Shown here piece after piece: positions 1 to 64,000 of a stretch of DNA of 64,000 nt. The position numbers and the translations under genes are program-made. The notes below the pieces were generated by a model. The model made no database searches. It had not been told where the DNA came from and worked only from the letters and a program-made list of their open reading frames with translations. The DNA is taken from the NCBI RefSeq assembly GCF_000300005.1, contig NC_018691.1, forward strand, positions 1,302,001 to 1,366,000. Direction: 5' to 3'. Position 1 is the first letter of the stretch; each line of letters opens with the position of its first letter. Source of the stretch: Alloalcanivorax dieselolei B5. Lineage in GTDB: Bacteria > Pseudomonadota > Gammaproteobacteria > Pseudomonadales > Alcanivoracaceae.

Positions 1-1253
1 GAATTGGCGCAATCTATGCTGATTCGAGGATCGCCGTGCCTCACCTGGAGCCCTTAGGCCACCGAGTATGCACGTCCTTTGTGTCTAAAAATCTATATGA
101 GATCACCCACAATAACCTCGTCATCGCTATCGGCAGTACGGAAACCTTGGCACTTGACGTTATCCGTACGGCCAACGAGACGGTTTATGACTATGTGCTT
201 GGAAATTTAAGTGCTTACCTGGATGCCATAGACGGTGTATCCGCGACGGTCGACATGAGGGAAAACTTCCTCGCTATAATTGAAGATATAATCGGCCAAG
301 GAGCTTCTGCCCTCGATGATGTAATCGCGCTTTCCGCTCCAGATTGCAAAGTTGAGGATCTCGTAGAGGTGTCAGAGGCCGCGTGGCCGGCGTTGGCGGA
401 GCACGGACGTTTCCCTGCCACGTTTAATAACGTAAGCCGCTACGTACTAGTTTTCGAATCGATCGACGCATCTCTCGCCAAAGTGCTATCCGCTGCGGGT
501 AAGATCACCAAGATTGACGCCGCTGAAGAAGAGCATAAGATCCAGTTGGCGGTAGCGGTCCTGGAATCAAAAGATCATCTGCCGTCGCCAGCGCTGCGTG
601 CCGGGTTGGTCGAAAGCCTAGATCTAAAAGAGTACCTCGGTGTTGATGGCATCGCTGCTGAGATGGGCGAGCTCTTCGCCCTACTAATCAAACACGACAT
701 TATTGCCGACGACGCTGTGTCCTACGATCATCTCGTAACAACTGACTGGGCGACCCGCGAGGCATTTATTCGTGAGTCGAAGAACTTCAAGAGCTACATG
801 ACGCCGGAGTTGTTGGGCTCGGACCTAGAGGGACTATTGACGAGTGATGAGGTCGATTCGGCAATCAAGAGTGCGATTGTTGAGCAAGCCGAAGCGTACG
901 TTGACGTAGGCGGGCCTCGTGGTCTGAACGAACTAGCCCGGTTCGCCACGCGGCACGGAAATGAACTTTCACCCGATGTTCTGGAGAAGATGGCGCAAGG
1001 CAGTGTCTCAGCGCAACAAATCGTGACGCTGCTCAAACCCCACCTAGCTTCTATCAACCGTGATCAGCTCTTCACGATATTGAGAGCTCTTGGCGGCGAT
1101 TACCCCAAGCTGAGTGAAGTCGGTCGCGACAAGCCTCGCATCCCCAATACTGTTGCTGATCGCGCATTGCTTGAACGTCTTAAACAGGATGGTATCGTCA
1201 GTCGGTTCGACGAGCAGAAGTCGCCGATCAAGGTCCATAAGAGGTACAAGTGA
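1..1253 (+). CDS. C-terminal part of a large unknown protein, cut by the window edge
   Basis: The reading frame is open from base 1 with no stop before the GTG at 36, so the true start lies outside the window. The visible 410 or so residues contain no recognisable catalytic motif. They are largely helical and acidic, with leucine-rich repeats of the kind seen in regulatory or scaffold regions, and end in a basic tail (SPIKVHKRYK). The composition is AT-richer than the guaA fragment that follows. The C-terminal region of a large P-loop NTPase of defence or phage-response type (YobI-like) is one possibility, but no Walker motif is in view, so that is a guess. About 100 bp separates it from the guaA remnant. 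Confidence 0.6.
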   Translation, partial: IGAIYADSRIAVPHLEPLGHRVCTSFVSKNLYEITHNNLVIAIGSTETLALDVIRTANETVYDYVLGNLSAYLDAIDGVSATVDMRENFLAIIEDIIGQGASALDDVIALSAPDCKVEDLVEVSEAAWPALAEHGRFPATFNNVSRYVLVFESIDASLAKVLSAAGKITKIDAAEEEHKIQLAVAVLESKDHLPSPALRAGLVESLDLKEYLGVDGIAAEMGELFALLIKHDIIADDAVSYDHLVTTDWATREAFIRESKNFKSYMTPELLGSDLEGLLTSDEVDSAIKSAIVEQAEAYVDVGGPRGLNELARFATRHGNELSPDVLEKMAQGSVSAQQIVTLLKPHLASINRDQLFTILRALGGDYPKLSEVGRDKPRIPNTVADRALLERLKQDGIVSRFDEQKSPIKVHKRYK

Positions 1254-1360
1254 GGCGGTCGAGATTGTACCCAGAAAGGCTATAAATCGACCCAAAAGCG
1301 CGGTGCTCATCGAGCTAGTTGTGTGCCTGCCCGGCGGGCCCGCGCGCCACCCTTGTGGGC

Positions 1361-1978
1361 GCTGAAGCGGCCAAGCTCACCAATGTCGACTGGCTCGCCC
1401 AAGGCGCTATCTACCCGGACGTGATCGAATCCGCCGCCTCCAAAACCGGCGGCGCCCACGTGATCAAATCCCACCACAACGTGGGCGGCCTCCCCGAAGA
1501 CATGAAGCTCAAGCTGGTCGAGCCCCTGCGCGAACTGTTCAAGGACGAAGTGCGCAAGATCGGCCTGGAACTCGGCCTGCCCTACGACATGGTCTACCGC
1601 CACCCCTTCCCCGGCCCCGGCCTGGGCGTGCGCATCCTCGGCGAAGTGAAAAAAGAATACGCTGACACCCTGCGCCTGGCGGACCACATCTTCATCCAGG
1701 AACTCAAAGCCGCCGGCCTCTACCACAAAACCAGCCAGGCCTTCGCCGTCTTCCTCCCGGTCAAATCCGTCGGCGTCGTCGGCGACGCCCGCCGCTACGA
1801 ATACGTCGTGGCCCTGCGCGCCGTGGAGACGATCGACTTCATGACCGCGCGTTGGGCGCATCTGCCGTATGAGTTTCTGGAGAAGGTCTCCAGCCGGATC
1901 ATCAACGAGATTCCGGGGATCAGCCGGGTGACGTATGACATCTCGTCCAAGCCGCCGGCTACGATTGAGTGGGAATGA
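1361..1978 (+). pseudogene. guaA: 3' fragment of GMP synthase gene (guaA)
   Basis: From EAAKL onward the translation matches the last ~205 residues of glutamine-hydrolysing GMP synthase (normally ~525 aa), including NVGGLP, the [12 protein letters not shown] segment and the canonical PPATIEWE end. The N-terminal amidotransferase domain and the PP-loop ATP pyrophosphatase motif are missing. The sequence upstream belongs to an unrelated gene, so this fragment cannot encode an active enzyme. The 3' end of guaA is a well-known integration site for genomic islands, which fits the junction here. The repeat with the attI-like core begins at the stop codon. An intact guaA should exist elsewhere in the genome. 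Confidence 0.9.
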
Positions 1979-2129
1979 CCTGATCTAGCCAGTTAGTAAG
2001 GGCGTACTTTGAAGGCCCCCGGCGCGGGAATGTCGGCGGTCTTTTGTTTTTGGGGAAAGCATCAGGCAACATATCTGATGACGGGGCGTTCATTGGATAT
2101 TCGAGCTGGCGTCCTAATACCTGTTATGC
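1976..2129 (+). repeat. Repeat copy 1 ending in attI-like core
   Basis: Starting at the guaA stop, this segment shares an ordered set of blocks with 24959-25209 and 31215-31453: TGACCT, TTAGTAAGGGC, a G-rich stretch with CTTTTGTTTTTGGGG, then GCGTTCATTGGATATT and finally CCTAATACCTGTTATGC. It is shorter than the other copies, lacking the GTCAGTGG-TTATTT block. The GTTATGC end (2123-2129) is a typical integron recombination core, and a cassette gene starts 17 bp later. The T-rich part may terminate guaA transcription. The name attI-like is inference, since no intI gene is present. Confidence 0.7.
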
Positions 2130-2145
2130 AGTTTAGGAGCTGTCG

Positions 2146-2622
2146 ATGCCAGTGGAAGTTCGTCAACTTACGGCAAATGACGTTGGCCTAATGATGGCCT
2201 TGTCGACAAGCTTCGGGGAGGCGTTCAATGACATGCCCACCTATACTGAAAAACGCCCAAGTGCGGACTATCTGAAGCGTTTGCTAAGAGGTGATTCCTT
2301 TATAGCGCTGGCAGCGCTAGAAGGCGCGGATGTTGTCGGTGGACTTGCAGCATACGAACTGAAAAAGTTCGAGCAAGAGCGCAGTGAGATCTATCTATAC
2401 GACCTTGCCGTGTCATCGGAGCACCGGAGAAAGGGAATAGCCACGGAATTGATTGAGAGGTTAAAAGTGATAGCGGCTGATCGAGGCGCCTATGTCATTT
2501 TCGTTCAGGCTGATACCGGGGTGGAAGACGAGCCGGCAGTCGCGCTATATACCAGGCTTGGATTACGCGAAGAGGTCCTGCACTTTGATATTTCAGTCGG
2601 GTCCGGTGATAAAACTGCTTAA
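2146..2622 (+). CDS. GNAT-family N-acetyltransferase (cassette gene)
   Basis: 158 aa. It has GNAT architecture: a conserved strand [21 protein letters not shown] (~residues 83-103) carries the acetyl-CoA pyrophosphate-binding RxxGxA signature (RRKGIA), followed by the ALYTRLG motif near the C-terminus. The overall look is that of aminoglycoside 3-N-acetyltransferase AAC(3)-I relatives, which are common integron cassettes, but the substrate cannot be assigned. An RBS (TTAGGAGC) lies 8 bp before the ATG. The gene starts 17 bp after the attI-like core, and the stop is followed directly by an attC-like site, as expected for a first cassette. Confidence 0.85.
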
Positions 2623-2695
2623 CAAAGCGCATCAATTCGTGCCTGTCGGCGCCGGACGCGAGCTTCGCTGCCGCCGTTGTGCGCGGGCGTTTTAT
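2617..2695 (+). repeat. attC-like recombination site 1
   Basis: R'' GCTTAAC at 2617 overlaps the GNAT stop. An imperfect palindrome around CGAGCTTCGCTGCCG leads to a degenerate R' (GTTTTAT, 2689-2695). Length and position (between closely packed genes of the same strand) are typical of cassette attC sites. Confidence 0.65.
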
Positions 2696-2709
2696 CTCAA
2701 GGAGGAAAT

Positions 2710-3105
2710 ATGATCGACCACATGAGCACCTATGCAACGGATTTCGCCAGAACCAAAGCATTCTATGAGGCCGCATTCGACGCCTTGGGATACGCGCCTC
2801 AAATGGAGCTTGTAGCGGAATGGAATCCGGAGTTTTCAACTCAGCGCATGTGCGCATTCGGACCTCCAGGAAAGCCCGCTTTTTGGGTTATCGAGACCAA
2901 ACAGCAGTGTACGCCTCGACACGTGGCTTTTTCGGCTGGCAGCCGTTCAGTAGTGGACGTCTTCCATGCACGAGCCCTGTCGAGCGGCGGGAGAGACAAC
3001 GGCGCGCCGGGCATTCGCGTCATGTACCACGAGAATTATTACGGCGCGTTCGTCATTGATCCCGACGGAAACAATATTGAAGCGGTGTGCCATGAACCAG
3101 AGTAA
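2710..3105 (+). CDS. VOC (glyoxalase/bleomycin resistance) family protein (cassette gene)
   Basis: 131 aa, a single vicinal-oxygen-chelate module. It opens with IDHMSTYATDFARTKAFY and ends with the typical DPDGNNIEAVCH strand carrying the metal-ligand glutamate. Members act as glyoxalases, antibiotic-binding proteins or isomerases, and nothing here fixes the substrate. The start is chosen because AAGGAGGAAAT stands directly before the ATG at 2710, and the in-frame extension upstream lies in the attC site. It is the second cassette, bounded by attC-like sites on both sides. Confidence 0.85.
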   Translation: MIDHMSTYATDFARTKAFYEAAFDALGYAPQMELVAEWNPEFSTQRMCAFGPPGKPAFWVIETKQQCTPRHVAFSAGSRSVVDVFHARALSSGGRDNGAPGIRVMYHENYYGAFVIDPDGNNIEAVCHEPE

Positions 3106-3109
3106 TCCG

Positions 3110-3168
3110 ATTTAACAATCCGCTCAAACGCGGCGCTGAAATGCGCGCGCTTTAGCGGAGAGTTAAGT
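3110..3168 (+). repeat. attC-like recombination site 2
   Basis: Well-formed site. R'' ATTTAAC and R' GTTAAGT flank near-complementary arms (TCCGCTCAAACGCG against CGCGCTTTAGCGGA). The ~59-bp size equals that of the classic 59-base element. Confidence 0.85.
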
Positions 3169-3187
3169 GTTTTCTAGGGAGGAAACT

Positions 3188-3685
3188 GTGAGTCAGTATC
3201 ATATCGCTCAGCTCAATATTGCCACGCTGTTGGCACCGATCGATTCGCCGCAGCTTTCAGATTTTATCGCGAACCTCGATAGGATTAATGCGTTGGCAGA
3301 GGGTTCCCCGGGGTTTATATGGCGTCTCCAAACCGAACAAGGTGACGCTACCGGCATTGATTATTTCGGCTCCGATAAAATCGTGAATCTTTCCCTCTGG
3401 AATTCGGTCGAGGAATTGCACAATTACGTGTACAGGTCAGCCCACGTTGAGATCATGCGCCGCAAGAAAGAATGGTTTCACAAAATGGGTGAGGCATACA
3501 TGGTGCTTTGGTGGGTGCCAGTCGGTCACACTCCGTCGATTGAAGAGGCGGCGAAAAAGCTGAATATTCTGCGCGAGACCGGCCCAACTGCTGAGGCTTT
3601 CACGTTCAAGAAAGCCTTTTCGGCTCCCGATGAGCTCGCCAAGGTGTCAGCCGATACCTGGGGTGGTGAATGTCCTACCACTTAA
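3188..3685 (+). CDS. DUF3291-type antibiotic monooxygenase-like protein (cassette gene)
   Basis: 165 aa. The sequence YHIAQLNIATLLAPIDSP...FIANLDRINALAEGSPGFIWRLQTE, followed by LSLWNSVEELHNYVYRSAHVEIMRRKKEWF, is characteristic of DUF3291 proteins with a ferredoxin-like dimeric alpha/beta-barrel fold. The biochemical role is unknown. GTG at 3188 is preferred because AGGGAGGAAACT precedes it. A second in-frame start seven codons upstream lacks such a site. It is the third cassette, and its attC lies immediately after the stop. Confidence 0.85.
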   Translation: MSQYHIAQLNIATLLAPIDSPQLSDFIANLDRINALAEGSPGFIWRLQTEQGDATGIDYFGSDKIVNLSLWNSVEELHNYVYRSAHVEIMRRKKEWFHKMGEAYMVLWWVPVGHTPSIEEAAKKLNILRETGPTAEAFTFKKAFSAPDELAKVSADTWGGECPTT

Positions 3686-3764
3686 CAAAACAATGAAGTT
3701 CGTTCCGATCCGCGGCCTCCACCGGACGTCGCTGTCGGGCGGTCGCTTATTGTTGACGTTAAGC
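3680..3764 (+). repeat. attC-like recombination site 3
   Basis: R'' ACTTAAC overlaps the DUF3291 stop. R' GTTAAGC is at 3758-3764. The arms (AACAATGAAG against CTTATTGTT) are complementary and surround a central CCGGACGTCGCTGTCGGG segment. Confidence 0.8.
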
Positions 3765-3792
3765 GTTCGATGCGGTTATGGAGTAATGGATA

Positions 3793-4260
3793 ATGGAAAC
3801 ACGAAAATCGTCACGGCTTATAATCGTCGACGAATCAGGAAGGCTGTTGCTTTTTTTATACAAGGATGAGCATCAGTCTCCGTTTTGGGCAACGGTTGGA
3901 GGAGAGCTTAAGCCCGGTGAAGACTATATCGATGCCGCGAAGCGGGAGCTGTATGAGGAAACGGGGCTGAGACAGGAGGTCGGAGAGGTGCTTAGAGATC
4001 GTGATGAAGTATACGCTGTAGCAAGGTCGGTACCCGCCCGGTGGCTTGAGAAATACTTCCTGGTTGAATGGCCTTCAGGCGCGGACGTATTTGCAGCGAA
4101 ATGGACGGATGAAGAAAAGAGTACTATTCAAAAATGGAAATGGTGGAGTTTGGATGAGATGCGCGAAGAAAAGACGTCTCAGTTCAAGCCCGAATGGATT
4201 CCTGATTTGCTTTGTTCCGTGCTACGTAAAATAAACGAAGGCGTGGCTCCCGGGCGCTGA
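3793..4260 (+). CDS. NUDIX hydrolase (cassette gene)
   Basis: 155 aa. The Nudix box is complete: GELKPGEDYIDAAKRELYEE followed by TGL, fitting GX5EX7REUXEEXGU, at ~residues 37-59. The family hydrolyses nucleoside diphosphates linked to other moieties, and the substrate is unknown here. The start is supported by GGAG upstream. It is the fourth and last cassette of this array. No complete attC follows; the next sequence is an unrelated inverted repeat, so the array end appears truncated. Confidence 0.85.
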   Translation: METRKSSRLIIVDESGRLLLFLYKDEHQSPFWATVGGELKPGEDYIDAAKRELYEETGLRQEVGEVLRDRDEVYAVARSVPARWLEKYFLVEWPSGADVFAAKWTDEEKSTIQKWKWWSLDEMREEKTSQFKPEWIPDLLCSVLRKINEGVAPGR

Positions 4261-4261
4261 A

Positions 4262-4333
4262 CTTCCCCCGGTAAGGTGGACGCTCCTGGCCTGTGTTTGA
4301 GGCTGGGAGGTGTCATGCTTATCGGGGGAAGTA
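4262..4333. repeat. Inverted repeat, possible IS remnant or hairpin
   Basis: CTTCCCCCGGT and TCGGGGGAAGT face each other about 50 bp apart immediately after the Nudix stop. This could be the end of a vanished insertion element or a terminator between the convergent nudix and histidine kinase genes. There is no T-tract. Confidence 0.4.
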
Positions 4334-4355
4334 TCAGACATGAATCGCCACGGGC

Positions 4356-5429
4356 TTAATAACCCGCCTTTCCTCTGGGCCAGCTCAACTCGAAACAGGA
4401 ACCGCCATCAGAGGAAGGCCGGCAAGTTGCTTGTCCTTTGTGCGCGTGCGCAATAGCGGCGACGACCGCCAGACCCAGCCCACTTCCCTCATCTTGCGTA
4501 CTAATGTGGGCGGGGTTCACACGGCGAAATGCAGTGAACACCTGCGAAAAAAGCTCCGAGGGAATGCCCGGACCGTTGTCCTCCACTCGCAGGAAGTACC
4601 ATCCGTCTTCCATGCCACTCTGAATTCTAATCGTCCCAGGTACCGCATGGCGGCGCGCATTTTCCAGCAGCGCCAGTAGTGCCTGCCGAATGCGCATGGG
4701 ATCGCAATACACCGGTCCGGTATGTAAATCCAGAGCGGGTCTTTGGCCTGACGCCTCCAGTGCCTCTTTGTATAACGCCACTACATCTTTGATCTCCGCT
4801 GACAGGTCTATGTCCTGAAACTGGAGATCCAGGTGGCCGCTTTCGGTCAGGCTGACCGTGCGCAAGTCTTCAATCAGCCGAGACAGTCCCTCGACCTGTG
4901 TCAGCAAACTGCGAAATTGGCTTTCATCAGGAGGAAACACGCCCTCTGCCAGGCCCTGCAGGCGGCCCCGCAAAATGGTGACGGGGGTCCGCAGCTCATG
5001 GGCTATAGCGGCGTTCCAGAATGCCAGATCATCACTAACCCGTTGCAGTTGGCCTGCCAAAGCATTGAAGTCGTCGGCTAACTCAGCGGCTTCGCCTAAC
5101 GAACGATCTCCCGCGGTGGCGCGTACGTTCAGATCACCCTGGGCAACGCGGCGCATGCTGTCCGCCACGGAGTTTAACGGTACCAGGATACGGCGGGAGA
5201 GGTTTATTGCCACGATGACGGCGAGTACCAGCCCGGTGACGGTGGTTGCCGCAAGCCATAACCATTCCGGGGGAGACGGTGCCCAAGCCGCTTCATCAAT
5301 TTGCTCGGGGAAATAGTGCAGTGCCAAAAAATAGAAGGCATAGGAAGTCAGAACAACGAGCAGCGTGATTCCCAATGCCATGGCCATCATTGTGCGCGCT
5401 ATTTGTCGGCTCAAACCACTTAATCTCAT
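4356..5429 (-). CDS. Sensor histidine kinase (AdeS/BaeS-like)
   Basis: 357 aa. TM1 (~20-38) and TM2 (~57-76) flank a very short periplasmic loop. Then come a HAMP domain (~77-130), the HisKA box AIAHELRTP with the phospho-acceptor His near 144, and an ATPase domain with the N-box ENARRHA, G1 VEDNGPGIP and G2 GSGLGLAVV. The start was chosen at the ATG overlapping the regulator stop (ATGA), which indicates translational coupling. It forms a two-component pair divergent from the RND operon, the same layout as adeRS/adeABC, so control of that pump is the likely role (inference). Confidence 0.9.
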   Translation of the reverse strand: MRLSGLSRQIARTMMAMALGITLLVVLTSYAFYFLALHYFPEQIDEAAWAPSPPEWLWLAATTVTGLVLAVIVAINLSRRILVPLNSVADSMRRVAQGDLNVRATAGDRSLGEAAELADDFNALAGQLQRVSDDLAFWNAAIAHELRTPVTILRGRLQGLAEGVFPPDESQFRSLLTQVEGLSRLIEDLRTVSLTESGHLDLQFQDIDLSAEIKDVVALYKEALEASGQRPALDLHTGPVYCDPMRIRQALLALLENARRHAVPGTIRIQSGMEDGWYFLRVEDNGPGIPSELFSQVFTAFRRVNPAHISTQDEGSGLGLAVVAAIAHAHKGQATCRPSSDGGSCFELSWPRGKAGY

Positions 5430-6160
5430 TGCGTACCCCACAGGCGGTAGCCGACACCGCGTATGCCAGCAGGAATGCCTTTCACTCCCAGTTCCTCGAG
5501 TTTTTTGCGCAGTTTGCTTATATGGCTGTCGACGGTGCGTTCGAGTGCATCACCCTCGGGGAGGCAGGCCGCCAACAGCTCGGCGCGAGTGCAAACCTTC
5601 TTGGGTGAACGTGCAAGGTGCGTCAATAACCTGAATTCAGTGAGCGTCAACGAGAGGCTGTGTAACTCCTCCTCCACCTGTACGCAGGCTTCATGTTGGT
5701 CCAGGTCGATTTCAAAGGGGGCGACTCTGAGGACACGAACCTGGCGACTCTCATCAGCCATGGTGCGCCTTAATACTGCCTGAGTGCGGGCGACGACTTC
5801 GGCGGGATTGAATGGCTTGACGACATAGTCGTCGGCACCACTGCGCAGCCCCATCAGTTTGTCGATGTCCTGATCCATCGCGGTCAACATGATGACAGGG
5901 GTTCCTCCGCGATGGCGAATCTCCGACAGCACCTTCCAGCCATCCATTTTCGGCATCTTTACATCAAGAAGCACGATATCCGGTTTCATTGATAGGTGCA
6001 TGTTCAATGCCTTGCGTCCGTCTTCGGCATAGACGGTCCGCAGGCCCGCACGTCTCAGGTAGGCCTGCAGGATATCGGCGATCTCAGGCTCGTCTTCGGC
6101 GATGAGAACCAGGGCCTGGGAGGCAGAAGGAGGGGAGGGTAGCGGAGTCGTGGTTGCCAT
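5426..6160 (-). CDS. OmpR-family response regulator (AdeR/BaeR-like)
   Basis: 244 aa from the chosen ATG. The receiver domain has acidic residues AEDE, the phosphorylation site IVLLDVKMP (Asp ~66) and conserved Lys in DDYVVKPF (~115). A C-terminal winged helix (DSHISKLRKKLEE, GIRGVGYRL) identifies the OmpR/PhoB class. Longer in-frame starts exist up to 6247 but would run into the promoter region of the divergent efflux operon, and the receiver fold begins after 6160. No strong RBS is visible, so the start is uncertain. It overlaps the kinase by 4 bp. Confidence 0.9.
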   Translation of the reverse strand: MATTTPLPSPPSASQALVLIAEDEPEIADILQAYLRRAGLRTVYAEDGRKALNMHLSMKPDIVLLDVKMPKMDGWKVLSEIRHRGGTPVIMLTAMDQDIDKLMGLRSGADDYVVKPFNPAEVVARTQAVLRRTMADESRQVRVLRVAPFEIDLDQHEACVQVEEELHSLSLTLTEFRLLTHLARSPKKVCTRAELLAACLPEGDALERTVDSHISKLRKKLEELGVKGIPAGIRGVGYRLWGTQ

Positions 6161-6258
6161 GAGGAGCCCGATAAAAGATTTTGCGTTCTCCATCGTATCT
6201 ACACATAACCTCGGCGTAAACGCCATTTCTCGTGGATATAGTTCCATTCATGCCATTT

Positions 6259-6278
6259 GCGGGCAAACGTTTGCCCGC
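6259..6278. promoter_or_regulatory. Perfect 20-bp palindrome upstream of RND operon
   Basis: GCGGGCAAACGTTTGCCCGC is a perfect inverted repeat in the intergenic region between the response regulator and the membrane fusion protein, ending 19 bp before the latter's start. It could be an operator for the efflux genes, or a leader hairpin. Confidence 0.6.
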
Positions 6279-6297
6279 GCCTGAAGGAACTGTATTC

Positions 6298-7458
6298 ATG
6301 AGAATCCGACATTTGCGCCGGAATAGTGGCGTCTATGCCTTGCTGTTAACCGTTTTGGCCGGTTGCGGGCCTGCCCAGCAGGAAGCGGCTTCACCGCCTC
6401 CCCGAGTCGCTGTCGTCACGGTGGAGGCCGTCAGATTGGAACTGACCGAGGATATGCCGGCCCGGGTCGCCCCCTTTCGCCTGGCGGAAATTCGCCCCCA
6501 GGTCAGTGGGATTGTCCAGCGCCGCCTTTTTGAACAGGGGGAAAACGTCCAAGCCGGTCAGCCCTTGTTCGAAATCAACCCGGCGCCGTTCCGTGCCGAG
6601 GTGGAAACCGCGGAAGCGGCCTTGCAGAAAGCTGAGGCCGAGTTGGCTCGCGCACGTACGCACGCCGCCCGACTGGAGCCGCTTGTCAGGGCAGAGGCGA
6701 TCAGCCGTCAGGTTTATGACGATGCGGTATCCAAACGTCAGACGGCGGCCGCTGACGTTGCTCAGGCGCGCGCCACGCTGTCGCGCCGCCGTCTCGACCT
6801 GGAATTCTCCACGGTGACATCCCCCATTGCAGGTCGTATCGACCAGGCATTGGTCACGGAGGGTACGCTTGTCGCCAGCAACGACAGTACGCCCATGGCC
6901 CGTGTGCAGCAGATCGATAAAGTCTATGTCGACATTCAGCGCCCGGCTTCCTCGCTCGAAACGCTGGAAGAAGCGGTAGCGGCTCATGCCTCCCTCGAAA
7001 AAGGGCTACCGGTCACTATCTTGCGTAGCAATGGCACGCCCTACGACGTAAGCGGAAGCATTCTCTTTTCAGGGATCAACGTGGATGCCAGTACCGGCGG
7101 TGTCTTGCTGCGTGTGGTCGTGGAAAACCCGCAGCGTCGTCTTCTACCCGGTATGTTCGTGCGTGCCCGTGTGCCCTCGGCAAGCTATGCCAATGCGTTG
7201 ACGGTGCCACAACAGTCCGTGGTGCGCATCGGGGGTAAGCCCTACGTTTGGGTGGTTGATGCCAGCGACAAGGTGGAAATGGTTGCGGTGCAACTTGGGG
7301 AGTTGACGAATGGGCGCTATCGGGTGCGAACGGGGCTGAAAGAAGAGCAAAAGGTCGTGGTCGAAGGTGCGGAGCGGCTGTCTGATGGCGCCCGGGTCAG
7401 CGCGCGTGACTGGCAAATGCCGGTGTCAATGAATGCCTCAGCAGCATCTTCTCACTAA
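6298..7458 (+). CDS. RND efflux periplasmic adaptor (membrane fusion) lipoprotein
   Basis: 386 aa. A lipoprotein signal with lipobox LAGC (Cys ~22) anchors it to the inner membrane on the periplasmic side. The body follows the HlyD/AcrA order: barrel-sandwich half RPQVSGIVQRRLFEQGENVQ, an alpha-hairpin (ETAEAALQKAEAELARA...), LEFSTVTSPIAGRI, then beta-barrel and membrane-proximal domains. ATG 6298 has GAAGGAAC upstream, and the longer frame lacks a signal peptide at its start. It is first of a three-gene operon with the pump 18 bp downstream. Confidence 0.92.
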   Translation: MRIRHLRRNSGVYALLLTVLAGCGPAQQEAASPPPRVAVVTVEAVRLELTEDMPARVAPFRLAEIRPQVSGIVQRRLFEQGENVQAGQPLFEINPAPFRAEVETAEAALQKAEAELARARTHAARLEPLVRAEAISRQVYDDAVSKRQTAAADVAQARATLSRRRLDLEFSTVTSPIAGRIDQALVTEGTLVASNDSTPMARVQQIDKVYVDIQRPASSLETLEEAVAAHASLEKGLPVTILRSNGTPYDVSGSILFSGINVDASTGGVLLRVVVENPQRRLLPGMFVRARVPSASYANALTVPQQSVVRIGGKPYVWVVDASDKVEMVAVQLGELTNGRYRVRTGLKEEQKVVVEGAERLSDGARVSARDWQMPVSMNASAASSH

Positions 7459-7476
7459 GCGTCAGGAGTAGGCGAA

Positions 7477-10400
7477 ATGCCCCGGTTTTTCATCCAGCGC
7501 CCGGTCTTCGCATGGGTGGTCGCGCTGTTCATCATTTTGCTGGGCGTGATGGCCATTCCGAAGTTGCCGGTCGCTCACTACCCTTCGGTCGCGCCTCCCT
7601 CGGTGACCATTACCGCGACGTATCCTGGTGCCACGCCGCAGACCATGAACGATGCCGTGCTCAGTTTCATCGAACGTGAACTGTCCAGTGTCAAGAATCT
7701 GCTGTACTTCGAATCGTCGGCGGACTCTTCCGGCTCGGCGTCCGTCACCGCCACATTCAAACCAGGCACCGACCCGGAGCTGGCGCAGGTGGATGTGCAG
7801 AACAAGCTCAAGGCGATCGAGCCGCGGTTACCGCAAGCGGTTCGCCAGGATGGGCTGAGCGTAGAATCCGCGTCATCCAGTTTTCTGATGATCGTGGGAC
7901 TGAATTCCGATGATGGCCGCTTTGATGAGCTCGCGCTCAACGATTATATGGCACGCAATATGGTCGAGGAGTTGCGGCGTATCGACGGGGTCGGTCGTGT
8001 GCAGCTGTTCGGTGCCGAGCAGGCGATGCGGATATGGATAGACCCGGACAAGCTGATTGCCTATGGTCTGTCGGTCAACGACCTCTCCGCCGCGATCACG
8101 CAGCAGAACGCACAGATCGTGCCAGGCAGTGTCGGTGCGTCCCCGGCCTTGCCCGGCCAAAAAGTAACCACCATGTTGACGGCACAAGGGCAATTAAAGA
8201 CGCCGGAAGAGTTCGCCGCCATCATTCTTCGTGCGAATGTGGACGGCTCCAAAGTGGTCTTGGGTGATGTGGCTCGGGTTGAGTTGGGGGCCCAATCCTA
8301 CGGTTTTTCCAATCGTGAAAATGGTCAGCCGGCCACGGCAGCCGCGATACAACTGGCGCCCGGCGCCAATGCGGTCCGTACCGCCGAAGGTGTAAAGACG
8401 CGACTCGCCGAGTTAAGTCAAAGTTTGCCGGCGGGCATGAACAGTTCGATTCCCTTCAATACGGCCCCGTTCGTCAAGGTTTCCATCGAGAAGGTCATCC
8501 ACACCCTTATCGAGGCGATGGTGCTGGTCTTCCTGGTGATGTTGTTGTTCCTGCAGAAGATTCGTTACACGCTGATCCCCGCGCTGGTCGCGCCGATTGC
8601 GTTGTTGGGAACGTTCACGGTGATGCTGCTGGCAGGTTTCTCAATCAACGTCCTGACGATGTTCGGCATGGTGTTGGCGATTGGCATCATCGTCGATGAC
8701 GCGATCGTGGTGGTCGAGAACGTCGAGCGCATCATGGCCAAGGAAGGGTTGTCGCCAAAGGACGCCACCATCAAGGCGATGCAGGAAATTACTGGCGCGG
8801 TGGTGGGCATCACGCTGGTACTGACGGTGGTGTTTATTCCCATGGCCTTTTCGAGTGGCTCGGTGGGCGTGATCTACAAGCAATTCGCGCTGGCGATGGT
8901 GGTCTCGATTCTGTTCTCGGCGTTCCTGGCCCTGACGTTGACGCCGGCACTGTGCGCGAGCCTTCTCAAACCCATTGAACCGGGTCACCACGACAAAGGC
9001 GGTTTTTTCGGCTGGTTCAACCAGGCTCTTAGCCGTATGACCGGCCGTTACGAATCGCGTGTGGGGCGGCTAGTCGCCCGCAGCGGTGGGGTCATGCTGG
9101 TGTTTGTGGTCATTGCCGGCGTGCTGCTGCTCGCCTTCCGTCAACTGCCTTCGTCATTCCTACCGGAAGAAGACCAGGGCTATTTCATGGCGAGCATTCA
9201 GTTACCCGCCAATGCCACAAGCGAGCGGACCTTGGACGTGGTCAAGGCGTATGAGTCGTACGTGATGTCGCGTCCCGCAGTGGACGGGAATATGTCGATT
9301 CTGGGCTTCGGATTCTCGGGGTCCGGTTCGAATGCCGCGTTGACGTTCACCACCCTGAAGGACTGGGGGCAGCGCGACGGCGCCACGGCGGCGAACGAAG
9401 CGGAATGGGTGCAGGACGCCATGAGTGAACTGAGCGAAGGAACGGTGATGAGCATGTTGCCGCCGGCCATCGATGAGCTGGGTACCAAATCCGGGTTTAC
9501 CATGTTCTTGCAGGACCGGCGCAACCAGGGGCCGGCGGCCCTCAAAGCTGCCGAGACGAAGCTGGTTGAACTGGCGGCGCGCAGCAAGGTGGTCAGCGAT
9601 GTCTATTCCGACGGCCTTCCCGAGGGGGCGAGCATTCGCCTTGATATCGATCGCCAGAAAGCCGAGGCGCTCGGCGTGTCGTTCGCGAACATTAGTGAAA
9701 TCCTGTCCACCGCGATGGGGTCGTCCTACGTCAATGATTTCCCCAACGAGGGCCGGATGCAGCAGGTCATCCTGCAAGCTGACGCCTCGGCACGCATGCA
9801 GGTCGACGACGTGCTCAGGCTGCAGGTGCGAAACGTAAGGGGAGGCATGGTGCCTTTGTCAGAGGTGGTCACGCCAGTGTGGGACGAAACGCCGCTGCAA
9901 ATGGTGCGCTACCTGGGCTATCCCGCCTCCAGCCTTTCCGGCAGGGCGGCGCCCGGCGCCTCCACCGGTGAGGCGATGGCTGAAATGGAACGTCTGGCAC
10001 GGCAACTTCCGCCCGGCTTCGCCGTGGCCTGGACCGGGCAGTCTCTTCAGGAACGGCAGTCCGCTGCTCAGGCACCGGTGCTGGTTGCCCTGTCAATCCT
10101 GGCGGTATTTCTGGTGTTGGCCGCTCTTTATGAAAGCTGGGCCATTCCTCTTTCGGTCATCCTGGTTGTGCCGCTGGGCTTGCTGGGGGCAGTGGTTGCC
10201 ATGTTGCTGCGAGACCTGCCCAACGATGTCTTTTTCAAAGTCGGGATGGTCACCGTGATCGGCTTATCCGCCAAGAACGCGATCCTGATCGTGGAGTTCG
10301 CAAAACAACTGCGTGAACAAGGTAGTGGGTTGATGGAGGCCGCGGTGGAGGCCGCCAGACTGCGCCTGCGCCCGATCCTCATGACCTCCCTCGCGTTCGG

Positions 10401-10623
10401 TCTGGGGGTGGTGCCGTTGATGGTGGCGTTTGGCGCCAGCGCCAAGACCCAACATGCGATAGGTACGGGCGTGTTCGGCGGCATGGTCAGCGGGACGCTG
10501 CTGGTCATCCTCTTTGTTCCAGTGTTCTTCGTGTTCGTGATGGGTCTTCAGGAACGTTTTAATGGCTGGCGTTCTTCCCGTCGCACCGGGTCATTACAAC
10601 CCCAAGATGACAAGGAGCATTAA
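7477..10623 (+). CDS. RND multidrug efflux transporter (AcrB/MexB/AdeB family)
   Basis: 1048 aa, full length for the HAE1 family. It starts MPRFFIQRPVFAWVVALFII, has the first large periplasmic loop with YPGATPQ, TM4 with the proton-relay pair in GIIVDDAIVVVENVER, and TM10 with the relay lysine in GLSAKNAILIVEFAKQ. It exports drugs, dyes and detergents from the periplasm or inner-membrane leaflet, driven by protons, and requires the adaptor encoded upstream and the outer-membrane channel encoded downstream. Substrate range cannot be read from sequence. The locus resembles adeABC or mexAB-like systems with an adjacent two-component regulator. Confidence 0.95.
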   Translation: MPRFFIQRPVFAWVVALFIILLGVMAIPKLPVAHYPSVAPPSVTITATYPGATPQTMNDAVLSFIERELSSVKNLLYFESSADSSGSASVTATFKPGTDPELAQVDVQNKLKAIEPRLPQAVRQDGLSVESASSSFLMIVGLNSDDGRFDELALNDYMARNMVEELRRIDGVGRVQLFGAEQAMRIWIDPDKLIAYGLSVNDLSAAITQQNAQIVPGSVGASPALPGQKVTTMLTAQGQLKTPEEFAAIILRANVDGSKVVLGDVARVELGAQSYGFSNRENGQPATAAAIQLAPGANAVRTAEGVKTRLAELSQSLPAGMNSSIPFNTAPFVKVSIEKVIHTLIEAMVLVFLVMLLFLQKIRYTLIPALVAPIALLGTFTVMLLAGFSINVLTMFGMVLAIGIIVDDAIVVVENVERIMAKEGLSPKDATIKAMQEITGAVVGITLVLTVVFIPMAFSSGSVGVIYKQFALAMVVSILFSAFLALTLTPALCASLLKPIEPGHHDKGGFFGWFNQALSRMTGRYESRVGRLVARSGGVMLVFVVIAGVLLLAFRQLPSSFLPEEDQGYFMASIQLPANATSERTLDVVKAYESYVMSRPAVDGNMSILGFGFSGSGSNAALTFTTLKDWGQRDGATAANEAEWVQDAMSELSEGTVMSMLPPAIDELGTKSGFTMFLQDRRNQGPAALKAAETKLVELAARSKVVSDVYSDGLPEGASIRLDIDRQKAEALGVSFANISEILSTAMGSSYVNDFPNEGRMQQVILQADASARMQVDDVLRLQVRNVRGGMVPLSEVVTPVWDETPLQMVRYLGYPASSLSGRAAPGASTGEAMAEMERLARQLPPGFAVAWTGQSLQERQSAAQAPVLVALSILAVFLVLAALYESWAIPLSVILVVPLGLLGAVVAMLLRDLPNDVFFKVGMVTVIGLSAKNAILIVEFAKQLREQGSGLMEAAVEAARLRLRPILMTSLAFGLGVVPLMVAFGASAKTQHAIGTGVFGGMVSGTLLVILFVPVFFVFVMGLQERFNGWRSSRRTGSLQPQDDKEH

Positions 10624-10627
10624 TGCC

Positions 10628-12064
10628 ATGCGGCGATTGATTCTGCCCATCGTGCTTGCGCTGTCGGGGTGCTCACTGACACCGGAGCTGGTTGAGCCGG
10701 CGCCGCCCGTGCCGGACACCTTTCCGGTGACACCCTCTGAAACCACCTCCGTGCAGGCGAGCGCTATCGGATGGCGAACCCTGTTCCGAGATCCGCGCTT
10801 GCAGCGCCTGATTGAGACGGCATTGGACAACAACCGGGACCTGCGCCTGGCGACGCTGAACGTCGAGGCCGTACAGGCCCAGTACCGTATTCAGCGCGCC
10901 GCCGTTTTGCCCGGTATCGAGGCCACCGGCGGCGGTACGCGCCAGCGTATCGCTGCCAATGAAGACACGACGCCGACTCAGTCGTCCATGGTGACTGAGC
11001 AGGTCGGCGTTAATGTCGGCCTGAGCGCCTACGAGGTCGATCTGTTCGGCAGGGTGCGGGCCCTGTCGCAAGCTGCCCTGGCGCGCTATCTGGCCAGCGA
11101 GGAGGGGCGTCGCGCGGCTCGGATTTCGCTGGTGGCGGCCGTCGCCGACGCCTATCTCGCTGAACGACTGGCCCTGGAACAGCGTGACCTGGCCGAACGG
11201 ACTCTGGCGGATTGGCGGCAATCGCTGGAATTGGCGCGCTTGCTCAGGCAGGCCCAACAAAGCGGTGAGCTGGAGGTGGTACAGGCGGAAGGCCAGGTGG
11301 CTACGGCGGAGGCGGATCTGGAAGCCCGGAATCGCGCGGTGATGCAGGCTCGAAACGCACTTAGATTACTGCTTGGCACGGAACCGGCGCCCGATTTGCC
11401 TGAAGCCATGCCGCTGGAGCGCCAGCCGGTTGTGACGCAACTGCCCGCGGGACTGCCATCGGATCTGCTGGTTCGCCGACCCGATATCCGCCAGGCGGAG
11501 CGCCTGATGGTCGCAGCCAATGCCGACATCGGCGCGGCCCGCGCGGCGTTCTTCCCCCGCATATCGCTGACCGCGTCGCTCGGCTATGCCAGTCCGGCCA
11601 TGAGTGGCCTGTTCGACAGCCCGCATCGTGTTTGGAGTTTCTCACCGAAAATCACCCAACCGTTATTCCAGAACGGGCGGTTGCGTGCCGAGTTGCGACT
11701 GTCCAAGGTGCGCAAATCGAGCGCGGTTGTCGAGTATGAACGTGCCATCCAGATCGCATTCCGGGAAGTGGCCGACGGGTTGGCTGGACGAGAGACCTAT
11801 GCCCGTCAAATCGAGGCACAGGCGCGATTCGTCGAAAGCGCCGAGCGCCGCGCGGAACTGTCGAACCTGCGTTACCGGTCAGGTGTCGAAAATCGGCTCG
11901 AATTGCTGGATGCCCAGCGCCAACTGTACGCGGCACGGCGGACACTGCTGGACTTGCGCCGCAATGAATTCAGCAATGCGGTGGCGTTGTATAAGGCACT
12001 TGGCGGCGGCCTGAGCGATGAGCAGAGTGCGGCGTCAGCAGTGTCAGATCGTAGGCTTCGATAG
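10628..12064 (+). CDS. Outer-membrane efflux channel lipoprotein (OprM/AdeC family)
   Basis: 478 aa. The lipoprotein signal peptide is MRRLILPIVLALSGC (lipobox LSGC). Two OEP repeats follow, with GWRTLFRDPRLQRLIETAL, YEVDLFGRVRAL, the DLLVRRPDIRQAERLM signature and the second half RLRAELRLSKVRK. The upstream in-frame extension overlaps the pump gene and is replaced by this start because the lipoprotein signal begins here, 4 bp past the pump stop, with AAGGAGC upstream. It completes the tripartite pump as the trimeric exit duct. The stop codon lies inside a 10-bp-stem hairpin. Confidence 0.93.
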   Translation: MRRLILPIVLALSGCSLTPELVEPAPPVPDTFPVTPSETTSVQASAIGWRTLFRDPRLQRLIETALDNNRDLRLATLNVEAVQAQYRIQRAAVLPGIEATGGGTRQRIAANEDTTPTQSSMVTEQVGVNVGLSAYEVDLFGRVRALSQAALARYLASEEGRRAARISLVAAVADAYLAERLALEQRDLAERTLADWRQSLELARLLRQAQQSGELEVVQAEGQVATAEADLEARNRAVMQARNALRLLLGTEPAPDLPEAMPLERQPVVTQLPAGLPSDLLVRRPDIRQAERLMVAANADIGAARAAFFPRISLTASLGYASPAMSGLFDSPHRVWSFSPKITQPLFQNGRLRAELRLSKVRKSSAVVEYERAIQIAFREVADGLAGRETYARQIEAQARFVESAERRAELSNLRYRSGVENRLELLDAQRQLYAARRTLLDLRRNEFSNAVALYKALGGGLSDEQSAASAVSDRRLR

Positions 12065-12073
12065 AAGCCTACG
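12050..12073 (+). terminator. Hairpin across the efflux operon stop codon
   Basis: CGTAGGCTTC-GATA-GAAGCCTACG is a perfect 10-bp stem with a 4-nt loop. It includes the TAG stop of the channel gene. No T-run follows, so it may stabilise the 3' end rather than act as a strong intrinsic terminator. Confidence 0.5.
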
Positions 12074-12101
12074 CCTTGATCATTAACGAGTTATCCGTCT
12101 G

Positions 12102-12224
12102 ATGTTTTCTGCTATCCCTCGACGTTGGCTGGTCCTGCTTGCCGTGATGCTGGCGTTCCTGCCGGTTGCTGATGGCGGAGTAGGACCAGATGGTGGACAT
12201 CAACCTGCGCGGCTTATGTTGTAA
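12102..12224 (+). pseudogene. Remnant: MFS transporter N-terminus fused to SDR debris
   Basis: A 40-codon frame begins MFSAIPRRWLVLLAVMLAFLPV, which resembles the first transmembrane helix of a major-facilitator drug exporter of the SmvA type. It then continues into sequence which, in another frame, reads like a short-chain dehydrogenase segment (DQMVDINLRG). Both are far too short to function. This is decayed debris between the efflux operon and the iron module. Confidence 0.45.
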
Positions 12225-12242
12225 TGATATCGATTATTATTT
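12221..12242. promoter_or_regulatory. Fur-box-like sequence upstream of fecI-type sigma gene
   Basis: GTAATGATATCGATTATTAT is AT-rich and matches the NAT-repeat pattern of Fur boxes (GATAATGATAATCATTATC) at many positions. It lies 46-67 bp before the sigma factor start, as expected for iron repression. No footprint is implied. Confidence 0.5.
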
Positions 12243-12287
12243 ACGATTGCCTATTATTATTCGGCGGCACACGCTGGGGGCGGCATC

Positions 12288-12809
12288 ATGTCTGGGGCGA
12301 CGCGGGGTTCCCTGTCGGTAGAAGCGTTGTACAGCGATCACCACGGCTGGCTGCAGTGCTGGCTGGGGCGTCGCTTGGGCGACGTGATGGACGCGGAAGA
12401 TCTGGCGCAGGACACCTTTGTCCGCGTCATTCGCACCTCCCAGGACCTGAGTGCCCTGGAACAGCCGCGCCGGTTTCTGGTCACCGTGGCCCGCGGCCTC
12501 ACCATTGATCTGTTCCGCCGCCGCACCCTGGAACGGCAATACCTGGAAGCCCTGGCCAGCCTGCCTGAGCCTCAATGGCCTTCCGAGGAGGAGCGCGCTC
12601 TGGTGCTGCAAACCCTGCTGGAACTGGATGCCATGCTGGCGGGGCTGGGCAGGCGGGTGCACCAGGCCTTTATCTATTCCCAACTGGAAGGGCTCACCTA
12701 CCAGCAGATTGCCGACCAGTTGGGTGTGTCCCTGCGCACCATCAAAAGCGACATGGCCAGGGCCATGGAGCACTGCTGCCTGTATCGGCTGCAGCATGAC
12801 CTGCCATGA
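12288..12809 (+). CDS. FecI-like ECF RNA polymerase sigma factor
   Basis: 173 aa. The region 2 signature is LYSDHHGWLQCWLGRRLGDVMDAEDLAQDTFVRVI, with region 4 VHQAFIYSQLEGLTYQQIADQLGVSLRTIKSDMARAM. This is the iron-starvation ECF class (FecI/FpvI), activated when the outer-membrane receptor binds its ferric siderophore and signals through the FecR-like protein. It overlaps fecR by 4 bp (ATGA), and the receptor gene follows, so the whole cell-surface signalling unit is present. A Fur-box-like element precedes it. A second paralogous module lies at 46291-50465. Confidence 0.93.
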   Translation: MSGATRGSLSVEALYSDHHGWLQCWLGRRLGDVMDAEDLAQDTFVRVIRTSQDLSALEQPRRFLVTVARGLTIDLFRRRTLERQYLEALASLPEPQWPSEEERALVLQTLLELDAMLAGLGRRVHQAFIYSQLEGLTYQQIADQLGVSLRTIKSDMARAMEHCCLYRLQHDLP

Positions 12810-13771
12810 CCGAGCGCGCCGCCCTCAGTGAGGAACTGAAAAACGCCATCCGCGACGCCGCCCGCTGGTATGCCGTGTTGCAATCACCGGAGGTCACCCG
12901 GGCGGACCAGCGCGCCTGGCAACACTGGCTCACCCGGGCCCCCAGCCATCGGCTCGCTTGGCGGGAAGTGGAGCGCGTGCAGGCCAGCATGACACGGGTG
13001 CCTGGCGCGGTGGCGGCTCCTGTACTGCGTGACGCGGCGCTCTCTCGCCGCGAGTTGCTCAACCGGCTGGGTATGATCGCCGTGGCCGCCCCGCTGGGCC
13101 TGCTTGCCTGGCGGCTGGCTCCCTGGCAGCAATGGCAGGCTCAGTACACCACCGCCACCGGCGAACAGCGGCCGTTGGTGCTGGCGGACGGCAGCCAGCT
13201 GATGCTCAACACCGCTACCCGCGTCGATGTGGACTTCAGTGCGAACCACAGGCGGATCAGTCTGCATCGGGGTGAAATCCTGGTGCAAACCGCGCCGGAC
13301 CCGAACAGCCCCGTTCGCCCCTTCCTGGTGGACTGCCCCCAAGGCCGGGTGCAGGCACTGGGCACCCGCTTTCTGGTCCGCCGCGAAGGGGATGAAACAC
13401 GCGTCACGGTGCTGGAAAAAGCCGTGCGTGTACGCCCCTCGGGCGGTGACAGCAGCCGCGATATTCATCAGGGCGAGCAGCTTTGCTTCACGCGCGACCA
13501 GTTGGGCCAGACCCTCCCGGCCCGGGCCAACGCCGGGAGTTGGGTCACCGGCAACCTGATGGTCGTCGACATGCCACTGCGCGAGCTGCTCCATGAGCTC
13601 GGCCGCTACCGCCAGGGCCACCTGTCCTGCGGCGATGCCATCGCCGACCTGAAAATTTCGGGCTCCTTCCCCCTGAGCGACACCGACCGTGCCCTCAACG
13701 TCATCAGCCAGACCTTCCCGGTACGCCAGTTCCGCCTTACCGCCTATTGGGTGACGCTAGTCCCCGGGTGA
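12806..13771 (+). CDS. FecR-like anti-sigma / signal transducer
   Basis: 321 aa. The N-terminal cytoplasmic DUF4880 segment (DAARWYAVLQSPEVTRADQRAWQHWLTRAPSHRLAWREVE) is followed by a transmembrane segment near residue 90-105 (RLGMIAVAAPLGLLAWRLAP). The periplasmic FecR domain (YTTATGEQRPLVLADGSQLMLNTATRVDV, GRVQALGTRFLVRRE) and a C-terminal STN-interacting region with ISGSFPLSDTDRALN come next. It relays receptor occupancy to the sigma factor. Translation is coupled to fecI by overlapping ATGA. Confidence 0.92.
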   Translation: MTERAALSEELKNAIRDAARWYAVLQSPEVTRADQRAWQHWLTRAPSHRLAWREVERVQASMTRVPGAVAAPVLRDAALSRRELLNRLGMIAVAAPLGLLAWRLAPWQQWQAQYTTATGEQRPLVLADGSQLMLNTATRVDVDFSANHRRISLHRGEILVQTAPDPNSPVRPFLVDCPQGRVQALGTRFLVRREGDETRVTVLEKAVRVRPSGGDSSRDIHQGEQLCFTRDQLGQTLPARANAGSWVTGNLMVVDMPLRELLHELGRYRQGHLSCGDAIADLKISGSFPLSDTDRALNVISQTFPVRQFRLTAYWVTLVPG

Positions 13772-13852
13772 GCCGATGTCGGGACGGCTTTTGCCCCTTT
13801 TCGCTTCCTTATTCGGCCCATTGTTAACAGCCTTCCACAACAAGGAGCGACA

Positions 13853-16225
13853 ATGTCTTACACCTCTTCTCTGAAGGGTGCCCGCAAGCTACAGGGGCTG
13901 GCTCTTTGCCTGGCCATCGGTGTCATGCTTCTCCCCCTATCCTCCCACGCCGATAGCAACGCCCAGGCCAGCACCCGGGCGGGGCAAAGCTATCGCGTCC
14001 CCGCGGGCCCCCTGAGCCAGGTGCTCAACCAGTTCGCCGCGCAGGCCGGAATCGCTCTGTCTTTCGATGCCGGCCAGATCGGCGACCTGGCATCCCCCGG
14101 CCTGAACGGCCACTACACCGTTAAGCAGGGCTTCGACCAGTTGCTCTCCGGCACGGGCCAGACCGCCCAGCGCCAGAGCAATGGGGACTATGTGATCAAG
14201 GCCCTAGCGCAGAACACTCTGGAGGCCGTCACCGTCACCGGTGGCACCGGCTCGTCGGCCCGCGCCGTCTCCACGGAGCGAACCCGCGCCTACACCCCGG
14301 AAGAAATCAGCTCCACCACCAAACTGCGTCTAAGCCCCCGTGAAACGCCCCAGATCGTCAACGTGATTACCCATCAAATGGCCGAGGACTTCGGTGCTCA
14401 GGACATGGAAGACATTCTTAATATGGCGCCTGGTGTCAGCGTCGGCCACACCGATGACGACCGCAGAAGTTATACCGCCCGCGGCTATGCGATGGCGGTT
14501 CAATACGACGGCCTGCCGTCCAACTCCGGCATTGATGGGGGCGTGGTCGCCGGGCCGGACAGCGCGCTGCTCGACAGCACGGAAGTCCTGCTCGGGGCGG
14601 CGGGTTTGATGAACGGCGCCGGACAGCCCGGTGGCGTCATCAACATGAACTACAAAAGACCGACTCGCCAGTATCAGGCCTCCGCGGAACTGACGGCAGG
14701 CCGCTGGGATTTGCGCCGGATGGTGGTGGATGTATCTGGAGGTCTGACCGATTCGAACCGACTGCGCGCCCGGGTGGTGGCCGTGGATCAGGACGAAGAA
14801 TCGTTTCGGGATTTCGAGAAGGAAAAGAGAAAGGTTTTCTACGCGGTCTTGGAGGGGGATCTGACTGACCGCACCGTCTTGAGCCTGAGCATCCAGAAAC
14901 AGGATATTTACGACAATGTCACCGACCGCAGCGGGCTCCCCGCCGACAACGACGGCAATGACATGGACTGGAGCCGGTCCACTTTTCTGGCGCCCTCCTG
15001 GAACCGCTGGGACAAGTATGCGACCACATACCGCGCACGGGTGGAACAACAGCTGCCCTCCGACTGGCAACTGATCGTGCAAGCCTCCACCATGAAGAGC
15101 GAGGCGGACTGGTTGTTCGGCACCCTGTCCAGTTTCGACTCTGACACCGGCGACGCCACCTTCAACCGCTGGGGCCAGCACAACAAGGAAACCAGTGACG
15201 ATGCGGAACTGTACCTGAGAGGCCCACTGGAACTGTTTGGCCGAAGCCACGAACTGGTGTTCGGGGGGAATTGGACGGAACGGCTCTGGAACGGCAAGAC
15301 CGGTGACGGCACCGACTACAACACCAACCTGTACACCTTTGATCCGGACAGCAGCGTGCCCACCCCGGAGATCACCCTGGACTCCCCGCTCAACGACCAG
15401 ATCACCCGCCAGTATGGTGGCTACGCCGCCGGGCAATTCACCCTGACCGACCGGCTCAAAGCCATCATCGGCAGCCGCCTGAGCTGGTACCACTACTCCT
15501 ATTCCGGCACCGAGCGTGATGAAAACAACGTTGTCACGCCCTATATGGCGCTGACCTATGAACTCAACAGCTGGGCCTCCGCCTATGCCAGCTATACCGA
15601 TATCTTCAACCCGCAATCCGCCAAAGACACCAGCGGCAATACACTTGAACCCGAAGTCGGCGTCAGCTATGAGATCGGCCTCAAAGGCGAGTTTTACGAT
15701 GGCCTGCTCAACGCCTCTCTAACCGCATTCAGAGTCCGCAAGGACAACGAAGCGCTGATCATTTCCAGCATTCCCTTCGACGCCAACAATGCCTGTGGGG
15801 GCTGGTGCTACCAAGCCAATGGAAAAACCACCACCAATGGCTTCGATATGGAGCTCTCCGGCAGGATCACGGAAAGCATTCAGGTCATGGGCGGCTTCAC
15901 CCAATACCGCAAAGACGACAACGACGAGACCGTGCGCATCACCAAACTGTCAGGCAGCTACACCCCGCCAAGTCAGAAATGGAGTACCGGCATAAGTATT
16001 GACAACAGCACCAAAAGTTACGGGCAGTGGGGCATGTCACAGGACGCCCGCACCCTGGTGGGCGCCTTTGGCCGCTATCGGATCAATCGGCAGTTGGAGG
16101 TGGCACTGAACCTGCACAACCTGCTGGATGAAAAGTACTACGCCAACGCCATCGACTCCGGGTACGGCCGGCAATATTGGGGCGAACCGCGCTCCTGGAC
16201 GGCTTCCCTGCGCGGCAAATGGTAA
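13853..16225 (+). CDS. TonB-dependent ferric-siderophore receptor with signalling domain (FpvA/FhuE type)
   Basis: 790 aa. A signal peptide ends near SSHA (~33). A secretin/TonB short N-terminal (STN) domain (~45-125: YRVPAGPLSQVLNQFAAQAGIALSFD) marks a transducing receptor. Then come plug-domain motifs (ETPQIVNVITHQM, GAAGLMNGAGQPGGVINMNYKRPT) and a 22-strand beta-barrel ending in LRGKW with C-terminal aromatic Trp. AAGGAGC precedes the ATG. The plug resembles receptors for hydroxamate or pyoverdine-type ferric siderophores, but the ligand is not determinable. It acts with the upstream FecI/FecR pair. Confidence 0.93.
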   Translation: MSYTSSLKGARKLQGLALCLAIGVMLLPLSSHADSNAQASTRAGQSYRVPAGPLSQVLNQFAAQAGIALSFDAGQIGDLASPGLNGHYTVKQGFDQLLSGTGQTAQRQSNGDYVIKALAQNTLEAVTVTGGTGSSARAVSTERTRAYTPEEISSTTKLRLSPRETPQIVNVITHQMAEDFGAQDMEDILNMAPGVSVGHTDDDRRSYTARGYAMAVQYDGLPSNSGIDGGVVAGPDSALLDSTEVLLGAAGLMNGAGQPGGVINMNYKRPTRQYQASAELTAGRWDLRRMVVDVSGGLTDSNRLRARVVAVDQDEESFRDFEKEKRKVFYAVLEGDLTDRTVLSLSIQKQDIYDNVTDRSGLPADNDGNDMDWSRSTFLAPSWNRWDKYATTYRARVEQQLPSDWQLIVQASTMKSEADWLFGTLSSFDSDTGDATFNRWGQHNKETSDDAELYLRGPLELFGRSHELVFGGNWTERLWNGKTGDGTDYNTNLYTFDPDSSVPTPEITLDSPLNDQITRQYGGYAAGQFTLTDRLKAIIGSRLSWYHYSYSGTERDENNVVTPYMALTYELNSWASAYASYTDIFNPQSAKDTSGNTLEPEVGVSYEIGLKGEFYDGLLNASLTAFRVRKDNEALIISSIPFDANNACGGWCYQANGKTTTNGFDMELSGRITESIQVMGGFTQYRKDDNDETVRITKLSGSYTPPSQKWSTGISIDNSTKSYGQWGMSQDARTLVGAFGRYRINRQLEVALNLHNLLDEKYYANAIDSGYGRQYWGEPRSWTASLRGKW

Positions 16226-16229
16226 CGGG

Positions 16230-16300
16230 GCCGTAAAGCCAATCCTTACGGCACCGGCGGGCGGCTCCATCCGGCGGGGGAGCGTCGGTGGCTTTTTGGG
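16230..16300 (+). terminator. Hairpins downstream of the TonB receptor
   Basis: GCCGTAA...TTACGGC (16230-16252) forms a stem right after the receptor stop. It is followed by a GC-rich fold with CACCG...CGGTG that runs into GGCTTTTTGGG, which looks like an intrinsic terminator. Confidence 0.55.
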
Positions 16301-16392
16301 TTTGGGAGAGAGAATTGGTCAAGAGATCAGGAGGACGCCTGCTAGTTGAGTTTGTAAGTGGCTGACTTTTCTGGTTTATTTTGATCAATGTA
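16284..16392 (+). repeat. Diverged copy of the attI-bearing repeat (middle part only)
   Basis: GGTGGCTTTTTGGGTTTGGGAG and, about 50 bp on, GTAAGTGGCTGACTTTTC then TGGTTTATTTTG align in order with the middle of the repeat at 24959-25209. The TTAGTAAGGGC start and the attI-like end are absent. No cassette follows. Confidence 0.4.
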
Positions 16393-16485
16393 AATGGGGC
16401 AGGTTGATTTGTTTTTAACCAAGCGGACTGATTTAAAATCTATCTGACCCTTTTGGTTCATTGCCTCCCGTTCTCCGCCTAGCCC

Positions 16486-17220
16486 CTAAACCTGCGCGTA
16501 GCCCCCGTCAACGAACACCTCGCTCCCTGTCATAAAGCTGCTGTCGTCGGACGCCAGGAACGCCACCGCGCCTGCGGTTTCCTTGGGATCGCCCAGACGC
16601 TCAAGCGGTACGGTCTGTTTCATCTCGCTCAGGGCTTCGGATGGGAGCAGTTCCATCAGCTTGTCTGTTTTGGTCGGGCCAGGAGACATGACGTTCACGC
16701 GAATGCCGGTGCCCCTGAGATCATGGGCCCAACTGCGCACCAGGTTTCGGACGGCCGCCTTGGAGGCGCTGTAGATGCTCATGGCAGGGGTGCCCATGCT
16801 GCCGACCGTGGACCCGGTGAGGATGATGGAGCCGCCGTTCTTCATCAGGGGCAGGGCTTTCTGGACAGTGAAGAGGGTGCCTTTGACGTTGATGTCGAAG
16901 ATGTAGTCGTAGTGCTCCTCGGTGATCTGTCCCAGGCTGGCGAATTCGCCGACGCCCGCGTTGGCCACCAGGACGTCCAGGTGCCCTTTTTCTTTCTGGA
17001 TCGTTTCAAAGACGCGGTCGAGATCCTCCGGCTTCGTCACATCCGCCTGGACGGCCCGGGCGTTGGGTCCCAGTGCCTGAGCCGCGTTGTCGAGGACGTC
17101 CTGGCGCCGCCCGGTAATGAAGACGAAGGCGCCTTCGTCGATAAGGCGTTGGGCCGAGGCCAGGCCGATGCCGCTGGCTCCGCCTGTGATCAATGCGATT
17201 TTACCGTGTAGCCGGCTCAT
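16486..17220 (-). CDS. Short-chain dehydrogenase/reductase
   Basis: 244 aa, classical SDR size. The NAD(P)-binding TGGASGIG motif is near residue 13, NAG appears in VLVANAGVG, and the catalytic set is Ser in GSTVGSM, then YSASK (Tyr/Lys). The C-terminal end FVDGGYAQV is typical. ATG 17220 with GGAG before it is preferred over a start 13 codons upstream. It is divergent from an HxlR regulator 94 bp away, a frequent arrangement in which the regulator controls the reductase. Substrate unknown. Confidence 0.92.
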   Translation of the reverse strand: MSRLHGKIALITGGASGIGLASAQRLIDEGAFVFITGRRQDVLDNAAQALGPNARAVQADVTKPEDLDRVFETIQKEKGHLDVLVANAGVGEFASLGQITEEHYDYIFDINVKGTLFTVQKALPLMKNGGSIILTGSTVGSMGTPAMSIYSASKAAVRNLVRSWAHDLRGTGIRVNVMSPGPTKTDKLMELLPSEALSEMKQTVPLERLGDPKETAGAVAFLASDDSSFMTGSEVFVDGGYAQV

Positions 17221-17314
17221 GGTTGGGTCTCCGTGTGTGTTGACTCGATTCGCGTTCACGATATATAAGCCACTTACAAATGTTCAAGTATGCACCTTTT
17301 GGTAAGTACCCGTT

Positions 17315-17680
17315 ATGGCGAACGAAAACTCAGAAAACCCACGTTTCATTTGCGGCCTGGACGCTACGCTGCACGTGATCTCCGGGAAGTGGAAGCCTTT
17401 GATTTTGTTCTTTTTAAACAGGGGCCCGACGCGTTATGGCGAGCTCAAGCGAAGCGTCCGGGGCGTGAGCGACAAAATGTTGATCCAGCAGTTGAAGGAG
17501 CTCGAGTCCGACGGCATCGTCCGGAGAACCGACTATGGGGAGATACCGCTGCGCGTCGACTACTCGCTGACGCCCTTCGGGACGAGTCTGGTGCGAGCCA
17601 TGGAGCCGCTTTGCAGCTGGGGCGAAGAGCACGAAGAGGACATTGCCGCGGCGATGGACCGCCGGAAAACCAGCCGGTAG
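17315..17680 (+). CDS. HxlR-family transcriptional regulator
   Basis: 121 aa. It has the winged-helix HxlR pattern: ATLHVISGKWKPLILFFL, RYGELKRSVRGVSDKMLIQQLKELE, DGIVRRTDYGEIPLRVDYSLTPFG. These regulators sense electrophiles, disulphide stress or small molecules. It is divergent from the SDR gene, and the intergenic region has an AT-rich direct-repeat-like stretch (CACTTACAAATGTTCAAG). A cassette-type attC begins 83 bp after its stop. Confidence 0.92.
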   Translation: MANENSENPRFICGLDATLHVISGKWKPLILFFLNRGPTRYGELKRSVRGVSDKMLIQQLKELESDGIVRRTDYGEIPLRVDYSLTPFGTSLVRAMEPLCSWGEEHEEDIAAAMDRRKTSR

Positions 17681-17763
17681 GAAGCGAAGCCGGATGGCGG
17701 TTGGTGTAAAGTATCAGGGAGTCGGCATTCGGTATCGGGTGCCAAAACAACGGGTGAACGGGC

Positions 17764-17854
17764 CCATAACCAGGCGGTCGACCGGACACCATATCCCTTA
17801 CGGGCTATGGTTCCCTACGCTCCGCTTCGGTGCCGGTTACCGCTAGCGTTATGC
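17764..17854 (+). repeat. Solitary attC-like site behind hxlR
   Basis: R'' CCATAAC (17764-17770) and R' GTTATGC (17848-17854) flank near-complementary arms (AACCAGGCGGTCGACCGG against CCGGTTACCGCTAGCGTT). This 91-bp site sits outside any array and is followed by one cassette gene. Confidence 0.75.
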
Positions 17855-17874
17855 AATCAAGGAGGACAAGCCGC

Positions 17875-18207
17875 ATGGTCACCGACCGTGAAACTGAACT
17901 GGCTGAGCGACTAATCAAGCTACATGACGGAAGGAGCTATCGGGAACTCCAAGAAATGTCGGCACCGCCTAAAGACCCGAATGATGATGGAAAGATCACT
18001 GAGGACATGTATCTGGATATGTGTCGGGATATAGAGAGTGAAATGGGTGCGTTGGAAAGCATTGAGTCTATAGACTGCCTACCGAGAAATGACTCTAAGT
18101 TAACGTTGTGGAAGGCAAAATACAGCAAAAGCGATTTCAAAGTGTTTTGGGCGATTGGATTTGACTCGGAGACATTAAAAGTTCAAGACGTTTTGGTCCA
18201 ATGGTAG
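17875..18207 (+). CDS. Unknown small acidic protein (solitary cassette gene)
   Basis: 110 aa. ATG 17875 is chosen because AAGGAGGACAAG lies directly before it, while the longer frame begins within the attC site. No known domain is recognised. The N-terminal helix is charged (TDRETELAERLIKLHDGRSYRELQEMSA) and the C-terminal half looks like a small beta-sheet (SKSDFKVFWAIGFDSETLKVQDVLVQW). The gene is flanked by GTTATGC on the left and GCATAAC on the right, perfectly complementary core sites, so it is a mobile cassette. Codon use is AT-richer than hxlR. Confidence 0.75.
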   Translation: MVTDRETELAERLIKLHDGRSYRELQEMSAPPKDPNDDGKITEDMYLDMCRDIESEMGALESIESIDCLPRNDSKLTLWKAKYSKSDFKVFWAIGFDSETLKVQDVLVQW

Positions 18208-18209
18208 AT

Positions 18210-18275
18210 GCATAACAAGGCCAGTCAAGGCGACGTCTACTACATTGCGGCTTCGCCTTCATTCCATAGCCGCGC
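18210..18275 (+). repeat. Truncated attC-like site of the solitary cassette
   Basis: R'' GCATAAC (18210-18216) and the left arm plus the central GCGGCTTCGCC loop are visible, but no R' core is found before the next gene. The right part seems lost. The rest of 18276-18359 shows no gene. Confidence 0.55.
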
Positions 18276-18359
18276 GCGCAATGCGATCAGTATAGAAGTC
18301 TCTTGAGACCTGGTTTCAGAACCGGTGCTGTACCTTGCGCGCCGCGTTGTGCACCCGGC

Positions 18360-19394
18360 TCAGGGTGCCTCAACCAGAAAAACCCCTTTCCCCGGTGACG
18401 GCACTCCGTTTGGCGTATTGAAGGCGTCTGGTAGTGCGTCGAGCGGCCGGCTGTCGCTGATGATGTTCGGGGTGTCCGGATCGGCGAAAACCCGCGCCAG
18501 ATACGCCAGTTGTTCGGCGTTTTCCTGGAACAGCACCCAGCGATATCGGATGCCCGCTCGGCGTGCCGCGAGGCGTTTTTTAGCATAGATCCCGCCGCTG
18601 GCGGCGAGGCCGCGCAGCACGCCCTTCTCGGTGGCCAGGCTAAGCACCGGGTTGGTGGTGTTCACGTAGGCGCGGCCGGGGGTGTCGCGGCGGCGCAGCC
18701 CGTCCAGCAGTGGGTCTTGCCGGTGATTGTCGCCGGGGGCCGCGAAGTTGAGAATGACGTCCGCGTCGATGGAGGCCATGGCCGCCGGCTCTCGATAGGC
18801 CACGGCCTGGTCGGCGCCCAGGCGCCGCACCCAGTCGTGGTTGCGCTGGGAGGCCACGGCGGTGATGGTCGCGCCCCAGCGCCGGGCCAGCACCAGGGCG
18901 ATGGAGCCCACGCCGCCGCTGGCGCCGTTGATGCACAGGTGTTTGCCTTGGGCGTTGTCGGTGGAGAGGCCGGCCGTAGCCAGCGCCTGCAGGGCCGTGA
19001 GGCCGGCGTAGCCCAGGCCGGCGGCGGTGGCGTCGCTGAGGCCGTCGTCAATCGGCGCCACGCAGCCCCGTGGCAGGTTGAAGATTTCGGCGTAGGTGCC
19101 GCCGGTGCGCGGCGAGGCCGCCACCAGCACGCGCTGCCCGGGCCGCAGGTCGGTGACGCCCTTGCCCACGTCGACCACCCGGGCCACCGCGTCCCGCCCC
19201 GGGATCAGGGGCACCTGCCGCTTGGTGTTGAGCAGCGGGGCGCCGTAGCCCTTGGCCACCAGCGGGTCGATGGGGTTGATGGAGGTGCCGATCAGTTCCA
19301 GCTGAACCTTATTGTCGGCCGGGGCGGGCGGCGCCGGGATATCCGTCTCGCGCAGCGTGCCGGTGTTCTGATCGACGATGATGAAAGCCTTCAT
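18360..19394 (-). CDS. Zinc-type alcohol dehydrogenase / quinone oxidoreductase (MDR family)
   Basis: 344 aa. GroES-like N-terminal half with GTSINPIDPLV and PGRDAVARVVDVGKGV. Rossmann motif GASGGVGSIALVLARR near residue 150 binds NAD(P)H. The catalytic-zinc cysteines of true alcohol dehydrogenases are not evident, pointing to the zinc-free quinone/enone reductase branch. ATG 19394 is preceded by GGAGAA. It is last of a minus-strand gene series with FAA hydrolase, VOC dioxygenase and PhyH genes, with short gaps. Confidence 0.9.
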   Translation of the reverse strand: MKAFIIVDQNTGTLRETDIPAPPAPADNKVQLELIGTSINPIDPLVAKGYGAPLLNTKRQVPLIPGRDAVARVVDVGKGVTDLRPGQRVLVAASPRTGGTYAEIFNLPRGCVAPIDDGLSDATAAGLGYAGLTALQALATAGLSTDNAQGKHLCINGASGGVGSIALVLARRWGATITAVASQRNHDWVRRLGADQAVAYREPAAMASIDADVILNFAAPGDNHRQDPLLDGLRRRDTPGRAYVNTTNPVLSLATEKGVLRGLAASGGIYAKKRLAARRAGIRYRWVLFQENAEQLAYLARVFADPDTPNIISDSRPLDALPDAFNTPNGVPSPGKGVFLVEAP

Positions 19395-19417
19395 TCTTTT
19401 CTCCTTTGCCGGCCCGG

Positions 19418-20374
19418 TCAAACCCCGTCCTTAATCGTATGCCGTTGCCTGCCCAGGTCGAGCTTTTGATCACGGCTGGCAATGGTGGATTCCACCACGT
19501 CCCCGGCCTGAAGGTACTGCTGGCGGCGCTTTTGAGATTTTATAAAAAGCTGCCATTTTTTTGATTCGGGCAGCAGGCCCGCCACTTTCGTCAGCGCCGC
19601 GCTGGGCAGGCCCAGGGCACAGCCGGCGGGCGTACCGGTCATCAACACGTCGCCCGGCGCGAAATCGTGAATCAGGGAATACTCGCTGAGGGTCTCGGCG
19701 GGCTTGAACACCAGGTTGGCGGTGCTGTCCTGCTGCCGGGTTTCGCCGTTCACCGTCAGTTGCAGTTGCATGTCGTCCAGGTAGTGAATCTCGCTTTTTT
19801 CCAGCAGGCATAGCACCGGGCCCAGCGGGCAAAAAGTGCGGTAGCTCTTGCCCTTGTGGAACTGCATCTGGGGAATCTGCACGTCCCGGGCGGAGACGTC
19901 GTTGCCAATGCAGAAACCCGCCACGAATTCATGCAGGTTGTCGGCGGTGACGTCCACCGGCCCGTCCGTTTGCTTGCCGAGCACCAGGGTCAGCTCGATC
20001 TCGTAATCCAGCAGCTGCACGTGGGCGGGCTTGATGATCTCCCCGCCAGGGGCGGTGATCGACGCCGGGGATTTGGTGAAGAACATGTTGAAGCTTTTGT
20101 CGTCCGGGTTCATGCCGGAGTCGATCATGTGCTGGCGGTAGTTGGCGCCCTGGCACAGCACCTTGGCCTCGCTGGTGATCGGTGACAGCAGGGTGGCGCT
20201 CTCCAGCACCAGCTCGGCGCCGTCGCCGACCGCCGCCCGGATCGCCTCATGGCCCTGTTCAATCAGCGCGGCGGTGGTGGTGCAGGGCAGATCCAGCGGC
20301 GTGATAGTCGTGCCTTCCAGCAGGCCCCAGCGGGGCTGGTCCTGGTGATCGAAGCGAACGATGTGAAGCGCCAT
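19418..20374 (-). CDS. Fumarylacetoacetate hydrolase family protein
   Basis: 318 aa. It has the FAH C-terminal fold: CQGANYRQHM, metal ligands in LLDYEIELTLVLGK and GNDVSARDVQ, and LMTGTPAGCALG. Family members hydrolyse C-C bonds in fumarylpyruvate/acylpyruvates or isomerise/decarboxylate ring-cleavage products. The start at MALHIVRF was chosen because the longer frame overlaps the neighbouring gene and lacks family similarity. Its position behind a VOC dioxygenase-like gene suggests it processes a ring-cleavage product (inference). Confidence 0.9.
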   Translation of the reverse strand: MALHIVRFDHQDQPRWGLLEGTTITPLDLPCTTTAALIEQGHEAIRAAVGDGAELVLESATLLSPITSEAKVLCQGANYRQHMIDSGMNPDDKSFNMFFTKSPASITAPGGEIIKPAHVQLLDYEIELTLVLGKQTDGPVDVTADNLHEFVAGFCIGNDVSARDVQIPQMQFHKGKSYRTFCPLGPVLCLLEKSEIHYLDDMQLQLTVNGETRQQDSTANLVFKPAETLSEYSLIHDFAPGDVLMTGTPAGCALGLPSAALTKVAGLLPESKKWQLFIKSQKRRQQYLQAGDVVESTIASRDQKLDLGRQRHTIKDGV

Positions 20375-20388
20375 AGTCTTGTCTCCAG

Positions 20389-21462
20389 TCAGCCAAACAA
20401 TTTGGCGAGGGTGATCAGTTTTTTTACCGACAGGTCCGGGCTGCGGCGCAGATTGCGCGCCAGCGCCCGCAGTGCCGCCGGGGTGAGTTTGGGTTTGGTG
20501 AAGCTGGCCGGCATCGGCTGGCCCCACTGGGCCATGCCTTCCCGGGTCACCGGATGCACGCCCATGGGCCGCTCGGCGGTGAACACGTCGCCATCGCAAT
20601 AGTGCTCATGCTTGGCCGCCCAGGGGTCTTCCCAGTAATCGAAGATCTGGCTGCCGAGAACGTGCCGGCCGATGCCCCAGGCGTGTTTCCAGCCGCGCTC
20701 CTTGAGCAGACGCTGGCCCATGCCCACCGCGTCGGTGTCGATCACCTCGTAGGCGCTGTGGCTGTACAGCGGCATAAAGCCCTGAGCCATGGCAAGGGTG
20801 TGATGGTCCGCCGGCGTGTCGCCCAGATCCAGGCGCAGAAAGACCACCGCCGGCGAACCGTCCGGCAGCACCTGCACATCGCTGGGAATCAGCCCGAAAT
20901 GCTGGCTGTACCAACCACAGGTGGCCTGAAAGTCCGCCACCTCCAGCACCACATGGCCGAGACGCATCACCTCCGGCGGGGCGACCGGCGGGCGCTGGGT
21001 GCCGTTCACCCGGGGCTGGTGTTCGGGGAAGTTGATCGGTAGCGCATCGCGGTGGGGCAGGGGCGCCGCCGGCGTTTGCCCGTGGATCGCTTCCACGGTG
21101 AAGCCGGACGGGTCGGTCAGGCGCACCCGTTCGCCGCCGCCGGGGTAGTCCGCCGGCTCGATCGCTGATGCGTCCGGCAGCCGGCTCAGTCGCTCCAATT
21201 CCTGGCGCGTACGCACCTCGAAACCGATCCCGACAAAGCCCGCCTCGTCCCCCTTGGCCACGCGGTAGCAGAACGGCTCGGGGGCGGTGCCACGCAGGTA
21301 GAGCGCTTCTGGTGAGCGCGACACCGTGTGCAGGCCAAAGTCGTTCAGAAAGCGCTCGGCCGTCTCAAGATCGGGCCGCTCGAACAGCAGGTAGGCCAGC
21401 TTGCGCGCCTTCACCGTCGGCGTTGGATGCCGCGCCGGTTGGGGCGTGGTCAGTTCGGCCAT
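20389..21462 (-). CDS. Two-domain VOC protein, extradiol dioxygenase-like
   Basis: 357 aa with two vicinal-oxygen-chelate modules (~18-130 and ~165-300). The second has LGHVVLEVADFQATCGWYSQHFGL, a His in DHHTLAMAQG and a C-terminal HEHYCDGDVF segment, in the spacing of type I extradiol ring-cleavage enzymes. A 40-residue basic C-terminal extension is unusual. It could be a true catechol dioxygenase or a related VOC enzyme. Six bp separate it from PhyH, consistent with one transcript. Confidence 0.8.
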   Translation of the reverse strand: MAELTTPQPARHPTPTVKARKLAYLLFERPDLETAERFLNDFGLHTVSRSPEALYLRGTAPEPFCYRVAKGDEAGFVGIGFEVRTRQELERLSRLPDASAIEPADYPGGGERVRLTDPSGFTVEAIHGQTPAAPLPHRDALPINFPEHQPRVNGTQRPPVAPPEVMRLGHVVLEVADFQATCGWYSQHFGLIPSDVQVLPDGSPAVVFLRLDLGDTPADHHTLAMAQGFMPLYSHSAYEVIDTDAVGMGQRLLKERGWKHAWGIGRHVLGSQIFDYWEDPWAAKHEHYCDGDVFTAERPMGVHPVTREGMAQWGQPMPASFTKPKLTPAALRALARNLRRSPDLSVKKLITLAKLFG

Positions 21463-21467
21463 GGCGT

Positions 21468-22433
21468 TTACCTCGTCCAGGTTTGTTTCGGCGTGGGCGT
21501 GCGCTTGGCGCGCAACTTCTGGCGCGCGGCCGCCACCGCATTGTGCCAGCCCGAGCTCAGCAGCTTGCCGACGTCGGCCCGTTCCGCCTGCAACCGGGCC
21601 GCGCGCTCCCGCGGCTCTTGCTCCGGCAGGATGCGCGGGAAGGCGGCGCCACGCAGCGGCCCGCCCGCTACCGACTCGTGCTTGTAATGAATCGGCATCC
21701 GTTTGCTCGACGGCGCATAAACCACGTCATCGCCGGTCCAGCGCAGCGCCAGCGCGCGCCGGCGGCGGGTGCGTGACGCGTTGCCGTAGGAGCCGTGCAG
21801 CGTCAGCGGGTGGAAAGCCAGAATGTCCCCCGGCTCCATGTCCCAATCGACCAGATCGTACTGGTCCGGGTTGGCGTTGATGTCGGGAATGTCTTCCATG
21901 TCCTCGTCGATGAGGCTGGCCACATAGTCCGGTGAAATGGCTTTAAAGCGCTGCGGCCAGCGGTGCGAGCCGCGCACGTAGAGCAAGCCGCTGTTGTCCC
22001 GGTTCACCGGGTCGCAGGGAATCCAGAACGAACAAATCTGCTCGCCGCGGATCGGCCAGAAGCTGAGGTCCTGATGCCAGGGCGTGGGTGCGTCGGTGCC
22101 CGGCTCCTTGACGAACATCTGGTCGTAGAAAAAGCGCACTTCCTCGGCGCCCATCAGCTGCTGGGCCAGGTGCGCGCAGGGGCTGTAATAGATCAGGTCG
22201 CGGAGGATGTCGATGCGCTTCCACAGAAAGATGTCCATCTGATAGCCCTCGACCTTGCGCGACATAAACCGGCCCAGCAGCGAGCTTTCCTGGCGGGCCT
22301 GTTCGATGCCGGCCTCCACCATGGCCATCCAGTTCGGCGCCAGAACCTGCTTCAGCATGACGACGCCGTCGTCCTGAAACGCGCGGATCTCCTCCGCCGT
22401 CAGGTCGCGTTGGGGCTGGGCTGCAAAGGTCAT
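21468..22433 (-). CDS. Phytanoyl-CoA dioxygenase (PhyH) family Fe(II)/2-oxoglutarate oxygenase
   Basis: 321 aa. The facial-triad motif HxD is in TPWHQDLSFWPI and the distal His in LAFHPLTLHGSYGN, with a following Arg for 2-oxoglutarate binding in SRTRRRRALALRW. It likely hydroxylates a small organic acid or a side chain in the same pathway. It is the first gene of the minus-strand operon, and its promoter region contains the TTCAATATTGAA palindrome shared with the tetR promoter. Confidence 0.9.
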   Translation of the reverse strand: MTFAAQPQRDLTAEEIRAFQDDGVVMLKQVLAPNWMAMVEAGIEQARQESSLLGRFMSRKVEGYQMDIFLWKRIDILRDLIYYSPCAHLAQQLMGAEEVRFFYDQMFVKEPGTDAPTPWHQDLSFWPIRGEQICSFWIPCDPVNRDNSGLLYVRGSHRWPQRFKAISPDYVASLIDEDMEDIPDINANPDQYDLVDWDMEPGDILAFHPLTLHGSYGNASRTRRRRALALRWTGDDVVYAPSSKRMPIHYKHESVAGGPLRGAAFPRILPEQEPRERAARLQAERADVGKLLSSGWHNAVAAARQKLRAKRTPTPKQTWTR

Positions 22434-22499
22434 GGCGCACCTCGTTCGTTGTTGTCATTGATGGCCGGCGGTTTGCTAGCTCTAATAATTGAGATTAGA

Positions 22500-22511
22500 T
22501 TCAATATTGAA
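22500..22511. promoter_or_regulatory. TetR-type operator candidate (catabolic divergent promoter)
   Basis: Perfect 12-bp palindrome TTCAATATTGAA between the phyH-type gene and the FAD monooxygenase. The 10-bp core TCAATATTGA recurs upstream of the tetR gene at 24216-24225. A related half-like stretch (CTCTAATAATTGAG) lies just before it. Confidence 0.65.
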
Positions 22512-22606
22512 ATAAATGTCAATAAAAGATACAAAGACCGCTTTCCAGGGTGGGATCACCGGCCGAACGGCCGGCCCCCGTCTTTTTTGCAATGGGTGAG
22601 ACGGCG

Positions 22607-24193
22607 ATGACGAATAAAAAGGCTCTGCCACGGACCACGGACGTGCTGGTGATCGGCTATGGCCCGGTGGGCGCCGCGCTCTGCGCGCTGCTGGGCCGCT
22701 ACGGCGTGACCACCCTGGTGGTGGACAAGGTGGCCGAGGTGATGCTGGCGCCCCGCGCCATCGCCCTGGACAACGAGGCCCTGCGTATCCTGCAAATGGC
22801 CGGGCTGGGCGAAGACGCCTTCGAGCGCATCGCCATCCCGGAAGTGAAAATGCACTGCCCCTACCTGGGCCAGTTCGGCCGCGCCAACACTTCCGGCACC
22901 ATCGATGACCACCCCAAGCTGGTGACCTTCTACCAGCCGGACCTGGAGCGCGCCCTGCGGCGGCAGGTGGCCGCTTATCCCGACGTGACCTTCCGCGACG
23001 GCTATGAGCTGGTCGACCTCGACCAGTCCGACACCGGAGTCACGGCCCACCTCAAGGACCGCGACGGTCGCCGGTACGAGATCACCGCCCGCTACCTGGT
23101 GGGCGCGGACGGCGCCAGCTCCACCGTGCGCGGCCTGATCGGCCAGGACTTCCAGGGCGAGACCTACCCGGAGGACTGGCTGATCGTCGACGCCAAGGCC
23201 CGCGAAGGCAAAGCCATCGACCACGTGGAATTCCTTTGCGACACCCGGCGTCCCACCCCGCACATGCCCGCCCCCGGCGGCCGGGAACGCTGGGAGTTCA
23301 TGCTCCAACCCGGCGAAACCCATGAGGACATGGAGCGCCCGGAAAAAGTCGCCGAACTGCTGGCCCCCTGGGTCACCCCGGAAGACCTGGTGATCGAACG
23401 CAAGGCGGTGTACCGCTTCCACGCCCGCTGCTGCGCCACCTTCCAACAGGGGCGGGTGTTTCTCGCCGGCGACGCCGCCCACATCACGCCGCCCTTCGTC
23501 GGCCAGGGCCTGGTGGCCGGCCTGCGGGACGTGGCCAACCTGGGCTGGAAACTGGCCTGGGTGGTCAAAGGCCAGGCCGCCCCGGTCCTGCTCGACAGCT
23601 ACGATCGGGAACGCCGCCCCCACGCCAAGAAGATGATCGGGCTGGCCAAGCTCATGGGCAGCCTGGTCATGCCCCGCAGCCGCTTCAAGGCGATCACGGT
23701 GCACGGCGCCATGCGCCTGGGCCGCCTGGTGCCGCTACTGCGCCGTCAGATCGAGGAACTGGAAATCAAACCACCCAACCGATTCCGCAAAGGCTTTCTG
23801 ATCAAGGGCCGTGGCCGCAAAGGCGTCACCCGCGGCGCCCTGCTTGCCCAGGGCCTGGTCCGCCACGACGGCCACATCCGCCCCAGCGACGACGTGCTCG
23901 GCGACCACCTCACCCTGATCGGCTTCGGCGTCGATCCCCGCGAATGTCTCGATGACGCCTCGCAAGCCCGCTGGCAAGCTCATGGCGGCGCCTTCCTGCG
24001 GGTGGGCCTGCGCGGCCAGCACCCGGGCGCCGGCACCGCCTTCGCCGAGGATCTCTCGGACTGCCTGGCCAACGGCCCCTCCCGGGGCACCCTGGTGGTG
24101 TGCCGCCCGGACCGCGTCATCCTTCACGACGGCCCGGCCCGCAACGCGGAACGCATCGTCGAGGACTGCCTTAAGGCGCTCACGGCTGCCTAA
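22607..24193 (+). CDS. FAD-dependent aromatic hydroxylase (MhpA/PheA-TfdB-like)
   Basis: 528 aa. FAD-binding GYGPVGAALCALLGRYG at the N-terminus (~18-34), ligand-region DG motif in YLVGADGASSTVRG, and GD motif RVFLAGDAAHITPPFVGQGL (~280-300). This class hydroxylates phenolic rings with NAD(P)H and O2, and the nearest familiar type is 3-(3-hydroxyphenyl)propionate hydroxylase. ATG 22607 is chosen because the Rossmann motif follows closely. It is divergent from the dioxygenase operon and next to tetR, so ring hydroxylation followed by cleavage is the inferred pathway. Confidence 0.92.
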   Translation: MTNKKALPRTTDVLVIGYGPVGAALCALLGRYGVTTLVVDKVAEVMLAPRAIALDNEALRILQMAGLGEDAFERIAIPEVKMHCPYLGQFGRANTSGTIDDHPKLVTFYQPDLERALRRQVAAYPDVTFRDGYELVDLDQSDTGVTAHLKDRDGRRYEITARYLVGADGASSTVRGLIGQDFQGETYPEDWLIVDAKAREGKAIDHVEFLCDTRRPTPHMPAPGGRERWEFMLQPGETHEDMERPEKVAELLAPWVTPEDLVIERKAVYRFHARCCATFQQGRVFLAGDAAHITPPFVGQGLVAGLRDVANLGWKLAWVVKGQAAPVLLDSYDRERRPHAKKMIGLAKLMGSLVMPRSRFKAITVHGAMRLGRLVPLLRRQIEELEIKPPNRFRKGFLIKGRGRKGVTRGALLAQGLVRHDGHIRPSDDVLGDHLTLIGFGVDPRECLDDASQARWQAHGGAFLRVGLRGQHPGAGTAFAEDLSDCLANGPSRGTLVVCRPDRVILHDGPARNAERIVEDCLKALTAA

Positions 24194-24214
24194 AGGCGCT
24201 TATGATGAAGGACT

Positions 24215-24226
24215 CTCAATATTGAG
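24215..24226. promoter_or_regulatory. TetR-type operator candidate upstream of tetR
   Basis: Perfect palindrome CTCAATATTGAG, 49 bp before the tetR start. It shares the core TCAATATTGA with the site in the divergent catabolic promoter, indicating autoregulation plus pathway control by the same repressor. Confidence 0.65.
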
Positions 24227-24275
24227 CTTTTCCCAGTATCATGACGCCACCCAAGCCCACGGTTGGAACGGTCTC

Positions 24276-24935
24276 ATGGCAAAAAAAGCGACGCCCGGCC
24301 CGCGCAAAGCCCCGGCCAGCAGCCTGACTCGGGGCCACAAAAAGAAAGCCCGCACCCGGCAGCAGCTGGTGGACGCCGCCCTGCGCATCTACGCCCGCGC
24401 CGGCGTCGGCGACCTCGCCCTCAACACCCTGGCCGAAGAAGCCGGCGTCTCCAACGGCACCGTCTACAACTACTTTCGCTCCCGCGAGCAGGTGCTCGAA
24501 GCCGTCGGCCTGGAGCTGGCCGTCCAGCTCTCGGAACAGATCCTCACCGTCAGCGAAGCCGTCGACAGCGGCGCCGAACGCCTCAGCATCGCCGTGCGCA
24601 CCTTCATGAACAAAGCCCGCACCGACCCGGACTGGACCCGCGCCCTGATCACCGTGGTCCGCTACGCCGAAGGCATGCGCTCCACCCTCGCCACCTACCT
24701 CCGCGCCGACCTGCAAGCCGGCCGCCGCCAAGGCGACTTCCACTACGCCCACGAAGAAATGGCCATGAGCATGGTCATCTCCGCGACCCTGGGCGCCATG
24801 AACCTGCTGGTGGAAGACGGCGAGGTGGAACACGCCGACCGTATTGCGGCGGAGATGGTGCTGCAGGCGCTGGGGGTGCCGCCGGAGAAGGCTAAGGGGA
24901 TTGCTGGGTTGCCGTTGCCGGGGGAGGGTGGCTAG
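24276..24935 (+). CDS. TetR-family transcriptional regulator of the catabolic cluster
   Basis: 219 aa. After a basic tail comes a TetR helix-turn-helix: RQQLVDAALRIYARAGVGDL, then LAEEAGVSNGTVYNYFRSRE. The rest is a helical ligand domain. The start MAKKATPG is chosen after the operator palindrome, whereas the longer frame runs back into the hydroxylase gene. It probably represses itself and the divergent catabolic operons through TCAATATTGA sites. Most of this gene and the repeat after it recur at 30628-31453. Confidence 0.92.
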   Translation: MAKKATPGPRKAPASSLTRGHKKKARTRQQLVDAALRIYARAGVGDLALNTLAEEAGVSNGTVYNYFRSREQVLEAVGLELAVQLSEQILTVSEAVDSGAERLSIAVRTFMNKARTDPDWTRALITVVRYAEGMRSTLATYLRADLQAGRRQGDFHYAHEEMAMSMVISATLGAMNLLVEDGEVEHADRIAAEMVLQALGVPPEKAKGIAGLPLPGEGG

Positions 24936-24958
24936 ACGGCTTTCCCGTGGCGTGGGGG

Positions 24959-25209
24959 CTGACCTATGATTTATCTGATTTGGCTAATTAGTAAGGGCTT
25001 ACTTAAAAGACCGTCGGAGCTTGGGCGTTGGCGGCTTTTTGTTTTTGGGGGTAGAGGGTTGGCCGAGATGCCAGGGAAATGGCGGTTTGAAGCGTTTGTC
25101 AGTGGGTGGTTTTTCTGGTCTTATTTTGCGTTGGGGGAACTCAGGAAAAGAGTTATGACGCTGGCGCGTTCATTGGATATTGGCGCTGGCGTCCTAATTC
25201 CTGTTATAC
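24959..25209 (+). repeat. Repeat copy 2 ending in attI-like core
   Basis: Begins 24 bp after the tetR stop. It contains the 14-bp palindrome AGTAAGGGCTTACT, a terminator-like GGCGGCTTTTTGTTTTTGGG, the block GTCAGTGG...TTATTTTG and the end GCGTTCATTGGATATT...GGCGTCCTAATTCCTGTTATAC. GTTATAC (25203-25209) is exactly complementary to the R'' GTATAAC of the first cassette's attC at 27300. Similarity with copies 1 and 3 is clear by eye but not measured. Confidence 0.75.
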
Positions 25210-25319
25210 GGTATCGCACGAATCAGCGCTGTTTAACCCTTTACTGCCATAGGTATTTGATGGGGCTGTGGCTCAACGTTAGAAGAGACATTATTTTAAA
25301 AGTTTAAGGGAATTCAACT

Positions 25320-26618
25320 ATGCACTACAAAACGATATCAATTGATAAATGGCGTCAATTTCGAAAGGTGCATATTGAATTGCATAAAAACTTGACACTT
25401 TTGACTGGACCGAATGGTTCCGGCAAAAGTACCTTATTGTCTCTCCTTGAATTGAGCATGCAATCAAACTATCGAGAGCCTTTCCTCGCCACGCCTGTCA
25501 ATGACCAGAAAACAGGGAAATCTGGTTACTCACTGGGTACGCTCTTTGCCCGCTTTAATCCCTTTATAAAGACTGAAGAGAGTAATGAGCAGTCTGTACA
25601 GCACGAAATCGGAGCAATAGTTTACAGTTCGGGTGCGGTAGCTAAATTACGGACAAGCAACTCGGACGCCTTGCAGTATCATGTCAACCTGTCTAATCAA
25701 AATACAGTTGTCGGCTTTAAGATTGCATCTCACCGAGCGCTACCAAGGTACCAGGCTGTTCAATCTTTACCTGTTTCGGGAATGCGGCCGAAAGAAGCGT
25801 TCGAATATTTTTCTCAAGCTCAAAGCCACTACCAACGTGGCGATCGCTACCATCGCGAGGGCAAAACAGTTCAAAATCCCGTTGCCCCAATGAAGGAAAC
25901 TCTGATCGGATTTGCCGCGTTTGGAGCTGATAATGCGCACATGAAGGCTGTTCCAGAACTCATTGGTCTGTATGACGATTTTCAGAACCTCCTGAGCACT
26001 CTGCTACCTGAAGAAATAGGTTTCCAGCGGCTAGAGGTTCGCAGTCCAGAAATAGTGGTTGTCTCTAAAGCGGGCGAGTTTCCCATAGACTCTGCGTCAG
26101 GCGGACTTATGTCTCTGGTCCAAACCGCGTGGCAAATTTTTCTCTATACAAAAGGACATGGAGAAGCGGCGGTCGTACTAATCGATGAGCCTGAAAATCA
26201 CCTTCACCCATCTCTGCAACGAGACTTTCTTGGGAACCTTGTAAGAGCGTTTCCTAGTGTCCAGTTTGTCGTAGCAACGCACTCCCCATTCGTTATTACT
26301 TCCGTGAGAGATTCTAAGGTATATGCGCTTCGATACTCACAATTCGACAAAAATGCGAATGAGTCTGGATCAGCCGTGACGGCCCAAGAGATCGATTTTG
26401 TCAGCAAAGCGAGAACCGCGGATAAGATTCTTGATGAGGTTCTTGGGGTATCTGTCACTATACCTGTCTGGGCTGAGCATGACCTTACTCTGATCGTAAA
26501 TAGGTTTGAAAGAACTGAATTGTCAGAGGTCGCTATAAATAATCTCCGCGCAGAGCTGGAATCAGCAGGGTTGTCTGAGTTTCTTCCTGAAGCAATAGGG
26601 AGGATTGCTCGTGATTAA
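25320..26618 (+). CDS. ptuA: PtuA-like AAA ATPase of a Septu-type defence system (cassette gene)
   Basis: 432 aa. Walker A GPNGSGKSTL is near residue 35, an SMC/OLD-like ABC signature region SASGGLMSLVQTAWQ is near 260, Walker B AVVLIDEPENHLHPSLQ near 290 and the switch His in FVVATHSPFV. The family is the AAA_21/OLD-like ATPases. Coupled to a downstream HNH nuclease by an 8-bp overlap, it matches the two-gene Septu anti-phage system. Strongly AT-rich compared with tetR upstream, indicating transfer. It lies inside an integron-type cassette. Confidence 0.85.
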   Translation: MHYKTISIDKWRQFRKVHIELHKNLTLLTGPNGSGKSTLLSLLELSMQSNYREPFLATPVNDQKTGKSGYSLGTLFARFNPFIKTEESNEQSVQHEIGAIVYSSGAVAKLRTSNSDALQYHVNLSNQNTVVGFKIASHRALPRYQAVQSLPVSGMRPKEAFEYFSQAQSHYQRGDRYHREGKTVQNPVAPMKETLIGFAAFGADNAHMKAVPELIGLYDDFQNLLSTLLPEEIGFQRLEVRSPEIVVVSKAGEFPIDSASGGLMSLVQTAWQIFLYTKGHGEAAVVLIDEPENHLHPSLQRDFLGNLVRAFPSVQFVVATHSPFVITSVRDSKVYALRYSQFDKNANESGSAVTAQEIDFVSKARTADKILDEVLGVSVTIPVWAEHDLTLIVNRFERTELSEVAINNLRAELESAGLSEFLPEAIGRIARD

Positions 26619-27237
26619 GCTTACCAAAGGCCCTGAGCCAGAAGTCTTGATTAACAATAAGGGGAGGTGGACGCGTGATCTTCTCGCTGCTATCGAGGAG
26701 GGAAATGCGGAGAAAATAAGGGCGGTGACGAAGCGTTATAATCATTCAGAAGTGAAGACCGCGCTAAAGGAAGAAACTCGCCAAAAATGCGCCTACTGCG
26801 AAGCAAATGTCACAGATGTGGCCCATGGTGACATCGAACACGTCGCCCCAAAATCTATAAGTAGGGATAAAACATTTGAGTGGGAAAATCTTACCTTCAC
26901 CTGCCAAATCTGCAATCAAAATAAATCGAATAAAGAAGGTTTTGTAGATCCATATAAGGAAGAACCCGATGAACATATCTTCTTCGCCGGGGCATTTGCC
27001 AAGGGCAAGAGTTTAAAGGGGACTCTAACAGTAGCTGAACTGAAATTAAATAGAATTGCTCTGATCGAGAGTCGAAACCGCGAAATTGAGCGCTATGCCG
27101 ACCAATTGGAAAAGGTTTTTCTAATCCCGGATGAGCGCACTAAAGAATTGCTCCTAGCGAGCATGCTGAATGAGTTAGATGGCGGCCGGCCAGAATTTAT
27201 TGCGGCTTGCCGTATGGTATTAAGTCAATACAGATAG
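26611..27237 (+). CDS. ptuB: PtuB-like HNH endonuclease of a Septu-type system (cassette gene)
   Basis: 208 aa. A zinc-finger HNH core is seen: CAYCEA ... DIEHVAPKSISRD ... WENLTFTCQICNQNKSNK (~residues 50-115), with two CxxC pairs and the central His. The C-terminal helical part (RNREIERYADQLEKVF) resembles the partners of PtuA and of retron-associated ATPases. GTG 26611 is preferred because AGGGAGGA precedes it. It overlaps ptuA (GTGATTAA), so translation is coupled. Expected role: DNA cleavage after phage sensing by PtuA. Confidence 0.82.
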   Translation: MIKLTKGPEPEVLINNKGRWTRDLLAAIEEGNAEKIRAVTKRYNHSEVKTALKEETRQKCAYCEANVTDVAHGDIEHVAPKSISRDKTFEWENLTFTCQICNQNKSNKEGFVDPYKEEPDEHIFFAGAFAKGKSLKGTLTVAELKLNRIALIESRNREIERYADQLEKVFLIPDERTKELLLASMLNELDGGRPEFIAACRMVLSQYR

Positions 27238-27299
27238 GTAGCGGATTAACGGTCCGCGGGCTGGCATGTCTGGGCGAGTTGTAGTCCGCTTAATATACT

Positions 27300-27375
27300 G
27301 TATAACAAGCGGCTGTTTGTCGGACGCACCTGCGCTGGGGCTCCTCCGGTGCGCCGCAAAACCAGGGCGCTAGGC
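27300..27375 (+). repeat. attC-like site after the Septu cassette
   Basis: R'' GTATAAC (27300-27306) and R' GCTAGGC (27369-27375) enclose complementary arms (CGGACGCACC against GGTGCGCCG). GTATAAC is the exact complement of the GTTATAC at the cassette's left end, as required if the two-gene unit moves as one circle. Confidence 0.85.
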
Positions 27376-27398
27376 ATCAATCAGAGGGGGGGCGCAAA

Positions 27399-27635
27399 TT
27401 GTCAGAAGCAAGTGCGATGACCTTCATTGTGTCGCGTGGCAATGAGGCGGGGATTGTGCTTACGCCACACCTGCACGAAGATGGCAAGTATGTCGCAAGC
27501 ATGACTGACTATATTCGGGTTGAGTCAATCCGGGAGCTCAGGATCCTAGCCAAGCATGGTTTCGGCATCCGTATGATTAGTGACAGCAGCGTGAAACAGC
27601 GGGCGCCTAGCCTCATTTCACCTAGCTCTTTGTAG
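27399..27635 (+). CDS. Unknown small protein (cassette gene)
   Basis: 78 aa from TTG 27399, preceded by a G-rich RBS (AGAGGGGGGG). No domain recognised. The core MTFIVSRGNEAGIVLTPHLHEDGKYVASMTDYIRVESIRELRILAKHGFGIRM is well-behaved protein sequence resembling short orphan cassette proteins. The C-terminal ~10 codons overlap the R'' GCCTAGC of the following attC, which is common in cassettes and suggests that the last residues are not critical. Confidence 0.6.
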   Translation: MSEASAMTFIVSRGNEAGIVLTPHLHEDGKYVASMTDYIRVESIRELRILAKHGFGIRMISDSSVKQRAPSLISPSSL

Positions 27636-27679
27636 ATCGAGCACCGCGGCCAGCTGTCGAGACCTAATACCTGTTATAG
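27605..27679 (+). repeat. attC-like site whose right half is an attI-like core
   Basis: R'' GCCTAGC (27605-27611) is the exact complement of GCTAGGC at 27369. The right end, AGCTGTCGAGACCTAATACC followed by TGTTATAG, is nearly identical to the attI-like end of repeat copy 1 (AGCTGGCGTCCTAATACC, TGTTATG). The site is therefore a hybrid, or a second attI-like core inside the array. Confidence 0.6.
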
Positions 27680-27699
27680 CTTAGGCGAGGTATGAAGCA

Positions 27700-28059
27700 T
27701 TGATTGAGTTATTTGAGATCTACGGCGTTCAGCTTTCCGCACTGGGTGCGGCGATCGCTTTCATATTCGGCGTGTACAAATTTCAAGCTGAAAGGAAAGC
27801 CACCCATTTCTGGAGGGAATTCGAGGCTTATCATAAGCTTGTCAAGGAACTGGTAGAGCCGTCATCCGAGGACGGCGCCATGTATGTGGATCGTCAGGCC
27901 GCTGCAGTTTACGAGCTACGCTTTTATAGCCGTTACTATCCACACTCGCTCAGGATGCTCAAAGGTCTTAGAGAAAAGTGGGGGGCTGTTTCAGGCCGGT
28001 ACCCTCGACTAATAGATGAACTGGATTTAAGTATCGAATACATCAGTGGCAGGCTATAA
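27700..28059 (+). CDS. Unknown membrane-anchored small protein (cassette gene)
   Basis: 119 aa from TTG 27700, with AGGCGAGGTATGAAG upstream. One N-terminal transmembrane segment (VQLSALGAAIAFIFGVYKF, ~10-28) is followed by a cytoplasmic charged helical domain with WREFEAYHKLVKELVEPSSEDG and LRFYSRYYPHSLRMLKGLREKW. The shape, one TM and then a small soluble domain, is common for uncharacterised cassette and defence-associated proteins. Cores GTTATAGC (left) and GCTATAA (right) are complementary, marking one mobile unit. Confidence 0.7.
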   Translation: MIELFEIYGVQLSALGAAIAFIFGVYKFQAERKATHFWREFEAYHKLVKELVEPSSEDGAMYVDRQAAAVYELRFYSRYYPHSLRMLKGLREKWGAVSGRYPRLIDELDLSIEYISGRL

Positions 28060-28117
28060 AAATCGGAATCAATTCGGCCCTTCGACGTCGCTTCGCTCGT
28101 TGTCGTGGGCGTTAGGC
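28053..28117 (+). repeat. attC-like recombination site
   Basis: R'' GCTATAA (28053-28059, containing the stop of the 119-aa gene) and R' GTTAGGC (28111-28117), with a compact hairpin TCGACGTCGCTTCGCTCGTTGTCG-type centre. Confidence 0.7.
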
Positions 28118-28131
28118 GTATAGGAGGCTGA

Positions 28132-28806
28132 GTGCCGGAACTAGAAGACGTCTGTGCAAACCTCAGGGAACATTCGGCGATGCTTGCGCAATCGTCGGAG
28201 AATCAATGGCCGAATACTCCTTCGCCAGTTGATGAACCGGTGCGGAGCATCCTTATCAGGGGCTCGGAAATTATTCGAGGAGCTGCCGATCTTGGCGTGT
28301 CAGAAAACCCGACCGCATTGGCAATCTTGTCTCGGCAGTTACTGGAATTGTTCATATCGCTTCACTGGGTAACATCGTCGTCAGATCGAGCGGAAAGGTA
28401 CACTGAATTTTCACTAAATGAACTTGATCGACTGACGCAGATGGCCATGAAAGACGGCTTGCTCTCCGTAAAGGAAATAGCAGGCGGCGCCGACGCCACG
28501 AAGGAATTTCTGTCAGAGCGAGATAGGCCCCAAAAGGGCGTTTCGATTGAGCAACAGGCCCGTGAATCCGGGATTCTACACCTTTACCAGGTTTTCTACA
28601 GGTTCATGTCATTAGATACACACGGAAAATCCAAAACGGTAATTGATAAAGTCAAACGTTCAGAGTTAACACTAGTCCACCTTCAAGCAGTGGGCGCAAT
28701 GTCACAAGTGTTTGGGCATACTGCCATATTATGGCTGCTTCATCGTCAAAGACCTACTAATGATAAAATACGTGAACTTTTGGGGCTCAATAGCAAAGCT
28801 GTCTAA
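28132..28806 (+). CDS. DUF5677-like protein of unknown function (cassette gene)
   Basis: 224 aa from GTG 28132 with AGGAGGCTGA directly upstream. All-helical. The segment IIRGAADLGVSENPTALAILSRQLLELFISLHWVTSSSDRAERYTEF and the later LYQVFYRFMSLDTHGKSKTV resemble DUF5677/HEPN-like helical proteins often found in cassettes and near defence genes, but the catalytic HEPN RxxxxH motif is not seen. Function unknown. It lies between two attC-like sites. Confidence 0.65.
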   Translation: MPELEDVCANLREHSAMLAQSSENQWPNTPSPVDEPVRSILIRGSEIIRGAADLGVSENPTALAILSRQLLELFISLHWVTSSSDRAERYTEFSLNELDRLTQMAMKDGLLSVKEIAGGADATKEFLSERDRPQKGVSIEQQARESGILHLYQVFYRFMSLDTHGKSKTVIDKVKRSELTLVHLQAVGAMSQVFGHTAILWLLHRQRPTNDKIRELLGLNSKAV

Positions 28807-28874
28807 TAGTCGCGGGCACAGAGGCGGCTGGCTGCGCTGCCACTACAAGGCCGCGCGTGCTGCGGGTGTTACGG
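28801..28874 (+). repeat. attC-like recombination site
   Basis: R'' GTCTAAT (28801-28807, at the stop of the DUF5677-like gene) and degenerate R' GTTACGG (28868-28874). The central part is GC-rich with TGGCTGCGCTGCCA. Confidence 0.55.
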
Positions 28875-28883
28875 GGCTAACTC

Positions 28884-29618
28884 ATGAGCTCTGAGCTTAG
28901 AAGAACGCTGGCCCTGGGTCAGGAATTGCTCAATGCAGTTAGCTTAATAAAAGCCGGTTTTGGTCAGATTCAACATATCGGTTCTGGAAATGATTTCTAC
29001 CACCTGCCGCTGCTGACGTTGGCTAGTGGTTTTGAGCGGTTCATGAAAGTCACATTGTGCTTTCGCTGTCTTGAGGGAAATGGCAGCTTTCCAACCAAAG
29101 CGATTTTTCCGTCGGGGCGAAGAGGACATGACCTCAATCTCTTGCTCAAAAAAATCCGAACAGAATGCTTCTTGGTTGATTATATTAACAATGTCCCAGT
29201 AGCTCAGAGTGATTTCGAATACTTAAATTCAAAGGGCCTTCTTGCTTTCGTTTCTGTGCTTAGTGATTTTGGGCAAGCGGCGCGGTATCACAATCTGGAC
29301 GTAATCGTAGGTCGCCAAGTGCAGACTAACGATCCTGACGCAGCGTGGCAACGCCTCGAAACTGAGATCCTTTTGGCTCGCAAGGATTTTATGGATGAGA
29401 TAGAAAAGAATCCTGCTAGCAACCGAATTCGCATAGAAATCAACAACGAGGTTGTTTCCCGACTTGAACGGTTGGCGCGGGCTATCGCAAGGCTATACAC
29501 GATAGGTGGGATCGGTAGCGAAGCCAAAAGGTACCTGGTGTACATCGGCTGTTTTCTCCACTTGACGGATGCTGGGCTTGGAACAAAAAAGTATGAACTT
29601 TCGGGCAGGGCTCCGTAG
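28884..29618 (+). CDS. Unknown helical protein (cassette gene)
   Basis: 244 aa. No domain is assigned. It is helical throughout, with HLPLLTLASGFERFMKVTLCFRCLEGNG near the N-terminus, reminiscent of HEPN/DUF-type proteins related to the preceding cassette gene, then RRGHDLNLLLKKIRTECF. The RGHDLNLLLKK stretch is similar in type to the RxxxxH region of HEPN folds (here RRGHDL), so a HEPN-like protein is possible but unproven. Bounded by attC-like sites, AT-richer than chromosomal neighbours. Confidence 0.65.
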   Translation: MSSELRRTLALGQELLNAVSLIKAGFGQIQHIGSGNDFYHLPLLTLASGFERFMKVTLCFRCLEGNGSFPTKAIFPSGRRGHDLNLLLKKIRTECFLVDYINNVPVAQSDFEYLNSKGLLAFVSVLSDFGQAARYHNLDVIVGRQVQTNDPDAAWQRLETEILLARKDFMDEIEKNPASNRIRIEINNEVVSRLERLARAIARLYTIGGIGSEAKRYLVYIGCFLHLTDAGLGTKKYELSGRAP

Positions 29619-29627
29619 CAATCAGCC

Positions 29628-29677
29628 GCATAACAACCGATTTCCCGCTGCTTCGCGGCTCCAAGGGTGCGTTGACG
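29628..29677 (+). repeat. attC-like recombination site, last of the array
   Basis: R'' GCATAAC (29628-29634) and R' GTTGACG (29671-29677) surround the short hairpin CCGCTGCTTCGCGG. Confidence 0.65.
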
Positions 29678-30000
29678 CCAATGGGTGACGCCGTGATGGC
29701 GCCTTCGCGCCCGAAATGCGGGTGCCGATGATACTCATGCACTGGCCTACAACAGCCTGCCAGACGGAGTATTCCAGAGGCTTTCACGCCTATGCGCAAC
29801 GATCAATGCTATGCGCAATCAATGCTGCGTATAGGCAGGACTAAAAGGCCGTAAGACCGGCACCGACGACGAGCGCAAAGGCTTTTGAGGGTGCCTGGAC
29901 AAACACCGTGCCTGCTGCCGCCGGTTGGTAGACGGAATTGATCCGGCGCAAAAGCTCGGTATGATATTGACATGCTATTTGGGGTCCAGGAGTACCCACT
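29678..30000. other. Non-coding stretch between cassette array and parDE
   Basis: No convincing gene. It contains short repeats (CTATGCGCAA twice, with TCAATGCT after each) near 29790-29825 and, just before parD, a probable promoter/operator region with GGTATGATATTGACATGC. The repeats could be debris of a lost element. Confidence 0.4.
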
Positions 30001-30267
30001 ATGAGCATGCACCGGAAAACCATCACCCTGACCGAACAACAAGACGGCTGGGTAAAAAGCCGGATCGAAAGCGGCCAGTTCGGCAACGACAGTGAGTATA
30101 TCCGCCATCTGATCCGGCAGGACCAGCAAGCCCAGGAACGGCTTGCCACTCTCAGGCAGGCCCTGGTTGAGGGTGAAGCAAGCGGCGAGCCCAAGCCGGT
30201 CGATATGGCGGCGATCAAGGCGGCTGGCCGTAAGCGGATGAAGGCGCCGGAGTGGTGCGCACGCTGA
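30001..30267 (+). CDS. parD: ParD-family antitoxin
   Basis: 88 aa. The ribbon-helix-helix N-terminus KTITLTEQQDGWVKSRIESGQFGNDSEYIRHLIRQDQ is characteristic of ParD/CC2985-type antitoxins. The helical C-terminus (ERLATLRQALVEGEASGEPKPVDMAAIKAAGRKRM) would wrap the toxin. An RBS (GGAG) precedes the ATG. It overlaps the parE remnant by 16 bp. Because the toxin is broken, it now stands alone but could still repress its own promoter. Confidence 0.9.
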   Translation: MSMHRKTITLTEQQDGWVKSRIESGQFGNDSEYIRHLIRQDQQAQERLATLRQALVEGEASGEPKPVDMAAIKAAGRKRMKAPEWCAR

Positions 30268-30537
30268 GCCTTACACCAAAGGCGGAATCCGACCTCATCG
30301 ACATCTGGGTGTATACCTGCGAAGAGTGGGGCGTGGATCAGGCCGATGACGACCTTGATCAGCTGTATGCGGGCATGAGGCCGCTGATTCTGGACCGACT
30401 ACGCCCATGTTCTTCCCGGGTATCGCTGATTGCAGGTCGAGCATCGCGCGGTGTTCTATCGAGTGCTGGAAGCGAAGGTGCTAGTGGTTCGTGTGCTGCA
30501 TGAGTACATGGATGCACCGGAAAGGCTTTTGGATTAA
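30252..30537 (+). pseudogene. parE: parE toxin gene, frameshifted and stop-interrupted
   Basis: The frame starts as a normal ParE (RTLSLTPKAESDLIDIWVYTCEEWGVDQAD). After ~45 codons it loses frame around 30395. The expected continuation DYAHVLPGYR is found in another frame, followed by an in-frame TGA, then LQVEHRAVFYRVLEAKVLVVRVLHE and an end at TAA 30535-30537. At least one frameshift and one nonsense mutation inactivate it. This loss makes the adjacent antitoxin unopposed. Confidence 0.85.
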
Positions 30538-30627
30538 GCGAGTACGTGTTCCCCGGTGCCGCTCCGAATGGCTCTCGGCCCCATCTGTGGCGTCTCTGTG
30601 GGCCATGCAGCCGACAACAACGGCTGG

Positions 30628-31151
30628 ACGCCGCCCTGCGCATCTACGCCCGCGCCGGCGTCGGCGACCTCGCCCTCAACACCCTCGCCGAAGAAGCCGG
30701 CGTCTCCAACGGCACCGTCTACAACTACTTCCGCTCCCGCGAAAAAGTGCTCGAAGCCGTCGGCCTGGAACTGGCCGTCCAGCTCTCCGAGCAGATCCTC
30801 ACCGTCAGCGGAGCCGTGGACAGCGGCGCCGAACGCCTCAGCATCGCCGTGCGCACCTTCATGAACAAAGCCCGCACCGACCCGGACTGGACCCGCGCCC
30901 TGATCACCGTGGTCCGCTACGCCGAAGGCATGCGCTCCACCCTCGCCACCTACCTCCGCGCCGACCTCCAAGCCGGCCGCCGCCAAGGCGACTTCCACTA
31001 CGCCCACGAAGAAATGGCCATGAGCATGGAGATCTCCGCCACCCTGGGCGCCATGAACCTGCTGGTGGAAGACGGCGAAGTGGAGCATGCAGACAGTATT
31101 GCCGCGGAGATGGTGCTGCAGGCGCTTGGGGGTGCCGTCGGAGAAGGCTAA
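30628..31151 (+). pseudogene. Partial duplicate of the catabolic tetR gene
   Basis: From LDAALRIYARAGVGDL onward the sequence is nearly identical to the tetR at 24276-24935, with scattered substitutions (for example REQV to REKV). It lacks the native N-terminal tail, being joined to unrelated sequence behind parE, and its end is altered by a frameshift (GGAVGEG). It could still be translated from an upstream GTG (30546) as a fusion retaining the HTH. The same type of repeat follows it as follows the intact gene. Confidence 0.85.
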
Positions 31152-31214
31152 GCGGATTACTGGGTTGGCGTTGCCGGAGGAGGGTGAATAGCTGGAATCG
31201 ACGCAGCTTGAGGA

Positions 31215-31453
31215 CTGACCTGGGGTTTATCTGATTTGGGGAATTAGTAAGGGCTTACTTAGAAGGCTGTTGGGGGCCTTTATGTCTTTGGGTGAGATAA
31301 GGTTGGCCTGGATGTCAGGAGGCGGGTGTCTCGAAGCGTTTGTCAGTGGAGGACTTTTGTGGTCTTATTTTGTGTAAGAGGAAATAGAAAAAAGAGATAT
31401 GACACTGGGGCGTTCATTGGATATTCACGTCGGTGCCCCAATGCCTGTGATAC
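31215..31453 (+). repeat. Repeat copy 3 ending in attI-like core
   Basis: Follows the tetR duplicate exactly as copy 2 follows the intact tetR: TGACCT, AGTAAGGGCTTACT palindrome, GTCAGTGG and TTATTTTG blocks, then GCGTTCATTGGATATT and CCCAATGCCTGTGATAC. The core GTGATAC (31447-31453) differs from GTTATAC by one base, which might weaken it as a recombination site. Confidence 0.75.
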
Positions 31454-31517
31454 TCGAGACGCAGAATGAAAATAATAATCAAAGATCTAAAGGAAACAAA
31501 GGGCTTATGACGGCCCT

Positions 31518-32681
31518 TTGATTGGCACGTTACTTACAAGTTTTAGTTTCACAGACGATGGCCAGGGCCTATTGGAGGAGCGCCCATTATCGGGACCGTG
31601 GGTTCGACCCCCACTCCTGGCCCCCAATCGATGGTATGAAATGACTAAGGCAAGGCTGGAGTGGAAGGTTAGTGGATTGCTCCCAATCCCCATTCCCGAC
31701 AATTGCAAGTATTTTCAAAAGCGTTGTGACCTTGGCTATTCAAGCCGAGTCTTTGGTCGAAGCGATATTGATGTGCAGACTTTCACGTTGACGCCCACAA
31801 GCCTTTTCCATCAACTTATCGATGCTGAAAACGTACGAAGCTGCGATATACCAACAAAGTCACTTCCTTACGATATCGAAGTTCGCGGTATGCGGCTTCT
31901 GGTTTCTTTCCGAATTCGTGTATTTTTCAATCAGGTAATGGTAGTTACCGTGAGAGTGCTGCCGCAGCTAGAGGAACCATTTGAGGACCTTATAACGTTA
32001 TCAGTTCTTTCCAATCATCCGTCGCTGGAGGCACTGATTCGAACCATATTCAATGCGCATTTCTGCCCGAAACCAAGTTTTATGGCAGTGCAGGGAAAGG
32101 TTTCTAAGCCGCTGATAAGGATCTATGACCGAGAGTCATCAGATCAAGAGCTTGTCGATCTTGTGTCTCGTCACCCCGGTATGAATGGGAGGGCTACCTC
32201 GGAGATGCTCGCTAAAAATAGTGAACTGAACTTCAATGACGACTTAATGCTTATAGATAAACAAGGTGTGGTACTGCGTTGCGGTTCTCTCGATAGAATA
32301 GGGCAACACAATCGGTTTCGGAGAGTCGAAGCACTATTTGAGTACGCTATGTGCCTTTCTACATTTATAGAGAGTGAGGTTAACGGGCTCACCTCGATGG
32401 AATCAACGGGTAGTTCGGAGTGGCGCGATGCGCATTTAAGATTAGTGGAGCGGGATGTTGTTCCGAAAAGCGTAAGCGCCCGACGCGCATGGCAACTGAT
32501 AAGTAGTGAGTTGCAGCTAGCCAACTTGGAGGATGGCGGCGTACCCGAGGGGCTGGAACTCTATCCAGATCTGACCGCTAGCAAAAAGCATTGGTATGAG
32601 CGACCTCTGGGCCTAATTTTTATAGGTGTGTCTGTCGTAATTTTAAGTACCGTCTTAGTTTCAGTGCTGGGCCTGGGCTAG
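31518..32681 (+). CDS. Unknown protein with C-terminal transmembrane anchor
   Basis: 387 codons from TTG 31518. ATG 31641 (MTKARLEWKVSG) is an alternative start and may be the real one, since the first 40 codons include a tRNA-like stretch. No domain is recognised. The body is a mixed alpha/beta soluble domain (VSFRIRVFFNQVMVVTVRVLPQLEEPFEDLITLSVLSNHP, DRESSDQELVDLVSRHPGMNGRATSEMLAKN). A single hydrophobic segment near the end (LGLIFIGVSVVILSTVLVSVLGLG) would tail-anchor it in the inner membrane. AT-rich, located right after repeat copy 3, so probably a cassette or island gene. Confidence 0.7.
   Translation: MIGTLLTSFSFTDDGQGLLEERPLSGPWVRPPLLAPNRWYEMTKARLEWKVSGLLPIPIPDNCKYFQKRCDLGYSSRVFGRSDIDVQTFTLTPTSLFHQLIDAENVRSCDIPTKSLPYDIEVRGMRLLVSFRIRVFFNQVMVVTVRVLPQLEEPFEDLITLSVLSNHPSLEALIRTIFNAHFCPKPSFMAVQGKVSKPLIRIYDRESSDQELVDLVSRHPGMNGRATSEMLAKNSELNFNDDLMLIDKQGVVLRCGSLDRIGQHNRFRRVEALFEYAMCLSTFIESEVNGLTSMESTGSSEWRDAHLRLVERDVVPKSVSARRAWQLISSELQLANLEDGGVPEGLELYPDLTASKKHWYERPLGLIFIGVSVVILSTVLVSVLGLG
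31561..31627 (+). other. tRNA-like 3' segment (incomplete)
   Basis: GTGGGTTCGACCCCCAC looks like a T-arm and is followed by TCCTGGC, which can pair with GCCAGGG at 31562-31568 as an acceptor stem. Only ~30 nt separate them, too short for D-arm plus anticodon arm, so this is not an intact tRNA. It may be a degraded tRNA fragment or chance. Confidence 0.25.
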
Positions 32682-32919
32682 GATGTGTGAATATAACAGG
32701 AAACAGAAAAAAGAAGCTATCGCAGTCTTCCCGGCGCAGAGCGAAAGGAAAAAGATCAAGTCATAATAATAGCCCAGAGTCCGGGTTGAAGGATTTATCC
32801 GAAGCATATCTGAAGAAAGATTGGAAAGGTGGATAACATAGAGTCGGCACTGTTATATCTTCCGCCGTTTCGCCGGTCCAAACCGGCAGGTGTGTCAAGT
32901 GTCGTGAAGTTGAATGCAC

Positions 32920-33111
32920 ATGCCTACTAATATTCAGAGCCTTAAGCTGGCCATTGAAGAATGGTTGATTCGCAACCAAATCGACAAAGACACATTGTCC
33001 TATGAAATTTCTGATGTCGTGACCGTGGAGAACTTCACCTAAACGATGCTGATTTGGTTCGGTTATTCGAGGGTTGGTTGCACACTATGCTCGTGATACC
33101 GGGGGTAAAGA
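32920..33111 (+). pseudogene. 5' part of a decayed gene interrupted by IS66
   Basis: A 40-codon frame MPTNIQSLKLAIEEWLIRNQIDKDTLSYEIS ends at TAA 33042. Beyond the stop the sequence continues as NDADLVRLFEGWLHTML in a shifted frame up to the IS66 insertion point. The right-hand remainder (35587-35643) reads KEYIESFGYYFEH. Together they look like one small protein gene with a nonsense/frameshift history before or after IS66 insertion. The family is unnamed here. The stretch 32682-32919 shows no further gene. Confidence 0.6.
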
Positions 33112-33136
33112 GTAAGCGTCCGGTAATCCCACCTTG

Positions 33137-34714
33137 TCAGGCGGAGGTCGGCGCCCAGTTTTGCGGCAGGAGTTCGTCGATGGCGTTGTTCTTGTGCGTC
33201 GGCAGCCGAGCCAGCACATCCTTCAGATACGCATAAGGATCGTGGCCGTTCAGCTTCGCCGACTGGATCAGGCTCATGACGGCGGCCGCACGTTGACCAC
33301 TGCGCAGAGAGCCCGCGAACAGCCAGTTATTGCGCCCCAGCGCCCAGGGGCGGATCTGGTTTTCCACCCGGTTGTTGTCGATCGGCACCGCGCCATCGTC
33401 CAGGTAGCGCGTCAGCGCCGCCCAGCGTTTCAGGCTGTAGTCCAGGGCTTTGGCCGTACCCGAGCCGTCCGGGACTTTTTGCCGTCGGGAGATCATCCAT
33501 TGGTGCAGGGCGTCGGCGATGGGCCGGGCTTTTTCGTTGCGCAAGCGCTGGCGGTCTTTATCCGGCAGATCCTTCGCCTCTCGCTCGATCCCGTACAGCG
33601 CACCGATGGACTCCAGCGCTTGGGCGGCCAGCTCACTCTTGTTGGCCACGTGCAGGTCGTGGAACTTGCGACGGGCGTGCGCCAGGCAACCGATCTCGGT
33701 AATGCCCTCGCCGAAGCCCGCCTTATAGCCAGCGTAGTCGTCACACACCAGCTTGCCATGCCAGTCCCCCAGGAAGGCGCGGGCGTGTGCGCCCGCCCGG
33801 CTGGGCGCGAAGTCGTAGACCGTGGCCTTCAGTTCAGAGAACGAGGTGCTGCAGTAAGCCCACACATAGGCCCGGTGGGTTTTCTTCTTGCCCGGTGCCA
33901 GCATCGCTACCGGCGTTTCATCCGCGTGCAGCACCGGCTGGGCTAGCAACTGGGCTCTGAGCGCATCCACCAGTGGCTGCAACCACACACCGCAGGTGCC
34001 CACCCACTCGGCCAGGGTGGAACGGGGGATCGCCAGACCGGCCCGGCCGAAGATGCGCTCCTGGCGGTACAGGGGCAGATGATCGGCGTACTTGGCCACC
34101 AGCACCTGGGCCAGCAGCCCAGACGTCGGGATGCCTTTGTCGATGACTTGCCTCGGCACCGGCGCCTGGATCAAGGTCTCGCATTGCTCGCAGGCCCACT
34201 TGCCCCGGATATGGCGCTCCACCGTGAACTCGCCCGGCACGTAGTCCAGCTTCTCGCTGATGTCCTCGCCGACGCGCTTGAGCGCACACCCACAGCGGCA
34301 TTGCGTATCCTCGGGTTCATGGTGGATCAGGGTGCGGGGCAGTTGGGGCGGTAGCGGGGCGCGCTTGGGCTGTTGCTTGGCAGCGGCGGGGGGCGCCTGC
34401 GTTGGAAGTAACTCGGCCAGCTCCGCCTCCATGGCGGCCAGGTCGGCGTCGATCAGTTCGTCAAGCAACTGGCCCTGCACGCCCTTGAACTGCTCGCTGC
34501 GCCGGGCGAACTTGTGGCGCTTGAGCAGCGCCAGTTCGTGGGCCTGTTTCTCGATCACCGCGTCGCGGTGACGGATCGCTTTTTCTTGTTGGCTGAGGGT
34601 CCGGTCATTTTGGGCGAGGACCCGATCCTTGCTCTCCAAGTGATCGAACAACTCGGTGGCCAGGGCACGGAGTTGGTCGGGAGAGAGGGCGTTGAGGTCA
34701 GGGCGCGAGGTCAT
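33137..34714 (-). CDS. tnpC: IS66 transposase TnpC
   Basis: 525 aa. Order of parts: N-terminal coiled region with SKDRVLAQNDRTLSQQEKAIRHRD, a zinc-finger-like HEPEDTQCRCGCALKR, then WACEQCETLIQAPVPRQVIDKG, and the DDE core with LHADETPVAML, LVCDDYAGYKAGF and VENQIRPWALGRNNWLFAGSLRSG (catalytic Glu). It ends with the C-terminal IS66 box HKNNAIDELLPQNW. Full length for the family, probably functional. Confidence 0.95.
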   Translation of the reverse strand: MTSRPDLNALSPDQLRALATELFDHLESKDRVLAQNDRTLSQQEKAIRHRDAVIEKQAHELALLKRHKFARRSEQFKGVQGQLLDELIDADLAAMEAELAELLPTQAPPAAAKQQPKRAPLPPQLPRTLIHHEPEDTQCRCGCALKRVGEDISEKLDYVPGEFTVERHIRGKWACEQCETLIQAPVPRQVIDKGIPTSGLLAQVLVAKYADHLPLYRQERIFGRAGLAIPRSTLAEWVGTCGVWLQPLVDALRAQLLAQPVLHADETPVAMLAPGKKKTHRAYVWAYCSTSFSELKATVYDFAPSRAGAHARAFLGDWHGKLVCDDYAGYKAGFGEGITEIGCLAHARRKFHDLHVANKSELAAQALESIGALYGIEREAKDLPDKDRQRLRNEKARPIADALHQWMISRRQKVPDGSGTAKALDYSLKRWAALTRYLDDGAVPIDNNRVENQIRPWALGRNNWLFAGSLRSGQRAAAVMSLIQSAKLNGHDPYAYLKDVLARLPTHKNNAIDELLPQNWAPTSA

Positions 34715-34788
34715 GCGGACAGTATGCCAAGCCAGCGCCCGGTGGGCGATTGGAGGTTGGGCGTATAGCCAACGGGAACGAGGTGTGG

Positions 34789-35124
34789 TTACAGCACCGA
34801 GATCACGGCCTCGTCGCCCAGTCGCTGCCAGGGCAGGCCCTGCACCAGGGCGGCCAGTTGTTCTTCATTCAGGCGCAACTGATCGCCGCGCCAAGCGTCA
34901 CCCCAGTGGAACTTGCCCCGATGGAGCCGGCGGGCGCACAGCCAGATACCGAAGCCGTCGTGGATCAGCACTTTCATGCGGTTGCCCCGGCGGTTGGCGA
35001 ACAGGTAAGCCTGATGTGGCTTCGCCGCACCGAACACCTGGATCACCCGGGCCAGGGCCTTGTCCGGTCCGGCGCGCATGTCCAGTGGCGCGGTGGCCAG
35101 CCAGATCTCGTCGATGCGGATCAT
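34789..35124 (-). CDS. tnpB: IS66 accessory protein TnpB
   Basis: 111 aa. It has the IS66 Orf2 pattern: IDEIWLATAPLDMRAGPDKALARVIQVFGAAKPHQAYLFANRRGNRMKVLIHDGFGIWLCARRLHRGKFHW. Start ATG 35124 overlaps the tnpA stop (ATGA), indicating coupled translation. The longer in-frame version starts inside tnpA and is not preferred. Needed for transposition in IS66 elements, exact role unknown. Confidence 0.93.
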   Translation of the reverse strand: MIRIDEIWLATAPLDMRAGPDKALARVIQVFGAAKPHQAYLFANRRGNRMKVLIHDGFGIWLCARRLHRGKFHWGDAWRGDQLRLNEEQLAALVQGLPWQRLGDEAVISVL

Positions 35125-35504
35125 CGCAGCAGCTCGCGTAACAGGGCCAGGCACTGATGGGCTTGCTCGGCGGGCCATTCCACGATGACCGGTCCGCCGG
35201 AGCGGGGCACTTCAATGCGGATGCGGTTACCCGACTCCTTGGCGCAAGACCGGTCAGGAGGGCTCGACGCCACCGGTACCGCCAAGGGCATAAACGCGGG
35301 TGACGTTATTGTCTGGCCGGCTTGCTCGGCTTCACGGATCCAGCGGCGGACCAGGTTGGCGTTGAGTTGGTTGTCCAGGGCGATCCGGGAGACGGACACG
35401 CCCGGTTCCTGACAGGCGGCCACGATGTGCGCCTTGAACTCACGGGAGAAGTGACGGCGACGTCGTGGTTGAGGTTGGGGCTGAGATACGCTTAACGGGT
35501 CCAT
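35121..35504 (-). CDS. tnpA: IS66 accessory protein TnpA
   Basis: 127 aa. Helix-turn-helix (HTH_Tnp_1-like) protein: RRRRHFSREFKAHIVAACQEPGVSVSRIALDNQLNANLVRRWIREAEQAG. It likely binds the element ends. No Shine-Dalgarno is visible before its ATG. Instead a 14-bp inverted repeat (35505-35540) abuts the start, so initiation may be masked or leaderless. Confidence 0.92.
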   Translation of the reverse strand: MDPLSVSQPQPQPRRRRHFSREFKAHIVAACQEPGVSVSRIALDNQLNANLVRRWIREAEQAGQTITSPAFMPLAVPVASSPPDRSCAKESGNRIRIEVPRSGGPVIVEWPAEQAHQCLALLRELLR

Positions 35505-35540
35505 CGATAGTGTCCACTAAGAAATAAGTGGACACTATCG
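35505..35540. promoter_or_regulatory. Perfect inverted repeat abutting tnpA start
   Basis: CGATAGTGTCCACT and AGTGGACACTATCG are 14-bp exact inverted arms with an 8-bp spacer. The arm's last base is adjacent to the tnpA ATG on the minus strand, so it occupies the usual RBS position and could fold in the mRNA or bind TnpA. Confidence 0.6.
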
Positions 35541-35640
35541 TGAAGGCCGCAACCGTCGACTCAAGATGGGGTCGCCGGACGCTTACGGTAAAGAATACAT
35601 TGAATCCTTCGGTTACTACTTTGAGCATAGGAAGAAATGC

Positions 35641-35695
35641 CATGAGCAGTCAGTGTTATACCCGGGAATTCAAGGACGAAGCAGTTTTAGAGGTG
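35641..35695 (+). pseudogene. IS3-family OrfA N-terminal remnant
   Basis: ATG 35641 opens MSSQCYTREFKDEAVLEV, the typical first residues of an IS3-family OrfA helix-turn-helix protein (RYTxEFKxEAV). The similarity ends after ~18 codons in unrelated sequence. It is a short scar next to the IS66 target gene remnant. Confidence 0.5.
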
Positions 35696-35769
35696 GATTT
35701 ATGGTGGTTGCGTTGGAGAGAAGTGTGGCTTGCTTTGATTTTCGGGCGTAACCAATTATTAGAAAGCGA

Positions 35770-36306
35770 CTAGTCAATCCAAACCACTATTTCTAAGCCC
35801 AATCTCCTGCCTACGTCGATAACTATTTCTTTCAAATCAGTATTCATGGCTTTTCCCGACTCAATGAGCACCGCTGCGTATGGTTCAGCCGCCTCTATGC
35901 TATGAGCGCGCTGAAACACCGAGATTACAACTGCCTTCCAGTCCCGGCTATTCCCCCAGCAAATGATCTTTCCGTCGCTCAATAGACGACCATGAGGCTT
36001 ATCGAACTCCGCTTTAACTTTGGCATCATTTATATCTAGGCCTGCGGAGAAAAATACTTTGTTCGAACTGCTACCTAGATGCATCTTTAAATAAGGCTTT
36101 AGCAGCGAATCCTTGATATACACTCTAACTTTTCGGGGGTCCATAAAATAAGCTAGGACGCCGCCGATATCAATATCCTTGGACCAGTTCTCGTACCAGA
36201 TCGCACGGTCGAGATCGGATAGGCGGGCCCAATCCAGCTCGTCTGCCTTGTTCCATATCTTTTTTTGAACCTTCTCTCGGATTTCCTTGGGAACGGCGGC
36301 ACTCAT
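35770..36306 (-). CDS. Unknown protein ending the methylase/ATPase/helicase operon
   Basis: 178 aa, no named domain recognised. Helical N-terminus (EIREKVQKKIWNKADELDWARLSDLDRAIWYENWSKDIDIGGVLAYFMD), then an alpha/beta part (KVRVYIKDSLLKPYLKMHLG, GRLLSDGKIICWGNSRDWKAVVISVFQRAHSI). The ATG overlaps the helicase stop by 4 bp (ATGA), so it is translated with the operon and is likely a component of the same restriction-type system. Conserved Trp/Asp residues suggest a dedicated partner of the helicase. Confidence 0.8.
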   Translation of the reverse strand: MSAAVPKEIREKVQKKIWNKADELDWARLSDLDRAIWYENWSKDIDIGGVLAYFMDPRKVRVYIKDSLLKPYLKMHLGSSSNKVFFSAGLDINDAKVKAEFDKPHGRLLSDGKIICWGNSRDWKAVVISVFQRAHSIEAAEPYAAVLIESGKAMNTDLKEIVIDVGRRLGLEIVVWID

Positions 36307-37979
36307 TGAACTGCTCCAGGGGAAGGAGGCATAGGAAAGTTGAATTCGGGAAGCTCCAGTTTCGCGTCTCCCTCCCGGTTGAACAGATCAGCTTGATCGA
36401 GCAGCCACTCGAACATAAAGTGCCCCGCACCTTGATCAGAAAACTGAACAATACGTTCTACCAAGTCGAGTCGTTCAACGTCTCCAGAAATCGATTTCTG
36501 CAAGTCGATAACTTCGGATATTCGACGCAAATCGCTGACAAAATCCAGTACTACGACTTTATCTTTGTTCGGCGCCAATCGTAGCCCCCGGCCAAGCTGT
36601 TGAACGAATATACGGCGACTATGGGTTACTCGCATAAAGGCGAGCATGTCGACATCCGGAACATCGACGCCCTCATTGAATATGTCCACCGTCGTTACTG
36701 CGTTGATTGTGCCTCGGCGTAGCGCAGCCATGGTTTTCTCTCGGTCGCGAGGAGACATCTCTCCGGTGATGTGAGCGGATCTAAAACCATATAGTTTGAG
36801 CATGGCGGAAAAGGATTTCGCATGCTCGACGCCAGCACAGAATACGACAAGGCTGCGGCGAGATTCTCTTTTGAATGTGTCCGCGATAACTCGCGCGGCC
36901 TCTTCATCACGAGTCGATATGAGAAGCCGTGTGTTTAGTTCCTTGATTGAATACTCGTGACGCGACCTTTGTCTGACGAAGTCCCAATCGATGTTGTCAG
37001 CGAGTAATCGGTAATCTGCTTCACAAAGAAATCCGCGGCGTAAGCCTTCGTCTATCCCGATTTTCGTCACCGGCTGTCCAAGTATAGTGTCGATGTCGAA
37101 GCGATCTCCCCTCCAAGGGGTCGCGGTGGCACCACCAACCATGGGTGCGCCCAGCTGGTCGATTACGCGGCGGAAGCTTTCGGACCCAATATGGTGCGCC
37201 TCGTCGACCCAGATGAGACCGAACTCGGGTAATGTTTCGAGCCTGGGAAGAACGCTTTGGACGGTGGCAAACGTAATACCGTCCCAGAAGGTCGGCTGCT
37301 CCCCGCCAATTAGGAGGTGGGTGGGGATGTTCTTGGGTAATTGCTGCCAGAATTCCCTCTGCAACTGCTCGACCAACTCGCGCTTGTCCGCCAATACCAG
37401 GATGCGCCCCGAATCGATGACCCCATCTCGAAGTAATTGGGCAGTGGTCTCGGCCATGACTACGGTTTTTCCCAGTCCAGTGGCTAGCACCACTTGCCCG
37501 CGGCCGGTTTCCCTCAGGGAGGCAGTCAACCGCTGGACGCAATCATCCTGATAGTCGCGTAGATCGCGCCGAGCCCTAGGGTATTCTGGGCTGCGGCGCA
37601 TCATTTCCAGCAGCGTCGCCGGGGGGAGTGATTCTATTCGGATGCCAAGTCTCGTCCAGCGATCGATTGAGGAGTTTAACGCCGGGCCGAATGCACGCGA
37701 GGTAGCAATGGCGAGTCGATCGGCCTTATAAAAACGAGATGCCTCCACCACTTCGTCGACCGCATTCGGATCGGGATAACTGTCGCTAGTGAATTTGCAT
37801 TGTACCACCCAGAGTTGGCTATTTTTCACACCGAGCACATCCGCGCCACGGTCACCGGAGCCGCCCACAATACGGACGTCCTCGAACGCATTTTGTACCA
37901 ACAGTCTCGCCACGTCGCGTTCGAAAGCCCGCCAGGAACCGTTTAGTAGGCGGCGTGAATCGAGAAAGTAACCTTCCAT
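36303..37979 (-). CDS. SF2 helicase with N-terminal Mrr/PD-(D/E)XK-like nuclease domain
   Basis: 558 aa. The N-terminal domain (~15-110) has the Mrr-type restriction endonuclease pattern: AFERDVARLLVQNAFEDVRIVGGSGDRGADVLGVKNSQLWVVQCKFTSD, giving the GxxD...QCK (D-QxK) catalytic signature. Then come SF2 motifs: DYQDDCVQRL, GLGKTVVMAETT (Walker A), DEAHHIG (DEAH-box) and TATPWRGD, and motif VI-like QQLGRGLRLAP. It probably translocates along and cuts unmodified DNA as the restriction subunit. It starts overlapping the ATPase gene end. Confidence 0.9.
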   Translation of the reverse strand: MEGYFLDSRRLLNGSWRAFERDVARLLVQNAFEDVRIVGGSGDRGADVLGVKNSQLWVVQCKFTSDSYPDPNAVDEVVEASRFYKADRLAIATSRAFGPALNSSIDRWTRLGIRIESLPPATLLEMMRRSPEYPRARRDLRDYQDDCVQRLTASLRETGRGQVVLATGLGKTVVMAETTAQLLRDGVIDSGRILVLADKRELVEQLQREFWQQLPKNIPTHLLIGGEQPTFWDGITFATVQSVLPRLETLPEFGLIWVDEAHHIGSESFRRVIDQLGAPMVGGATATPWRGDRFDIDTILGQPVTKIGIDEGLRRGFLCEADYRLLADNIDWDFVRQRSRHEYSIKELNTRLLISTRDEEAARVIADTFKRESRRSLVVFCAGVEHAKSFSAMLKLYGFRSAHITGEMSPRDREKTMAALRRGTINAVTTVDIFNEGVDVPDVDMLAFMRVTHSRRIFVQQLGRGLRLAPNKDKVVVLDFVSDLRRISEVIDLQKSISGDVERLDLVERIVQFSDQGAGHFMFEWLLDQADLFNREGDAKLELPEFNFPMPPSPGAVQ

Positions 37980-37980
37980 A

Positions 37981-40323
37981 TCAAATAATTCCGTCCTGCC
38001 CGAGTAGTCGAACGGAAAGTGTCGCCCGAATTAATTCGTCGCGATCACATCGGTCGAGATCCCTAGGGCTTTGGGACGAAAGCCAAACTGCGTCGGCGAG
38101 ATAGGCGTCATAACGTTCCAGAACGCGCTCCCTGGCTTCTTTATTCACTTTCGTGTCACCGTAATCCAGAGAGGAATAGGGTTGGGCCCAGAATCTCCCG
38201 TCGAAGAACAGTTCCGGATGCTGGCGCACGAATTGCTTGATATCTTCAGCCTCCGCATAAGAGAGAAACTCGCCCGTATCAATAACAGCTTGGGAGCTCG
38301 TTATGCCCGAAGAAGCAATTTTTCGCCTGACTTTGTCTTGAGCCGCCTGAGACAATTCAGAAAATAGCGTCTCGAATGAATTATCCTGACTGGACTCACT
38401 TATGGAATGGGCTATATCGCGGAGCGATCTTTCGGCGAAGGAGATTATGCTTTTCGGGTCCAGTTTTGCGTCTTCCGCGTATTCATTTCTAAGATCGGAA
38501 AGGATCGTAGAAAACACTGCTGAGTTTGGACTCGCTTCTTTCAAGAACTCGTAAGTTTTAAATGCCAGCTCGCAGAGCACTGCGTCCATAGGGGTCATGG
38601 TTACCGAACGGAAGACAGGGTGATCTGGATCGAATAGGAATAGGTAAGTCCGGGTGCCGGGGTCTTCAATTTTAAGAGTCCATGGGGCTTTGACGGGTAA
38701 ATCAGGGTCGTTGGAGGTAACCATGAACGCCTCCACGGTGAACTCGACTTTCAGCAGGGGGTGTTTATAAACCCTGGATAGTTCGTGCAATTTTTGCCGT
38801 GCGGGTGCGATGGGTTCGCTTTTGTACTCTTCCCCGGTTTCAGAAATAGTAGAAGAATCCCTTTCCTCGGTAGCTGTGCCATCATCTTCGTCTAAAAATC
38901 CTTCCGGCACTGCGGGAGAGGCTGACCCTGGGCCAGTTGTGGTCGGTGTTCCTCCGACTATGCCACGGTCTTCTTCCTCGACCAGTTCGTACCACTTCTC
39001 GTCGCCCTGGTAGTCCGGGTCTCCTTTATGAAACAGATCGGCCATCTCTAAGGCGCGCTCATTGTTCTTGACCGCCAGAATGCGTGACCATCGCCCAGTC
39101 TTCCCTTGCGGACTGCTGCGGCGGAACGCCTGAAATAAACGATATAGGGGCGCATTTGATGGCTCGAACGCCAAAGCCTTGGCTTTTTGCGGTTGCAGCG
39201 GTCCCTCACCTCGCACCAGGGTCACCATTTCCGACCATGATGTGTCATCACGTTCGAAGCGGTCCTTCGTGTAACTCACCCGGCAGTGGTCCAGGTGTAT
39301 CTCGCCAATAAAGCGACCACGATTACGCTGATCGTCAATGGGGTATTCCCGCTCGCTCCGCTCTCCACCGGTCCAAACGAACAGATCTTTGTTTTGGGCT
39401 TCGATAACGCGCCCATTCCTGATGATGTCGATGCCGAAATCTTCTTCGTGCATGTATCGTTGAAGCCCTACCCAGCCGTGAAGTCGGCGTTTCAGCTCGA
39501 CGGTCTTGCATTCGGGGCTGCCTGTAGGGCAGCCTTGTTCTCCGGAAAAAGACAGCATGCAGCTGAGACAGTAGTGCCGTGACGGCAACTCGAAATCGAA
39601 CGATTCCACAGCGTGAACTGGTTTTCCATCGCTGCCCTGTACCGAGCGATCGGGGTCCCAATGGCATGGGCGCTTGGCCTGTATAGTTTGGCTATTGATT
39701 TGGAGCGTGAAAGCGTCTTTCGACAAAAGCAGAGGCGCATAGATCCGCGCCAGTTGCCGTCGTATTTTGTTAAGATTCGCGCTCTTTGAGAAATACGTTC
39801 TCTGATCGGCTTTCAATCTAAGAACCTTGATCTCGGTACCGTGGGTGGCTGGATCGGGCTTGGGGCGGGCCAAGCGGGGAGTCTGATACGCGCGCGTTCG
39901 ACGCAATTCATTCAAATCGATTCGCAGGCCGGTCCATTCTTTGTCACCGCTCCTCGTGGTATACACTTCGGTGACCATGCCCAGGCGAGCGGTCGCGATA
40001 TTGAATCCCATTCCGAAAAGCCCGAGGTTGTCCAGAGGATTGTTACCGCTCCATCCGGCGCGGACCGCGTGCTCCAGTTGTTCCAAAGTCATACCGGGGC
40101 CGTTGTCCCGAACAGTGACGCTCGCATCGTCCTTGTTTTGTGTGGGCAGGCTGATGACAACCGATGGGGCTTCGACGTCGGCACTGTCCCGGCGCGCGTT
40201 GATGAAAGCGTCGATGCTATTGTCGATTAGCTCGGCCAGGCACTTCCATTGATCGAGGTTAATTTCCCCGAGGATTTGTAAAACCCGGGGATCTGGGGTC
40301 AAATCGAATTCTGAGGCAGTCAT
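37981..40323 (-). CDS. GHKL (MORC/MutL-like) ATPase of the defence operon
   Basis: 780 aa. The N-terminal GHKL fold has N-box ELIDNSIDA (~27-35), G1 RDNGPGMTLEQ and G2 NLGLFGMGFNIATA, as in MORC-type HATPase_c_3 proteins. The C-terminal half is long and unfamiliar, with a charged linker rich in Glu/Asp/Ser around residue 470-520. ATG 40323 has AGGAAA upstream, preferred over a GTG overlapping the methylase stop. MutL-/MORC-like ATPases in methylase-Vsr operons are known from comparative genomics as restriction-associated. Confidence 0.88.
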   Translation of the reverse strand: MTASEFDLTPDPRVLQILGEINLDQWKCLAELIDNSIDAFINARRDSADVEAPSVVISLPTQNKDDASVTVRDNGPGMTLEQLEHAVRAGWSGNNPLDNLGLFGMGFNIATARLGMVTEVYTTRSGDKEWTGLRIDLNELRRTRAYQTPRLARPKPDPATHGTEIKVLRLKADQRTYFSKSANLNKIRRQLARIYAPLLLSKDAFTLQINSQTIQAKRPCHWDPDRSVQGSDGKPVHAVESFDFELPSRHYCLSCMLSFSGEQGCPTGSPECKTVELKRRLHGWVGLQRYMHEEDFGIDIIRNGRVIEAQNKDLFVWTGGERSEREYPIDDQRNRGRFIGEIHLDHCRVSYTKDRFERDDTSWSEMVTLVRGEGPLQPQKAKALAFEPSNAPLYRLFQAFRRSSPQGKTGRWSRILAVKNNERALEMADLFHKGDPDYQGDEKWYELVEEEDRGIVGGTPTTTGPGSASPAVPEGFLDEDDGTATEERDSSTISETGEEYKSEPIAPARQKLHELSRVYKHPLLKVEFTVEAFMVTSNDPDLPVKAPWTLKIEDPGTRTYLFLFDPDHPVFRSVTMTPMDAVLCELAFKTYEFLKEASPNSAVFSTILSDLRNEYAEDAKLDPKSIISFAERSLRDIAHSISESSQDNSFETLFSELSQAAQDKVRRKIASSGITSSQAVIDTGEFLSYAEAEDIKQFVRQHPELFFDGRFWAQPYSSLDYGDTKVNKEARERVLERYDAYLADAVWLSSQSPRDLDRCDRDELIRATLSVRLLGQDGII

Positions 40324-40337
40324 AGCGTTTCCTGTTT

Positions 40338-41540
40338 TCACCTAACAATTTGCCGAGTGCTAGGTTTCTTGTTGTTCTCGCATTTCATCAAACTGTTTAC
40401 CACGGACTTCGCCACGACCTCGGCTAACCGAACCGGAACGGCATTTCCCAACTGCCGCATGGTTTGGCTCCAAGAGCCGTGGAATTCGTATTCGTCGGGG
40501 AATGTTTGCAGCCTCGCTGCTTCTCGCACGGTGAAGTAACGAATGCTTCCATCGTCTTTGACAAACATGTTCTCTCCACCAGGGACGCCATGGTGTCCGG
40601 CTTTCAACGTTTTCGCAGGCTCGTCAAGAGCGCTTCCAGTATGGCCCACATAAGTGCGCGCTCCCGGCGTGAAAACGTGATTTGCTATTCCGTTGTTGGG
40701 ATGAACTTCGGGGTCGGGTAAGTCGAGCAACGCATCACGAGTTGTTCGCCAGCGCTCCAGCTCCAATGAATCGGCGTTGCCGCTTAGGAGTTGTACTTGT
40801 CTTGCATGCCGGTTCGGTATTTTGTGCATGCGCCGTCTATCGAGTTGGTGTTCATCCCAGTAGCTTCCATCAATCCATTTTGAGATGAGCAGGGCTGCTT
40901 CCGAATGTGTTTTTTTAGGGAAAGACCATTCGGCGCCGATATCTGATCGAATTCCGACAAAGAAAACGCGTTCCCGTTTTTGTGGTATGCCGAAATCTGC
41001 AGCATTAAGAACATTGAAAAGGACATTGTATGTTGGGGCGTTCTTGTTTGAAGAGTGATGCTTTTCTAACCGTGAACGATGTTGTATCCATTTCTCTCCC
41101 TTTTTTCGAGAGATTTGGGGGTACTGTAGTTGCAAATGTATATAGGAAAAGTAAGGGATGAAAGCTTCACGCATTAGGCCTTTGACGTTCTCAAAGATAA
41201 AGGCTTTAGGCATGAGTTCTCGGACGGCCCGTACGGCTTCCGGAAACATATCTCTTTGATCACGGTGTGCCTGGTGCTTTCCTCCCATAGAAAATGGTTG
41301 GCAGGGAGGGCCTCCGGAGACAACCGCGATATCGGAAGTCAAGGAGCTGAAGTCGAAGGTGCGCGCATCTACCTCGTGAACCGGCCAACCTTCGACGGCG
41401 TGAGCGTGGTGCCGTTGGTTTTCTCTGAAAGTCTCGCATGCATAGTGGTCCCATTCTATGACGGCGGCATGCTGGAATCCCGCGTTCCCCATACCAATTG
41501 CGAGGCCACCGGCCCCCGCGAAGAGCTCAACACTGCGCAT
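40338..41540 (-). CDS. dcm: DNA (cytosine-5-)-methyltransferase
   Basis: 400 aa. All C5-methylase motifs are present: motif I ELFAGAGGLAIGM, motif IV GGPPCQPFSMGGK with the catalytic Cys, motif VI FENVKGL, motif VIII QKRERVFFVGIR, and motif X GNAVPVRLAEVV. ATG 41540 is preferred, since it overlaps the vsr stop (ATGCGCAGTGTTGA) and gives MRSVELFAGAGG. It modifies host DNA to protect it from the operon's nuclease and may produce sites whose deamination the adjacent Vsr repairs. Recognition sequence unknown. Confidence 0.95.
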   Translation of the reverse strand: MRSVELFAGAGGLAIGMGNAGFQHAAVIEWDHYACETFRENQRHHAHAVEGWPVHEVDARTFDFSSLTSDIAVVSGGPPCQPFSMGGKHQAHRDQRDMFPEAVRAVRELMPKAFIFENVKGLMREAFIPYFSYIHLQLQYPQISRKKGEKWIQHRSRLEKHHSSNKNAPTYNVLFNVLNAADFGIPQKRERVFFVGIRSDIGAEWSFPKKTHSEAALLISKWIDGSYWDEHQLDRRRMHKIPNRHARQVQLLSGNADSLELERWRTTRDALLDLPDPEVHPNNGIANHVFTPGARTYVGHTGSALDEPAKTLKAGHHGVPGGENMFVKDDGSIRYFTVREAARLQTFPDEYEFHGSWSQTMRQLGNAVPVRLAEVVAKSVVNSLMKCENNKKPSTRQIVR

Positions 41541-41940
41541 CGAGAAATTCCTTAATCCTGTTCTTGAGCTTGCAGACATCAGCAAGCTCGCATTCCCATA
41601 TGATCAACACACTCCAATTCTCCTCTCGAAGCGCTTTTTCATTCTTCAAATCTCGTTGACGGTTGGCTTCAAATTTTGCTAGCCAAAACTCTTGTCTTGA
41701 CTTCGGTGTTCGCGCCAAGTGGCAACTCGGGTGGCGATGCCAAAAGCAACCATGAACGAAAATTACCTTCCTCCGCGTACGAAACACTAGATCCGGTTTG
41801 CCGGGGAGGTCCTTGGCATGCAATCGATAGCGATAGCCCATGCCATGGGTTAGTCTTCGAACCAACATCTCCGGCACGGTGTCTCGTGAGCGCACGCGTC
41901 CCATGATTTCCGAGCGTCGCGTTGGATTGACGTCGTCCAT
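41527..41940 (-). CDS. vsr: Very short patch repair endonuclease (Vsr)
   Basis: 137 aa, normal length. The Vsr pattern includes RRSEIMGRVRSRDTVPEMLVRR, the catalytic PDLVF aspartate, zinc/active-site motif VHGCFWHRHPSC and later SVLIIWECEL. It nicks T:G mismatches arising from deamination of 5-methylcytosine, limiting mutation at the methylase sites. The gene overlaps the methylase by 14 bp, so both are cotranslated. Confidence 0.95.
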   Translation of the reverse strand: MDDVNPTRRSEIMGRVRSRDTVPEMLVRRLTHGMGYRYRLHAKDLPGKPDLVFRTRRKVIFVHGCFWHRHPSCHLARTPKSRQEFWLAKFEANRQRDLKNEKALREENWSVLIIWECELADVCKLKNRIKEFLDAQC

Positions 41941-41943
41941 CCG

Positions 41944-42138
41944 TCAATCCTTTTGGGGGAGAGGTGGCCACTGATTTGCTACGTATTTCTTAGCAACGTC
42001 CCTTAATATCCACGACTGAGATGCTTTCTTATCCCGGGCGATTTGTTCCAATTTCAGATGCAAAGACGTCTTGAAACCCACGGACATGTGGGTCGTGGTC
42101 TGTATTCTTTTCTTATTGCTCGAAGCCTCTCGGCTCAT
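41944..42138 (-). CDS. Small RHH-like DNA-binding protein at the head of the operon
   Basis: 64 aa from ATG 42138 (MSREASSNKKRIQT). ATG 42162 eight codons upstream is also possible. THMSVGFKTSLHLKLEQIARDKKASQSWILRDVAKKYVANQW resembles a ribbon-helix-helix fold as in CopG/Arc antitoxin-like repressors. Its stop is 4 bp from vsr. A CACCAC-G-GTGGTG palindrome just upstream is a plausible operator for it. A role as operon repressor is inferred. Confidence 0.7.
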   Translation of the reverse strand: MSREASSNKKRIQTTTHMSVGFKTSLHLKLEQIARDKKASQSWILRDVAKKYVANQWPPLPQKD

Positions 42139-42166
42139 GGCGGCCCCGTTAAAGTTCACCATATTA

Positions 42167-42179
42167 CACCACGGTGGTG
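42167..42179. promoter_or_regulatory. 13-bp palindrome CACCACGGTGGTG
   Basis: Perfect inverted repeat (CACCAC-G-GTGGTG) lying 4 bp upstream of the alternative start of the RHH-like gene and probably within its promoter. Candidate operator for the RHH-like or XRE regulator. Confidence 0.55.
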
Positions 42180-42364
42180 CAAATTCACTGCAGGGATGGA
42201 GACTGTCTCGGATTGCCGCCGGTGGGTTTGTATACTGCGCCCGGGCTCCTTGTCGAACAGAGCCTCCAGCTGTGATTTCGAACGTCATCGGCTCTTTGTC
42301 TGGACTTATATAGACCGGTGAAAGAGCGTCTTATCTTTTAGCTCGAAGAAGTCTACCAAACCGT

Positions 42365-42508
42365 TTAGTGAGCCAATAACGCTGCTTTTATTGCTTCCGC
42401 TCCCTTCCGATAACAAACCACAGCCAATAGCTCCGAATCAACCCAAACGCCCCAATAGCGGCTCCCACGATAGTGACCGATCTCAATGTTCGGCTTGCGC
42501 TTCTTCAT
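42365..42508 (-). CDS. 47-aa unknown protein in the defence operon control region
   Basis: Too short for a normal ORF list. MKKRKPNIEIGHYRGSRYWG then VWVDSELLAVVCYRKGAEAIKAALLAH, 47 codons from ATG 42508 with GGAGGGAATC directly upstream, a good RBS. Beta-strands with an N-terminal basic patch and a C-terminal helix suggest a small nucleic-acid- or protein-binding fold. It sits between the RHH-like gene and the divergent XRE gene. Function unknown. Confidence 0.65.
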   Translation of the reverse strand: MKKRKPNIEIGHYRGSRYWGVWVDSELLAVVCYRKGAEAIKAALLAH

Positions 42509-42569
42509 GATTCCCTCCATGAGTTTCAATGATACGTAAAGTCATCATAGAGTATGTCGTCCGAATATG

Positions 42570-42603
42570 CTACGTATAGTATGTAGATTTATAGTCATCT
42601 ATA
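42570..42603. promoter_or_regulatory. Candidate controller boxes upstream of XRE gene
   Basis: Two adjacent inverted repeats: CTAC-GTATAGTAT-GTAG (42570-42586) and TATAGTCATCTATA (42590-42603), just 16 bp before the XRE gene start. Restriction-modification controller proteins bind paired operators of this kind. AT-rich with -10-like TATAGT. Confidence 0.5.
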
Positions 42604-42618
42604 AGAACAATTTGAAGT

Positions 42619-42849
42619 ATGACTACTCACATTGATGACGCACAGAAAAAGCTGGGTTCCGTGATTCGGGAACGGAGGCGTGCCGCCGGTATTTCCCAGG
42701 AGGCCTTCGCCACCGAGGTTGGGATTCATCGCACCTACATCGGTGCGGTGGAGAGGGGCGAGCGCAACGTTTCCCTGGCTAACATTCTGCGTATCGCCAG
42801 GGCGTTGAACGTCTCCGCCGCCCAATTATTCAATGAGGCCGGTCTTTAG
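42619..42849 (+). CDS. XRE-family controller (C-protein-like)
   Basis: 76 aa. A single HTH_3 domain: [60 protein letters not shown]. Size and sequence match C proteins of restriction-modification systems, which time methylase and nuclease expression. It is divergent from the methylase/ATPase/helicase operon and separated from it by the 47-aa gene. Confidence 0.9.
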
Positions 42850-42913
42850 TTCGTACCGACTTCAAAGACTTCCTTTCCAAGCTTCCCGGTCGCCAACCGA
42901 CCAGGTGACAACC

Positions 42914-44056
42914 ATGATCATCTCCTCCACCCACGATTACCGCCTCGCCGCCAAACGCCGCCTGCCGCCGTTCCTGTTCCACTACATCGACGGGGGCGCG
43001 TACGACGAGCACACCCTGGCGCGCAATGTGTCGGATCTTCGCGATTTGGCGTTGCGGCAGTGGGTGTTGAAGGCGGTGGGGGAGGTGGATTTGTCGGCGC
43101 GGTTGTTCGGGGAGGCGGTGAGCCTGCCGGTGGCGTTGGCGCCGGTGGGGCTTACCGGGATGTACGCGCGGCGGGGCGAGGTGCAGGCAGCGCGGGCGGC
43201 GTCGTCGCGGGGCGTGCCGTTTACGTTGTCGTCGGTCTCGGTGTGTCCCATCGAGGAGGTGCAGCCGGCGATGACGCGGGCGATGTGGTTTCAGCTGTAT
43301 GTGCTGCGCGATCGCGGTTTTATGAAGAACGCGCTGGAGCGGGCCTGGGCGGCGGGGGTGCGGACGTTGGTGTTCACGGTGGATATGCCGGTGCCGGGGG
43401 CGCGCTATCGCGATCGGCATTCGGGGATGTCCGGGCCCTTCGCGGCCTGGCGGCGCATGCTGCAGGCGGTGGCGCACCCGCGCTGGGCGTGGGACGTGGG
43501 CCTGCGCGGGCGGCCGCACGATCTGGGCAATGTGTCGGCCTACCTGGGCCACCGCATCCACCTGGAGGATTACATCGGCTGGCTGGGCGAGAACTTCGAT
43601 CCGTCCATCGGCTGGCGGGACCTGGAATGGATTCGTGAGTTCTGGAAGGGCTCGATGGTGCTCAAGGGCATTCTCGATCCGGAGGACGCCCGTGAGGCGG
43701 TGCGGTTCGGCGCGGACGGCATCGTCGTCTCCAACCACGGCGGGCGCCAGCTCGATGGTGTGCTGTCCTCGGCCCGGGCCCTGCCGGCCATCGCCGACGC
43801 TGTGCGGGGCGACCTGACGATCTTGGCGGATTCCGGCGTCCGCTCTGGCCTGGACGTGGTGCGGATGCTCGCCCTGGGCGCCGATGGCGTGCTGCTCGGC
43901 CGCGCCTTCGTCTACGCCCTGGCCGCCGCCGGCGAGCAGGGCGTGGCCCATGTGCTGGACCTGATCGCCAGCGAGATGAAGGTGGCGATGACGTTGACCG
44001 GGGCCAGGGCGGTTGGGGAGATTTCGCGGGAGAGTCTGGTGCGGGCGGGTGGGTGA
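42914..44056 (+). CDS. lldD: L-lactate dehydrogenase (FMN alpha-hydroxy-acid oxidase family)
   Basis: 380 aa. The TIM-barrel FMN family is shown by [17 protein letters not shown] at the N-terminus, [21 protein letters not shown] and the signature [11 protein letters not shown] with active-site His, plus the distal [26 protein letters not shown]. It oxidises L-lactate to pyruvate at the inner membrane, passing electrons to quinone. ATG 42914 ([10 protein letters not shown]) fits the usual LldD start. The upstream frame extends into the XRE gene and is rejected. A vestige of a second copy lies at 46035. Confidence 0.93.
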
Positions 44057-44203
44057 TTCATGTCGCCTTGTTAAAGGCTGGCTTTAGTAAGTGGCACTCC
44101 GGGCGCCATATTAAACGCAGCGTTCAGTATGGAGGGGCGGATAGGGTGCGGATGGACGCTCTTCCAGTATGTAATCGGACTGCCCCGTGACCGGTGGGGC
44201 GTG

Positions 44204-44223
44204 CGGCCTACATCAGTAGGCCG
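44204..44223. other. Hairpin in the lldD-fic intergenic region
   Basis: CGGCCTAC-ATCA-GTAGGCCG is a perfect 8-bp stem, without a T-run. The 335-bp gap 44057-44391 otherwise shows no gene. Confidence 0.45.
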
Positions 44224-44296
44224 TGCCCGGTTCCTGCGGGCTTGGAGTTCCGCCCCAATCAGGGCATAATCGATTTTGATCAATGGGTCAGTTATT

Positions 44297-44332
44297 TAAC
44301 CGTTTTTGTGCAAGGCTAACCCGTTTTGTGCA
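44297..44332 (+). promoter_or_regulatory. Direct repeats upstream of fic
   Basis: TAACCGTTTTTGTGCA (44297-44312) and TAACCCGTTTTGTGCA (44317-44332) are 20 bp apart, two helical turns. Two weaker CCGTTTT/CCGCTTTT matches follow before the gene. Candidate binding sites for a regulator. Confidence 0.5.
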
Positions 44333-44391
44333 GCGGTCGGCCAGATTCACCGCTTTTGGTTGTCCATAAGCCGTTTTATTCGGAGATCCCC

Positions 44392-46005
44392 ATGACGGAA
44401 TTGCCCGCCGATCCCATTGGTGCCGCTTGGCTGGCACGGGCTTATGACGTCGTGCCGCTAGGGACCCTGGCGGTGGTGAGCCAGGTGGGCGGCCGTCGTA
44501 GCACCGAGGTGAACGATGGCTTCCGGCTGGAAACCTATCCCGAGGCCATGCGGCCGCCGGCCACCCCGGCGGCGCATTTGCAGTTCCACCTGCGTCATGA
44601 GGTGCCGCACCTGGAGTTTCTTGCCCGTTTGTTCGAGCGCACCGGGCCCGGGTTTGTGCAGGCGTGGGTGGCGGCGGAGCCCACCGGCCAGTACGCCCGC
44701 CGCGCCGCCTTTCTGTACGAATGGTTGACGGACCAGGCGTTGGCGGTACCCGAACGGCTGGGGGGCAACTACGTGGATGCTCTCGATGACAGCAAGTTGG
44801 TGGCGGCCTCCGCTGATCAGGTGATCAAGAGCAAACGCTGGCGGGTCAACGACAACATGCCGGGTACGCGCTGTTTCTGCCCGATGGTGGTGAAGACCGA
44901 GGCGCTGGCCCAGGCGGCGGGGCTGGATGTGGGGGCGCTGTTTGGCGAGCTCACCGAGGAGTTTGGAGAAGACCTCCTGGTGCGCGCGGCGGTGTGGATG
45001 ACCCTGCGGGAGAGCAAAGCCAGCTTTGCCATCGAGGGGGAGGCCGATCAGGTGGGGCGGGTACAGCGCTTCGCCGACGTCATGGCGCGGCGCACCGGGC
45101 AGGGGGGCCTGCCTCTGGATGATGCGGGCCTGGCCGATCTGCAAAGGGAGATTCTGGGCGAGAGAACCACCATCCAGCACTTTGGCGTTCGTCAGTCGCC
45201 GGTGTTTGTCGGCGAGGTGGTGCGCTACCAGGAAGTGGTGCATTACGTGGCGCCGCCGGATGATGCCGCTGCCGCGATGCTGCAAGGCCTGCGGGTGTTT
45301 CTGGAGCGGACCCGGGGCCAGTCTTCCACAATGCGCAGCGCGGTGGCGGCCTTCGGGTTTGTGTACATCCACCCGCTGGCCGATGGCAACGGCCGCGTGC
45401 ATCGCTTCCTGATCAACGATGTCCTGCGCCGTGACGGCGTGATCCCGGACCCGGTGATCCTGCCGGTGTCCGCCGTGATCATGGATGACGCGGGCGAGCG
45501 GCGCGGCTACGACCGGGTGCTGGACGAGGTCTCCAAACCCCTGATGCAGGCCGTGCGCGAGCACGTCGAGTTCACACCGACACAAACCACCTACCCGGAT
45601 GGCGTGGTGTCCAACCTGGTGTTCCATGGTGCGAAGCAGGCGATGCCGCTTTGGTGCTATCCCGACCTGACGCCCCATGTGATTTTCCTGGCGGCGATTC
45701 TCCGCCGGACCTTGACCGAGCAGATGCGCGTGGAGTCCCGATACCTGCGCACTCACGCGCGGGCCCGTGCGGCGCTCAAGGAGGTGGTGGAGATGCCGGA
45801 CCCTCAGGCCGATCGCGTATTGCGTTCCATCGAACAGAATGGCGGGCAACTCAGCAACGTCCTGGCCAAGGAAATGCCGGTGCTTCGCAGAGCCGGGGTG
45901 TGGGAAGAACTCGTTGAGGCTGTTGCGCGAGTCTTTCAAGAAGAAGGAGCAGCGGACGCCAGGGTGTTGGATCGGTATCGCCCGGAGAAGCCGGCTGGCA
46001 AGTAG
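44392..46005 (+). CDS. Fic-domain protein, class II autoinhibited
   Basis: 537 aa from ATG 44392, preceded by GGAG. The Fic motif HPLADGNGRVHR (~327-338) is complete, with catalytic His and the Asp/Asn/Arg network. The inhibitory helix motif SFAIEG (~211-216) of the (S/T)xxxE(G/N) type lies N-terminal to it, so this is an autoinhibited Fic protein. The C-terminal part has a winged-helix-like stretch (LRSIEQNGGQLSNVLAKEMPVLRRAGVW). Predicted to AMPylate or otherwise modify a target protein. No separate antitoxin gene is evident. Confidence 0.9.
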   Translation: MTELPADPIGAAWLARAYDVVPLGTLAVVSQVGGRRSTEVNDGFRLETYPEAMRPPATPAAHLQFHLRHEVPHLEFLARLFERTGPGFVQAWVAAEPTGQYARRAAFLYEWLTDQALAVPERLGGNYVDALDDSKLVAASADQVIKSKRWRVNDNMPGTRCFCPMVVKTEALAQAAGLDVGALFGELTEEFGEDLLVRAAVWMTLRESKASFAIEGEADQVGRVQRFADVMARRTGQGGLPLDDAGLADLQREILGERTTIQHFGVRQSPVFVGEVVRYQEVVHYVAPPDDAAAAMLQGLRVFLERTRGQSSTMRSAVAAFGFVYIHPLADGNGRVHRFLINDVLRRDGVIPDPVILPVSAVIMDDAGERRGYDRVLDEVSKPLMQAVREHVEFTPTQTTYPDGVVSNLVFHGAKQAMPLWCYPDLTPHVIFLAAILRRTLTEQMRVESRYLRTHARARAALKEVVEMPDPQADRVLRSIEQNGGQLSNVLAKEMPVLRRAGVWEELVEAVARVFQEEGAADARVLDRYRPEKPAGK

Positions 46006-46034
46006 TATCCAGCCTTGTGGAGGTTGAGTTATCA

Positions 46035-46109
46035 AAGCCGGCCATTGCCGACGCCATCCAGGGCGACCTGATCATCCTGGCGGATTCTGGCGATCTCTGG
46101 CCGCACTAG
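46035..46109 (+). pseudogene. Vestige of a second lldD-type gene
   Basis: The frame reads KPAIADAIQGDLIILADSGD, then ends, matching [20 protein letters not shown] of the LldD FMN domain. Only ~22 codons survive. It lies downstream of fic, so the intact lldD and this scrap flank the fic gene. Confidence 0.75.
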
Positions 46110-46202
46110 CTGTAAGCCGGGAGGCAACGATTACTGCTTACCGGATGACCGGCGATTCCTGCTTTTTCAGCAAGGTGTCTTGCGTGAACGGTGCGAACCC
46201 CG

Positions 46203-46227
46203 ATAATGTGAGAACAATTCTCAATCG
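46203..46227. promoter_or_regulatory. Fur-box-like sequence upstream of second fecI
   Basis: AATGTGAGAACAATTCTCAATCG contains GAGAACAATTCTC, an inverted-repeat pattern akin to Fur sites, about 65-90 bp before the sigma start. Confidence 0.5.
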
Positions 46228-46290
46228 TTTTTATGCATCGTCCAGTTGGGTAGGGCGTTTGTCGGACAGGGGATCGCGTTAGGGGGCACC

Positions 46291-46797
46291 GTGCCAACCG
46301 GGAGTATCACAAAGCGGGACATGCATACACTCTACAGTGACCACCACGGTTGGCTGCGAGGTTGGCTGCGTGTGAAACTCGGCAACGCCAGCGATGCCGC
46401 TGATCTGGCCCACGATACCTTCCTGCGCCTGATGTCCTCCCGTGGCCTGCCTGCGCAACTTGGCGACGAACCCCGTGCCTTACTGACTCATATCGCCAAA
46501 GGCCTGGTCGTCGACCATTGGCGGCGTGAGAGTGTGGAGCGAGCCTATCTTGAGACCCTGGCGCAGCTGCCCGACGTTGAGGCCCCCTCACCGGAAACCC
46601 AACTGCTAATCATCGATGTTCTAATGCGTATTGATGCGATGCTCGCAACCATGGGAGCACGCACCCGTGAGATGTTCCTGTTGGCGCAGCTTGATGGACT
46701 CACCCTGAAGCAGATTGCCGAGCGGACCGGGGCGCCGGTGATCACCGTGCGCCGGCACATCAAAAAGGCATTGGTGGCCTGCATGGCCATCGAGTAG
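46291..46797 (+). CDS. FecI-like ECF sigma factor (second module)
   Basis: 168 aa from GTG 46291, with AGGGGGCACC upstream. ATG 46321 would give 158 aa. Region 2 LYSDHHGWLRGWLRVKLGNASDAADLAHDTFLRLM and region 4 REMFLLAQLDGLTLKQIAERTGAPVITVRRHIKKAL identify the iron-starvation class. Paralogous to the sigma at 12288. Its stop codon is inside the first of four 12-bp tandem repeats that lead to fecR. Confidence 0.9.
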   Translation: MPTGSITKRDMHTLYSDHHGWLRGWLRVKLGNASDAADLAHDTFLRLMSSRGLPAQLGDEPRALLTHIAKGLVVDHWRRESVERAYLETLAQLPDVEAPSPETQLLIIDVLMRIDAMLATMGARTREMFLLAQLDGLTLKQIAERTGAPVITVRRHIKKALVACMAIE

Positions 46798-46839
46798 AGG
46801 GCCGAGTAGAGGGCCGAAGAGAGGACCGAGGAGAGGCTG
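46792..46839 (+). repeat. Four-unit 12-bp tandem repeat at fecI-fecR junction
   Basis: Units GAGTAGAGGGCC twice, then GAAGAGAGGACC, then GAGGAGAGGCTG. The first unit contains the sigma stop TAG, and the last supplies the ribosome binding sequence GGAGAGG for fecR. Copy-number slippage would keep frames but alter spacing by 12 bp. Confidence 0.85.
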
Positions 46840-46840
46840 C

Positions 46841-47806
46841 GTGTCTTCCGATGCCGCCATTGATAATACGTTGCTGAAAGAGGCGGCCGACTGGGCCATG
46901 ATCTTTCGCTATGACCAGCCCGATGCGTCTCAGCACCAGGCCTTCGAGCGTTGGCGACAACAAAGTAAGGCGCACGATGCGGCCTGGCAGCGCGCGGAAT
47001 CGGTCTTTCATGCCTTTGAGCAAGTGCCGGAGCCGATTGGCAAGACGGCCATCGCCAAGCTCGGGACAGGCCATGACCGGCGGCGCATGCTGAAACTGTT
47101 GTCCCTGGCGCTGGTGGCGGCGCCCGTCGGCGGCCTGGTTTGGCATCAGTTGCCGTGGCAAAGCTGGGCCGCCGATGCGTATACCGCCACGGGCGAGCAA
47201 CGTACTATCGGCTTGCCCGATGGCTCACGGTTGGTGCTCAACACCAACAGCGCGGTGAATATCGCTTTTAGTGCGCAAGCCCGCCGTATCCGCCTGGTAA
47301 AGGGGGAGGTTCTGATTACCACACACGCTGACCCGGCGCCGGTGGCTCGTCCTTTTCTGATCGATACCGCCAATGGCGTGGTCCGTGCGCTGGGCACGCG
47401 TTTCAGTGTGCGTCAACGGGAGCAGCAACAATGCCACGTGGCGGTGTTCGAACGCGCCGTCGAGATCCGCCCGCTGTTGGGCGCGGCGCGCACTCTGAAC
47501 GCGGGCGAGCAGGCCGACTTCGATATGAACGGCGTGAATACGCCGTCACCCGTTGATGACAGCGCGGCTCTGTGGGAGCGGGGCATGCTATTGGCCAAGG
47601 ACATGCGCCTGGAGGATGTGATTGCTGAGCTGGCCCGCCATCGCCGCGGGATACTGCGTTGCGACCCGGCCGTGGCGAGTCTGCGTGTCTCCGGCGCTAT
47701 CTCCCTGGCCGATACCGATGCCGGACTGGCTCTGCTGGAAAAGAACCTGCCGTTGCGTATCCGCCGCATTACCCCCTACTGGATCAGTGTCGGCCCTGAT
47801 GGCTGA
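46841..47806 (+). CDS. FecR-like anti-sigma / signal transducer (second module)
   Basis: 321 aa from GTG 46841. N-terminal DUF4880 (LLKEAADWAMIFRYDQPDASQHQAFERWRQQSKAHDAAWQRAE), a membrane segment near 90-105, and the periplasmic FecR domain (YTATGEQRTIGLPDGSRLVLNTNSAVNI, GVVRALGTRFSVRQ), ending in LRVSGAISLADTDAGLALLEKNLPL. Acts with the sigma and the receptor next to it. Same length as the first-module FecR, pointing to an old duplication or shared ancestry. Confidence 0.92.
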   Translation: MSSDAAIDNTLLKEAADWAMIFRYDQPDASQHQAFERWRQQSKAHDAAWQRAESVFHAFEQVPEPIGKTAIAKLGTGHDRRRMLKLLSLALVAAPVGGLVWHQLPWQSWAADAYTATGEQRTIGLPDGSRLVLNTNSAVNIAFSAQARRIRLVKGEVLITTHADPAPVARPFLIDTANGVVRALGTRFSVRQREQQQCHVAVFERAVEIRPLLGAARTLNAGEQADFDMNGVNTPSPVDDSAALWERGMLLAKDMRLEDVIAELARHRRGILRCDPAVASLRVSGAISLADTDAGLALLEKNLPLRIRRITPYWISVGPDG

Positions 47807-47963
47807 TCCGTCTCTTTTCGGGGGCGCCGGGGCTGCCAGAGGGGCGTCAAAAAAATAGTAGTCTTGGGGTGATCACTTTTTTGATCTCGTTCGGTGTACT
47901 GGATGAAAGCGTTTTTTTGACGCTTCGAATCAACCAGACACTTACGTATCAAAGGCTTCAGAT

Positions 47964-50465
47964 ATGGCTGCCAGGCGTCCTAGTTTCACGTTGTACTCCG
48001 TACCGCGCTCTCCCGCTTTCTTTCCCAGGTCCTCGTATCTCAAAGCCAAAAGCCGAGCCCTGGCCGTCACTTGTGCGTTCGCGATTCTTTTGGGTTCGGC
48101 CGCGATCTCTGGCGCCGTGCAAGCACAGGGAAGCGCGGAGATGTCGGCGCCACGGGAATACGCCATTGGCCCCAACGCACTGAGCGACGTACTGGCCGAA
48201 TTCGCCGCCATGGCCGGCGTGCAGTTGGTGTTTGAACCAGGGATGCTGGCGGGGCTGAAGAGCCCCGGGCTTCAGGGGGATTACGGTATCGAGGAGGGGT
48301 TCTCCCGCTTGCTGGAAGGCAGTGGTTACCTGCTGGTCGCGGAAGGCCACCGGTCTTATTCGTTGCGTGCGATATCGGATGGGACGAGAACCCTGGCGCC
48401 GGTGAGTGTTACCGGGACTGCTCCCTCACGGTCGGGTAAACCACCGGTGGCGTACGCCGGCGGACAGGTGGCCACCGGCGGGCGCCTGGGTATGCTTGGC
48501 GACACGGATTTCATGAATGCGCCATTCAGTATCACCAGCTACACCTCGCAACGACTGGAAGGCCAGCAAGCCCGGTCTCTCGCCGATGTTGTCGATGACG
48601 ACCCGTCTGTTCAGGTCGGTTCGCGAGGGCGTGGCACGAATACGTCGGGCGGGGACGCGCTTTACATTCGTGGTTTTCTGGTCAGGAATCAGGATGTCTC
48701 CTTGAAGGGTTTGTACGGTGTTTTACCTCGCAACACGATCGCGATGGAGGCGGCGGAAAGAGTGGAAATCATCAAGGGGCCCAATGCGCTTCTGAACGGC
48801 GCCAGCCCCTGGGGCAGCGTTGGCGGCGGGATTAATGTCGTGCCCAAAAGAGCCACGGACGCCCCGCTGACCCGGGTCAAGGGTATCTACCGCTCTGATG
48901 CGCAGTTCGGTACCCATCTGGATGTGGGGCGCCGCTTTGGCGAGGAGAATCGGTTTGGCGTTCGCTTCAATGGCGCTTATATGGATGGCGATACCGCGGT
49001 TCAGGATCAGGAAAGCACGTTGGGTTTGGTCACCCTGGGCGTGGACTATCGGGGTGACCGTCTGCGGCTGTCCGGTGACCTGGGCTATCAACAGGATCGT
49101 ACGGACGGCGGCAGCGGCTTTGGATCCGGTCTGCAGATCACCGAAGGGACCTCGGTGCCGGATGCTATCGACCCTGGCAAACGTACGGCGCAGTCCTGGG
49201 AGCGTACTGAAAACAAGGATGAGTATATCGCCCTCCATGGCGAATATGATCTGACACCGGCAGTTACCCTTTATGGTGGAGCAGGCGGTCGTAACAACAC
49301 CCCGTACAATCTGCGTACCAACCACACGCTGCTGGACGAAGAAACGTTGGCGTCGATGCCCGTCTATTACCCGGAGTACTCCGATACGCGCACGGTAATG
49401 TCGGGGCTGCGCGGCCGTTTCAACACCGGCGCCATTACTCACCAACTGAATGTACAGACGTCCATGCTCTGGTTTGAAGGTGGCTACCTCTACGAGCAAG
49501 GAGATATCTTTCTGTCTGATCTGGAAAACATCGGGCGTATCGACCGCCCTGATTTTTCGATGTCTCGTCACATCCCAAAGAGTCTGGAGCGGAGGCTCTC
49601 ATCCGTCGCCGTATCGGACACGCTTGGATTGCTTGATGAGAAAGTGCTCTTAACCTTGGGGGCGCGCCGCCAGCGTGTGGAAGTCGATAACTTCAGCCCC
49701 GATACTGGTGCGCGAACGTCTAGTTATGATGAGGCGCGGACGACGCCCGCCGTTGGTATCGCTTTTCTGCCTTGGCAGAATGTCACCTTATATGGCAATT
49801 ACATCGAAGGGCTCGGGCTTGGGTATACCGCACCGGCCAACGCCGAGAACGCCGGAGAAGCCTTCACGCCGGCCCGGACTCGCCAAAGTGAGATTGGTAT
49901 CAAGGTCGATGCGGGTAATCTGGCCAGCACGGTATCCCTGTTCGAAATCCGTCAACCCAGTGTCGTCCAGAGACCGGGAAGCGCCCCGGGGAATGTCATC
50001 TACACGGAGGACGGCGAGCAGCGCAACCGCGGCGTTGAGTGGCAGCTTTTCGGCCAACCGACACCGGCGTTGCGGCTATTGGGCGGGGTGACCTATCTTC
50101 AGCCGATACTGACAAGTACCCAGGACGGTGCAAACGATGGTAATCAGGCCCCAGGCGTTTCTCGTTGGTTGGCCACCATCAGCACCGAGTGGGACGTGCC
50201 GTCTTTTTCCGGGTTGAGTGTGAATACTCGAGTGATACATAGCAGCTCACAGTACGGCAATGCCACCAATACGCTCAAAATACCGGCATGGACCCGTGTG
50301 GACCTGGGGGCCAGCTACCGGCTGAAAACGTATCCGGTCACGTTGCGGGCGAGCATCGAGAATATTTTTGATAAAGACTACTGGGAGTCGTATTCCGGTT
50401 CCGGAGGGCGCCTGCGCTTGGCGGAGCCCCGCTCCGTTACGCTTTCCACCACCATCGACTTCTGA
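47964..50465 (+). CDS. TonB-dependent siderophore receptor with signalling domain (second module)
   Basis: 833 aa. The long N-terminal extension (about 50 residues, Arg/Lys-rich then hydrophobic, ending VQAQ) serves as signal peptide. An STN domain follows (YAIGPNALSDVLAEFAAMAGVQLVFEPG, ~62-130), then a plug (FSITSYTSQRLEGQQARSLADVV, IKGPNALLNGASPWGSVGGGINVVPKRA). The barrel terminates in Phe (STTIDF). The receptor for a different ferric siderophore than the one at 13853 is likely. About 160 bp separate it from fecR. Confidence 0.92.
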   Translation: MAARRPSFTLYSVPRSPAFFPRSSYLKAKSRALAVTCAFAILLGSAAISGAVQAQGSAEMSAPREYAIGPNALSDVLAEFAAMAGVQLVFEPGMLAGLKSPGLQGDYGIEEGFSRLLEGSGYLLVAEGHRSYSLRAISDGTRTLAPVSVTGTAPSRSGKPPVAYAGGQVATGGRLGMLGDTDFMNAPFSITSYTSQRLEGQQARSLADVVDDDPSVQVGSRGRGTNTSGGDALYIRGFLVRNQDVSLKGLYGVLPRNTIAMEAAERVEIIKGPNALLNGASPWGSVGGGINVVPKRATDAPLTRVKGIYRSDAQFGTHLDVGRRFGEENRFGVRFNGAYMDGDTAVQDQESTLGLVTLGVDYRGDRLRLSGDLGYQQDRTDGGSGFGSGLQITEGTSVPDAIDPGKRTAQSWERTENKDEYIALHGEYDLTPAVTLYGGAGGRNNTPYNLRTNHTLLDEETLASMPVYYPEYSDTRTVMSGLRGRFNTGAITHQLNVQTSMLWFEGGYLYEQGDIFLSDLENIGRIDRPDFSMSRHIPKSLERRLSSVAVSDTLGLLDEKVLLTLGARRQRVEVDNFSPDTGARTSSYDEARTTPAVGIAFLPWQNVTLYGNYIEGLGLGYTAPANAENAGEAFTPARTRQSEIGIKVDAGNLASTVSLFEIRQPSVVQRPGSAPGNVIYTEDGEQRNRGVEWQLFGQPTPALRLLGGVTYLQPILTSTQDGANDGNQAPGVSRWLATISTEWDVPSFSGLSVNTRVIHSSSQYGNATNTLKIPAWTRVDLGASYRLKTYPVTLRASIENIFDKDYWESYSGSGGRLRLAEPRSVTLSTTIDF

Positions 50466-50484
50466 ATGCCGGTGATCCTTCACA

Positions 50485-51123
50485 TCAGTTGGAACCTCCT
50501 CGGTTCAGGCCCTCAATATAACTGCACAGCATGTCCGCCATCGCGCCGGCGTAGCGTGTGATCTCGTCGTCGGTGCGTGGCTTGCCGGAAAACGCCTTAC
50601 CCACCGTGGTCATGGTGGAGGCGATCAGCTCGCTGGCGAGGTCCCGCTCGGGTTCTTCCAGGCCCGGTAGCAGCTCGAGCATAAAGTCGTCGAAGAGGCG
50701 GTCGGTGTCCTGCCGTGCCTCCTTGGCTTCGGGGGCGTCCCGATAGAGAGGCGCGGCGTCCGCCAGGGCCTGACGGACTTCGGCTTCGGCGCATTCGGAG
50801 GCAATGAATGCCTGTACCAGATGGCGCAGCCGTGTCAGGGGGGGCTGTGGCTCGGAGAGGATTTCCTCCAGCATGCGGGCCGAGGCCCGCCACTCATCCA
50901 ACTGCAGCCGGAACAGTATCGCCGCCTTGTTGGGAAAGTACTGATACAGCGATCCCACGCTCACGCCGGCCCGTTCGGCCACTCGCGCGGTGGTGAAGCG
51001 GGCGGCGCCTTCCCGTGCCAAAACCTGAACAGCGGCTTCCAGAACGGACTGCAGGAGCTGTTCCGCACGGGCCTGCTTGGGCTCTTTTCTCGTGGAAATA
51101 CAGTGACCAGGGCGCTTGGCCAT
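50485..51123 (-). CDS. TetR-family regulator
   Basis: 212 aa from ATG 51123 (MAKRPGHCIS). A longer in-frame start lies in the promoter region. HTH: LQSVLEAAVQVLAREGAARFTTARVAERAGVSVGSLYQYFPNKAAIL. The ligand domain is helical with a GLNR tail. Divergent from a methyltransferase gene with 78 bp between, so it likely represses that gene. Confidence 0.9.
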   Translation of the reverse strand: MAKRPGHCISTRKEPKQARAEQLLQSVLEAAVQVLAREGAARFTTARVAERAGVSVGSLYQYFPNKAAILFRLQLDEWRASARMLEEILSEPQPPLTRLRHLVQAFIASECAEAEVRQALADAAPLYRDAPEAKEARQDTDRLFDDFMLELLPGLEEPERDLASELIASTMTTVGKAFSGKPRTDDEITRYAGAMADMLCSYIEGLNRGGSN

Positions 51124-51201
51124 GTGCGGGATCCTGAATGCGAATATCAAAACTGACGAATTGCTCATATATTTTTTAGCACCGCACAACAGGAGAACAC
51201 A

Positions 51202-51855
51202 ATGACTTCCTTAACCACCGCGCCGCTGGAAAATCTGATCAGTCGACTGTTCGCCGAGGCGGACGCCGCCACCAGCCCGGCCCTGCAGACGTTCACCGAC
51301 GAAGAGCGCGCCACTCTCAACAGCAGTAAGGTTCACTATCGCCAGTTGTATGGCCGGTTGAAGGACCTTTGGCTTCCGGTATCGCCGGAAACCGGCCGTT
51401 TGCTTTACATGCTGGTTCGCTCCGCGCATGCCCGTAACATCGTTGAATTCGGGACCTCGTTCGGGTTGTCCACATTGCATCTTGGCGCTGCCCTGCGCGA
51501 TGAAGGCGGTGGCCGTGTTATCTCGACGGAGTTTGAGTCCACGAAGGTCGAGCGGGCCCGGGCTCACGTGACGGAAGCTGGCCTGGATGATCTGATCGAG
51601 ATTCGCGAAGGCGATGCGCTGAATACCCTTTCCATGGGGCTCCCCGAGCAGATCGATCTGCTGGTGCTCGACGGCGCCAAGGCGCTTTACCCGGATATCC
51701 TCGACTTGGTCGAGTCGCGCCTGGGCCCTGGCGCCTGGATCGTCGCGGACGATGCGGACAAGTGCCCGGACTACATCGAGCGCATCCGCAACGATCCGTC
51801 CTACCTGTCCGTACCTTTCGCCGAGGATATCGAACTCAGCATGAAGCTGGCCTGA
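51202..51855 (+). CDS. Class I SAM-dependent O-methyltransferase
   Basis: 217 aa. Motif I VEFGTSFGLSTLHLGAAL, an acidic strand in VISTEFESTKVERARAHV, and LVLDGAKALYPDILDLVESRLGPGAWIVADD as in catechol O-methyltransferase-like (Methyltransf_24/O-MT) proteins. Substrate unknown. ACAGGAGAAC precedes the ATG. It directly follows the divergent TetR. Confidence 0.9.
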   Translation: MTSLTTAPLENLISRLFAEADAATSPALQTFTDEERATLNSSKVHYRQLYGRLKDLWLPVSPETGRLLYMLVRSAHARNIVEFGTSFGLSTLHLGAALRDEGGGRVISTEFESTKVERARAHVTEAGLDDLIEIREGDALNTLSMGLPEQIDLLVLDGAKALYPDILDLVESRLGPGAWIVADDADKCPDYIERIRNDPSYLSVPFAEDIELSMKLA

Positions 51856-51863
51856 TGGCCCAT

Positions 51864-52142
51864 GGTCACAGCGTCGCGGGGCTGGTCAGGAGCAAGGCAC
51901 TGGAAGCAGGCCTGCCAGGGACGGTGTACCACGCCATTGCCGACCCGGCCGTCCGGTTACGTGACATCGCCGGCAAGATCGCCGACCGGCTCGGCCTGCC
52001 GGCGGAGCATTTCGGTGGCTTCGCCAGGATGGTCGGTGCCCATCTGGCCGCTTCTTCGGTGTTGATCCGTGAGGCACTGGGCTGGACGCCCGTTGGCCCG
52101 ACCCTCATGGAGAACCTGGACGAGCCGGGTTATGTCGTCTGA
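51864..52142 (+). pseudogene. C-terminal remnant of an epimerase/SDR-extended gene
   Basis: Frame HSVAGLVRSKALEAGLPGTVYHAIADPAVRLRDIAGKIADRLGLPAEHFGGFARMVGAHLAASSVLIREALGWTPVGPTLMENLDEPGYV matches the substrate-domain end of NAD-dependent epimerase/dehydratase-type proteins. The Rossmann half is missing, and the reading frame starts within a few bases of the methyltransferase stop. A start at 51855 could still express it. Confidence 0.75.
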
Positions 52143-52173
52143 GAAATACGAGCCGGGCTCTGGCTGCTTTCCT

Positions 52174-53067
52174 TCAGCCCTCAAGCCCCCACCGCCGTGA
52201 ATCCTGCTCAAAATTCTCGATCAACAATTCAGTGAGCACTCGGATCTTGCGGGCGGGATGCTGGCCCGGCGGCCGGATGACATAGGCGCCGGCCGGCGGG
52301 GGCGGGTGGTTGGTCATGATCGGTACCAGCGCGCCGGAGGCTACGTGTTCATGGGTGAGGCAATCGGGCAGGTAGCCGATGCCGATCCCGGCTACCGCGG
52401 CGGCCACCAGGGCGATGCCGTTGTCGGCCTTGAAGTTGCCTTGCGGGCGCACGGCGATGATCTTGTCGCCGTCCATGAGTTGCCAGGCCTCGGTGCCCTG
52501 CATGAGGGCCTGATGGGTGAGCAGCTCGTCAGGTGTCTCGGGCGCGCCATGCGCCTTGATATAGTCCGGGCTGGCGACGAGCTTGCCGTAGATCGGGCCG
52601 ACCCGTCTTGCGATCAGGTCCGAGTCCTGAAGATAGCCCACCCGGATCGCGCAGTCGTATCCCTCCGCGATCAGATCCACGAAGCGGTCGCTGTAGCTGG
52701 TGTGAATATGAAGTTGCGGATGACGCCGCGCCATTTCCGCGAGTACCGGGGCGAAGTGCGTTGGGCCGAATGAGAGTGGCACGGTGACTCGCAAGCGTCC
52801 GCGAAGGTCGCCGGCGGGCAGGAGCGTTTCCTTGGCCACGTCGATTTCTGCGCAAACCCGCGCCGCATAGTCCCGGAAGGTTATCCCGGCTTCGGTGAGC
52901 GCGGCGCCACGGGTGGTGCGTGCCAGAAGCTGGACACCCAGTTCCGCTTCAAGTCGCAACAGCCGCCGGCTGACGATGGACTTGGAGACACCGAGTCGGC
53001 GCGCGGCGGGTGACACGCCGCCGGCATCCGCGACTTCCACGAAGGTCCGTAGCTCTTCGATGTTCAC
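52174..53067 (-). CDS. LysR-family transcriptional regulator
   Basis: 297 aa. N-terminal HTH MNIEELRTFVEVADAGGVSPAARRLGVSKSIVSRRLLRLEAELGVQLLARTTRGAALTEAG and a periplasmic-binding-like effector domain (SFGPTHFAPVLAEMARRHPQLHIHTSYSDRFVDLIAEGYDCAIRVG). Divergent from the isochorismatase/hydrolase operon and most likely its regulator. A scrap of a paralogous gene (KIIA region) is found at 55452. Confidence 0.92.
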   Translation of the reverse strand: MNIEELRTFVEVADAGGVSPAARRLGVSKSIVSRRLLRLEAELGVQLLARTTRGAALTEAGITFRDYAARVCAEIDVAKETLLPAGDLRGRLRVTVPLSFGPTHFAPVLAEMARRHPQLHIHTSYSDRFVDLIAEGYDCAIRVGYLQDSDLIARRVGPIYGKLVASPDYIKAHGAPETPDELLTHQALMQGTEAWQLMDGDKIIAVRPQGNFKADNGIALVAAAVAGIGIGYLPDCLTHEHVASGALVPIMTNHPPPPAGAYVIRPPGQHPARKIRVLTELLIENFEQDSRRWGLEG

Positions 53068-53219
53068 TTTGGTGTTCCTCTTTGCGCGACACAGCGTAGC
53101 AGAATGGAACGCTACCGCGTGATCAATGGCAATGCCAGTATCGGCTTCGACATCGCCGCAGCCGGCGCCTGTCTCCCGGAAAATTCATCTTACTCATACT
53201 GGCAGCAGAGGATGTATTC

Positions 53220-53873
53220 ATGACCTTCCGCAACGGCCTTGATTCACTTCTTCGTCCCGAAGATTCCGTACTGGTTCTGATCGACCACCAGCCTTACCAG
53301 CTCGCGAACCTGAACAGCCACGATCCACAAGCTGTGGTCAACAATACGACCGCGCTGGCAAAGTTGGCAAAAGCCTTCAATGTTCCGACCATTCTCACCA
53401 GCGTGATCGCGGCGCGCGGTGGACTTCTCTTCAAGCAGATCACCGACGTATTTCCGGATCAGGACGTCATCGACCGCACCTGGGTGAACACCTGGCAGGA
53501 CGAGAAGGTGGTGAACCTGGTCAAGGCGACCGGTCGCAAGCAGCTGATCATCGCCGGCCTGTGGACCGAGGTCTGCGTCGCAATGCCTGTCATCCAGGCC
53601 GCCGGTGAAGGCTGGGACGTGACCGTGATCACCGACGCGTCGGGCGGGATTTCGAAGGAGTGTCACGAAGTTGCCATCCAGCGAATGATCGCGGCCGGCG
53701 CGAACGTGATGACGGTGATGGCGCTCGCTGGCGAATGGCAACGCGATTGGGCACGCACCGAACATGTCGAGGAACTGACCGAGATTCTCATTGAGCACTT
53801 CAGTGGCAGCGGCATCGCCTATCTTTGGGAGCAACAATTGCTCAACACGCCGGTGCCGAGCGACGCCGGCTAA
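53220..53873 (+). CDS. Isochorismatase-family hydrolase (YcaC-like)
   Basis: 217 aa. The catalytic triad is indicated by the Asp in VLVLIDHQPYQ, a Lys in the 80s-100s segment, and Cys in AGLWTEVCVAMPV. It is closest to the YcaC-like cysteine hydrolases, whose substrates are often unknown. First gene of a three-gene operon with an alpha/beta hydrolase (30 bp on) and a second isochorismatase-like gene. Confidence 0.9.
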   Translation: MTFRNGLDSLLRPEDSVLVLIDHQPYQLANLNSHDPQAVVNNTTALAKLAKAFNVPTILTSVIAARGGLLFKQITDVFPDQDVIDRTWVNTWQDEKVVNLVKATGRKQLIIAGLWTEVCVAMPVIQAAGEGWDVTVITDASGGISKECHEVAIQRMIAAGANVMTVMALAGEWQRDWARTEHVEELTEILIEHFSGSGIAYLWEQQLLNTPVPSDAG

Positions 53874-53903
53874 TCCGAATCACGCGACCAGGAGGACGCC
53901 GCC

Positions 53904-54737
53904 ATGGCGACCATCACCTCTCAGGACGGTACCCGCATTTTTTACAAGGACTGGGGACCGAAAGACGCTCAGCCTATCGTTTTCCATCACGGTTGGCCGT
54001 TGTCATCGGACGACTGGGACAACCAGATGCTGTTCTTCCTCTCTCAGGGCTACCGCGTCGTCGCCTTCGACCGGCGCGGGCACGGCCGTTCCGACCAGAC
54101 CGACACCGGCAACGACATGGACACCTATGCCGCCGATACCTCCGATCTGGTGAAGGCGCTTGATCTTCGCAACGCCATCCATGTCGGGCACTCCACCGGC
54201 GGTGGTGTGGTCGCCCGTTATGTGGCCCGGGCAGAGCCGGGCCGTGTGGCCAAGGCGGTGCTGATCGGCTCGGTGACGCCGGTCATGCTGCAGTCGGCTG
54301 CTAACCCTGAAGGCACCCCCATGGAAGTGTTTGACGGCTTCCGCAGTGCCTTGGTATCCAACCGCGCCCAGTTCTTCCGCGACATATCCACGGGGCCGTT
54401 CTATGGCTTCAATCGCGAAGGCGCTGAAATCAGCCAGGGCCTGATTGACAACTGGTGGCGCCAGGGCATGGCGGGCGGCGCCAAGGCCCAGTACGACTCC
54501 ATCCAGGCGTTCTCGGAAACCGACTTCACCGAGGATCTTCAAGCCATCGAGATCCCGGTGTTGATCCTGCATGGCGAAGACGACCAGGTGGTGCCGATCG
54601 CGGCCTCCGCTCACAAGGCGATCAAGCCGCTGCCCAACGGCACACTCAAGACCTATCCCGATCTGTCCCACGGCCTGTTCGCCACCCATCCTGACCAGGT
54701 CAACGCTGATCTGCTCGAGTTTATACGCGCTGAATAG
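53904..54737 (+). CDS. Alpha/beta hydrolase (chloroperoxidase/esterase-like)
   Basis: 277 aa. Oxyanion region FHHGWPLSSDDWDNQM, nucleophile motif VGHSTGGGVV (Ser in GHSTG), acid in LILHGEDDQVVPI and His in YPDLSHGLF complete the triad. This is the family of cofactor-free chloroperoxidase-like esterases. AGGAGGACGCC precedes the ATG. Operon partner of two isochorismatase-type hydrolases. Confidence 0.93.
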   Translation: MATITSQDGTRIFYKDWGPKDAQPIVFHHGWPLSSDDWDNQMLFFLSQGYRVVAFDRRGHGRSDQTDTGNDMDTYAADTSDLVKALDLRNAIHVGHSTGGGVVARYVARAEPGRVAKAVLIGSVTPVMLQSAANPEGTPMEVFDGFRSALVSNRAQFFRDISTGPFYGFNREGAEISQGLIDNWWRQGMAGGAKAQYDSIQAFSETDFTEDLQAIEIPVLILHGEDDQVVPIAASAHKAIKPLPNGTLKTYPDLSHGLFATHPDQVNADLLEFIRAE

Positions 54738-54751
54738 AGAGAGCTTTACCC

Positions 54752-55372
54752 ATGGCAAGTGAAACGATCCGTAATCCCCACACCGACCAACTGCTGACCC
54801 CGGAAAACTCAGCGTTGATCATCATCGACTACCAACCGATTCAGGTGTCGTCGATCCGCTCAATGCCATGCGACGAGCTGGTCTTCAACATCACCAGCGT
54901 CGCCAAGGCGGCGGTCAACTACGACCTGCCGATCGTCCACTCCACCGTCAACGTCGCGACTGGGCGCAACAAACCGCCGATTCAGGAACTGCAAGACGTG
55001 CTCGGCCATCTGCCGACCTACGATCGCACCTCCATCAACAGTTGGGAGGACGCCGGGTTCAAGGAAGCGGTCAAATCCATCGGGCGCAAGAAGCTGATCA
55101 TGACCGCGCTCTGGACCGAGGCGTGCCTGACCTTCCCGGCACTGGACGCCGTCCAGGAAGGCTATGAGGTTTACGTGCCTGTCGATGCGGTCGGCGGTAC
55201 TTCGCTGGCCGCCCACGAGGCCGCGCTGCGTCGAATGGAACAGGCCGGCGTGAAACTCATCAGCCGCGTGCAGATGTACTGCGAACTCCAGCGCGACTGG
55301 TCGCGCGAGGCGACGGTGCCGGGTTTTATGGGTGTCTTCGACAACTTCGATGGTTTCAATGTCGAAAGGTGA
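54752..55372 (+). CDS. Isochorismatase-family hydrolase (second copy)
   Basis: 206 aa. Paralogous in design to the protein at 53220: LIIIDYQPIQVSS (catalytic Asp), TALWTEACLTFPAL (Cys) and the C-terminal LQRDWSREATV motif, but with low direct identity by eye. Follows the alpha/beta hydrolase by 14 bp. The two enzymes may act in series or as alternatives on amide/ester substrates. Confidence 0.9.
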   Translation: MASETIRNPHTDQLLTPENSALIIIDYQPIQVSSIRSMPCDELVFNITSVAKAAVNYDLPIVHSTVNVATGRNKPPIQELQDVLGHLPTYDRTSINSWEDAGFKEAVKSIGRKKLIMTALWTEACLTFPALDAVQEGYEVYVPVDAVGGTSLAAHEAALRRMEQAGVKLISRVQMYCELQRDWSREATVPGFMGVFDNFDGFNVER

Positions 55373-55451
55373 ACTGAACTGGGGTCAGGTCTGAATGGCA
55401 CTTACTTAGTCGATAAGGCCTTGATCCAGAAATAAAAAAGCTGATCCAATG

Positions 55452-55500
55452 GCGGCGATGATCTTGTCGCCATCCATTAGTTGCCGGGCTTCGGTGCCTT
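55452..55500 (-). pseudogene. Short remnant of a LysR-type gene
   Basis: Read on the minus strand this segment matches GTEAWQLMDGDKIIAV of the LysR protein at 52174 with few changes (GTEARQLMDGDKIIAA). It underlies the last codons of the AraC gene, so the AraC C-terminus (KAPKPGN) is borrowed from the remnant. Confidence 0.7.
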
Positions 55501-56427
55501 GTCGGCTCCGTTCTCAGATAGCTCGCCGGCTGAGTTGTCCCGGGCGTAGCGGGCGGGCGGGACTCCGACATGGCGATTGAAGGCTACGCTAAAGGTGCTG
55601 GCGGAACTGTAGCCCACCTGTTCGGCGACGTCAGCGATGCGTGCTTGTTCCCTGCGCAGTAAATCCTTGGCCAGGGCCATGCGCCAGGCAAGCAGGTATT
55701 CCATTGGCGCCATGCCCATCACGCGGCGGAATCGCTCGTAGAACGCGGATCGGGAGAGCATCGCCTCATTCGCCAGTTGCGCGACCGTCCAGGGCTGATC
55801 GGGGCTCTCGTGCATCCGGCGGATGGCGACGGCGAGGCGCTCGTCGGTCAGGCCGCGCAGTAGCCCGGGGGATGTGTCCGTCTTTCCTTCGCAGCGAAGC
55901 GCTTCGATGAGCAGGACTTCCAGCAGATGTTCCAGAACCACATCACGTGCCGGTCGTTGCGCGCGCGCCTCATCGCTGACCAGTTGCATGAGGGTGGCCA
56001 GCCGGTTCACCCCCTGAACGTGTAGAAGCTTCGGGAGCAGCGACGCGAGCAGAGCCGCATCCGGGGAGCGAAACACACAGTAGCCCACCAGCAGGTGAAC
56101 ATCGGCGGGGGCGTCCGGGCTGCCGAGCCGGTGTTCACCATCGGCCAGCATGACGGGCGCATCAACGATGTCTTCGACGCTGGTAGGGGAGCGGCTCGAC
56201 ATGGTGAAGTTATACGCCGAGGGGATGAGCACGAAATCTCCCTTCTTGAGGACGATCTCGTCGTGTTGGTCGGCTTCGAGACGGCACTCGCCCTCGAGAA
56301 GGGCGCAGTAGAAGGGGCGCCCGACCTCGGTGCGGTGGACGCGCCAACGCCCCGCGCCGCTGGCCTGTTTCGAGAAGGGCGCAGTGGGTTGAAGCAGCGT
56401 GACGATTTGAGCGAGCGGATCAATCAA
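55477..56427 (-). CDS. AraC-family regulator with cupin sensor domain
   Basis: 316 aa from TTG 56427. An ATG at 56529 would crowd the divergent aldo-keto reductase promoter. N-terminal cupin_6 (RWRVHRTEVGRPFYCALLEGECRLEADQHDEIVLKKGDFVLIPSAYNFTM), C-terminal double HTH (WTVAQLANEAMLSRSAFYERFRRVMGMAPMEYLLAWRMALAKDLL and IADVAEQVGYSSASTFSVAFNRHVGVPPARYAR). The last ~10 residues derive from a LysR remnant. Likely activator of the divergent aldo-keto reductase gene. Confidence 0.85.
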   Translation of the reverse strand: MIDPLAQIVTLLQPTAPFSKQASGAGRWRVHRTEVGRPFYCALLEGECRLEADQHDEIVLKKGDFVLIPSAYNFTMSSRSPTSVEDIVDAPVMLADGEHRLGSPDAPADVHLLVGYCVFRSPDAALLASLLPKLLHVQGVNRLATLMQLVSDEARAQRPARDVVLEHLLEVLLIEALRCEGKTDTSPGLLRGLTDERLAVAIRRMHESPDQPWTVAQLANEAMLSRSAFYERFRRVMGMAPMEYLLAWRMALAKDLLRREQARIADVAEQVGYSSASTFSVAFNRHVGVPPARYARDNSAGELSENGADKAPKPGN

Positions 56428-56546
56428 TTCAGGACATATGCCAATAAAATGTGGACTCTCGATTGTAGGGCGTCCGGCCTTGCTTTGCCATACTCGTTGC
56501 CTGTCGCCACTGGGCAACCTTTCTTCCATCGCGCAAGGAGAACCAC

Positions 56547-57590
56547 ATGCAATACCGCAATCTTGGCCGTACCGGCATCCAGGTCAGCCCTTATTGTCTG
56601 GGGACGATGATGTTCGGGGGGATGGCCAACGCCGATCACGACGAGTGTGTGCGCATGATCCACAAGGCGCTCGATTTCGGCATCAACTTCATCGACACAG
56701 CCGACGCCTACCACCAGGGTGAATCCGAAGAGATCGTTGGTAAGGCGCTGAAAGGGCGACGGGACGACGTGGTGCTCGCCACCAAGGCGTCTCTGCCGAT
56801 GGGCGATGACCCCAACCGCCGTGGCGGGTCGCGGCGCTGGTTGACCCGCGCGGTCGAAGACGCGCTGCGTCGCCTGCGGACTGATCATATCGACCTGTTT
56901 CAGATTCATCGGTTGGCGCCGGATACCGACATTGAGGAAACCCTGTCGGCGCTCAGCGACTTGATGCGCGAGGGCAAGGTGCGCGCCATCGGTGCCTCCA
57001 CCGTTCCCGCTTCCGACATTGTGGAAGCGCAATGGGTGGCCGAGCGACGCGGGCTGGCCCGTTTCCGCACCGAGCAGCCACCGTATTCCATTTTGAATCG
57101 GTCGATCGAGCGGGAAGTGCTGCCCACCTGCCAGCGCTATGGCATGGGCGTGATGGCATGGAGTCCGCTGGCCAAGGGCATGTTGACCGGCAAGTACCGC
57201 AAGGGCAGGGAGCAGCCGGACTCGTTGCGCGTGCAATATTTCCCCAAGGCGATGTCCGACGCGGCGAGCCTCGAGGCGGTGGAGCGGCTTATCCCGCTGG
57301 CTGAGAGCGCTGGCCTGTCGTTGACGCACATGGCGTTGGCGTTTGTAGTGACGCATCCGGCGATCACATCGGCCATCATCGGCCCCCGAACCCCCGGGCA
57401 ACTTGATGATCTGCTTGACGGCGCGCAAGTGCGGTTGAGCGATGAGATTCTTGACCGGATTGACGACATCGTCCCGCCGGGTGTCGATCTGGCGCCACTG
57501 GAGAGAGCCGCCTACATACCACCGGCGATCGCGCGGACGTCTCTGCGCCGTCGTGCGAGCCCGGATCGCGCGGTTGTGTCTTCGGGGTGA
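56547..57590 (+). CDS. Aldo/keto reductase
   Basis: 347 aa. (alpha/beta)8 NADPH-dependent reductase with GTMMFGGMANADHDECVRMIHKALDFGINFIDTADAYHQGESEEIVGKALKGRRDDVVLATKAS, containing the catalytic Asp, Tyr and Lys, and DLFQIHRL with the His. The C-terminal cofactor pattern includes AIIGPRTPGQLDD. Preceded by AAGGAG. Divergent from the AraC regulator, which probably controls it. Confidence 0.93.
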   Translation: MQYRNLGRTGIQVSPYCLGTMMFGGMANADHDECVRMIHKALDFGINFIDTADAYHQGESEEIVGKALKGRRDDVVLATKASLPMGDDPNRRGGSRRWLTRAVEDALRRLRTDHIDLFQIHRLAPDTDIEETLSALSDLMREGKVRAIGASTVPASDIVEAQWVAERRGLARFRTEQPPYSILNRSIEREVLPTCQRYGMGVMAWSPLAKGMLTGKYRKGREQPDSLRVQYFPKAMSDAASLEAVERLIPLAESAGLSLTHMALAFVVTHPAITSAIIGPRTPGQLDDLLDGAQVRLSDEILDRIDDIVPPGVDLAPLERAAYIPPAIARTSLRRRASPDRAVVSSG

Positions 57591-57615
57591 AATGGGCAGG
57601 TCTTGCCTGTTGCCT

Positions 57616-58869
57616 TTAATCGAAAATGGAAGGGGATAGGAGCGTCGCTCTTGCCAGGTACTCGATATCACCGGCGTCCATGCCCGCCATCGAGAACTCG
57701 GCTTTCCAGCTGGCTTCCACGGTCCGCCGCAGAGCATTGGTGCACTCGGCGGCTTCGTTATCGCCGAGGCCGAATCGTTCGGCCTGGCTGAGCGCGTTCT
57801 TGAGGTTTGCCGCGCGGCCCTGGTCACCGACGACCATGGCCAGGTCCGCTGAGTAGCCCAGCCGGGGTTGGGGGCAGACGTCGTAAGCCGGTGTCAGGTC
57901 GAGAACGTGGCCGTCCCAGAAGCAGGCATGATTGCGAGCGTGGTCGTCGGTGTTGCCGATCAGGATATTGAAGACCATGCGTTGGAAGAGTTCACGGCCG
58001 TCGCGTTCGAAGTTCCGGGCGTATTTGCGCAGCAGGTCGGCCAGCTCCAGGTAGCTGGCGTGGCCGGCGCGCACCGCGTATTCGTCCAGATCCAGCAATG
58101 TCATGGCGCTGAGCATATGGCGGCGGGTCACCGTGCCGTTGGTGGCGGTCTGCCGGTCGAAACGGCGGACCAGCAGAATGTCCTTGCCGGCGACCTTGAG
58201 CATGTCAACGTCGGCCACGTTCAAACCGGCCCGGGCCGCCAGTTTCATCGCACCGGCTTCCGCCGCGATCATGTTGAGGGTGTCGCTGCTGGAACTGAAC
58301 TTCGCCACCCAGAAGTCGCCATCCTGCTGGAACAGCACCTTGGGCCGGGCGCCGCCAATGCTGGTGCCGTGGTTGAGGGCGGCGTCCAGTTTCTCGTCCA
58401 GCTCTTCGCCGCGCTCCATCTTCTCCGCGGCCTTGAGGGCGTCTTCCAGCGGGCTTGTGTGTCTGGGGAGCGGTGAATAGACATGGGGCGATTCCGACGT
58501 ATCCAGGGCGCCGATCCGGTCGGAGCCGGCGCCAAGCAGATAGTCGATCTCGCCCGGCTCACTTTCCCGGGGGCTGTTGGCCTGGGCGATGGTCTTCGCG
58601 ATTTCTCTCTGAATGATGCGCCGACCCCAGGCGTCCGGAGCCGCATCGCGCAGGGCGCCACTCAGTTCGTTTTCGAGCGTATAGGGATCACCGGTCAACT
58701 CGCCCAGGGGGCGGCCGGGAATGGAGAGCGGCATGGCGTCCGGCCGGGCGAGATAGCTCTTGCCGTAACGGAATACGTATTCGACGCCATCCCAGGCCAC
58801 CACGCCGCACACCACCGGTTCGGTCAGGCCTGGGAGGAAGACCCAGATATACGCCTTGTCAGAAATCAT
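57616..58869 (-). CDS. hipA: HipA-type serine/threonine kinase toxin
   Basis: 417 aa from ATG 58869, overlapping hipB by 11 bp. The N-terminal HipA_N subdomain and the kinase-like HipA_C with GNTDDHARNHACFWDG (catalytic Asp/Asn) and LTPAYDVCP (Mg-binding Asp) are intact. HipA phosphorylates aminoacyl-tRNA synthetases (GltX in E. coli), causing dormancy. HipB sequesters it on DNA. The longer in-frame start reaches back into hipB and is rejected. Confidence 0.93.
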   Translation of the reverse strand: MISDKAYIWVFLPGLTEPVVCGVVAWDGVEYVFRYGKSYLARPDAMPLSIPGRPLGELTGDPYTLENELSGALRDAAPDAWGRRIIQREIAKTIAQANSPRESEPGEIDYLLGAGSDRIGALDTSESPHVYSPLPRHTSPLEDALKAAEKMERGEELDEKLDAALNHGTSIGGARPKVLFQQDGDFWVAKFSSSSDTLNMIAAEAGAMKLAARAGLNVADVDMLKVAGKDILLVRRFDRQTATNGTVTRRHMLSAMTLLDLDEYAVRAGHASYLELADLLRKYARNFERDGRELFQRMVFNILIGNTDDHARNHACFWDGHVLDLTPAYDVCPQPRLGYSADLAMVVGDQGRAANLKNALSQAERFGLGDNEAAECTNALRRTVEASWKAEFSMAGMDAGDIEYLARATLLSPSIFD

Positions 58870-59224
58870 TATCGATCTCCTCGGGGCGAATCCGTCGCTT
58901 GCTGGCGGCGCGGCGGAACCGGGGCAGGCTCTCGCCGACACGGAAGTGTCCCTTTGCCGCCGAACCGTCCGGCTTGGGCAGTGTTGCCAGCAAGGGCAGA
59001 TCGAGCAGCCAGAGTGCGGCCACCACCAGGCCGACGCCTACGTTGGGATCACCTTTTTCCATGGCGCTGACGTGACGCCGGTCCACGTCACCCAGGCGCT
59101 GGCCGAGGTCGGTTTGGGACCAGCCTCTTTCCTTACGCGCCGCGGCAATCAACGCGCCGGTTTCGCACAGGGCGTCGCGGATCTGGGCTTTGCGGTGGAT
59201 GGGGGAGTCGACTGTTTTCGGCAT
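58859..59224 (-). CDS. hipB: HipB-type antitoxin
   Basis: 121 aa. XRE HTH: GALIAAARKERGWSQTDLGQRLGDVDRRHVSAMEKGDPNVGVGLVVAALWLLDL. It neutralises HipA and represses the operon. Two inverted repeats built on GTAC (59236-59262 and 59299-59328) lie directly upstream of its start and are plausible HipB operators. Confidence 0.92.
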   Translation of the reverse strand: MPKTVDSPIHRKAQIRDALCETGALIAAARKERGWSQTDLGQRLGDVDRRHVSAMEKGDPNVGVGLVVAALWLLDLPLLATLPKPDGSAAKGHFRVGESLPRFRRAASKRRIRPEEIDNDF

Positions 59225-59235
59225 TGGACGTTAAA

Positions 59236-59328
59236 CCGTACAAAAAAGGGTTAAATGTACGGTATGGTGTGCATGGTATCTGGTCAAGCCTTTAAATAGC
59301 ATAATGTACAAATAAATGTACATTATGC
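59236..59328. promoter_or_regulatory. Paired hipBA operator palindromes
   Basis: CCGTAC (59236) and GTACGG (59257) form one inverted repeat. GCATAATGTAC (59299) and GTACATTATGC (59318) form a second, with a perfect 11-bp arm and 8-bp spacer. AT-rich promoter elements lie between. These fit HipB cooperative binding. Confidence 0.65.
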
Positions 59329-59439
59329 TTTATTATGTACCGCTTAGGGTACATATCTTTAATCGAAAGTGGGGGCACACCTTATGAGGGCTATTCTGAA
59401 CAGCGGGTTCGTCGCTTATTGGTAAGGGTTGGGGGGATC

Positions 59440-60114
59440 ATGGACTTAACACCAGTATTTGATCAGCTTTGGCGGACGATAGGGTGGCTTGTGCCTCTGG
59501 CCATCACCGTGCTCATTCTCAAGTCGGCCTGGTTTAAAGGACAGTTGGGGGAAGGCGTGGTCAGAATCGCGGCGGCGTGGCGCCTGCCCACGCGGACTTA
59601 TCATGCCTTTCATAACGTCACTCTGGAGACGGCTGACGGTACGACGCAAATTGACCATATTTTTGTTTCCCGGTTTGGTGTCTTCGTAGTGGAGACCAAG
59701 AACATGAAAGGCTGGATCTTCGGTTCAGAGAGGCAAGCCCAGTGGACTCAGAAGATCTTTAAGAAGACGTTTCGCTTCCAAAACCCCTTGCGTCAAAACT
59801 ACCGGCACGTGAAAGCAGTGGAAGAAACGCTGAATATCTCGCCAGAGGTTATTCACTCGGTGGTTGTGTTTGCCGGCGACAGTACCTTTAAGACGCCGAT
59901 GCCCGCCAACGTTACCAAGAGGGGCGGCTACATCTCCTACATCCGGTCCTTTCAGGACCCGGTACTTTCAGAAACGGAAGTCATGGCTATTTCATCGCTG
60001 ATTGAATGCCGTCGGCTGAAGCCTTCCTGGAAGACACAGCGCCGGCATGTTCGGCAAACCCGGGAACGCCATTCTGACAACGCCAAGCTGTCCGCCCGGC
60101 AAAGGCGTCAGTAG
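59440..60114 (+). CDS. NERD-domain membrane protein
   Basis: 224 aa from ATG 59440 with GGTTGGGGGG upstream. N-terminal TM (TIGWLVPLAITVLILKSAW) is followed by the nuclease-related domain: GQLGEGVVRIA, FHNVTLETADGTTQIDHIFVSRFGVFVVETKNMKGWIFG, with the D...E-x-K nuclease-like signature. A basic tail ends the protein. Role uncertain (DNA processing or stress). It is a common companion of defence regions. Probably separate from hipBA, being on the other strand. Confidence 0.85.
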   Translation: MDLTPVFDQLWRTIGWLVPLAITVLILKSAWFKGQLGEGVVRIAAAWRLPTRTYHAFHNVTLETADGTTQIDHIFVSRFGVFVVETKNMKGWIFGSERQAQWTQKIFKKTFRFQNPLRQNYRHVKAVEETLNISPEVIHSVVVFAGDSTFKTPMPANVTKRGGYISYIRSFQDPVLSETEVMAISSLIECRRLKPSWKTQRRHVRQTRERHSDNAKLSARQRRQ

Positions 60115-60250
60115 CGAGATGATCAGAGAATCGCAGGTCCATCCATAAACCGATACAGTCTGATCGCGATAAGGGCGCCGACTGTTATAGTGACGCCTAG
60201 ACAAAAGTGAGTCTGGCATAACGCCGGAATAATAAGAGGAGAGTGGAAAA

Positions 60251-60643
60251 ATGTTCAACCACATCATGATCGGTTCCTGCGACATCGAACGGTCCAAGCG
60301 CTTCTACGACGCGGTGTTGGGCGTGCTCGGCGCCGGCGAGCCGGTGCGCAACGAGTCGGCGTCCGGCCATATCAGGCTGTTCTACCGGCACGGGGGCAAC
60401 ACTCTCGCCATCACCCAGCCAATCAATAATGAGCCGGCCACCGGCGCCAATGGTGGCACCATCGGCTTCAAGTGTGAGTCGCCGGAGCAGGTGAAGGAAT
60501 TTCACGACGTGGCGGTGGCCCATGGCGGCACGTCGGTGGAAGATCCGCCGGGCCTGCGCGAGAGCAATATGGGCGCCATGCACCTGAGCTATGTGCTGGA
60601 CCCGGACGGTAACAAGCTCTGCGGCATCTACCGGGCCAACTAA
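60251..60643 (+). CDS. VOC (glyoxalase) family protein
   Basis: 130 aa. Single VOC module: FNHIMIGSCDIERSKRFYDAVLGVLG, a conserved His at the start and LDPDGNKLCGIYRA with Glu/His ligands near the end. Typical of small lactoylglutathione lyase-like proteins. GAGGAGAG precedes the ATG. Confidence 0.9.
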   Translation: MFNHIMIGSCDIERSKRFYDAVLGVLGAGEPVRNESASGHIRLFYRHGGNTLAITQPINNEPATGANGGTIGFKCESPEQVKEFHDVAVAHGGTSVEDPPGLRESNMGAMHLSYVLDPDGNKLCGIYRAN

Positions 60644-60674
60644 GGGCGCCGCCCCAGCCAGGGGGGGGAGGGGC

Positions 60675-60893
60675 ATGCCCGCTAAAGAGAGCCCTGCTCG
60701 ATTCACTGCGCGGTTGCTGCGCCCGAAGAAACCGGAGGACAGCAGAAGAAAAGAGCGGCAATCAATTGGGCGATCCGGCGAAAGCAGCGCGCGCCATACT
60801 GACGGTGATCGACAGCTGGGAGGCGTTAACGTGTTCCACGGACGGTTGAGATGCCGGCTTGGCTATCCCGGGAATCCAACACCCCGGCCGTAA
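60675..60893 (+). pseudogene. Remnant of a DUF1905-type gene
   Basis: First ~22 residues (SPARFTARLLRPKKPED) match the start of the DUF1905 protein at 63604 (SCFDARLLRPKKQGD). The sequence then diverges into low-complexity frame. N-terminal scrap of a paralogue, no function expected. Confidence 0.6.
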
Positions 60894-60895
60894 GG

Positions 60896-61546
60896 TCAGT
60901 GGCGCACGGCCTGCACCGCCTCCTTGATCGGCACTGAACCGGTGTTGAGTTCCAGAATCTGCCGGCCGATACCGGGCTCATGCAGCAACTCGGCGAGGGT
61001 GGCGGCCACGTCGTCGCGGGTAATCTCGCCATGGAACTCCGCCGGTCCCAGCGAAATGGTACCGACGCCGTCACCATCCAGCAGCAGGGACGGGCGCAGG
61101 ATCAGCCAGTTCAGGTTGCTGCGGGTGACGGCGACGTCCGCTTGTTTCTTCACGGCGAAGTAGTGTTCCTCGTTTTCGCTCAGGTCCCGTTCCCGCCAGG
61201 ATTCCGGCAGCACTGACACCAGGGCGAAGCGCTCGACGCCGGCAAGGCGTGCCGCTCGTAGGGCTTTGTTGACCCCATCGCCGTCAATGGCGTCGGTGAT
61301 TGCCCTGTCGCCGCCGTTGGATCCGGCGCTGAAAACGATCACGTCGCTGCCGCTGACCATCGTTGCGAGTTCGTCCGCGTTCAGGGTCGCGAGATCGCCC
61401 ACTTGTGTGTCGATGCCCTGTGTTGCCAGTTGCGCCTGCTGATCGGTTCGGCGAACCAGTCCGTGAACCGCATCGCCCCGGTCGTTCAGTTTTCTGGCGA
61501 GCAAACCACCTACTCCGCCAGTGACACCGATGATAAAGACGTTCAT
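60896..61546 (-). CDS. NAD(P)-binding atypical SDR (NmrA-like)
   Basis: 216 aa from ATG 61546. Rossmann GVTGGVGGLLARKL at the N-terminus, ADELATMVSGSDVIVFSAGSNGGD, and LNWLILRPSLLLDGDG fit atypical extended SDR proteins of the NmrA/YwnB type. Two copies of a CATACG-N3-CGTATG palindrome lie immediately upstream (61576-61621), so it is probably repressed by a dimeric regulator. No regulator gene is adjacent. Confidence 0.88.
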   Translation of the reverse strand: MNVFIIGVTGGVGGLLARKLNDRGDAVHGLVRRTDQQAQLATQGIDTQVGDLATLNADELATMVSGSDVIVFSAGSNGGDRAITDAIDGDGVNKALRAARLAGVERFALVSVLPESWRERDLSENEEHYFAVKKQADVAVTRSNLNWLILRPSLLLDGDGVGTISLGPAEFHGEITRDDVAATLAELLHEPGIGRQILELNTGSVPIKEAVQAVRH

Positions 61547-61575
61547 TCCAAGTACTCCACTGTACCAAGTACAAG

Positions 61576-61621
61576 CATACGCTTCGTATGTCGAATTACG
61601 ATATAGCATACGATGCGTATG
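61576..61621. promoter_or_regulatory. Twin palindromic operators upstream of NmrA-like gene
   Basis: CATACGCTTCGTATG (61576-61590) and CATACGATGCGTATG (61607-61621) are 15-bp palindromes with 31-bp centre spacing, about three helical turns. This fits two repressor dimers on one DNA face. Confidence 0.75.
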
Positions 61622-61841
61622 TCAATGGTTTCCCGGAACGTCGCCTGCGTCAGGTTTTGAATTTGACCTGACACCACCCACTCATAATACCTGCTATCCT
61701 GAGGAATATTATCGATGACGCGACCCCTTTTCTGGCCGGCTATTTCGGCTAACCTGCGGGTCAGGCGGTTGCTCGTCACGCCGTGCCAATGCAGACAGCC
61801 TTGGATTTTTGCCAGGGGCCATAGGAACAGAGAGGACCTGT

Positions 61842-62669
61842 ATGTCTTTTTTTAAACATAGGGCCAGGATTGCTCCCCTTTGGGCAGTCCTGGTTTTTTC
61901 TTTATCCTCGTGCGTGGATAAGGCTGATGAGGCGCCAACCCTCAAGACCGTAACGGAGACAGCATACAATGTTGAGCGAAGCGATACGGAGGAGTCCGAT
62001 CCCGCTCTCAGGGAACATATTAAAACAATTTCTCATTACGGCGGCAGTGGGAATATTACGAAGCTTGAATACTGGCTAAAGGATAGACTTGTTGAGACCA
62101 GAACGTTCAAGAGAGATGATCGTGGGCACCTTTTGGAGATTGTTGTCACAGCGGTGAATGGCGAAGTGAAGAAGCGGTTTGTCCACGACCTTGATGAAGA
62201 TGGACGTACGGTGGAAGTCAGGAGCTATCGGGGGGCTGACCGCCTTTCCGCGATTCATTCCCGGGAATATGACTCAAAGGGGAATATGGTTTCCGAGATC
62301 TACAAATCGCCCGAAGACGTTGTTTTATCGAAAAGGCTTTTTAAATATGACAATAAAAACAATGTGGTAAAGGAAACCGAGCTGCGCGAGGACCGATCGG
62401 TCAAGGTGGTGATGGATTTAAAATACGACGAGTCCGGCCGCTTGATTGAATCCACAAGCACATCAGAGGATTGGGGAAATACCCCCTACACGCTTGAATA
62501 CACTCAGTATGGCGATGTGGCGTCCAGAAGTTGGACGGACAAAAACGCCGGGACGCAGCGTGCTGTCTATGAGTATGACTACGACGAGTTCGGGAACTGG
62601 ACGAACAGAGAAAAATACGACAATGGTGCTCTGATCTATGTTCAGAAAAGGACCATAGAATATTATTGA
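61842..62669 (+). CDS. Lipoprotein with YD/RHS-like repeats
   Basis: 275 aa. Lipoprotein signal MSFFKHRARIAPLWAVLVFSLSSC (lipobox SLSSC). The mature part repeats short YD-like units (YDSKGNMVSEI, KYDNKNNVVKET, KYDESGRLIES, YDEFGNWTNREKYDNGALIY), as in RHS wall-associated proteins. Surface or periplasmic protein of unknown role. The upstream promoter zone contains a GTCAGGT...GACCTGAC hairpin. Confidence 0.85.
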   Translation: MSFFKHRARIAPLWAVLVFSLSSCVDKADEAPTLKTVTETAYNVERSDTEESDPALREHIKTISHYGGSGNITKLEYWLKDRLVETRTFKRDDRGHLLEIVVTAVNGEVKKRFVHDLDEDGRTVEVRSYRGADRLSAIHSREYDSKGNMVSEIYKSPEDVVLSKRLFKYDNKNNVVKETELREDRSVKVVMDLKYDESGRLIESTSTSEDWGNTPYTLEYTQYGDVASRSWTDKNAGTQRAVYEYDYDEFGNWTNREKYDNGALIYVQKRTIEYY

Positions 62670-62697
62670 AGGGCATAAACGGACAAAAGGTGAACGT

Positions 62698-63456
62698 ATG
62701 ACCGTGGAAGGCCAGAACGATATCGATGGGGTTCTGAACACCGGGCGGGTCGTCGCCAGGGTACGTGATGCCATGCTCGATGCGGTTGAGCCGGGCATGA
62801 CGACGGCGGAACTGGATAAGCTGGGAGAGCAGTTGCTGGAACAGTACGGCGCCAGATCGGCACCGAGGGTGACTTATGATTTTCCCGGTGCCACTTGTAT
62901 CAGCGTCAATGAGGAGGCCGCGCATGGCATACCGGGGCAGAGGGTGATTCAGGCCGGGGACGTCGTGAACGTCGACGTGTCCGCTGAACTGGATGGCTAT
63001 TTCGCGGATACCGGCGGCACGACGGTTGTTCCGCCGGGATCAACACTGAAGACGCGCCTGTGTCACGCCACCCGGCTGGCTTTGAAGCGTGCCTTGGGTG
63101 AAGCCCGGGCGGGCGCTCCCATCAATCGTATCGGCAAGGCGATTCAACATACCGCCAAGTCGCATCGTTTCAAGGTGATCAAGAATCTGGCCGGCCATGG
63201 TATCGGGCGGACACTGCACGAGGAACCGGAGGACATCGTGGGCTATTACGATCGCCGCGATACCCGCCGATTGCAGCTCGGTCAGGTCATCGCCATCGAG
63301 CCGTTTCTGTCCACCCGCAGCACACTGGTGACAGAAGCGGAGGACGGGTGGACTCTGGTTGGTCATCCAGACAATCTTTCCGCGCAGTACGAGCACACGC
63401 TTATCATCACCAAGGGCGCTCCGATTATTGCCACGCTGTCCGAAAAGCGGGGCTGA
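62698..63456 (+). CDS. map: Methionine aminopeptidase, type I
   Basis: 252 aa. Metal ligands are present in the usual order: NVDVSAELDGYFADTGGT (two Asp), GHGIGRTLHEEP (His), AIEPFLS (Glu) and YEHTLII (Glu), plus substrate-contacting His in AAHGIPG. It removes initiator Met from nascent proteins. A location distant from ribosomal genes suggests an auxiliary MAP. Start after GGTGAACGT. Confidence 0.92.
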   Translation: MTVEGQNDIDGVLNTGRVVARVRDAMLDAVEPGMTTAELDKLGEQLLEQYGARSAPRVTYDFPGATCISVNEEAAHGIPGQRVIQAGDVVNVDVSAELDGYFADTGGTTVVPPGSTLKTRLCHATRLALKRALGEARAGAPINRIGKAIQHTAKSHRFKVIKNLAGHGIGRTLHEEPEDIVGYYDRRDTRRLQLGQVIAIEPFLSTRSTLVTEAEDGWTLVGHPDNLSAQYEHTLIITKGAPIIATLSEKRG

Positions 63457-63511
63457 AAGTGGCGTGCCGACCGATTTGGGAATCGGCATGGGCGAGTCGA
63501 CGGGAGCAGGG

Positions 63512-63607
63512 ATGAGTTGGAACAAGAAGGCGATATCGGGCGTTCTGGATCAGTGTGCCAAGGACTTCGCGTTCCTGGTGCCGGACAACGGCAGGAATGA
63601 AATATGA
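63512..63607 (+). pseudogene. 31-residue N-terminal remnant of an unknown cytoplasmic protein
   Basis: MSWNKKAISGVLDQCAKDFAFLVPDNGRNEI, starting after GGGAGCAGGG, resembles the start of a larger protein (a KAISxVLDxCAKDF family of unknown role), but ends at a stop shared with the next gene (ATGA overlap at 63604). It may be an upstream peptide or truncated gene. Confidence 0.5.
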
Positions 63608-64000
63608 CCGGAGAAGACACACAATCCTGTTTCGACGCACGCTTGCTGCGTCCCAAAAAGCAGGGCGACGGTGAACCCTGGGCTTTCGTGGTGCTGCCCG
63701 GGGAAGTCAGCGCAACGCTACCCAGACGGGGCCGCACCTCCGTGGACGGCACGCTGAACGGCCAGGCGTTCCGGGTCTTGCTGGAACCGGACGGCCGAAA
63801 GAGCCATTGGCTTCGCATCGATCAGCCGTTGATGGAAGCGTCCGGCGCCACCTTCGGCGACGTCGCCCGGTTCGAAATCAGGCCGGTGGCGCGAGAGCCG
63901 GAACCGGATGTCCCCGCGGATCTGCGGGACGCTTTGCAGTCCGCTCCGGAGGCCCGGGCGATCTGGGAAGCCACCACCACTCTGGCTCGTATCGACTGGA
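63604..64000 (+). CDS. DUF1905/YdeI-like protein, cut by the window edge
   Basis: 132 visible codons, no stop. MTGEDTQSCFDARLLRPKKQ then WAFVVLPGEVSATLPRRGRTSVDGTLNGQAFRVLLEPDGRKSHWLRIDQPLMEASGATFGDVARFEIRP corresponds to a DUF1905 fold, followed by the start of a YdeI/OmdA-like helical domain (PADLRDALQSAPEARAIWEATT). Function unknown. ATG overlaps the previous stop. The scrap at 60675 is a paralogue's beginning. Confidence 0.85.
   Translation, partial: MTGEDTQSCFDARLLRPKKQGDGEPWAFVVLPGEVSATLPRRGRTSVDGTLNGQAFRVLLEPDGRKSHWLRIDQPLMEASGATFGDVARFEIRPVAREPEPDVPADLRDALQSAPEARAIWEATTTLARIDW

Follow-up and report, generated by a model that had tools for sequence, protein, structure and literature searches.

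A Septu operon predicted to form a single two-gene integron cassette behind an orphan attI in Alloalcanivorax dieselolei

In the window, the 64,000-nucleotide stretch of the Alloalcanivorax dieselolei B5 genome analyzed here, positions 25204–27369 very probably constitute a single integron cassette with a complete Septu operon, which an integron integrase (IntI) placed in the first position, at an attI behind a tetR gene. The sequence-only reading had proposed that the two Septu genes travel as one integron-type cassette, and this proposal is well supported: the unit is bordered by an attI on the left and an attC on the right, and no attC was detected between the genes. The elements of the cassette are as follows.

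25151–25209, + strand: attI without an adjoining integrase gene, crossover G25203|T25204, nhmmer 64.0 bits to the attI profile
25204–27369, + strand: two-gene cassette, 2,166 bp, whose start heptamer GTTATAC exactly complements the R'' GTATAAC of its own attC
25320–26618, + strand: ptuA, AAA-type ATPase, 432 aa, PADLOC PDLC00290, E = 4.6e-153
26611–27237, + strand: ptuB, HNH nuclease, 208 aa, GTG start, PADLOC PDLC00337, E = 1.5e-68, and PF01844
27300–27375, + strand: attC of the ptuAB cassette, R'' GTATAAC, R' GCTAGGC (27369–27375), detector score 31.9

The PtuA ATPase and the PtuB nuclease

The assignment of the pair as a Septu-like PtuA ATPase and PtuB HNH nuclease, also made in the sequence-only reading, is borne out by the profile searches. 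The PADLOC matches, to the PtuA1 and PtuB1 models, span nearly the full length of both proteins. Above the curated Pfam cut-offs, AAA_15/AAA_21 and HNH were found, and PF01844 reaches 30.7 bits against a cut-off of 21.4, so that the HNH character of PtuB is confirmed by this profile in addition to the PtuB1 match. PtuA carries both Walker A (GPNGSGKST) and Walker B (VLIDEPENHLHP), and these regions are kept in its relatives. C63, H77, N93, C98, C101, and N102 of PtuB are conserved with relatives. Both ORFs are intact with conserved catalytic motifs, and the HNH gene is adjacent to ptuA in the same operon, the start of ptuB overlapping the stop of ptuA by 8 bp. Since the starts of relatives align at GTG 26611, this codon is best taken as the ptuB start and is likelier than the mechanically called TTG at 26605.

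The pair thus resembles known Septu systems in its two-gene operon of PtuA ATPase and PtuB HNH nuclease with intact Walker and HNH motifs, and differs from them in lying between attI and attC and in being distant in sequence from characterized members. PtuA chains of known structure, among them 8ee4 and 9kjx, are similar to the cassette PtuA (E about 1e-14), which shares no more than 45% identity with any relative found. A PtuA-PtuB pair could also serve as the effectors of a retron of type I-A (Ec78-like). The Ec78 models do match (NF041760 for PtuA, 101 bits; NF041761 for PtuB, 49 bits), but these scores are far below the model cut-offs of 500 and 150 bits; no reverse transcriptase was found among the neighboring proteins scanned, and no Rfam match was found in the window. 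A retron is therefore highly improbable, and by sequence the genes appear to be a stand-alone Septu pair.

Published PtuAB systems cut DNA or tRNA-Tyr (PMC11555353, PMC13096335). By analogy with published systems, PtuA would restrain PtuB until infection, and on infection the PtuA-gated HNH nuclease of PtuB would act in defense. The genes may be expressed from upstream transcription or from the leader of roughly 117 bp; no promoter above chance was found upstream of ptuAB. The first position of an integron usually has the highest expression (PMC12409362).

Borders of the cassette

A search of 95 genomes found sequences homologous to the left border in 29, including each of the 12 congeners. 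In one relative (G029), the homologue lies directly upstream of an intact IntI gene in divergent orientation; since this is the arrangement of an integron, it supports the identity of 25151–25209 as an attI. When the 38 attI copies are aligned, which is possible without gaps, they are conserved as far as G|TT and variable beyond, as expected because different cassettes come next. The ptuAB cassette starts at this G|TT (crossover 25203|25204), and since the left site is an attI, it stands in the first position. The alignment also contains a 9-bp dyad (columns 8–16 and 36–44; window 25150–25212), in which 90.6% of the cells pair against at most 51% when the arms are slid; double changes number 15, compared with 3.7 in shuffles. 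Much of this covariation may go back to a single change inherited within a sister genus. The dyad could be explained by a folded strand or by a two-fold protein site.

The right border was evaluated with a home-made attC detector trained on 26 attC from family arrays beside IntI genes or fragments. The site at 27300–27375 exceeds with its score the maximum of 23.4 in ten shuffles of the 8.1-kb region. An untrained motif-plus-stem scan did not separate real sites from shuffles and was replaced by the family-trained detector. The bottom-strand fold of the attC is only modestly better than that of shuffles (z = −1.8 for the linear form and −2.2 for the circle junction), and in the predicted fold of the circle junction R'' and R' form a 7-bp stem. 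The core of R' downstream of the ptuAB attC is GCT, not the intact GTT. The altered base lies beyond the crossover, which follows G27369, and is therefore part of the downstream neighbor and not of the ptuAB cassette. A ptuAB circle would restore R' as G + TTATAC (GTTATAC), fully complementary to R''.

The heptamers GTTATAC (25203–25209, + strand) and GTATAAC (27300–27306), between which the sequence-only reading had placed PtuA and PtuB, are indeed exact complements (7/7) enclosing the ORFs at 25320–26618 and 26611–27237. This match alone is little proof, since the heptamer GTTATAC occurs 6 times on the two strands of the window against 1.9 expected. Cassettes in the family arrays tend to begin with a heptamer that is the reverse complement of the R'' in the same cassette: exact complementarity was found for 15 of the 27 attI sites, including that of the ptuAB cassette, which ends in an attC obeying this rule. 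The ptuAB cassette is the longest of the 15 cases (2,166 bp), and R'' lies 237–1,227 bp past attI in the others. The cassette borders are settled better by this complementarity than by folding.

No second site scoring at least 12 with the family attC detector was found between 25203 and 27300. Since no attC-like site was detected between them, ptuA and ptuB share one attC and thus form one two-gene cassette. Two details of the sequence-only reading need correction. It had taken both flanking sites for attC, which stands for the right site, by its score and its fold, whereas on the left lies an attI R box. Its span of 25203–27375 runs to the end of the attC R' box at 27375, and the cassette proper is 25204–27369.

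Related PtuAB cassettes

In genome contigs, an alignment query retrieved 80 loci, and a single PtuA query retrieved none. The plasmid search gave no near DNA match; the best plasmid match was Vibrio tubiashii p251 (L096, 39% identity), whose PtuAB genes lie between two VCR-type attC, with none seen between the genes. When a strict two-sided complement test was applied to 100 related pairs, 7 passed, against 0.4 expected and a maximum of 3 in 200 shuffles. By inspection of the passing loci, those of V. tubiashii, Shewanella (L155), and a gammaproteobacterial MAG (L150) are convincing, the latter two having PtuAB with both cassette ends, and that of Cyanobium (L168) is tentative. The remaining three (L180, L191, and L212) were not counted, their sites being unlike attC on inspection. 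One-sided cassette evidence was found in Bowmanella (L189), Paraglaciecola (L098), and Pseudomonadales (L177 and L051), and no convincing attC was found at PtuAB of Azoarcus pAZKH (L097). Ten proteins from six of these loci were scanned, and their best PADLOC models are those of the window pair.

In a tree with 104 PtuA proteins, cassette-borne members are scattered and the label needs six changes, and the idea that cassette-borne PtuAB pairs form one clade was rejected on these grounds. Because six changes are needed, the tree indicates that integrons captured PtuAB repeatedly and independently, rather than that a single cassette lineage spread. Many other PtuAB relatives sit on viral contigs and are probably prophage cargo.

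According to a review (PMC12409362), phage-defense genes occur as cassettes in integrons both chromosomal and mobile (Darracq 2025, Getz 2025, Kieffer 2025); these cassettes are reported to be of streamlined size, systems of more than two genes being absent. The ptuAB cassette likewise presents genes with a predicted phage-defense function as an integron cassette. It differs from the reported ones in that the genome has no functional integrase, the attI is an orphan behind tetR, the host belongs to the Alcanivoracaceae, and the Septu operon is complete. Two-ORF cassettes and trans-mobilizable CALINs have also been described (PMC12444791). With integron-borne defense and two-ORF cassettes already published, the ptuAB cassette adds a well-supported case that fits the recent view of integrons as phage-defense libraries. 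It is a clean example of a complete, named two-gene defense operon in one cassette, a packaging that arose several times independently for one Septu subtype. It makes testable whether the size limit of cassettes favors compact systems of two genes, and whether a cassette in first position still protects its host once the integrase is gone.

Orphan attI copies and loss of the integrase

The surroundings of the ptuAB cassette contain further cassette borders and a duplicated tetR end.

24276–24935, + strand: tetR-family regulator gene (Pfam TetR_N and TetR_C_40), with the attI copy carried by its 3' end and the region downstream
27661–27678, + strand: core-only attI-like site CCTAATACCTGTTATAG at the start of the next cassette, weak nhmmer match (11.4 bits, E = 0.086)
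27674–28111, + strand: next cassette, with a 119-aa ORF (27700–28059) and the attC at 28054–28117
28054–28117, + strand: attC of the 119-aa cassette, score 28.0, R' GTTAGGC
30607–31186, + strand: 5'-truncated tetR copy, 94.5% DNA identity to the 3' part of tetR from 24352 on
31394–31453, + strand: second attI-like copy, core GTGATAC, nhmmer 52.6 bits

In the next cassette, the opening heptamer GTTATAG can pair at 6 of 7 positions with R'' CTATAAA (28054). Its core-only site is similar to Delta-attI-type cassettes, in which a partial attI forms the cassette border and is experimentally functional in mobile integrons (PMC12901181), but here the likeness consists of a weak 18-nt match only.

The array at 25204–30606 is bracketed by the full tetR and the truncated copy, with an attI-like site after each. 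The ptuAB genes might have come by homologous recombination or with a genomic island between the duplicated tetR ends, the heptamer match being incidental. The tetR copies do flank 25210–30606, similar tetR and parDE duplications occur in several sister genomes, and no integrase is present now. On the other hand, the attI crossover coincides exactly with the left boundary, a scored attC forms the right one, and the two ends match as complements 7/7, which makes such an origin quite unlikely. An island could still have brought a ready-made ptuAB cassette from another strain. As for the tetR duplications themselves, which are also found in sister species, homologous recombination between copies and IntI acting on secondary sites would both fit.

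The insertion by IntI proposed here would have taken place before IntI was lost or by IntI acting in trans. No intact intI was found in the genome: nothing exceeded the TIGR02249 cut-off, and only N-terminal IntI fragments were detected. One of these (C1:579380–579514) adjoins a further attI copy (C1:579656–579749), and a second array (L095, C1:320000–334000) contains strong attC sites near an 89-aa N-terminal IntI remnant (325564–325737). The ptuAB array is not a complete integron with a functional intI in cis. With the sites at 27300–27375 and 28054–28117, it contains the at least two attC without intI that characterize a CALIN (PMC12444791), from which it differs in keeping its attI and in the multiple attI copies of the genome. 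At present the ptuAB cassette can probably move only if an integrase is provided in trans. It is possible, though doubtful, that ptuAB is a decayed and immobile fossil that provides no phage defense in this host: the GCT core downstream, the loss of intI, and the lack of a clear promoter would agree with decay, while the intact ORFs, the conserved catalytic motifs, and the position of ptuAB first behind attI argue against it.

A 3' fragment of guaA (1319–1978) is likewise a duplicate, lying some kilobases downstream of the complete guaA, and is followed by an attI (2073–2130) and then by cassettes encoding a GNAT protein, a glyoxalase-like protein, an unnamed ORF, and a NUDIX protein. In a sister species (G008), the first cassette behind the guaA-attI encodes a bSEFIR protein (L092, 6572–7486). 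Copies of attI without an adjacent functional intI in the one genome are those at 2073–2130, 25151–25209, and 31394–31453 of the window, that at C1:579656–579749, and that at 10401–10458 of L093; a sister genome (G003) has up to 8 attI matches. The genus has several orphan attI per genome behind guaA and tetR copies, many of them loaded with cassettes, which was less expected and raises the question of several integron entry points per genome. We tentatively suggest that these orphan attI sites, duplicated along with the guaA and tetR 3' ends and without intI in cis, may act as distributed landing pads loaded by an integrase in trans, although this is less likely than not to be the case. If so, each genome would offer several first positions for defense cassettes, such as ptuAB here and bSEFIR in the sister species.

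Other features were observed in the window. An isolated cassette-like unit lies at 17754–18300, where an attC (17764–17854) ending in GTTATGC is followed by an ORF and then by GCATAACAAGG, complementary 7/7. Genes for a ParD antitoxin and a ParE-like toxin (30001–30503) directly precede the truncated tetR copy, and a similar junction is found in sister species. An IS66-family transposase is encoded on the minus strand at 33137–34714.

Follow-up and report, generated by a model that had tools for sequence, protein, structure and literature searches.

What does a bacterial operon do in which genes for a cytosine methylase and a Vsr protein lie next to those for a GHKL ATPase, a helicase and an uncharacterised protein of 178 amino acids (here termed P178)? 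The original prediction took such a gene set, found in a 64-kb stretch of DNA (the window), to be a candidate atypical restriction system. It holds as a candidate, with key residues or motifs kept in the MORC, helicase, methylase and Vsr proteins. An operon of this kind, with MORC, helicase, methylase and Vsr, was described by Iyer, Abhiman and Aravind in 2008 (PMC2292703), in keeping with the expectation that MORC-like ATPases had been noted in such operons by comparative genomics. Here we infer the activity of the system, its target and the role of P178.

Organization of the operon

Six genes, all intact, are found on the minus strand from 42288 to 35770, in the order RHH, Vsr, 5mC methylase, MORC ATPase, Mrr/SF2 helicase and P178. 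The five genes that had been named are all present, but a sixth, the RHH gene (42288-41944, start codon uncertain) that lies before Vsr, had been missed. Moreover Vsr (41940-41527) precedes the methylase in transcription order, rather than following it as had been proposed. For the methylase, both its homologues and the presence of an ATG at 41540 point to 41540-40338 rather than to the TTG start at 41585 listed by the ORF finder. These are followed by the genes for the MORC-type GHKL ATPase (786 aa; 40341-37981), the Mrr/SF2 helicase (558 aa; 37979-36303) and the P178 ORF (36306-35770). The named genes do overlap or nearly touch: the overlap is 14 nt for Vsr and methylase (given the ATG start) and 4 nt each for methylase and ATPase and for helicase and P178, with gaps of 3 nt between RHH and Vsr and 1 nt between ATPase and helicase. 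The arrangement is unlikely to be due to chance, because identical gene order recurs in distant relatives.

The original interval extended to 42849, and so reached into a neighbouring gene outside the operon (42833-44056, plus strand) that we name lldD-like from its sequence. Among five congener regions compared (L091, where the region is 1.8 kb at the end of a contig, was left out), alignment with the window resumes from 42381 in two, 42698 in one and 42907 in two; the variable region therefore ends near 42.4 kb. On the other side an IS66 element (33112-35586, minus strand, with IS66 domains), again a neighbour outside the system, is inserted 183 nt downstream of P178. It has terminal inverted repeats of 25 nt that are 84% complementary, and is flanked by 8-bp direct repeats that can be read in the sequence (33104-33111 and 35587-35594). 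A PIN_8 gene lies 3′ of P178 in 22 of 39 related loci. The idea that IS66 had severed such a gene was dropped; no PIN_8 gene is present in L007 or L043, the nearest relatives, and tblastn revealed no PIN remnant in the window. Searches for RNA families and tRNA in the 64-kb window found none.

The RHH protein is likely to be the operon regulator. Its match to RHH_1 (E = 0.002) scores 18.4 bits, below the cut-off of 20.5, and an RHH-like stretch is also present upstream of Vsr in L007, L029, L030 and L043.

The methylase and Vsr

Both enzymes had been named correctly. The methylase matches DNA_methylase (6.1e-62) and contains the C5-methylase motifs. It is 47.7% identical to the methylase of pECO29 over 93% of the query, with 184 of 381 residues identical in the whole protein, 55 of 126 in the whole TRD and 40 of 69 in the TRD part. 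Because of this resemblance the predicted target is CCGCGG. Vsr matches the Vsr domain (9e-29) and TIGR00632 (1.8e-41), and has the motifs KPDLVF, HGCFWHRH and WECE; by sequence it is a T:G mismatch endonuclease.

The ATPase and the helicase

The ATPase, which matches HATPase_c_3 (2.1e-13), had been described as GHKL/MORC-like or MutL/MORC-like. The MORC part of this stands on PDB matches and GHKL motifs, and MutL identity is rejected. Compared with solved structures only, human MORC3 and MORC4 are its sole PDB matches at E ≤ 0.001, so that by sequence comparison it belongs to MORC, not MutL. The GHKL residues E37, N41, D79, G83, G107/G110/G112 and T169 are invariant in all 24 aligned rows, as is K359, which we take to be the basic residue of the MORC S5 domain. 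The window sequence GIDIIRNGRVI fits exactly the motif GhXhhpXXRhl that unites MORCs (PMC2292703). The strict pattern is found in 4 of 24 rows, the remaining 20 deviating mostly by a charged residue near the end of the motif (e.g. GIDFIRNGRKI). The C-terminal domain (515-786) is fast-evolving; its model has a pLDDT of 85.8, and comparison with the PDB gave no usable match (best E 0.086 with Foldseek, best Z 5.8 with VIA).

The proposed DEAH helicase with an Mrr-like N-terminus is borne out by matches to Mrr_cat (1.3e-11), ResIII (8.3e-24) and Helicase_C (1e-15). By these domains the gene product joins a nuclease domain of Mrr type to an SF2 helicase/translocase. The Mrr residues E20, D47 and Q60xK62, together with the Walker A sequence GLGKT (168-172) and the DEAH box (259-262), do not vary in any of the 24 rows. 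Loss of key residues had been named as evidence against the prediction; those of GHKL, Mrr, Walker A and DEAH are kept throughout. The best PDB matches of the helicase are 7clg (a putative helicase) and RadD (6jde). It also matches PADLOC mREase_IV and RadD; XPB/Rad25 models are among the matches, with RadD the best.

P178 is a near-constant partner of MORC and the helicase

Using P178 alone as the query we found 39 genome loci. The helicase gene is directly upstream of P178 in all 39 (in L036 as a C-terminal fragment only). MORC is present in 38, within 60 nt in 36 (broken in L014 and L029; none in L036), the methylase in 37 and Vsr in 34 (in L018 a remnant). Judged by gene neighbourhood, P178 is thus a near-constant partner of the MORC-helicase pair, not a stray last gene. 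The trio (i.e. MORC, helicase and P178) is found as well on plasmids of Deinococcus and Rhodococcus and in distant viral contigs. Its members are not inseparable, since L065, L070 and L073 have MORC-helicase pairs with no recognisable P178, and one prophage carries a methylase and P178 but neither MORC nor helicase. Of 398 genomes sampled from the phylum, two, including that of the window, have P178, and the same two have MORC; this is too few for a claim of co-occurrence. A search of the phage collection gave no P178.

The trio and the GIY-YIG endonuclease

The reading that we favour, to which we give an even chance, is that the operon encodes restriction-modification, its restriction arm being driven by ATP, gated by methylation and cooperating with, or replacing, a type II endonuclease. 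Most relatives already have a methylase and a type II endonuclease, and the trio may therefore be a helper that processes or degrades DNA cut by the type II enzyme; the window would then have lost its endonuclease, leaving the trio to pair with another enzyme or as a remnant. We regard this as possible, though rather improbable. A GIY-YIG/Eco29kI endonuclease gene accompanies the trio in 26 of the 39 loci, methylase-endonuclease systems of this kind exist without the trio, and SF2 motors with nuclease domains are suited to end processing.

Against this, the trio persists in ten searched genomes and in that of the window, in none of which a PF09517 enzyme was found, although a divergent enzyme could be missed. 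No Eco29kI-type endonuclease was found by tblastn in the window, nor in its two nearest relatives, and in all three the trio directly follows the methylase; for these reasons the trio is probably the restriction arm in the window, as judged from gene content. A profile search of the whole genome of the window gave no PF09517 match; this is weak evidence, with the controls silent. Genome-wide searches for 10 of the 13 loci lacking the endonuclease (6 of these genomes metagenome-assembled or uncultured by title) found no PF09517; the positive control L010 was detected and all 14 control genomes were silent. Note that one GIY-YIG subgroup scores 30.7-32.4 bits against the PF09517 cut-off of 30.8, so that a divergent unlinked enzyme could escape detection. 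One neighbouring gene in each of L026, L031, L034, L039, L040, L041 and L044, which lack the Eco29kI gene, matched no restriction endonuclease family in Pfam; that of L031 encodes a Schlafen/AAA protein and that of L040 an MT-A70 methylase, and those of L041 and L044 gave no match.

The trio genes of the window are unbroken. Between the window and L007, both without the endonuclease, dN is 0.057 for the helicase, 0.121 for MORC and 0.300 for P178, with dS too high to estimate; between L034 (no endonuclease) and L035 the trio has dN/dS of 0.02-0.09. These low values, together with the absence of PF09517 from the searched genomes, indicate that the trio is retained where the endonuclease is absent. 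Presence of the endonuclease has changed state at least 6 times on the tree of the trio, built from 40 of 49 loci (L003, L005, L009, L013, L014, L018, L028, L033 and L036 were omitted as near-copies, broken or partial; L045 is unlabelled).

Related methylases are present in 40 plasmid records, of which the neighbourhoods of four (H14, H15, H16 and H37) were opened on methylase grounds; others were opened on account of P178 or MORC. In three related plasmid operons the order is Vsr-methylase-GIY-YIG, with the endonuclease occupying the slot where the window has the trio. MORC is present in 5 plasmid records, none of them one of these three.

The fold of P178

That the last gene encodes an uncharacterised protein was confirmed by profile search; there is no real match in Pfam, PADLOC, NCBIfam or PHROGs, the best (RCC1_2, E = 0.12) falling below the cut-off. 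RCC1/BLIP-II matches extend over 13 to 24 residues in the region of a glycine-tryptophan stretch and were put down to chance; matches to augmin (E = 0.005) and exendin (E = 0.68), which are unrelated proteins, are also taken as chance.

The structure model of P178, made from 34 alignment rows, is confident (pLDDT 91.5). It suggests a helical N-terminal part and a restriction-endonuclease-like C-terminal part lacking the canonical catalytic acids, with a moderate fold match. The order of secondary structure fits the alpha-beta-beta-beta-alpha-beta core of PD-(D/E)XK nucleases. The best VIA Z is 7.2 (i.e. below 8), three of 998 chains reach Z ≥ 5 before trimming, and the lower-scoring nucleases are less than 1 Z above some non-nucleases; the best Foldseek E is 0.027. 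The PD and (D/E)XK catalytic residues are not conserved, with no conserved acid at those places in 36 aligned rows. In this alignment (A2) positions 103-106 are KPHG, the strand 113-119 has a conserved W117, and K103, H105, D111, D122, K124, E132 (Q in the window) and E149 are conserved. P178 diverges fast, the C-terminal part more than the N-terminal part, as judged by pairwise identities (35 of 49 loci used; 406 of 595 pairs complete).

Such divergence might be expected if P178 were a regulator or brake, restraining the MORC-helicase nuclease on host DNA and reporting methylase activity. The prophage P178, which sits with a methylase in the manner of a protective gene, also fits this role. 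We consider it unlikely, given that P178 directly follows the helicase at every genome locus and that the RHH protein already looks like a regulator. It is more improbable still that P178 itself acts as a nuclease through a non-canonical active site, the Mrr domain being secondary: the topology, the top seven VIA rows (presumably nucleases or nuclease-domain proteins) and the conserved polar residues listed above are in its favour, but the usual acids are missing and the fold matches are moderate.

Comparison with known systems

The window has the gene content of the first type of Iyer et al., in which MORC is found with a cytosine methylase, Vsr and a Rad25-like SF2 helicase to which a restriction-endonuclease-fold domain is fused (PMC2292703): MORC adjoins an SF2 helicase with such a domain, with methylase and Vsr nearby. 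These MORC operons are described as laterally mobile, in integration hotspots (PMC2292703). For this type we found in the text of that paper, figures with unnamed domains apart, neither a P178-like third gene nor a link to Eco29kI (PMC2292703). What is new here is the comparison, i.e. the near-constancy of P178, its model and the link to pECO29-like methylases and Eco29kI.

The Eco29kI type II system (CCGCGG, pECO29) and the Vsr-methylase-GIY-YIG plasmids share a related methylase with the window, and the three larger plasmids also Vsr. They have the endonuclease, with no MORC, helicase or P178 found; the window is the reverse. Some m5C systems in REBASE with CCGCGG targets and 'V', 'C' and 'H' elements are reported to carry Vsr and a helicase-domain protein, as here (PMC10855626); the main text of that paper contains no occurrence of 'MORC', and we found in it no mention of a P178-like gene. 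CglI and NgoAVII likewise combine a separate 5mC methylase with an SF2 ATPase that is required for cleavage (PMC4267653). By contrast CglI has a PLD-B3 endonuclease and a Z1-containing helicase, and the abstract names three genes, none of them a MORC (PMC4267653).

By profile the nearest proteins to the helicase are SauUSI-like type IV enzymes and RadD (7clg, which we take to be SauUSI, and 6jde), although the nuclease domain differs. A type IV reading, in which 5mC DNA is cut, was rejected; the operon itself encodes a 5mC methylase.

Proposed mechanism and significance

In the favoured restriction-modification reading, the methylase would place 5mC on host CCGCGG sites, and Vsr would repair the T:G mismatches left by 5mC deamination, as expected from their families. 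MORC, P178 and the Mrr-helicase may act as one complex. MORC would close on foreign DNA as an ATP-driven clamp; DNA looping by MORC has been proposed (PMC2292703). P178, having a nuclease fold without the usual catalytic acids, could be a DNA-contacting or licensing subunit. The SF2 motor would then translocate on unmodified DNA and the Mrr domain would cut; in many relatives the trio would work alongside the Eco29kI-type GIY-YIG endonuclease.

A bolder and rather unlikely reading is that the trio of MORC, Mrr-translocase and P178 is an ATP-dependent restriction arm complete in itself, one that can join CCGCGG methylase systems and take the place of the GIY-YIG endonuclease. P178 would be its target sensor, a nuclease-dead subunit of restriction-endonuclease fold. 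The copied methylase and P178 of the prophage would then be a counter-defence pair, acting by methylation and as a decoy subunit.

Bacterial MORC proteins have been proposed as the source of the eukaryotic MORC chromatin ATPases (PMC2292703), and their molecular aspects are still poorly understood (PMC8011034). A small intact operon with a predicted target makes the action of a prokaryotic MORC on DNA directly testable, and P178, from a family with no library entry, becomes a candidate subunit alongside MORC and the helicase.

Genomic setting of the operon

The operon is an intact run of six genes on the minus strand (42288 to 35770), for which ORF and domain searches give the order RHH protein, Vsr, C5 methylase, GHKL ATPase, Mrr/SF2 helicase and P178, the 178-aa product of the last gene (35770-36306). 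The original prediction that the genes overlap or nearly touch is borne out, with overlaps of 4 to 14 nt or gaps of 1 to 3 nt at the junctions. An IS66 copy follows P178, and its direct repeats are seen in the window sequence.

Comparison with five congener stretches places the run in a variable region. These align to the window until ~25.2 kb, again over the second of two TetR copies (~30-31.4 kb), and from 42.4 to 42.9 kb onward; their two flanks are ~4 to 13 kb apart and the intervening DNA differs from that of the window. The variable island (25200-42380), occupied by other DNA in all five, is bounded by a TetR gene on one side and an lldD-like gene on the other. The TetR-type regulator region is present in two copies (24352-25209 and 30607-31453) that are ~6.25 kb apart, with stretches 95%, 81% and 74% alike. 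Between them, within the variable island, lies a Septu defence pair (25320-27237), comprising a PtuA-like ATPase (PADLOC 4.6e-153) and a PtuB-like protein (1.5e-68).

The ATPase and the helicase

The only solved structures matching the ATPase at E ≤ 0.001 in a profile search are human MORC3 and MORC4, and a single-sequence search at E 0.1 gave these three sequences again. The window protein is an exact fit to the MORC-specific motif as given in the text of Iyer et al. (PMC2292703); of 24 aligned rows, 4 match the strict pattern and the others differ slightly. The assignment as a GHKL/MORC-like ATPase is thus upheld. Loss of key residues on alignment had been named as part of what would refute the original reading, and none is lost; the GHKL motifs are invariant in 24 rows, and all 24 rows of the helicase alignment retain both the Mrr E-D-QxK set and the SF2 motifs.

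MORC, a Rad25-like helicase with an RE-fold domain, a cytosine methylase and Vsr together make up the first operon type described in the text of Iyer et al. 2008 (PMC2292703). This kind of operon is therefore not new, as had been anticipated from comparative genomics.

P178 as a frequent partner of MORC and helicase

P178 has no real match in the family libraries. With an alignment of its relatives as sole query, 39 genome loci were collected (including the near-copies L008/L009, L012/L013 and L027/L028). The helicase lies directly upstream of P178 in all 39, although only as a C-terminal fragment in L036, while in L045 P178 is cut by the contig end. Of the 39 loci, 38 have MORC, 37 the methylase, 34 Vsr (one a remnant) and 26 a GIY-YIG/Eco29kI gene. 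In the reverse test, where viral contigs were collected with MORC as query, a recognisable P178 follows the helicase in 9 of 14 loci; three (L065, L070 and L073) have another gene in that slot and no recognisable P178, and two (L068 and L071) end short of the position. Among plasmid records with MORC, P178 is present in 4 of 5. P178 therefore accompanies MORC and the helicase almost constantly, though not universally, as a third member. No account of P178 or of a link between MORC and Eco29kI came up in searches of an open-licence library.

We note that a PIN_8 gene (L002 9526-10605 and relatives) follows P178 in 22 of the 39 loci. In 14 of the 17 loci lacking PIN, a 233-aa protein without Pfam match (L033 5145-5846 and relatives), possibly a regulator, is encoded divergently from MORC.

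Structure and divergence of P178

The model of P178, built from a 34-row alignment, has a mean pLDDT of 91.5, with helices within residues 7-87 followed by strand-strand-strand-helix-strand-helix-strand (97 to 177). In structure comparison (VIA) the closest matches are CdiA-CT (Z 7.2), EndoMS (6.4) and a second CdiA-CT (6.1), followed by a Pyrococcus repair endonuclease (5.7), EcoT38I (5.5), Can2 (5.4) and Shedu (5.0), all of which we take to share the restriction-endonuclease fold. The evidence for this fold in P178 is moderate, because only 3 of the 998 chains compared scored Z 5 or more before trimming, a nitrilase (4.9) and a carboxylase (4.8) come right after the nucleases, Z below 8 may reflect just a common arrangement, and the best Foldseek E value is 0.027. 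P178 lacks the usual catalytic acids of the fold; conserved there instead are K103-P104-H105-G106 and W117, with W123, K124 and R133 nearby.

Pairwise identities show that P178 diverges fast. In every one of the 406 complete locus pairs its identity falls short of that of the helicase, and in 99.8% of them it is also below that of the MORC N-part; the MORC C-part is even more divergent in most pairs. Between the window and L007, one of its nearest relatives, identity is 0.61 for P178 and 0.92 for the helicase motor.

The methylase and the endonuclease

The window methylase shares 47.7% identity with the pECO29 plasmid enzyme, which we take to be M.Eco29kI from the plasmid name and the annotated Eco29kI-family neighbour. 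The target-recognition part adjoining motif IX is more alike (40/69 identical) than the whole protein (184/381), while the whole region between motifs VIII and IX is slightly less so (55/126). Given this resemblance, and since Eco29kI and Cfr42I are stated in the text of PMC10855626 to recognise CCGC/GG, CCGCGG is the predicted target of the window methylase. The three plasmid methylases closest to it each lie in a Vsr-methylase-GIY-YIG operon, and the five records with MORC include none of these three. The slot after the methylase is thus occupied by a GIY-YIG gene in these plasmids, whereas in the window it holds the trio of MORC, helicase and P178.

On a helicase and MORC tree, which was made from 40 rows by a quick method and has several long branches, the distribution of the endonuclease requires at least six changes, and that of PIN two. 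The trios of loci L034 and L035 are close to identical (dS 0.27-0.39), their methylases more distant (dS 1.14), so by this measure the methylase seems to have been exchanged separately from the trio; the endonuclease gene is in L035 only. Profile searches did not find PF09517 (the Eco29kI family) in the genome of the window, nor in the 10 genomes searched for the 13 loci that lack a linked copy, while the positive control L010 gave a match. The 14 control genomes gave no match either, the scores of one GIY-YIG subgroup fall right at the cut-off, and the titles of 6 of the 10 genomes mark them as metagenome-assembled or uncultured, so a divergent unlinked endonuclease may be present in the negative genomes.

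A prophage with methylase and P178

In two prophage contigs (the near-copies L005 and L006), P178 directly follows a methylase 76% identical to that of the window, and keeps the 12 residues invariant in the 36-row alignment of its relatives. Beyond P178 lie what are presumably FRG and DUF262 genes, and then an integrase (PHROG match for L005). L005 begins at a tRNA-Ser; none was called in L006. MORC and helicase were not found in either contig record at E 0.001, and these contigs may be fragments. A model in which P178 is purely a subunit fails to account for this arrangement; one possibility is that methylase and P178 act here as a counter-defence pair. The FRG-like and DUF262-like pair beside methylase and P178 (L005 2171-4002) is seen again in L037 (16183-18110; 42% and 51% identical), at a locus with the full trio.

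Possible mechanism and parallels

Gene order, intact motifs, conservation and modularity are the observed properties of the trio operon. We suggest that MORC, the helicase and P178 would form a complex, in which MORC might act as a clamp or by looping DNA, the latter as proposed in the text of PMC2292703. The Mrr-helicase would translocate on and cleave the DNA, and P178 may license the reaction. Among tested systems, the closest precedent found in which a 5mC methylase goes together with ATP-dependent cleavage is that of CglI and NgoAVII, as described in the text of PMC4267653. A useful parallel is provided by the Shedu protein described in the text of PMC12137116, in which an N-terminal GHKL domain is joined to a C-terminal PD-(D/E)xK nuclease and which protects against phage.
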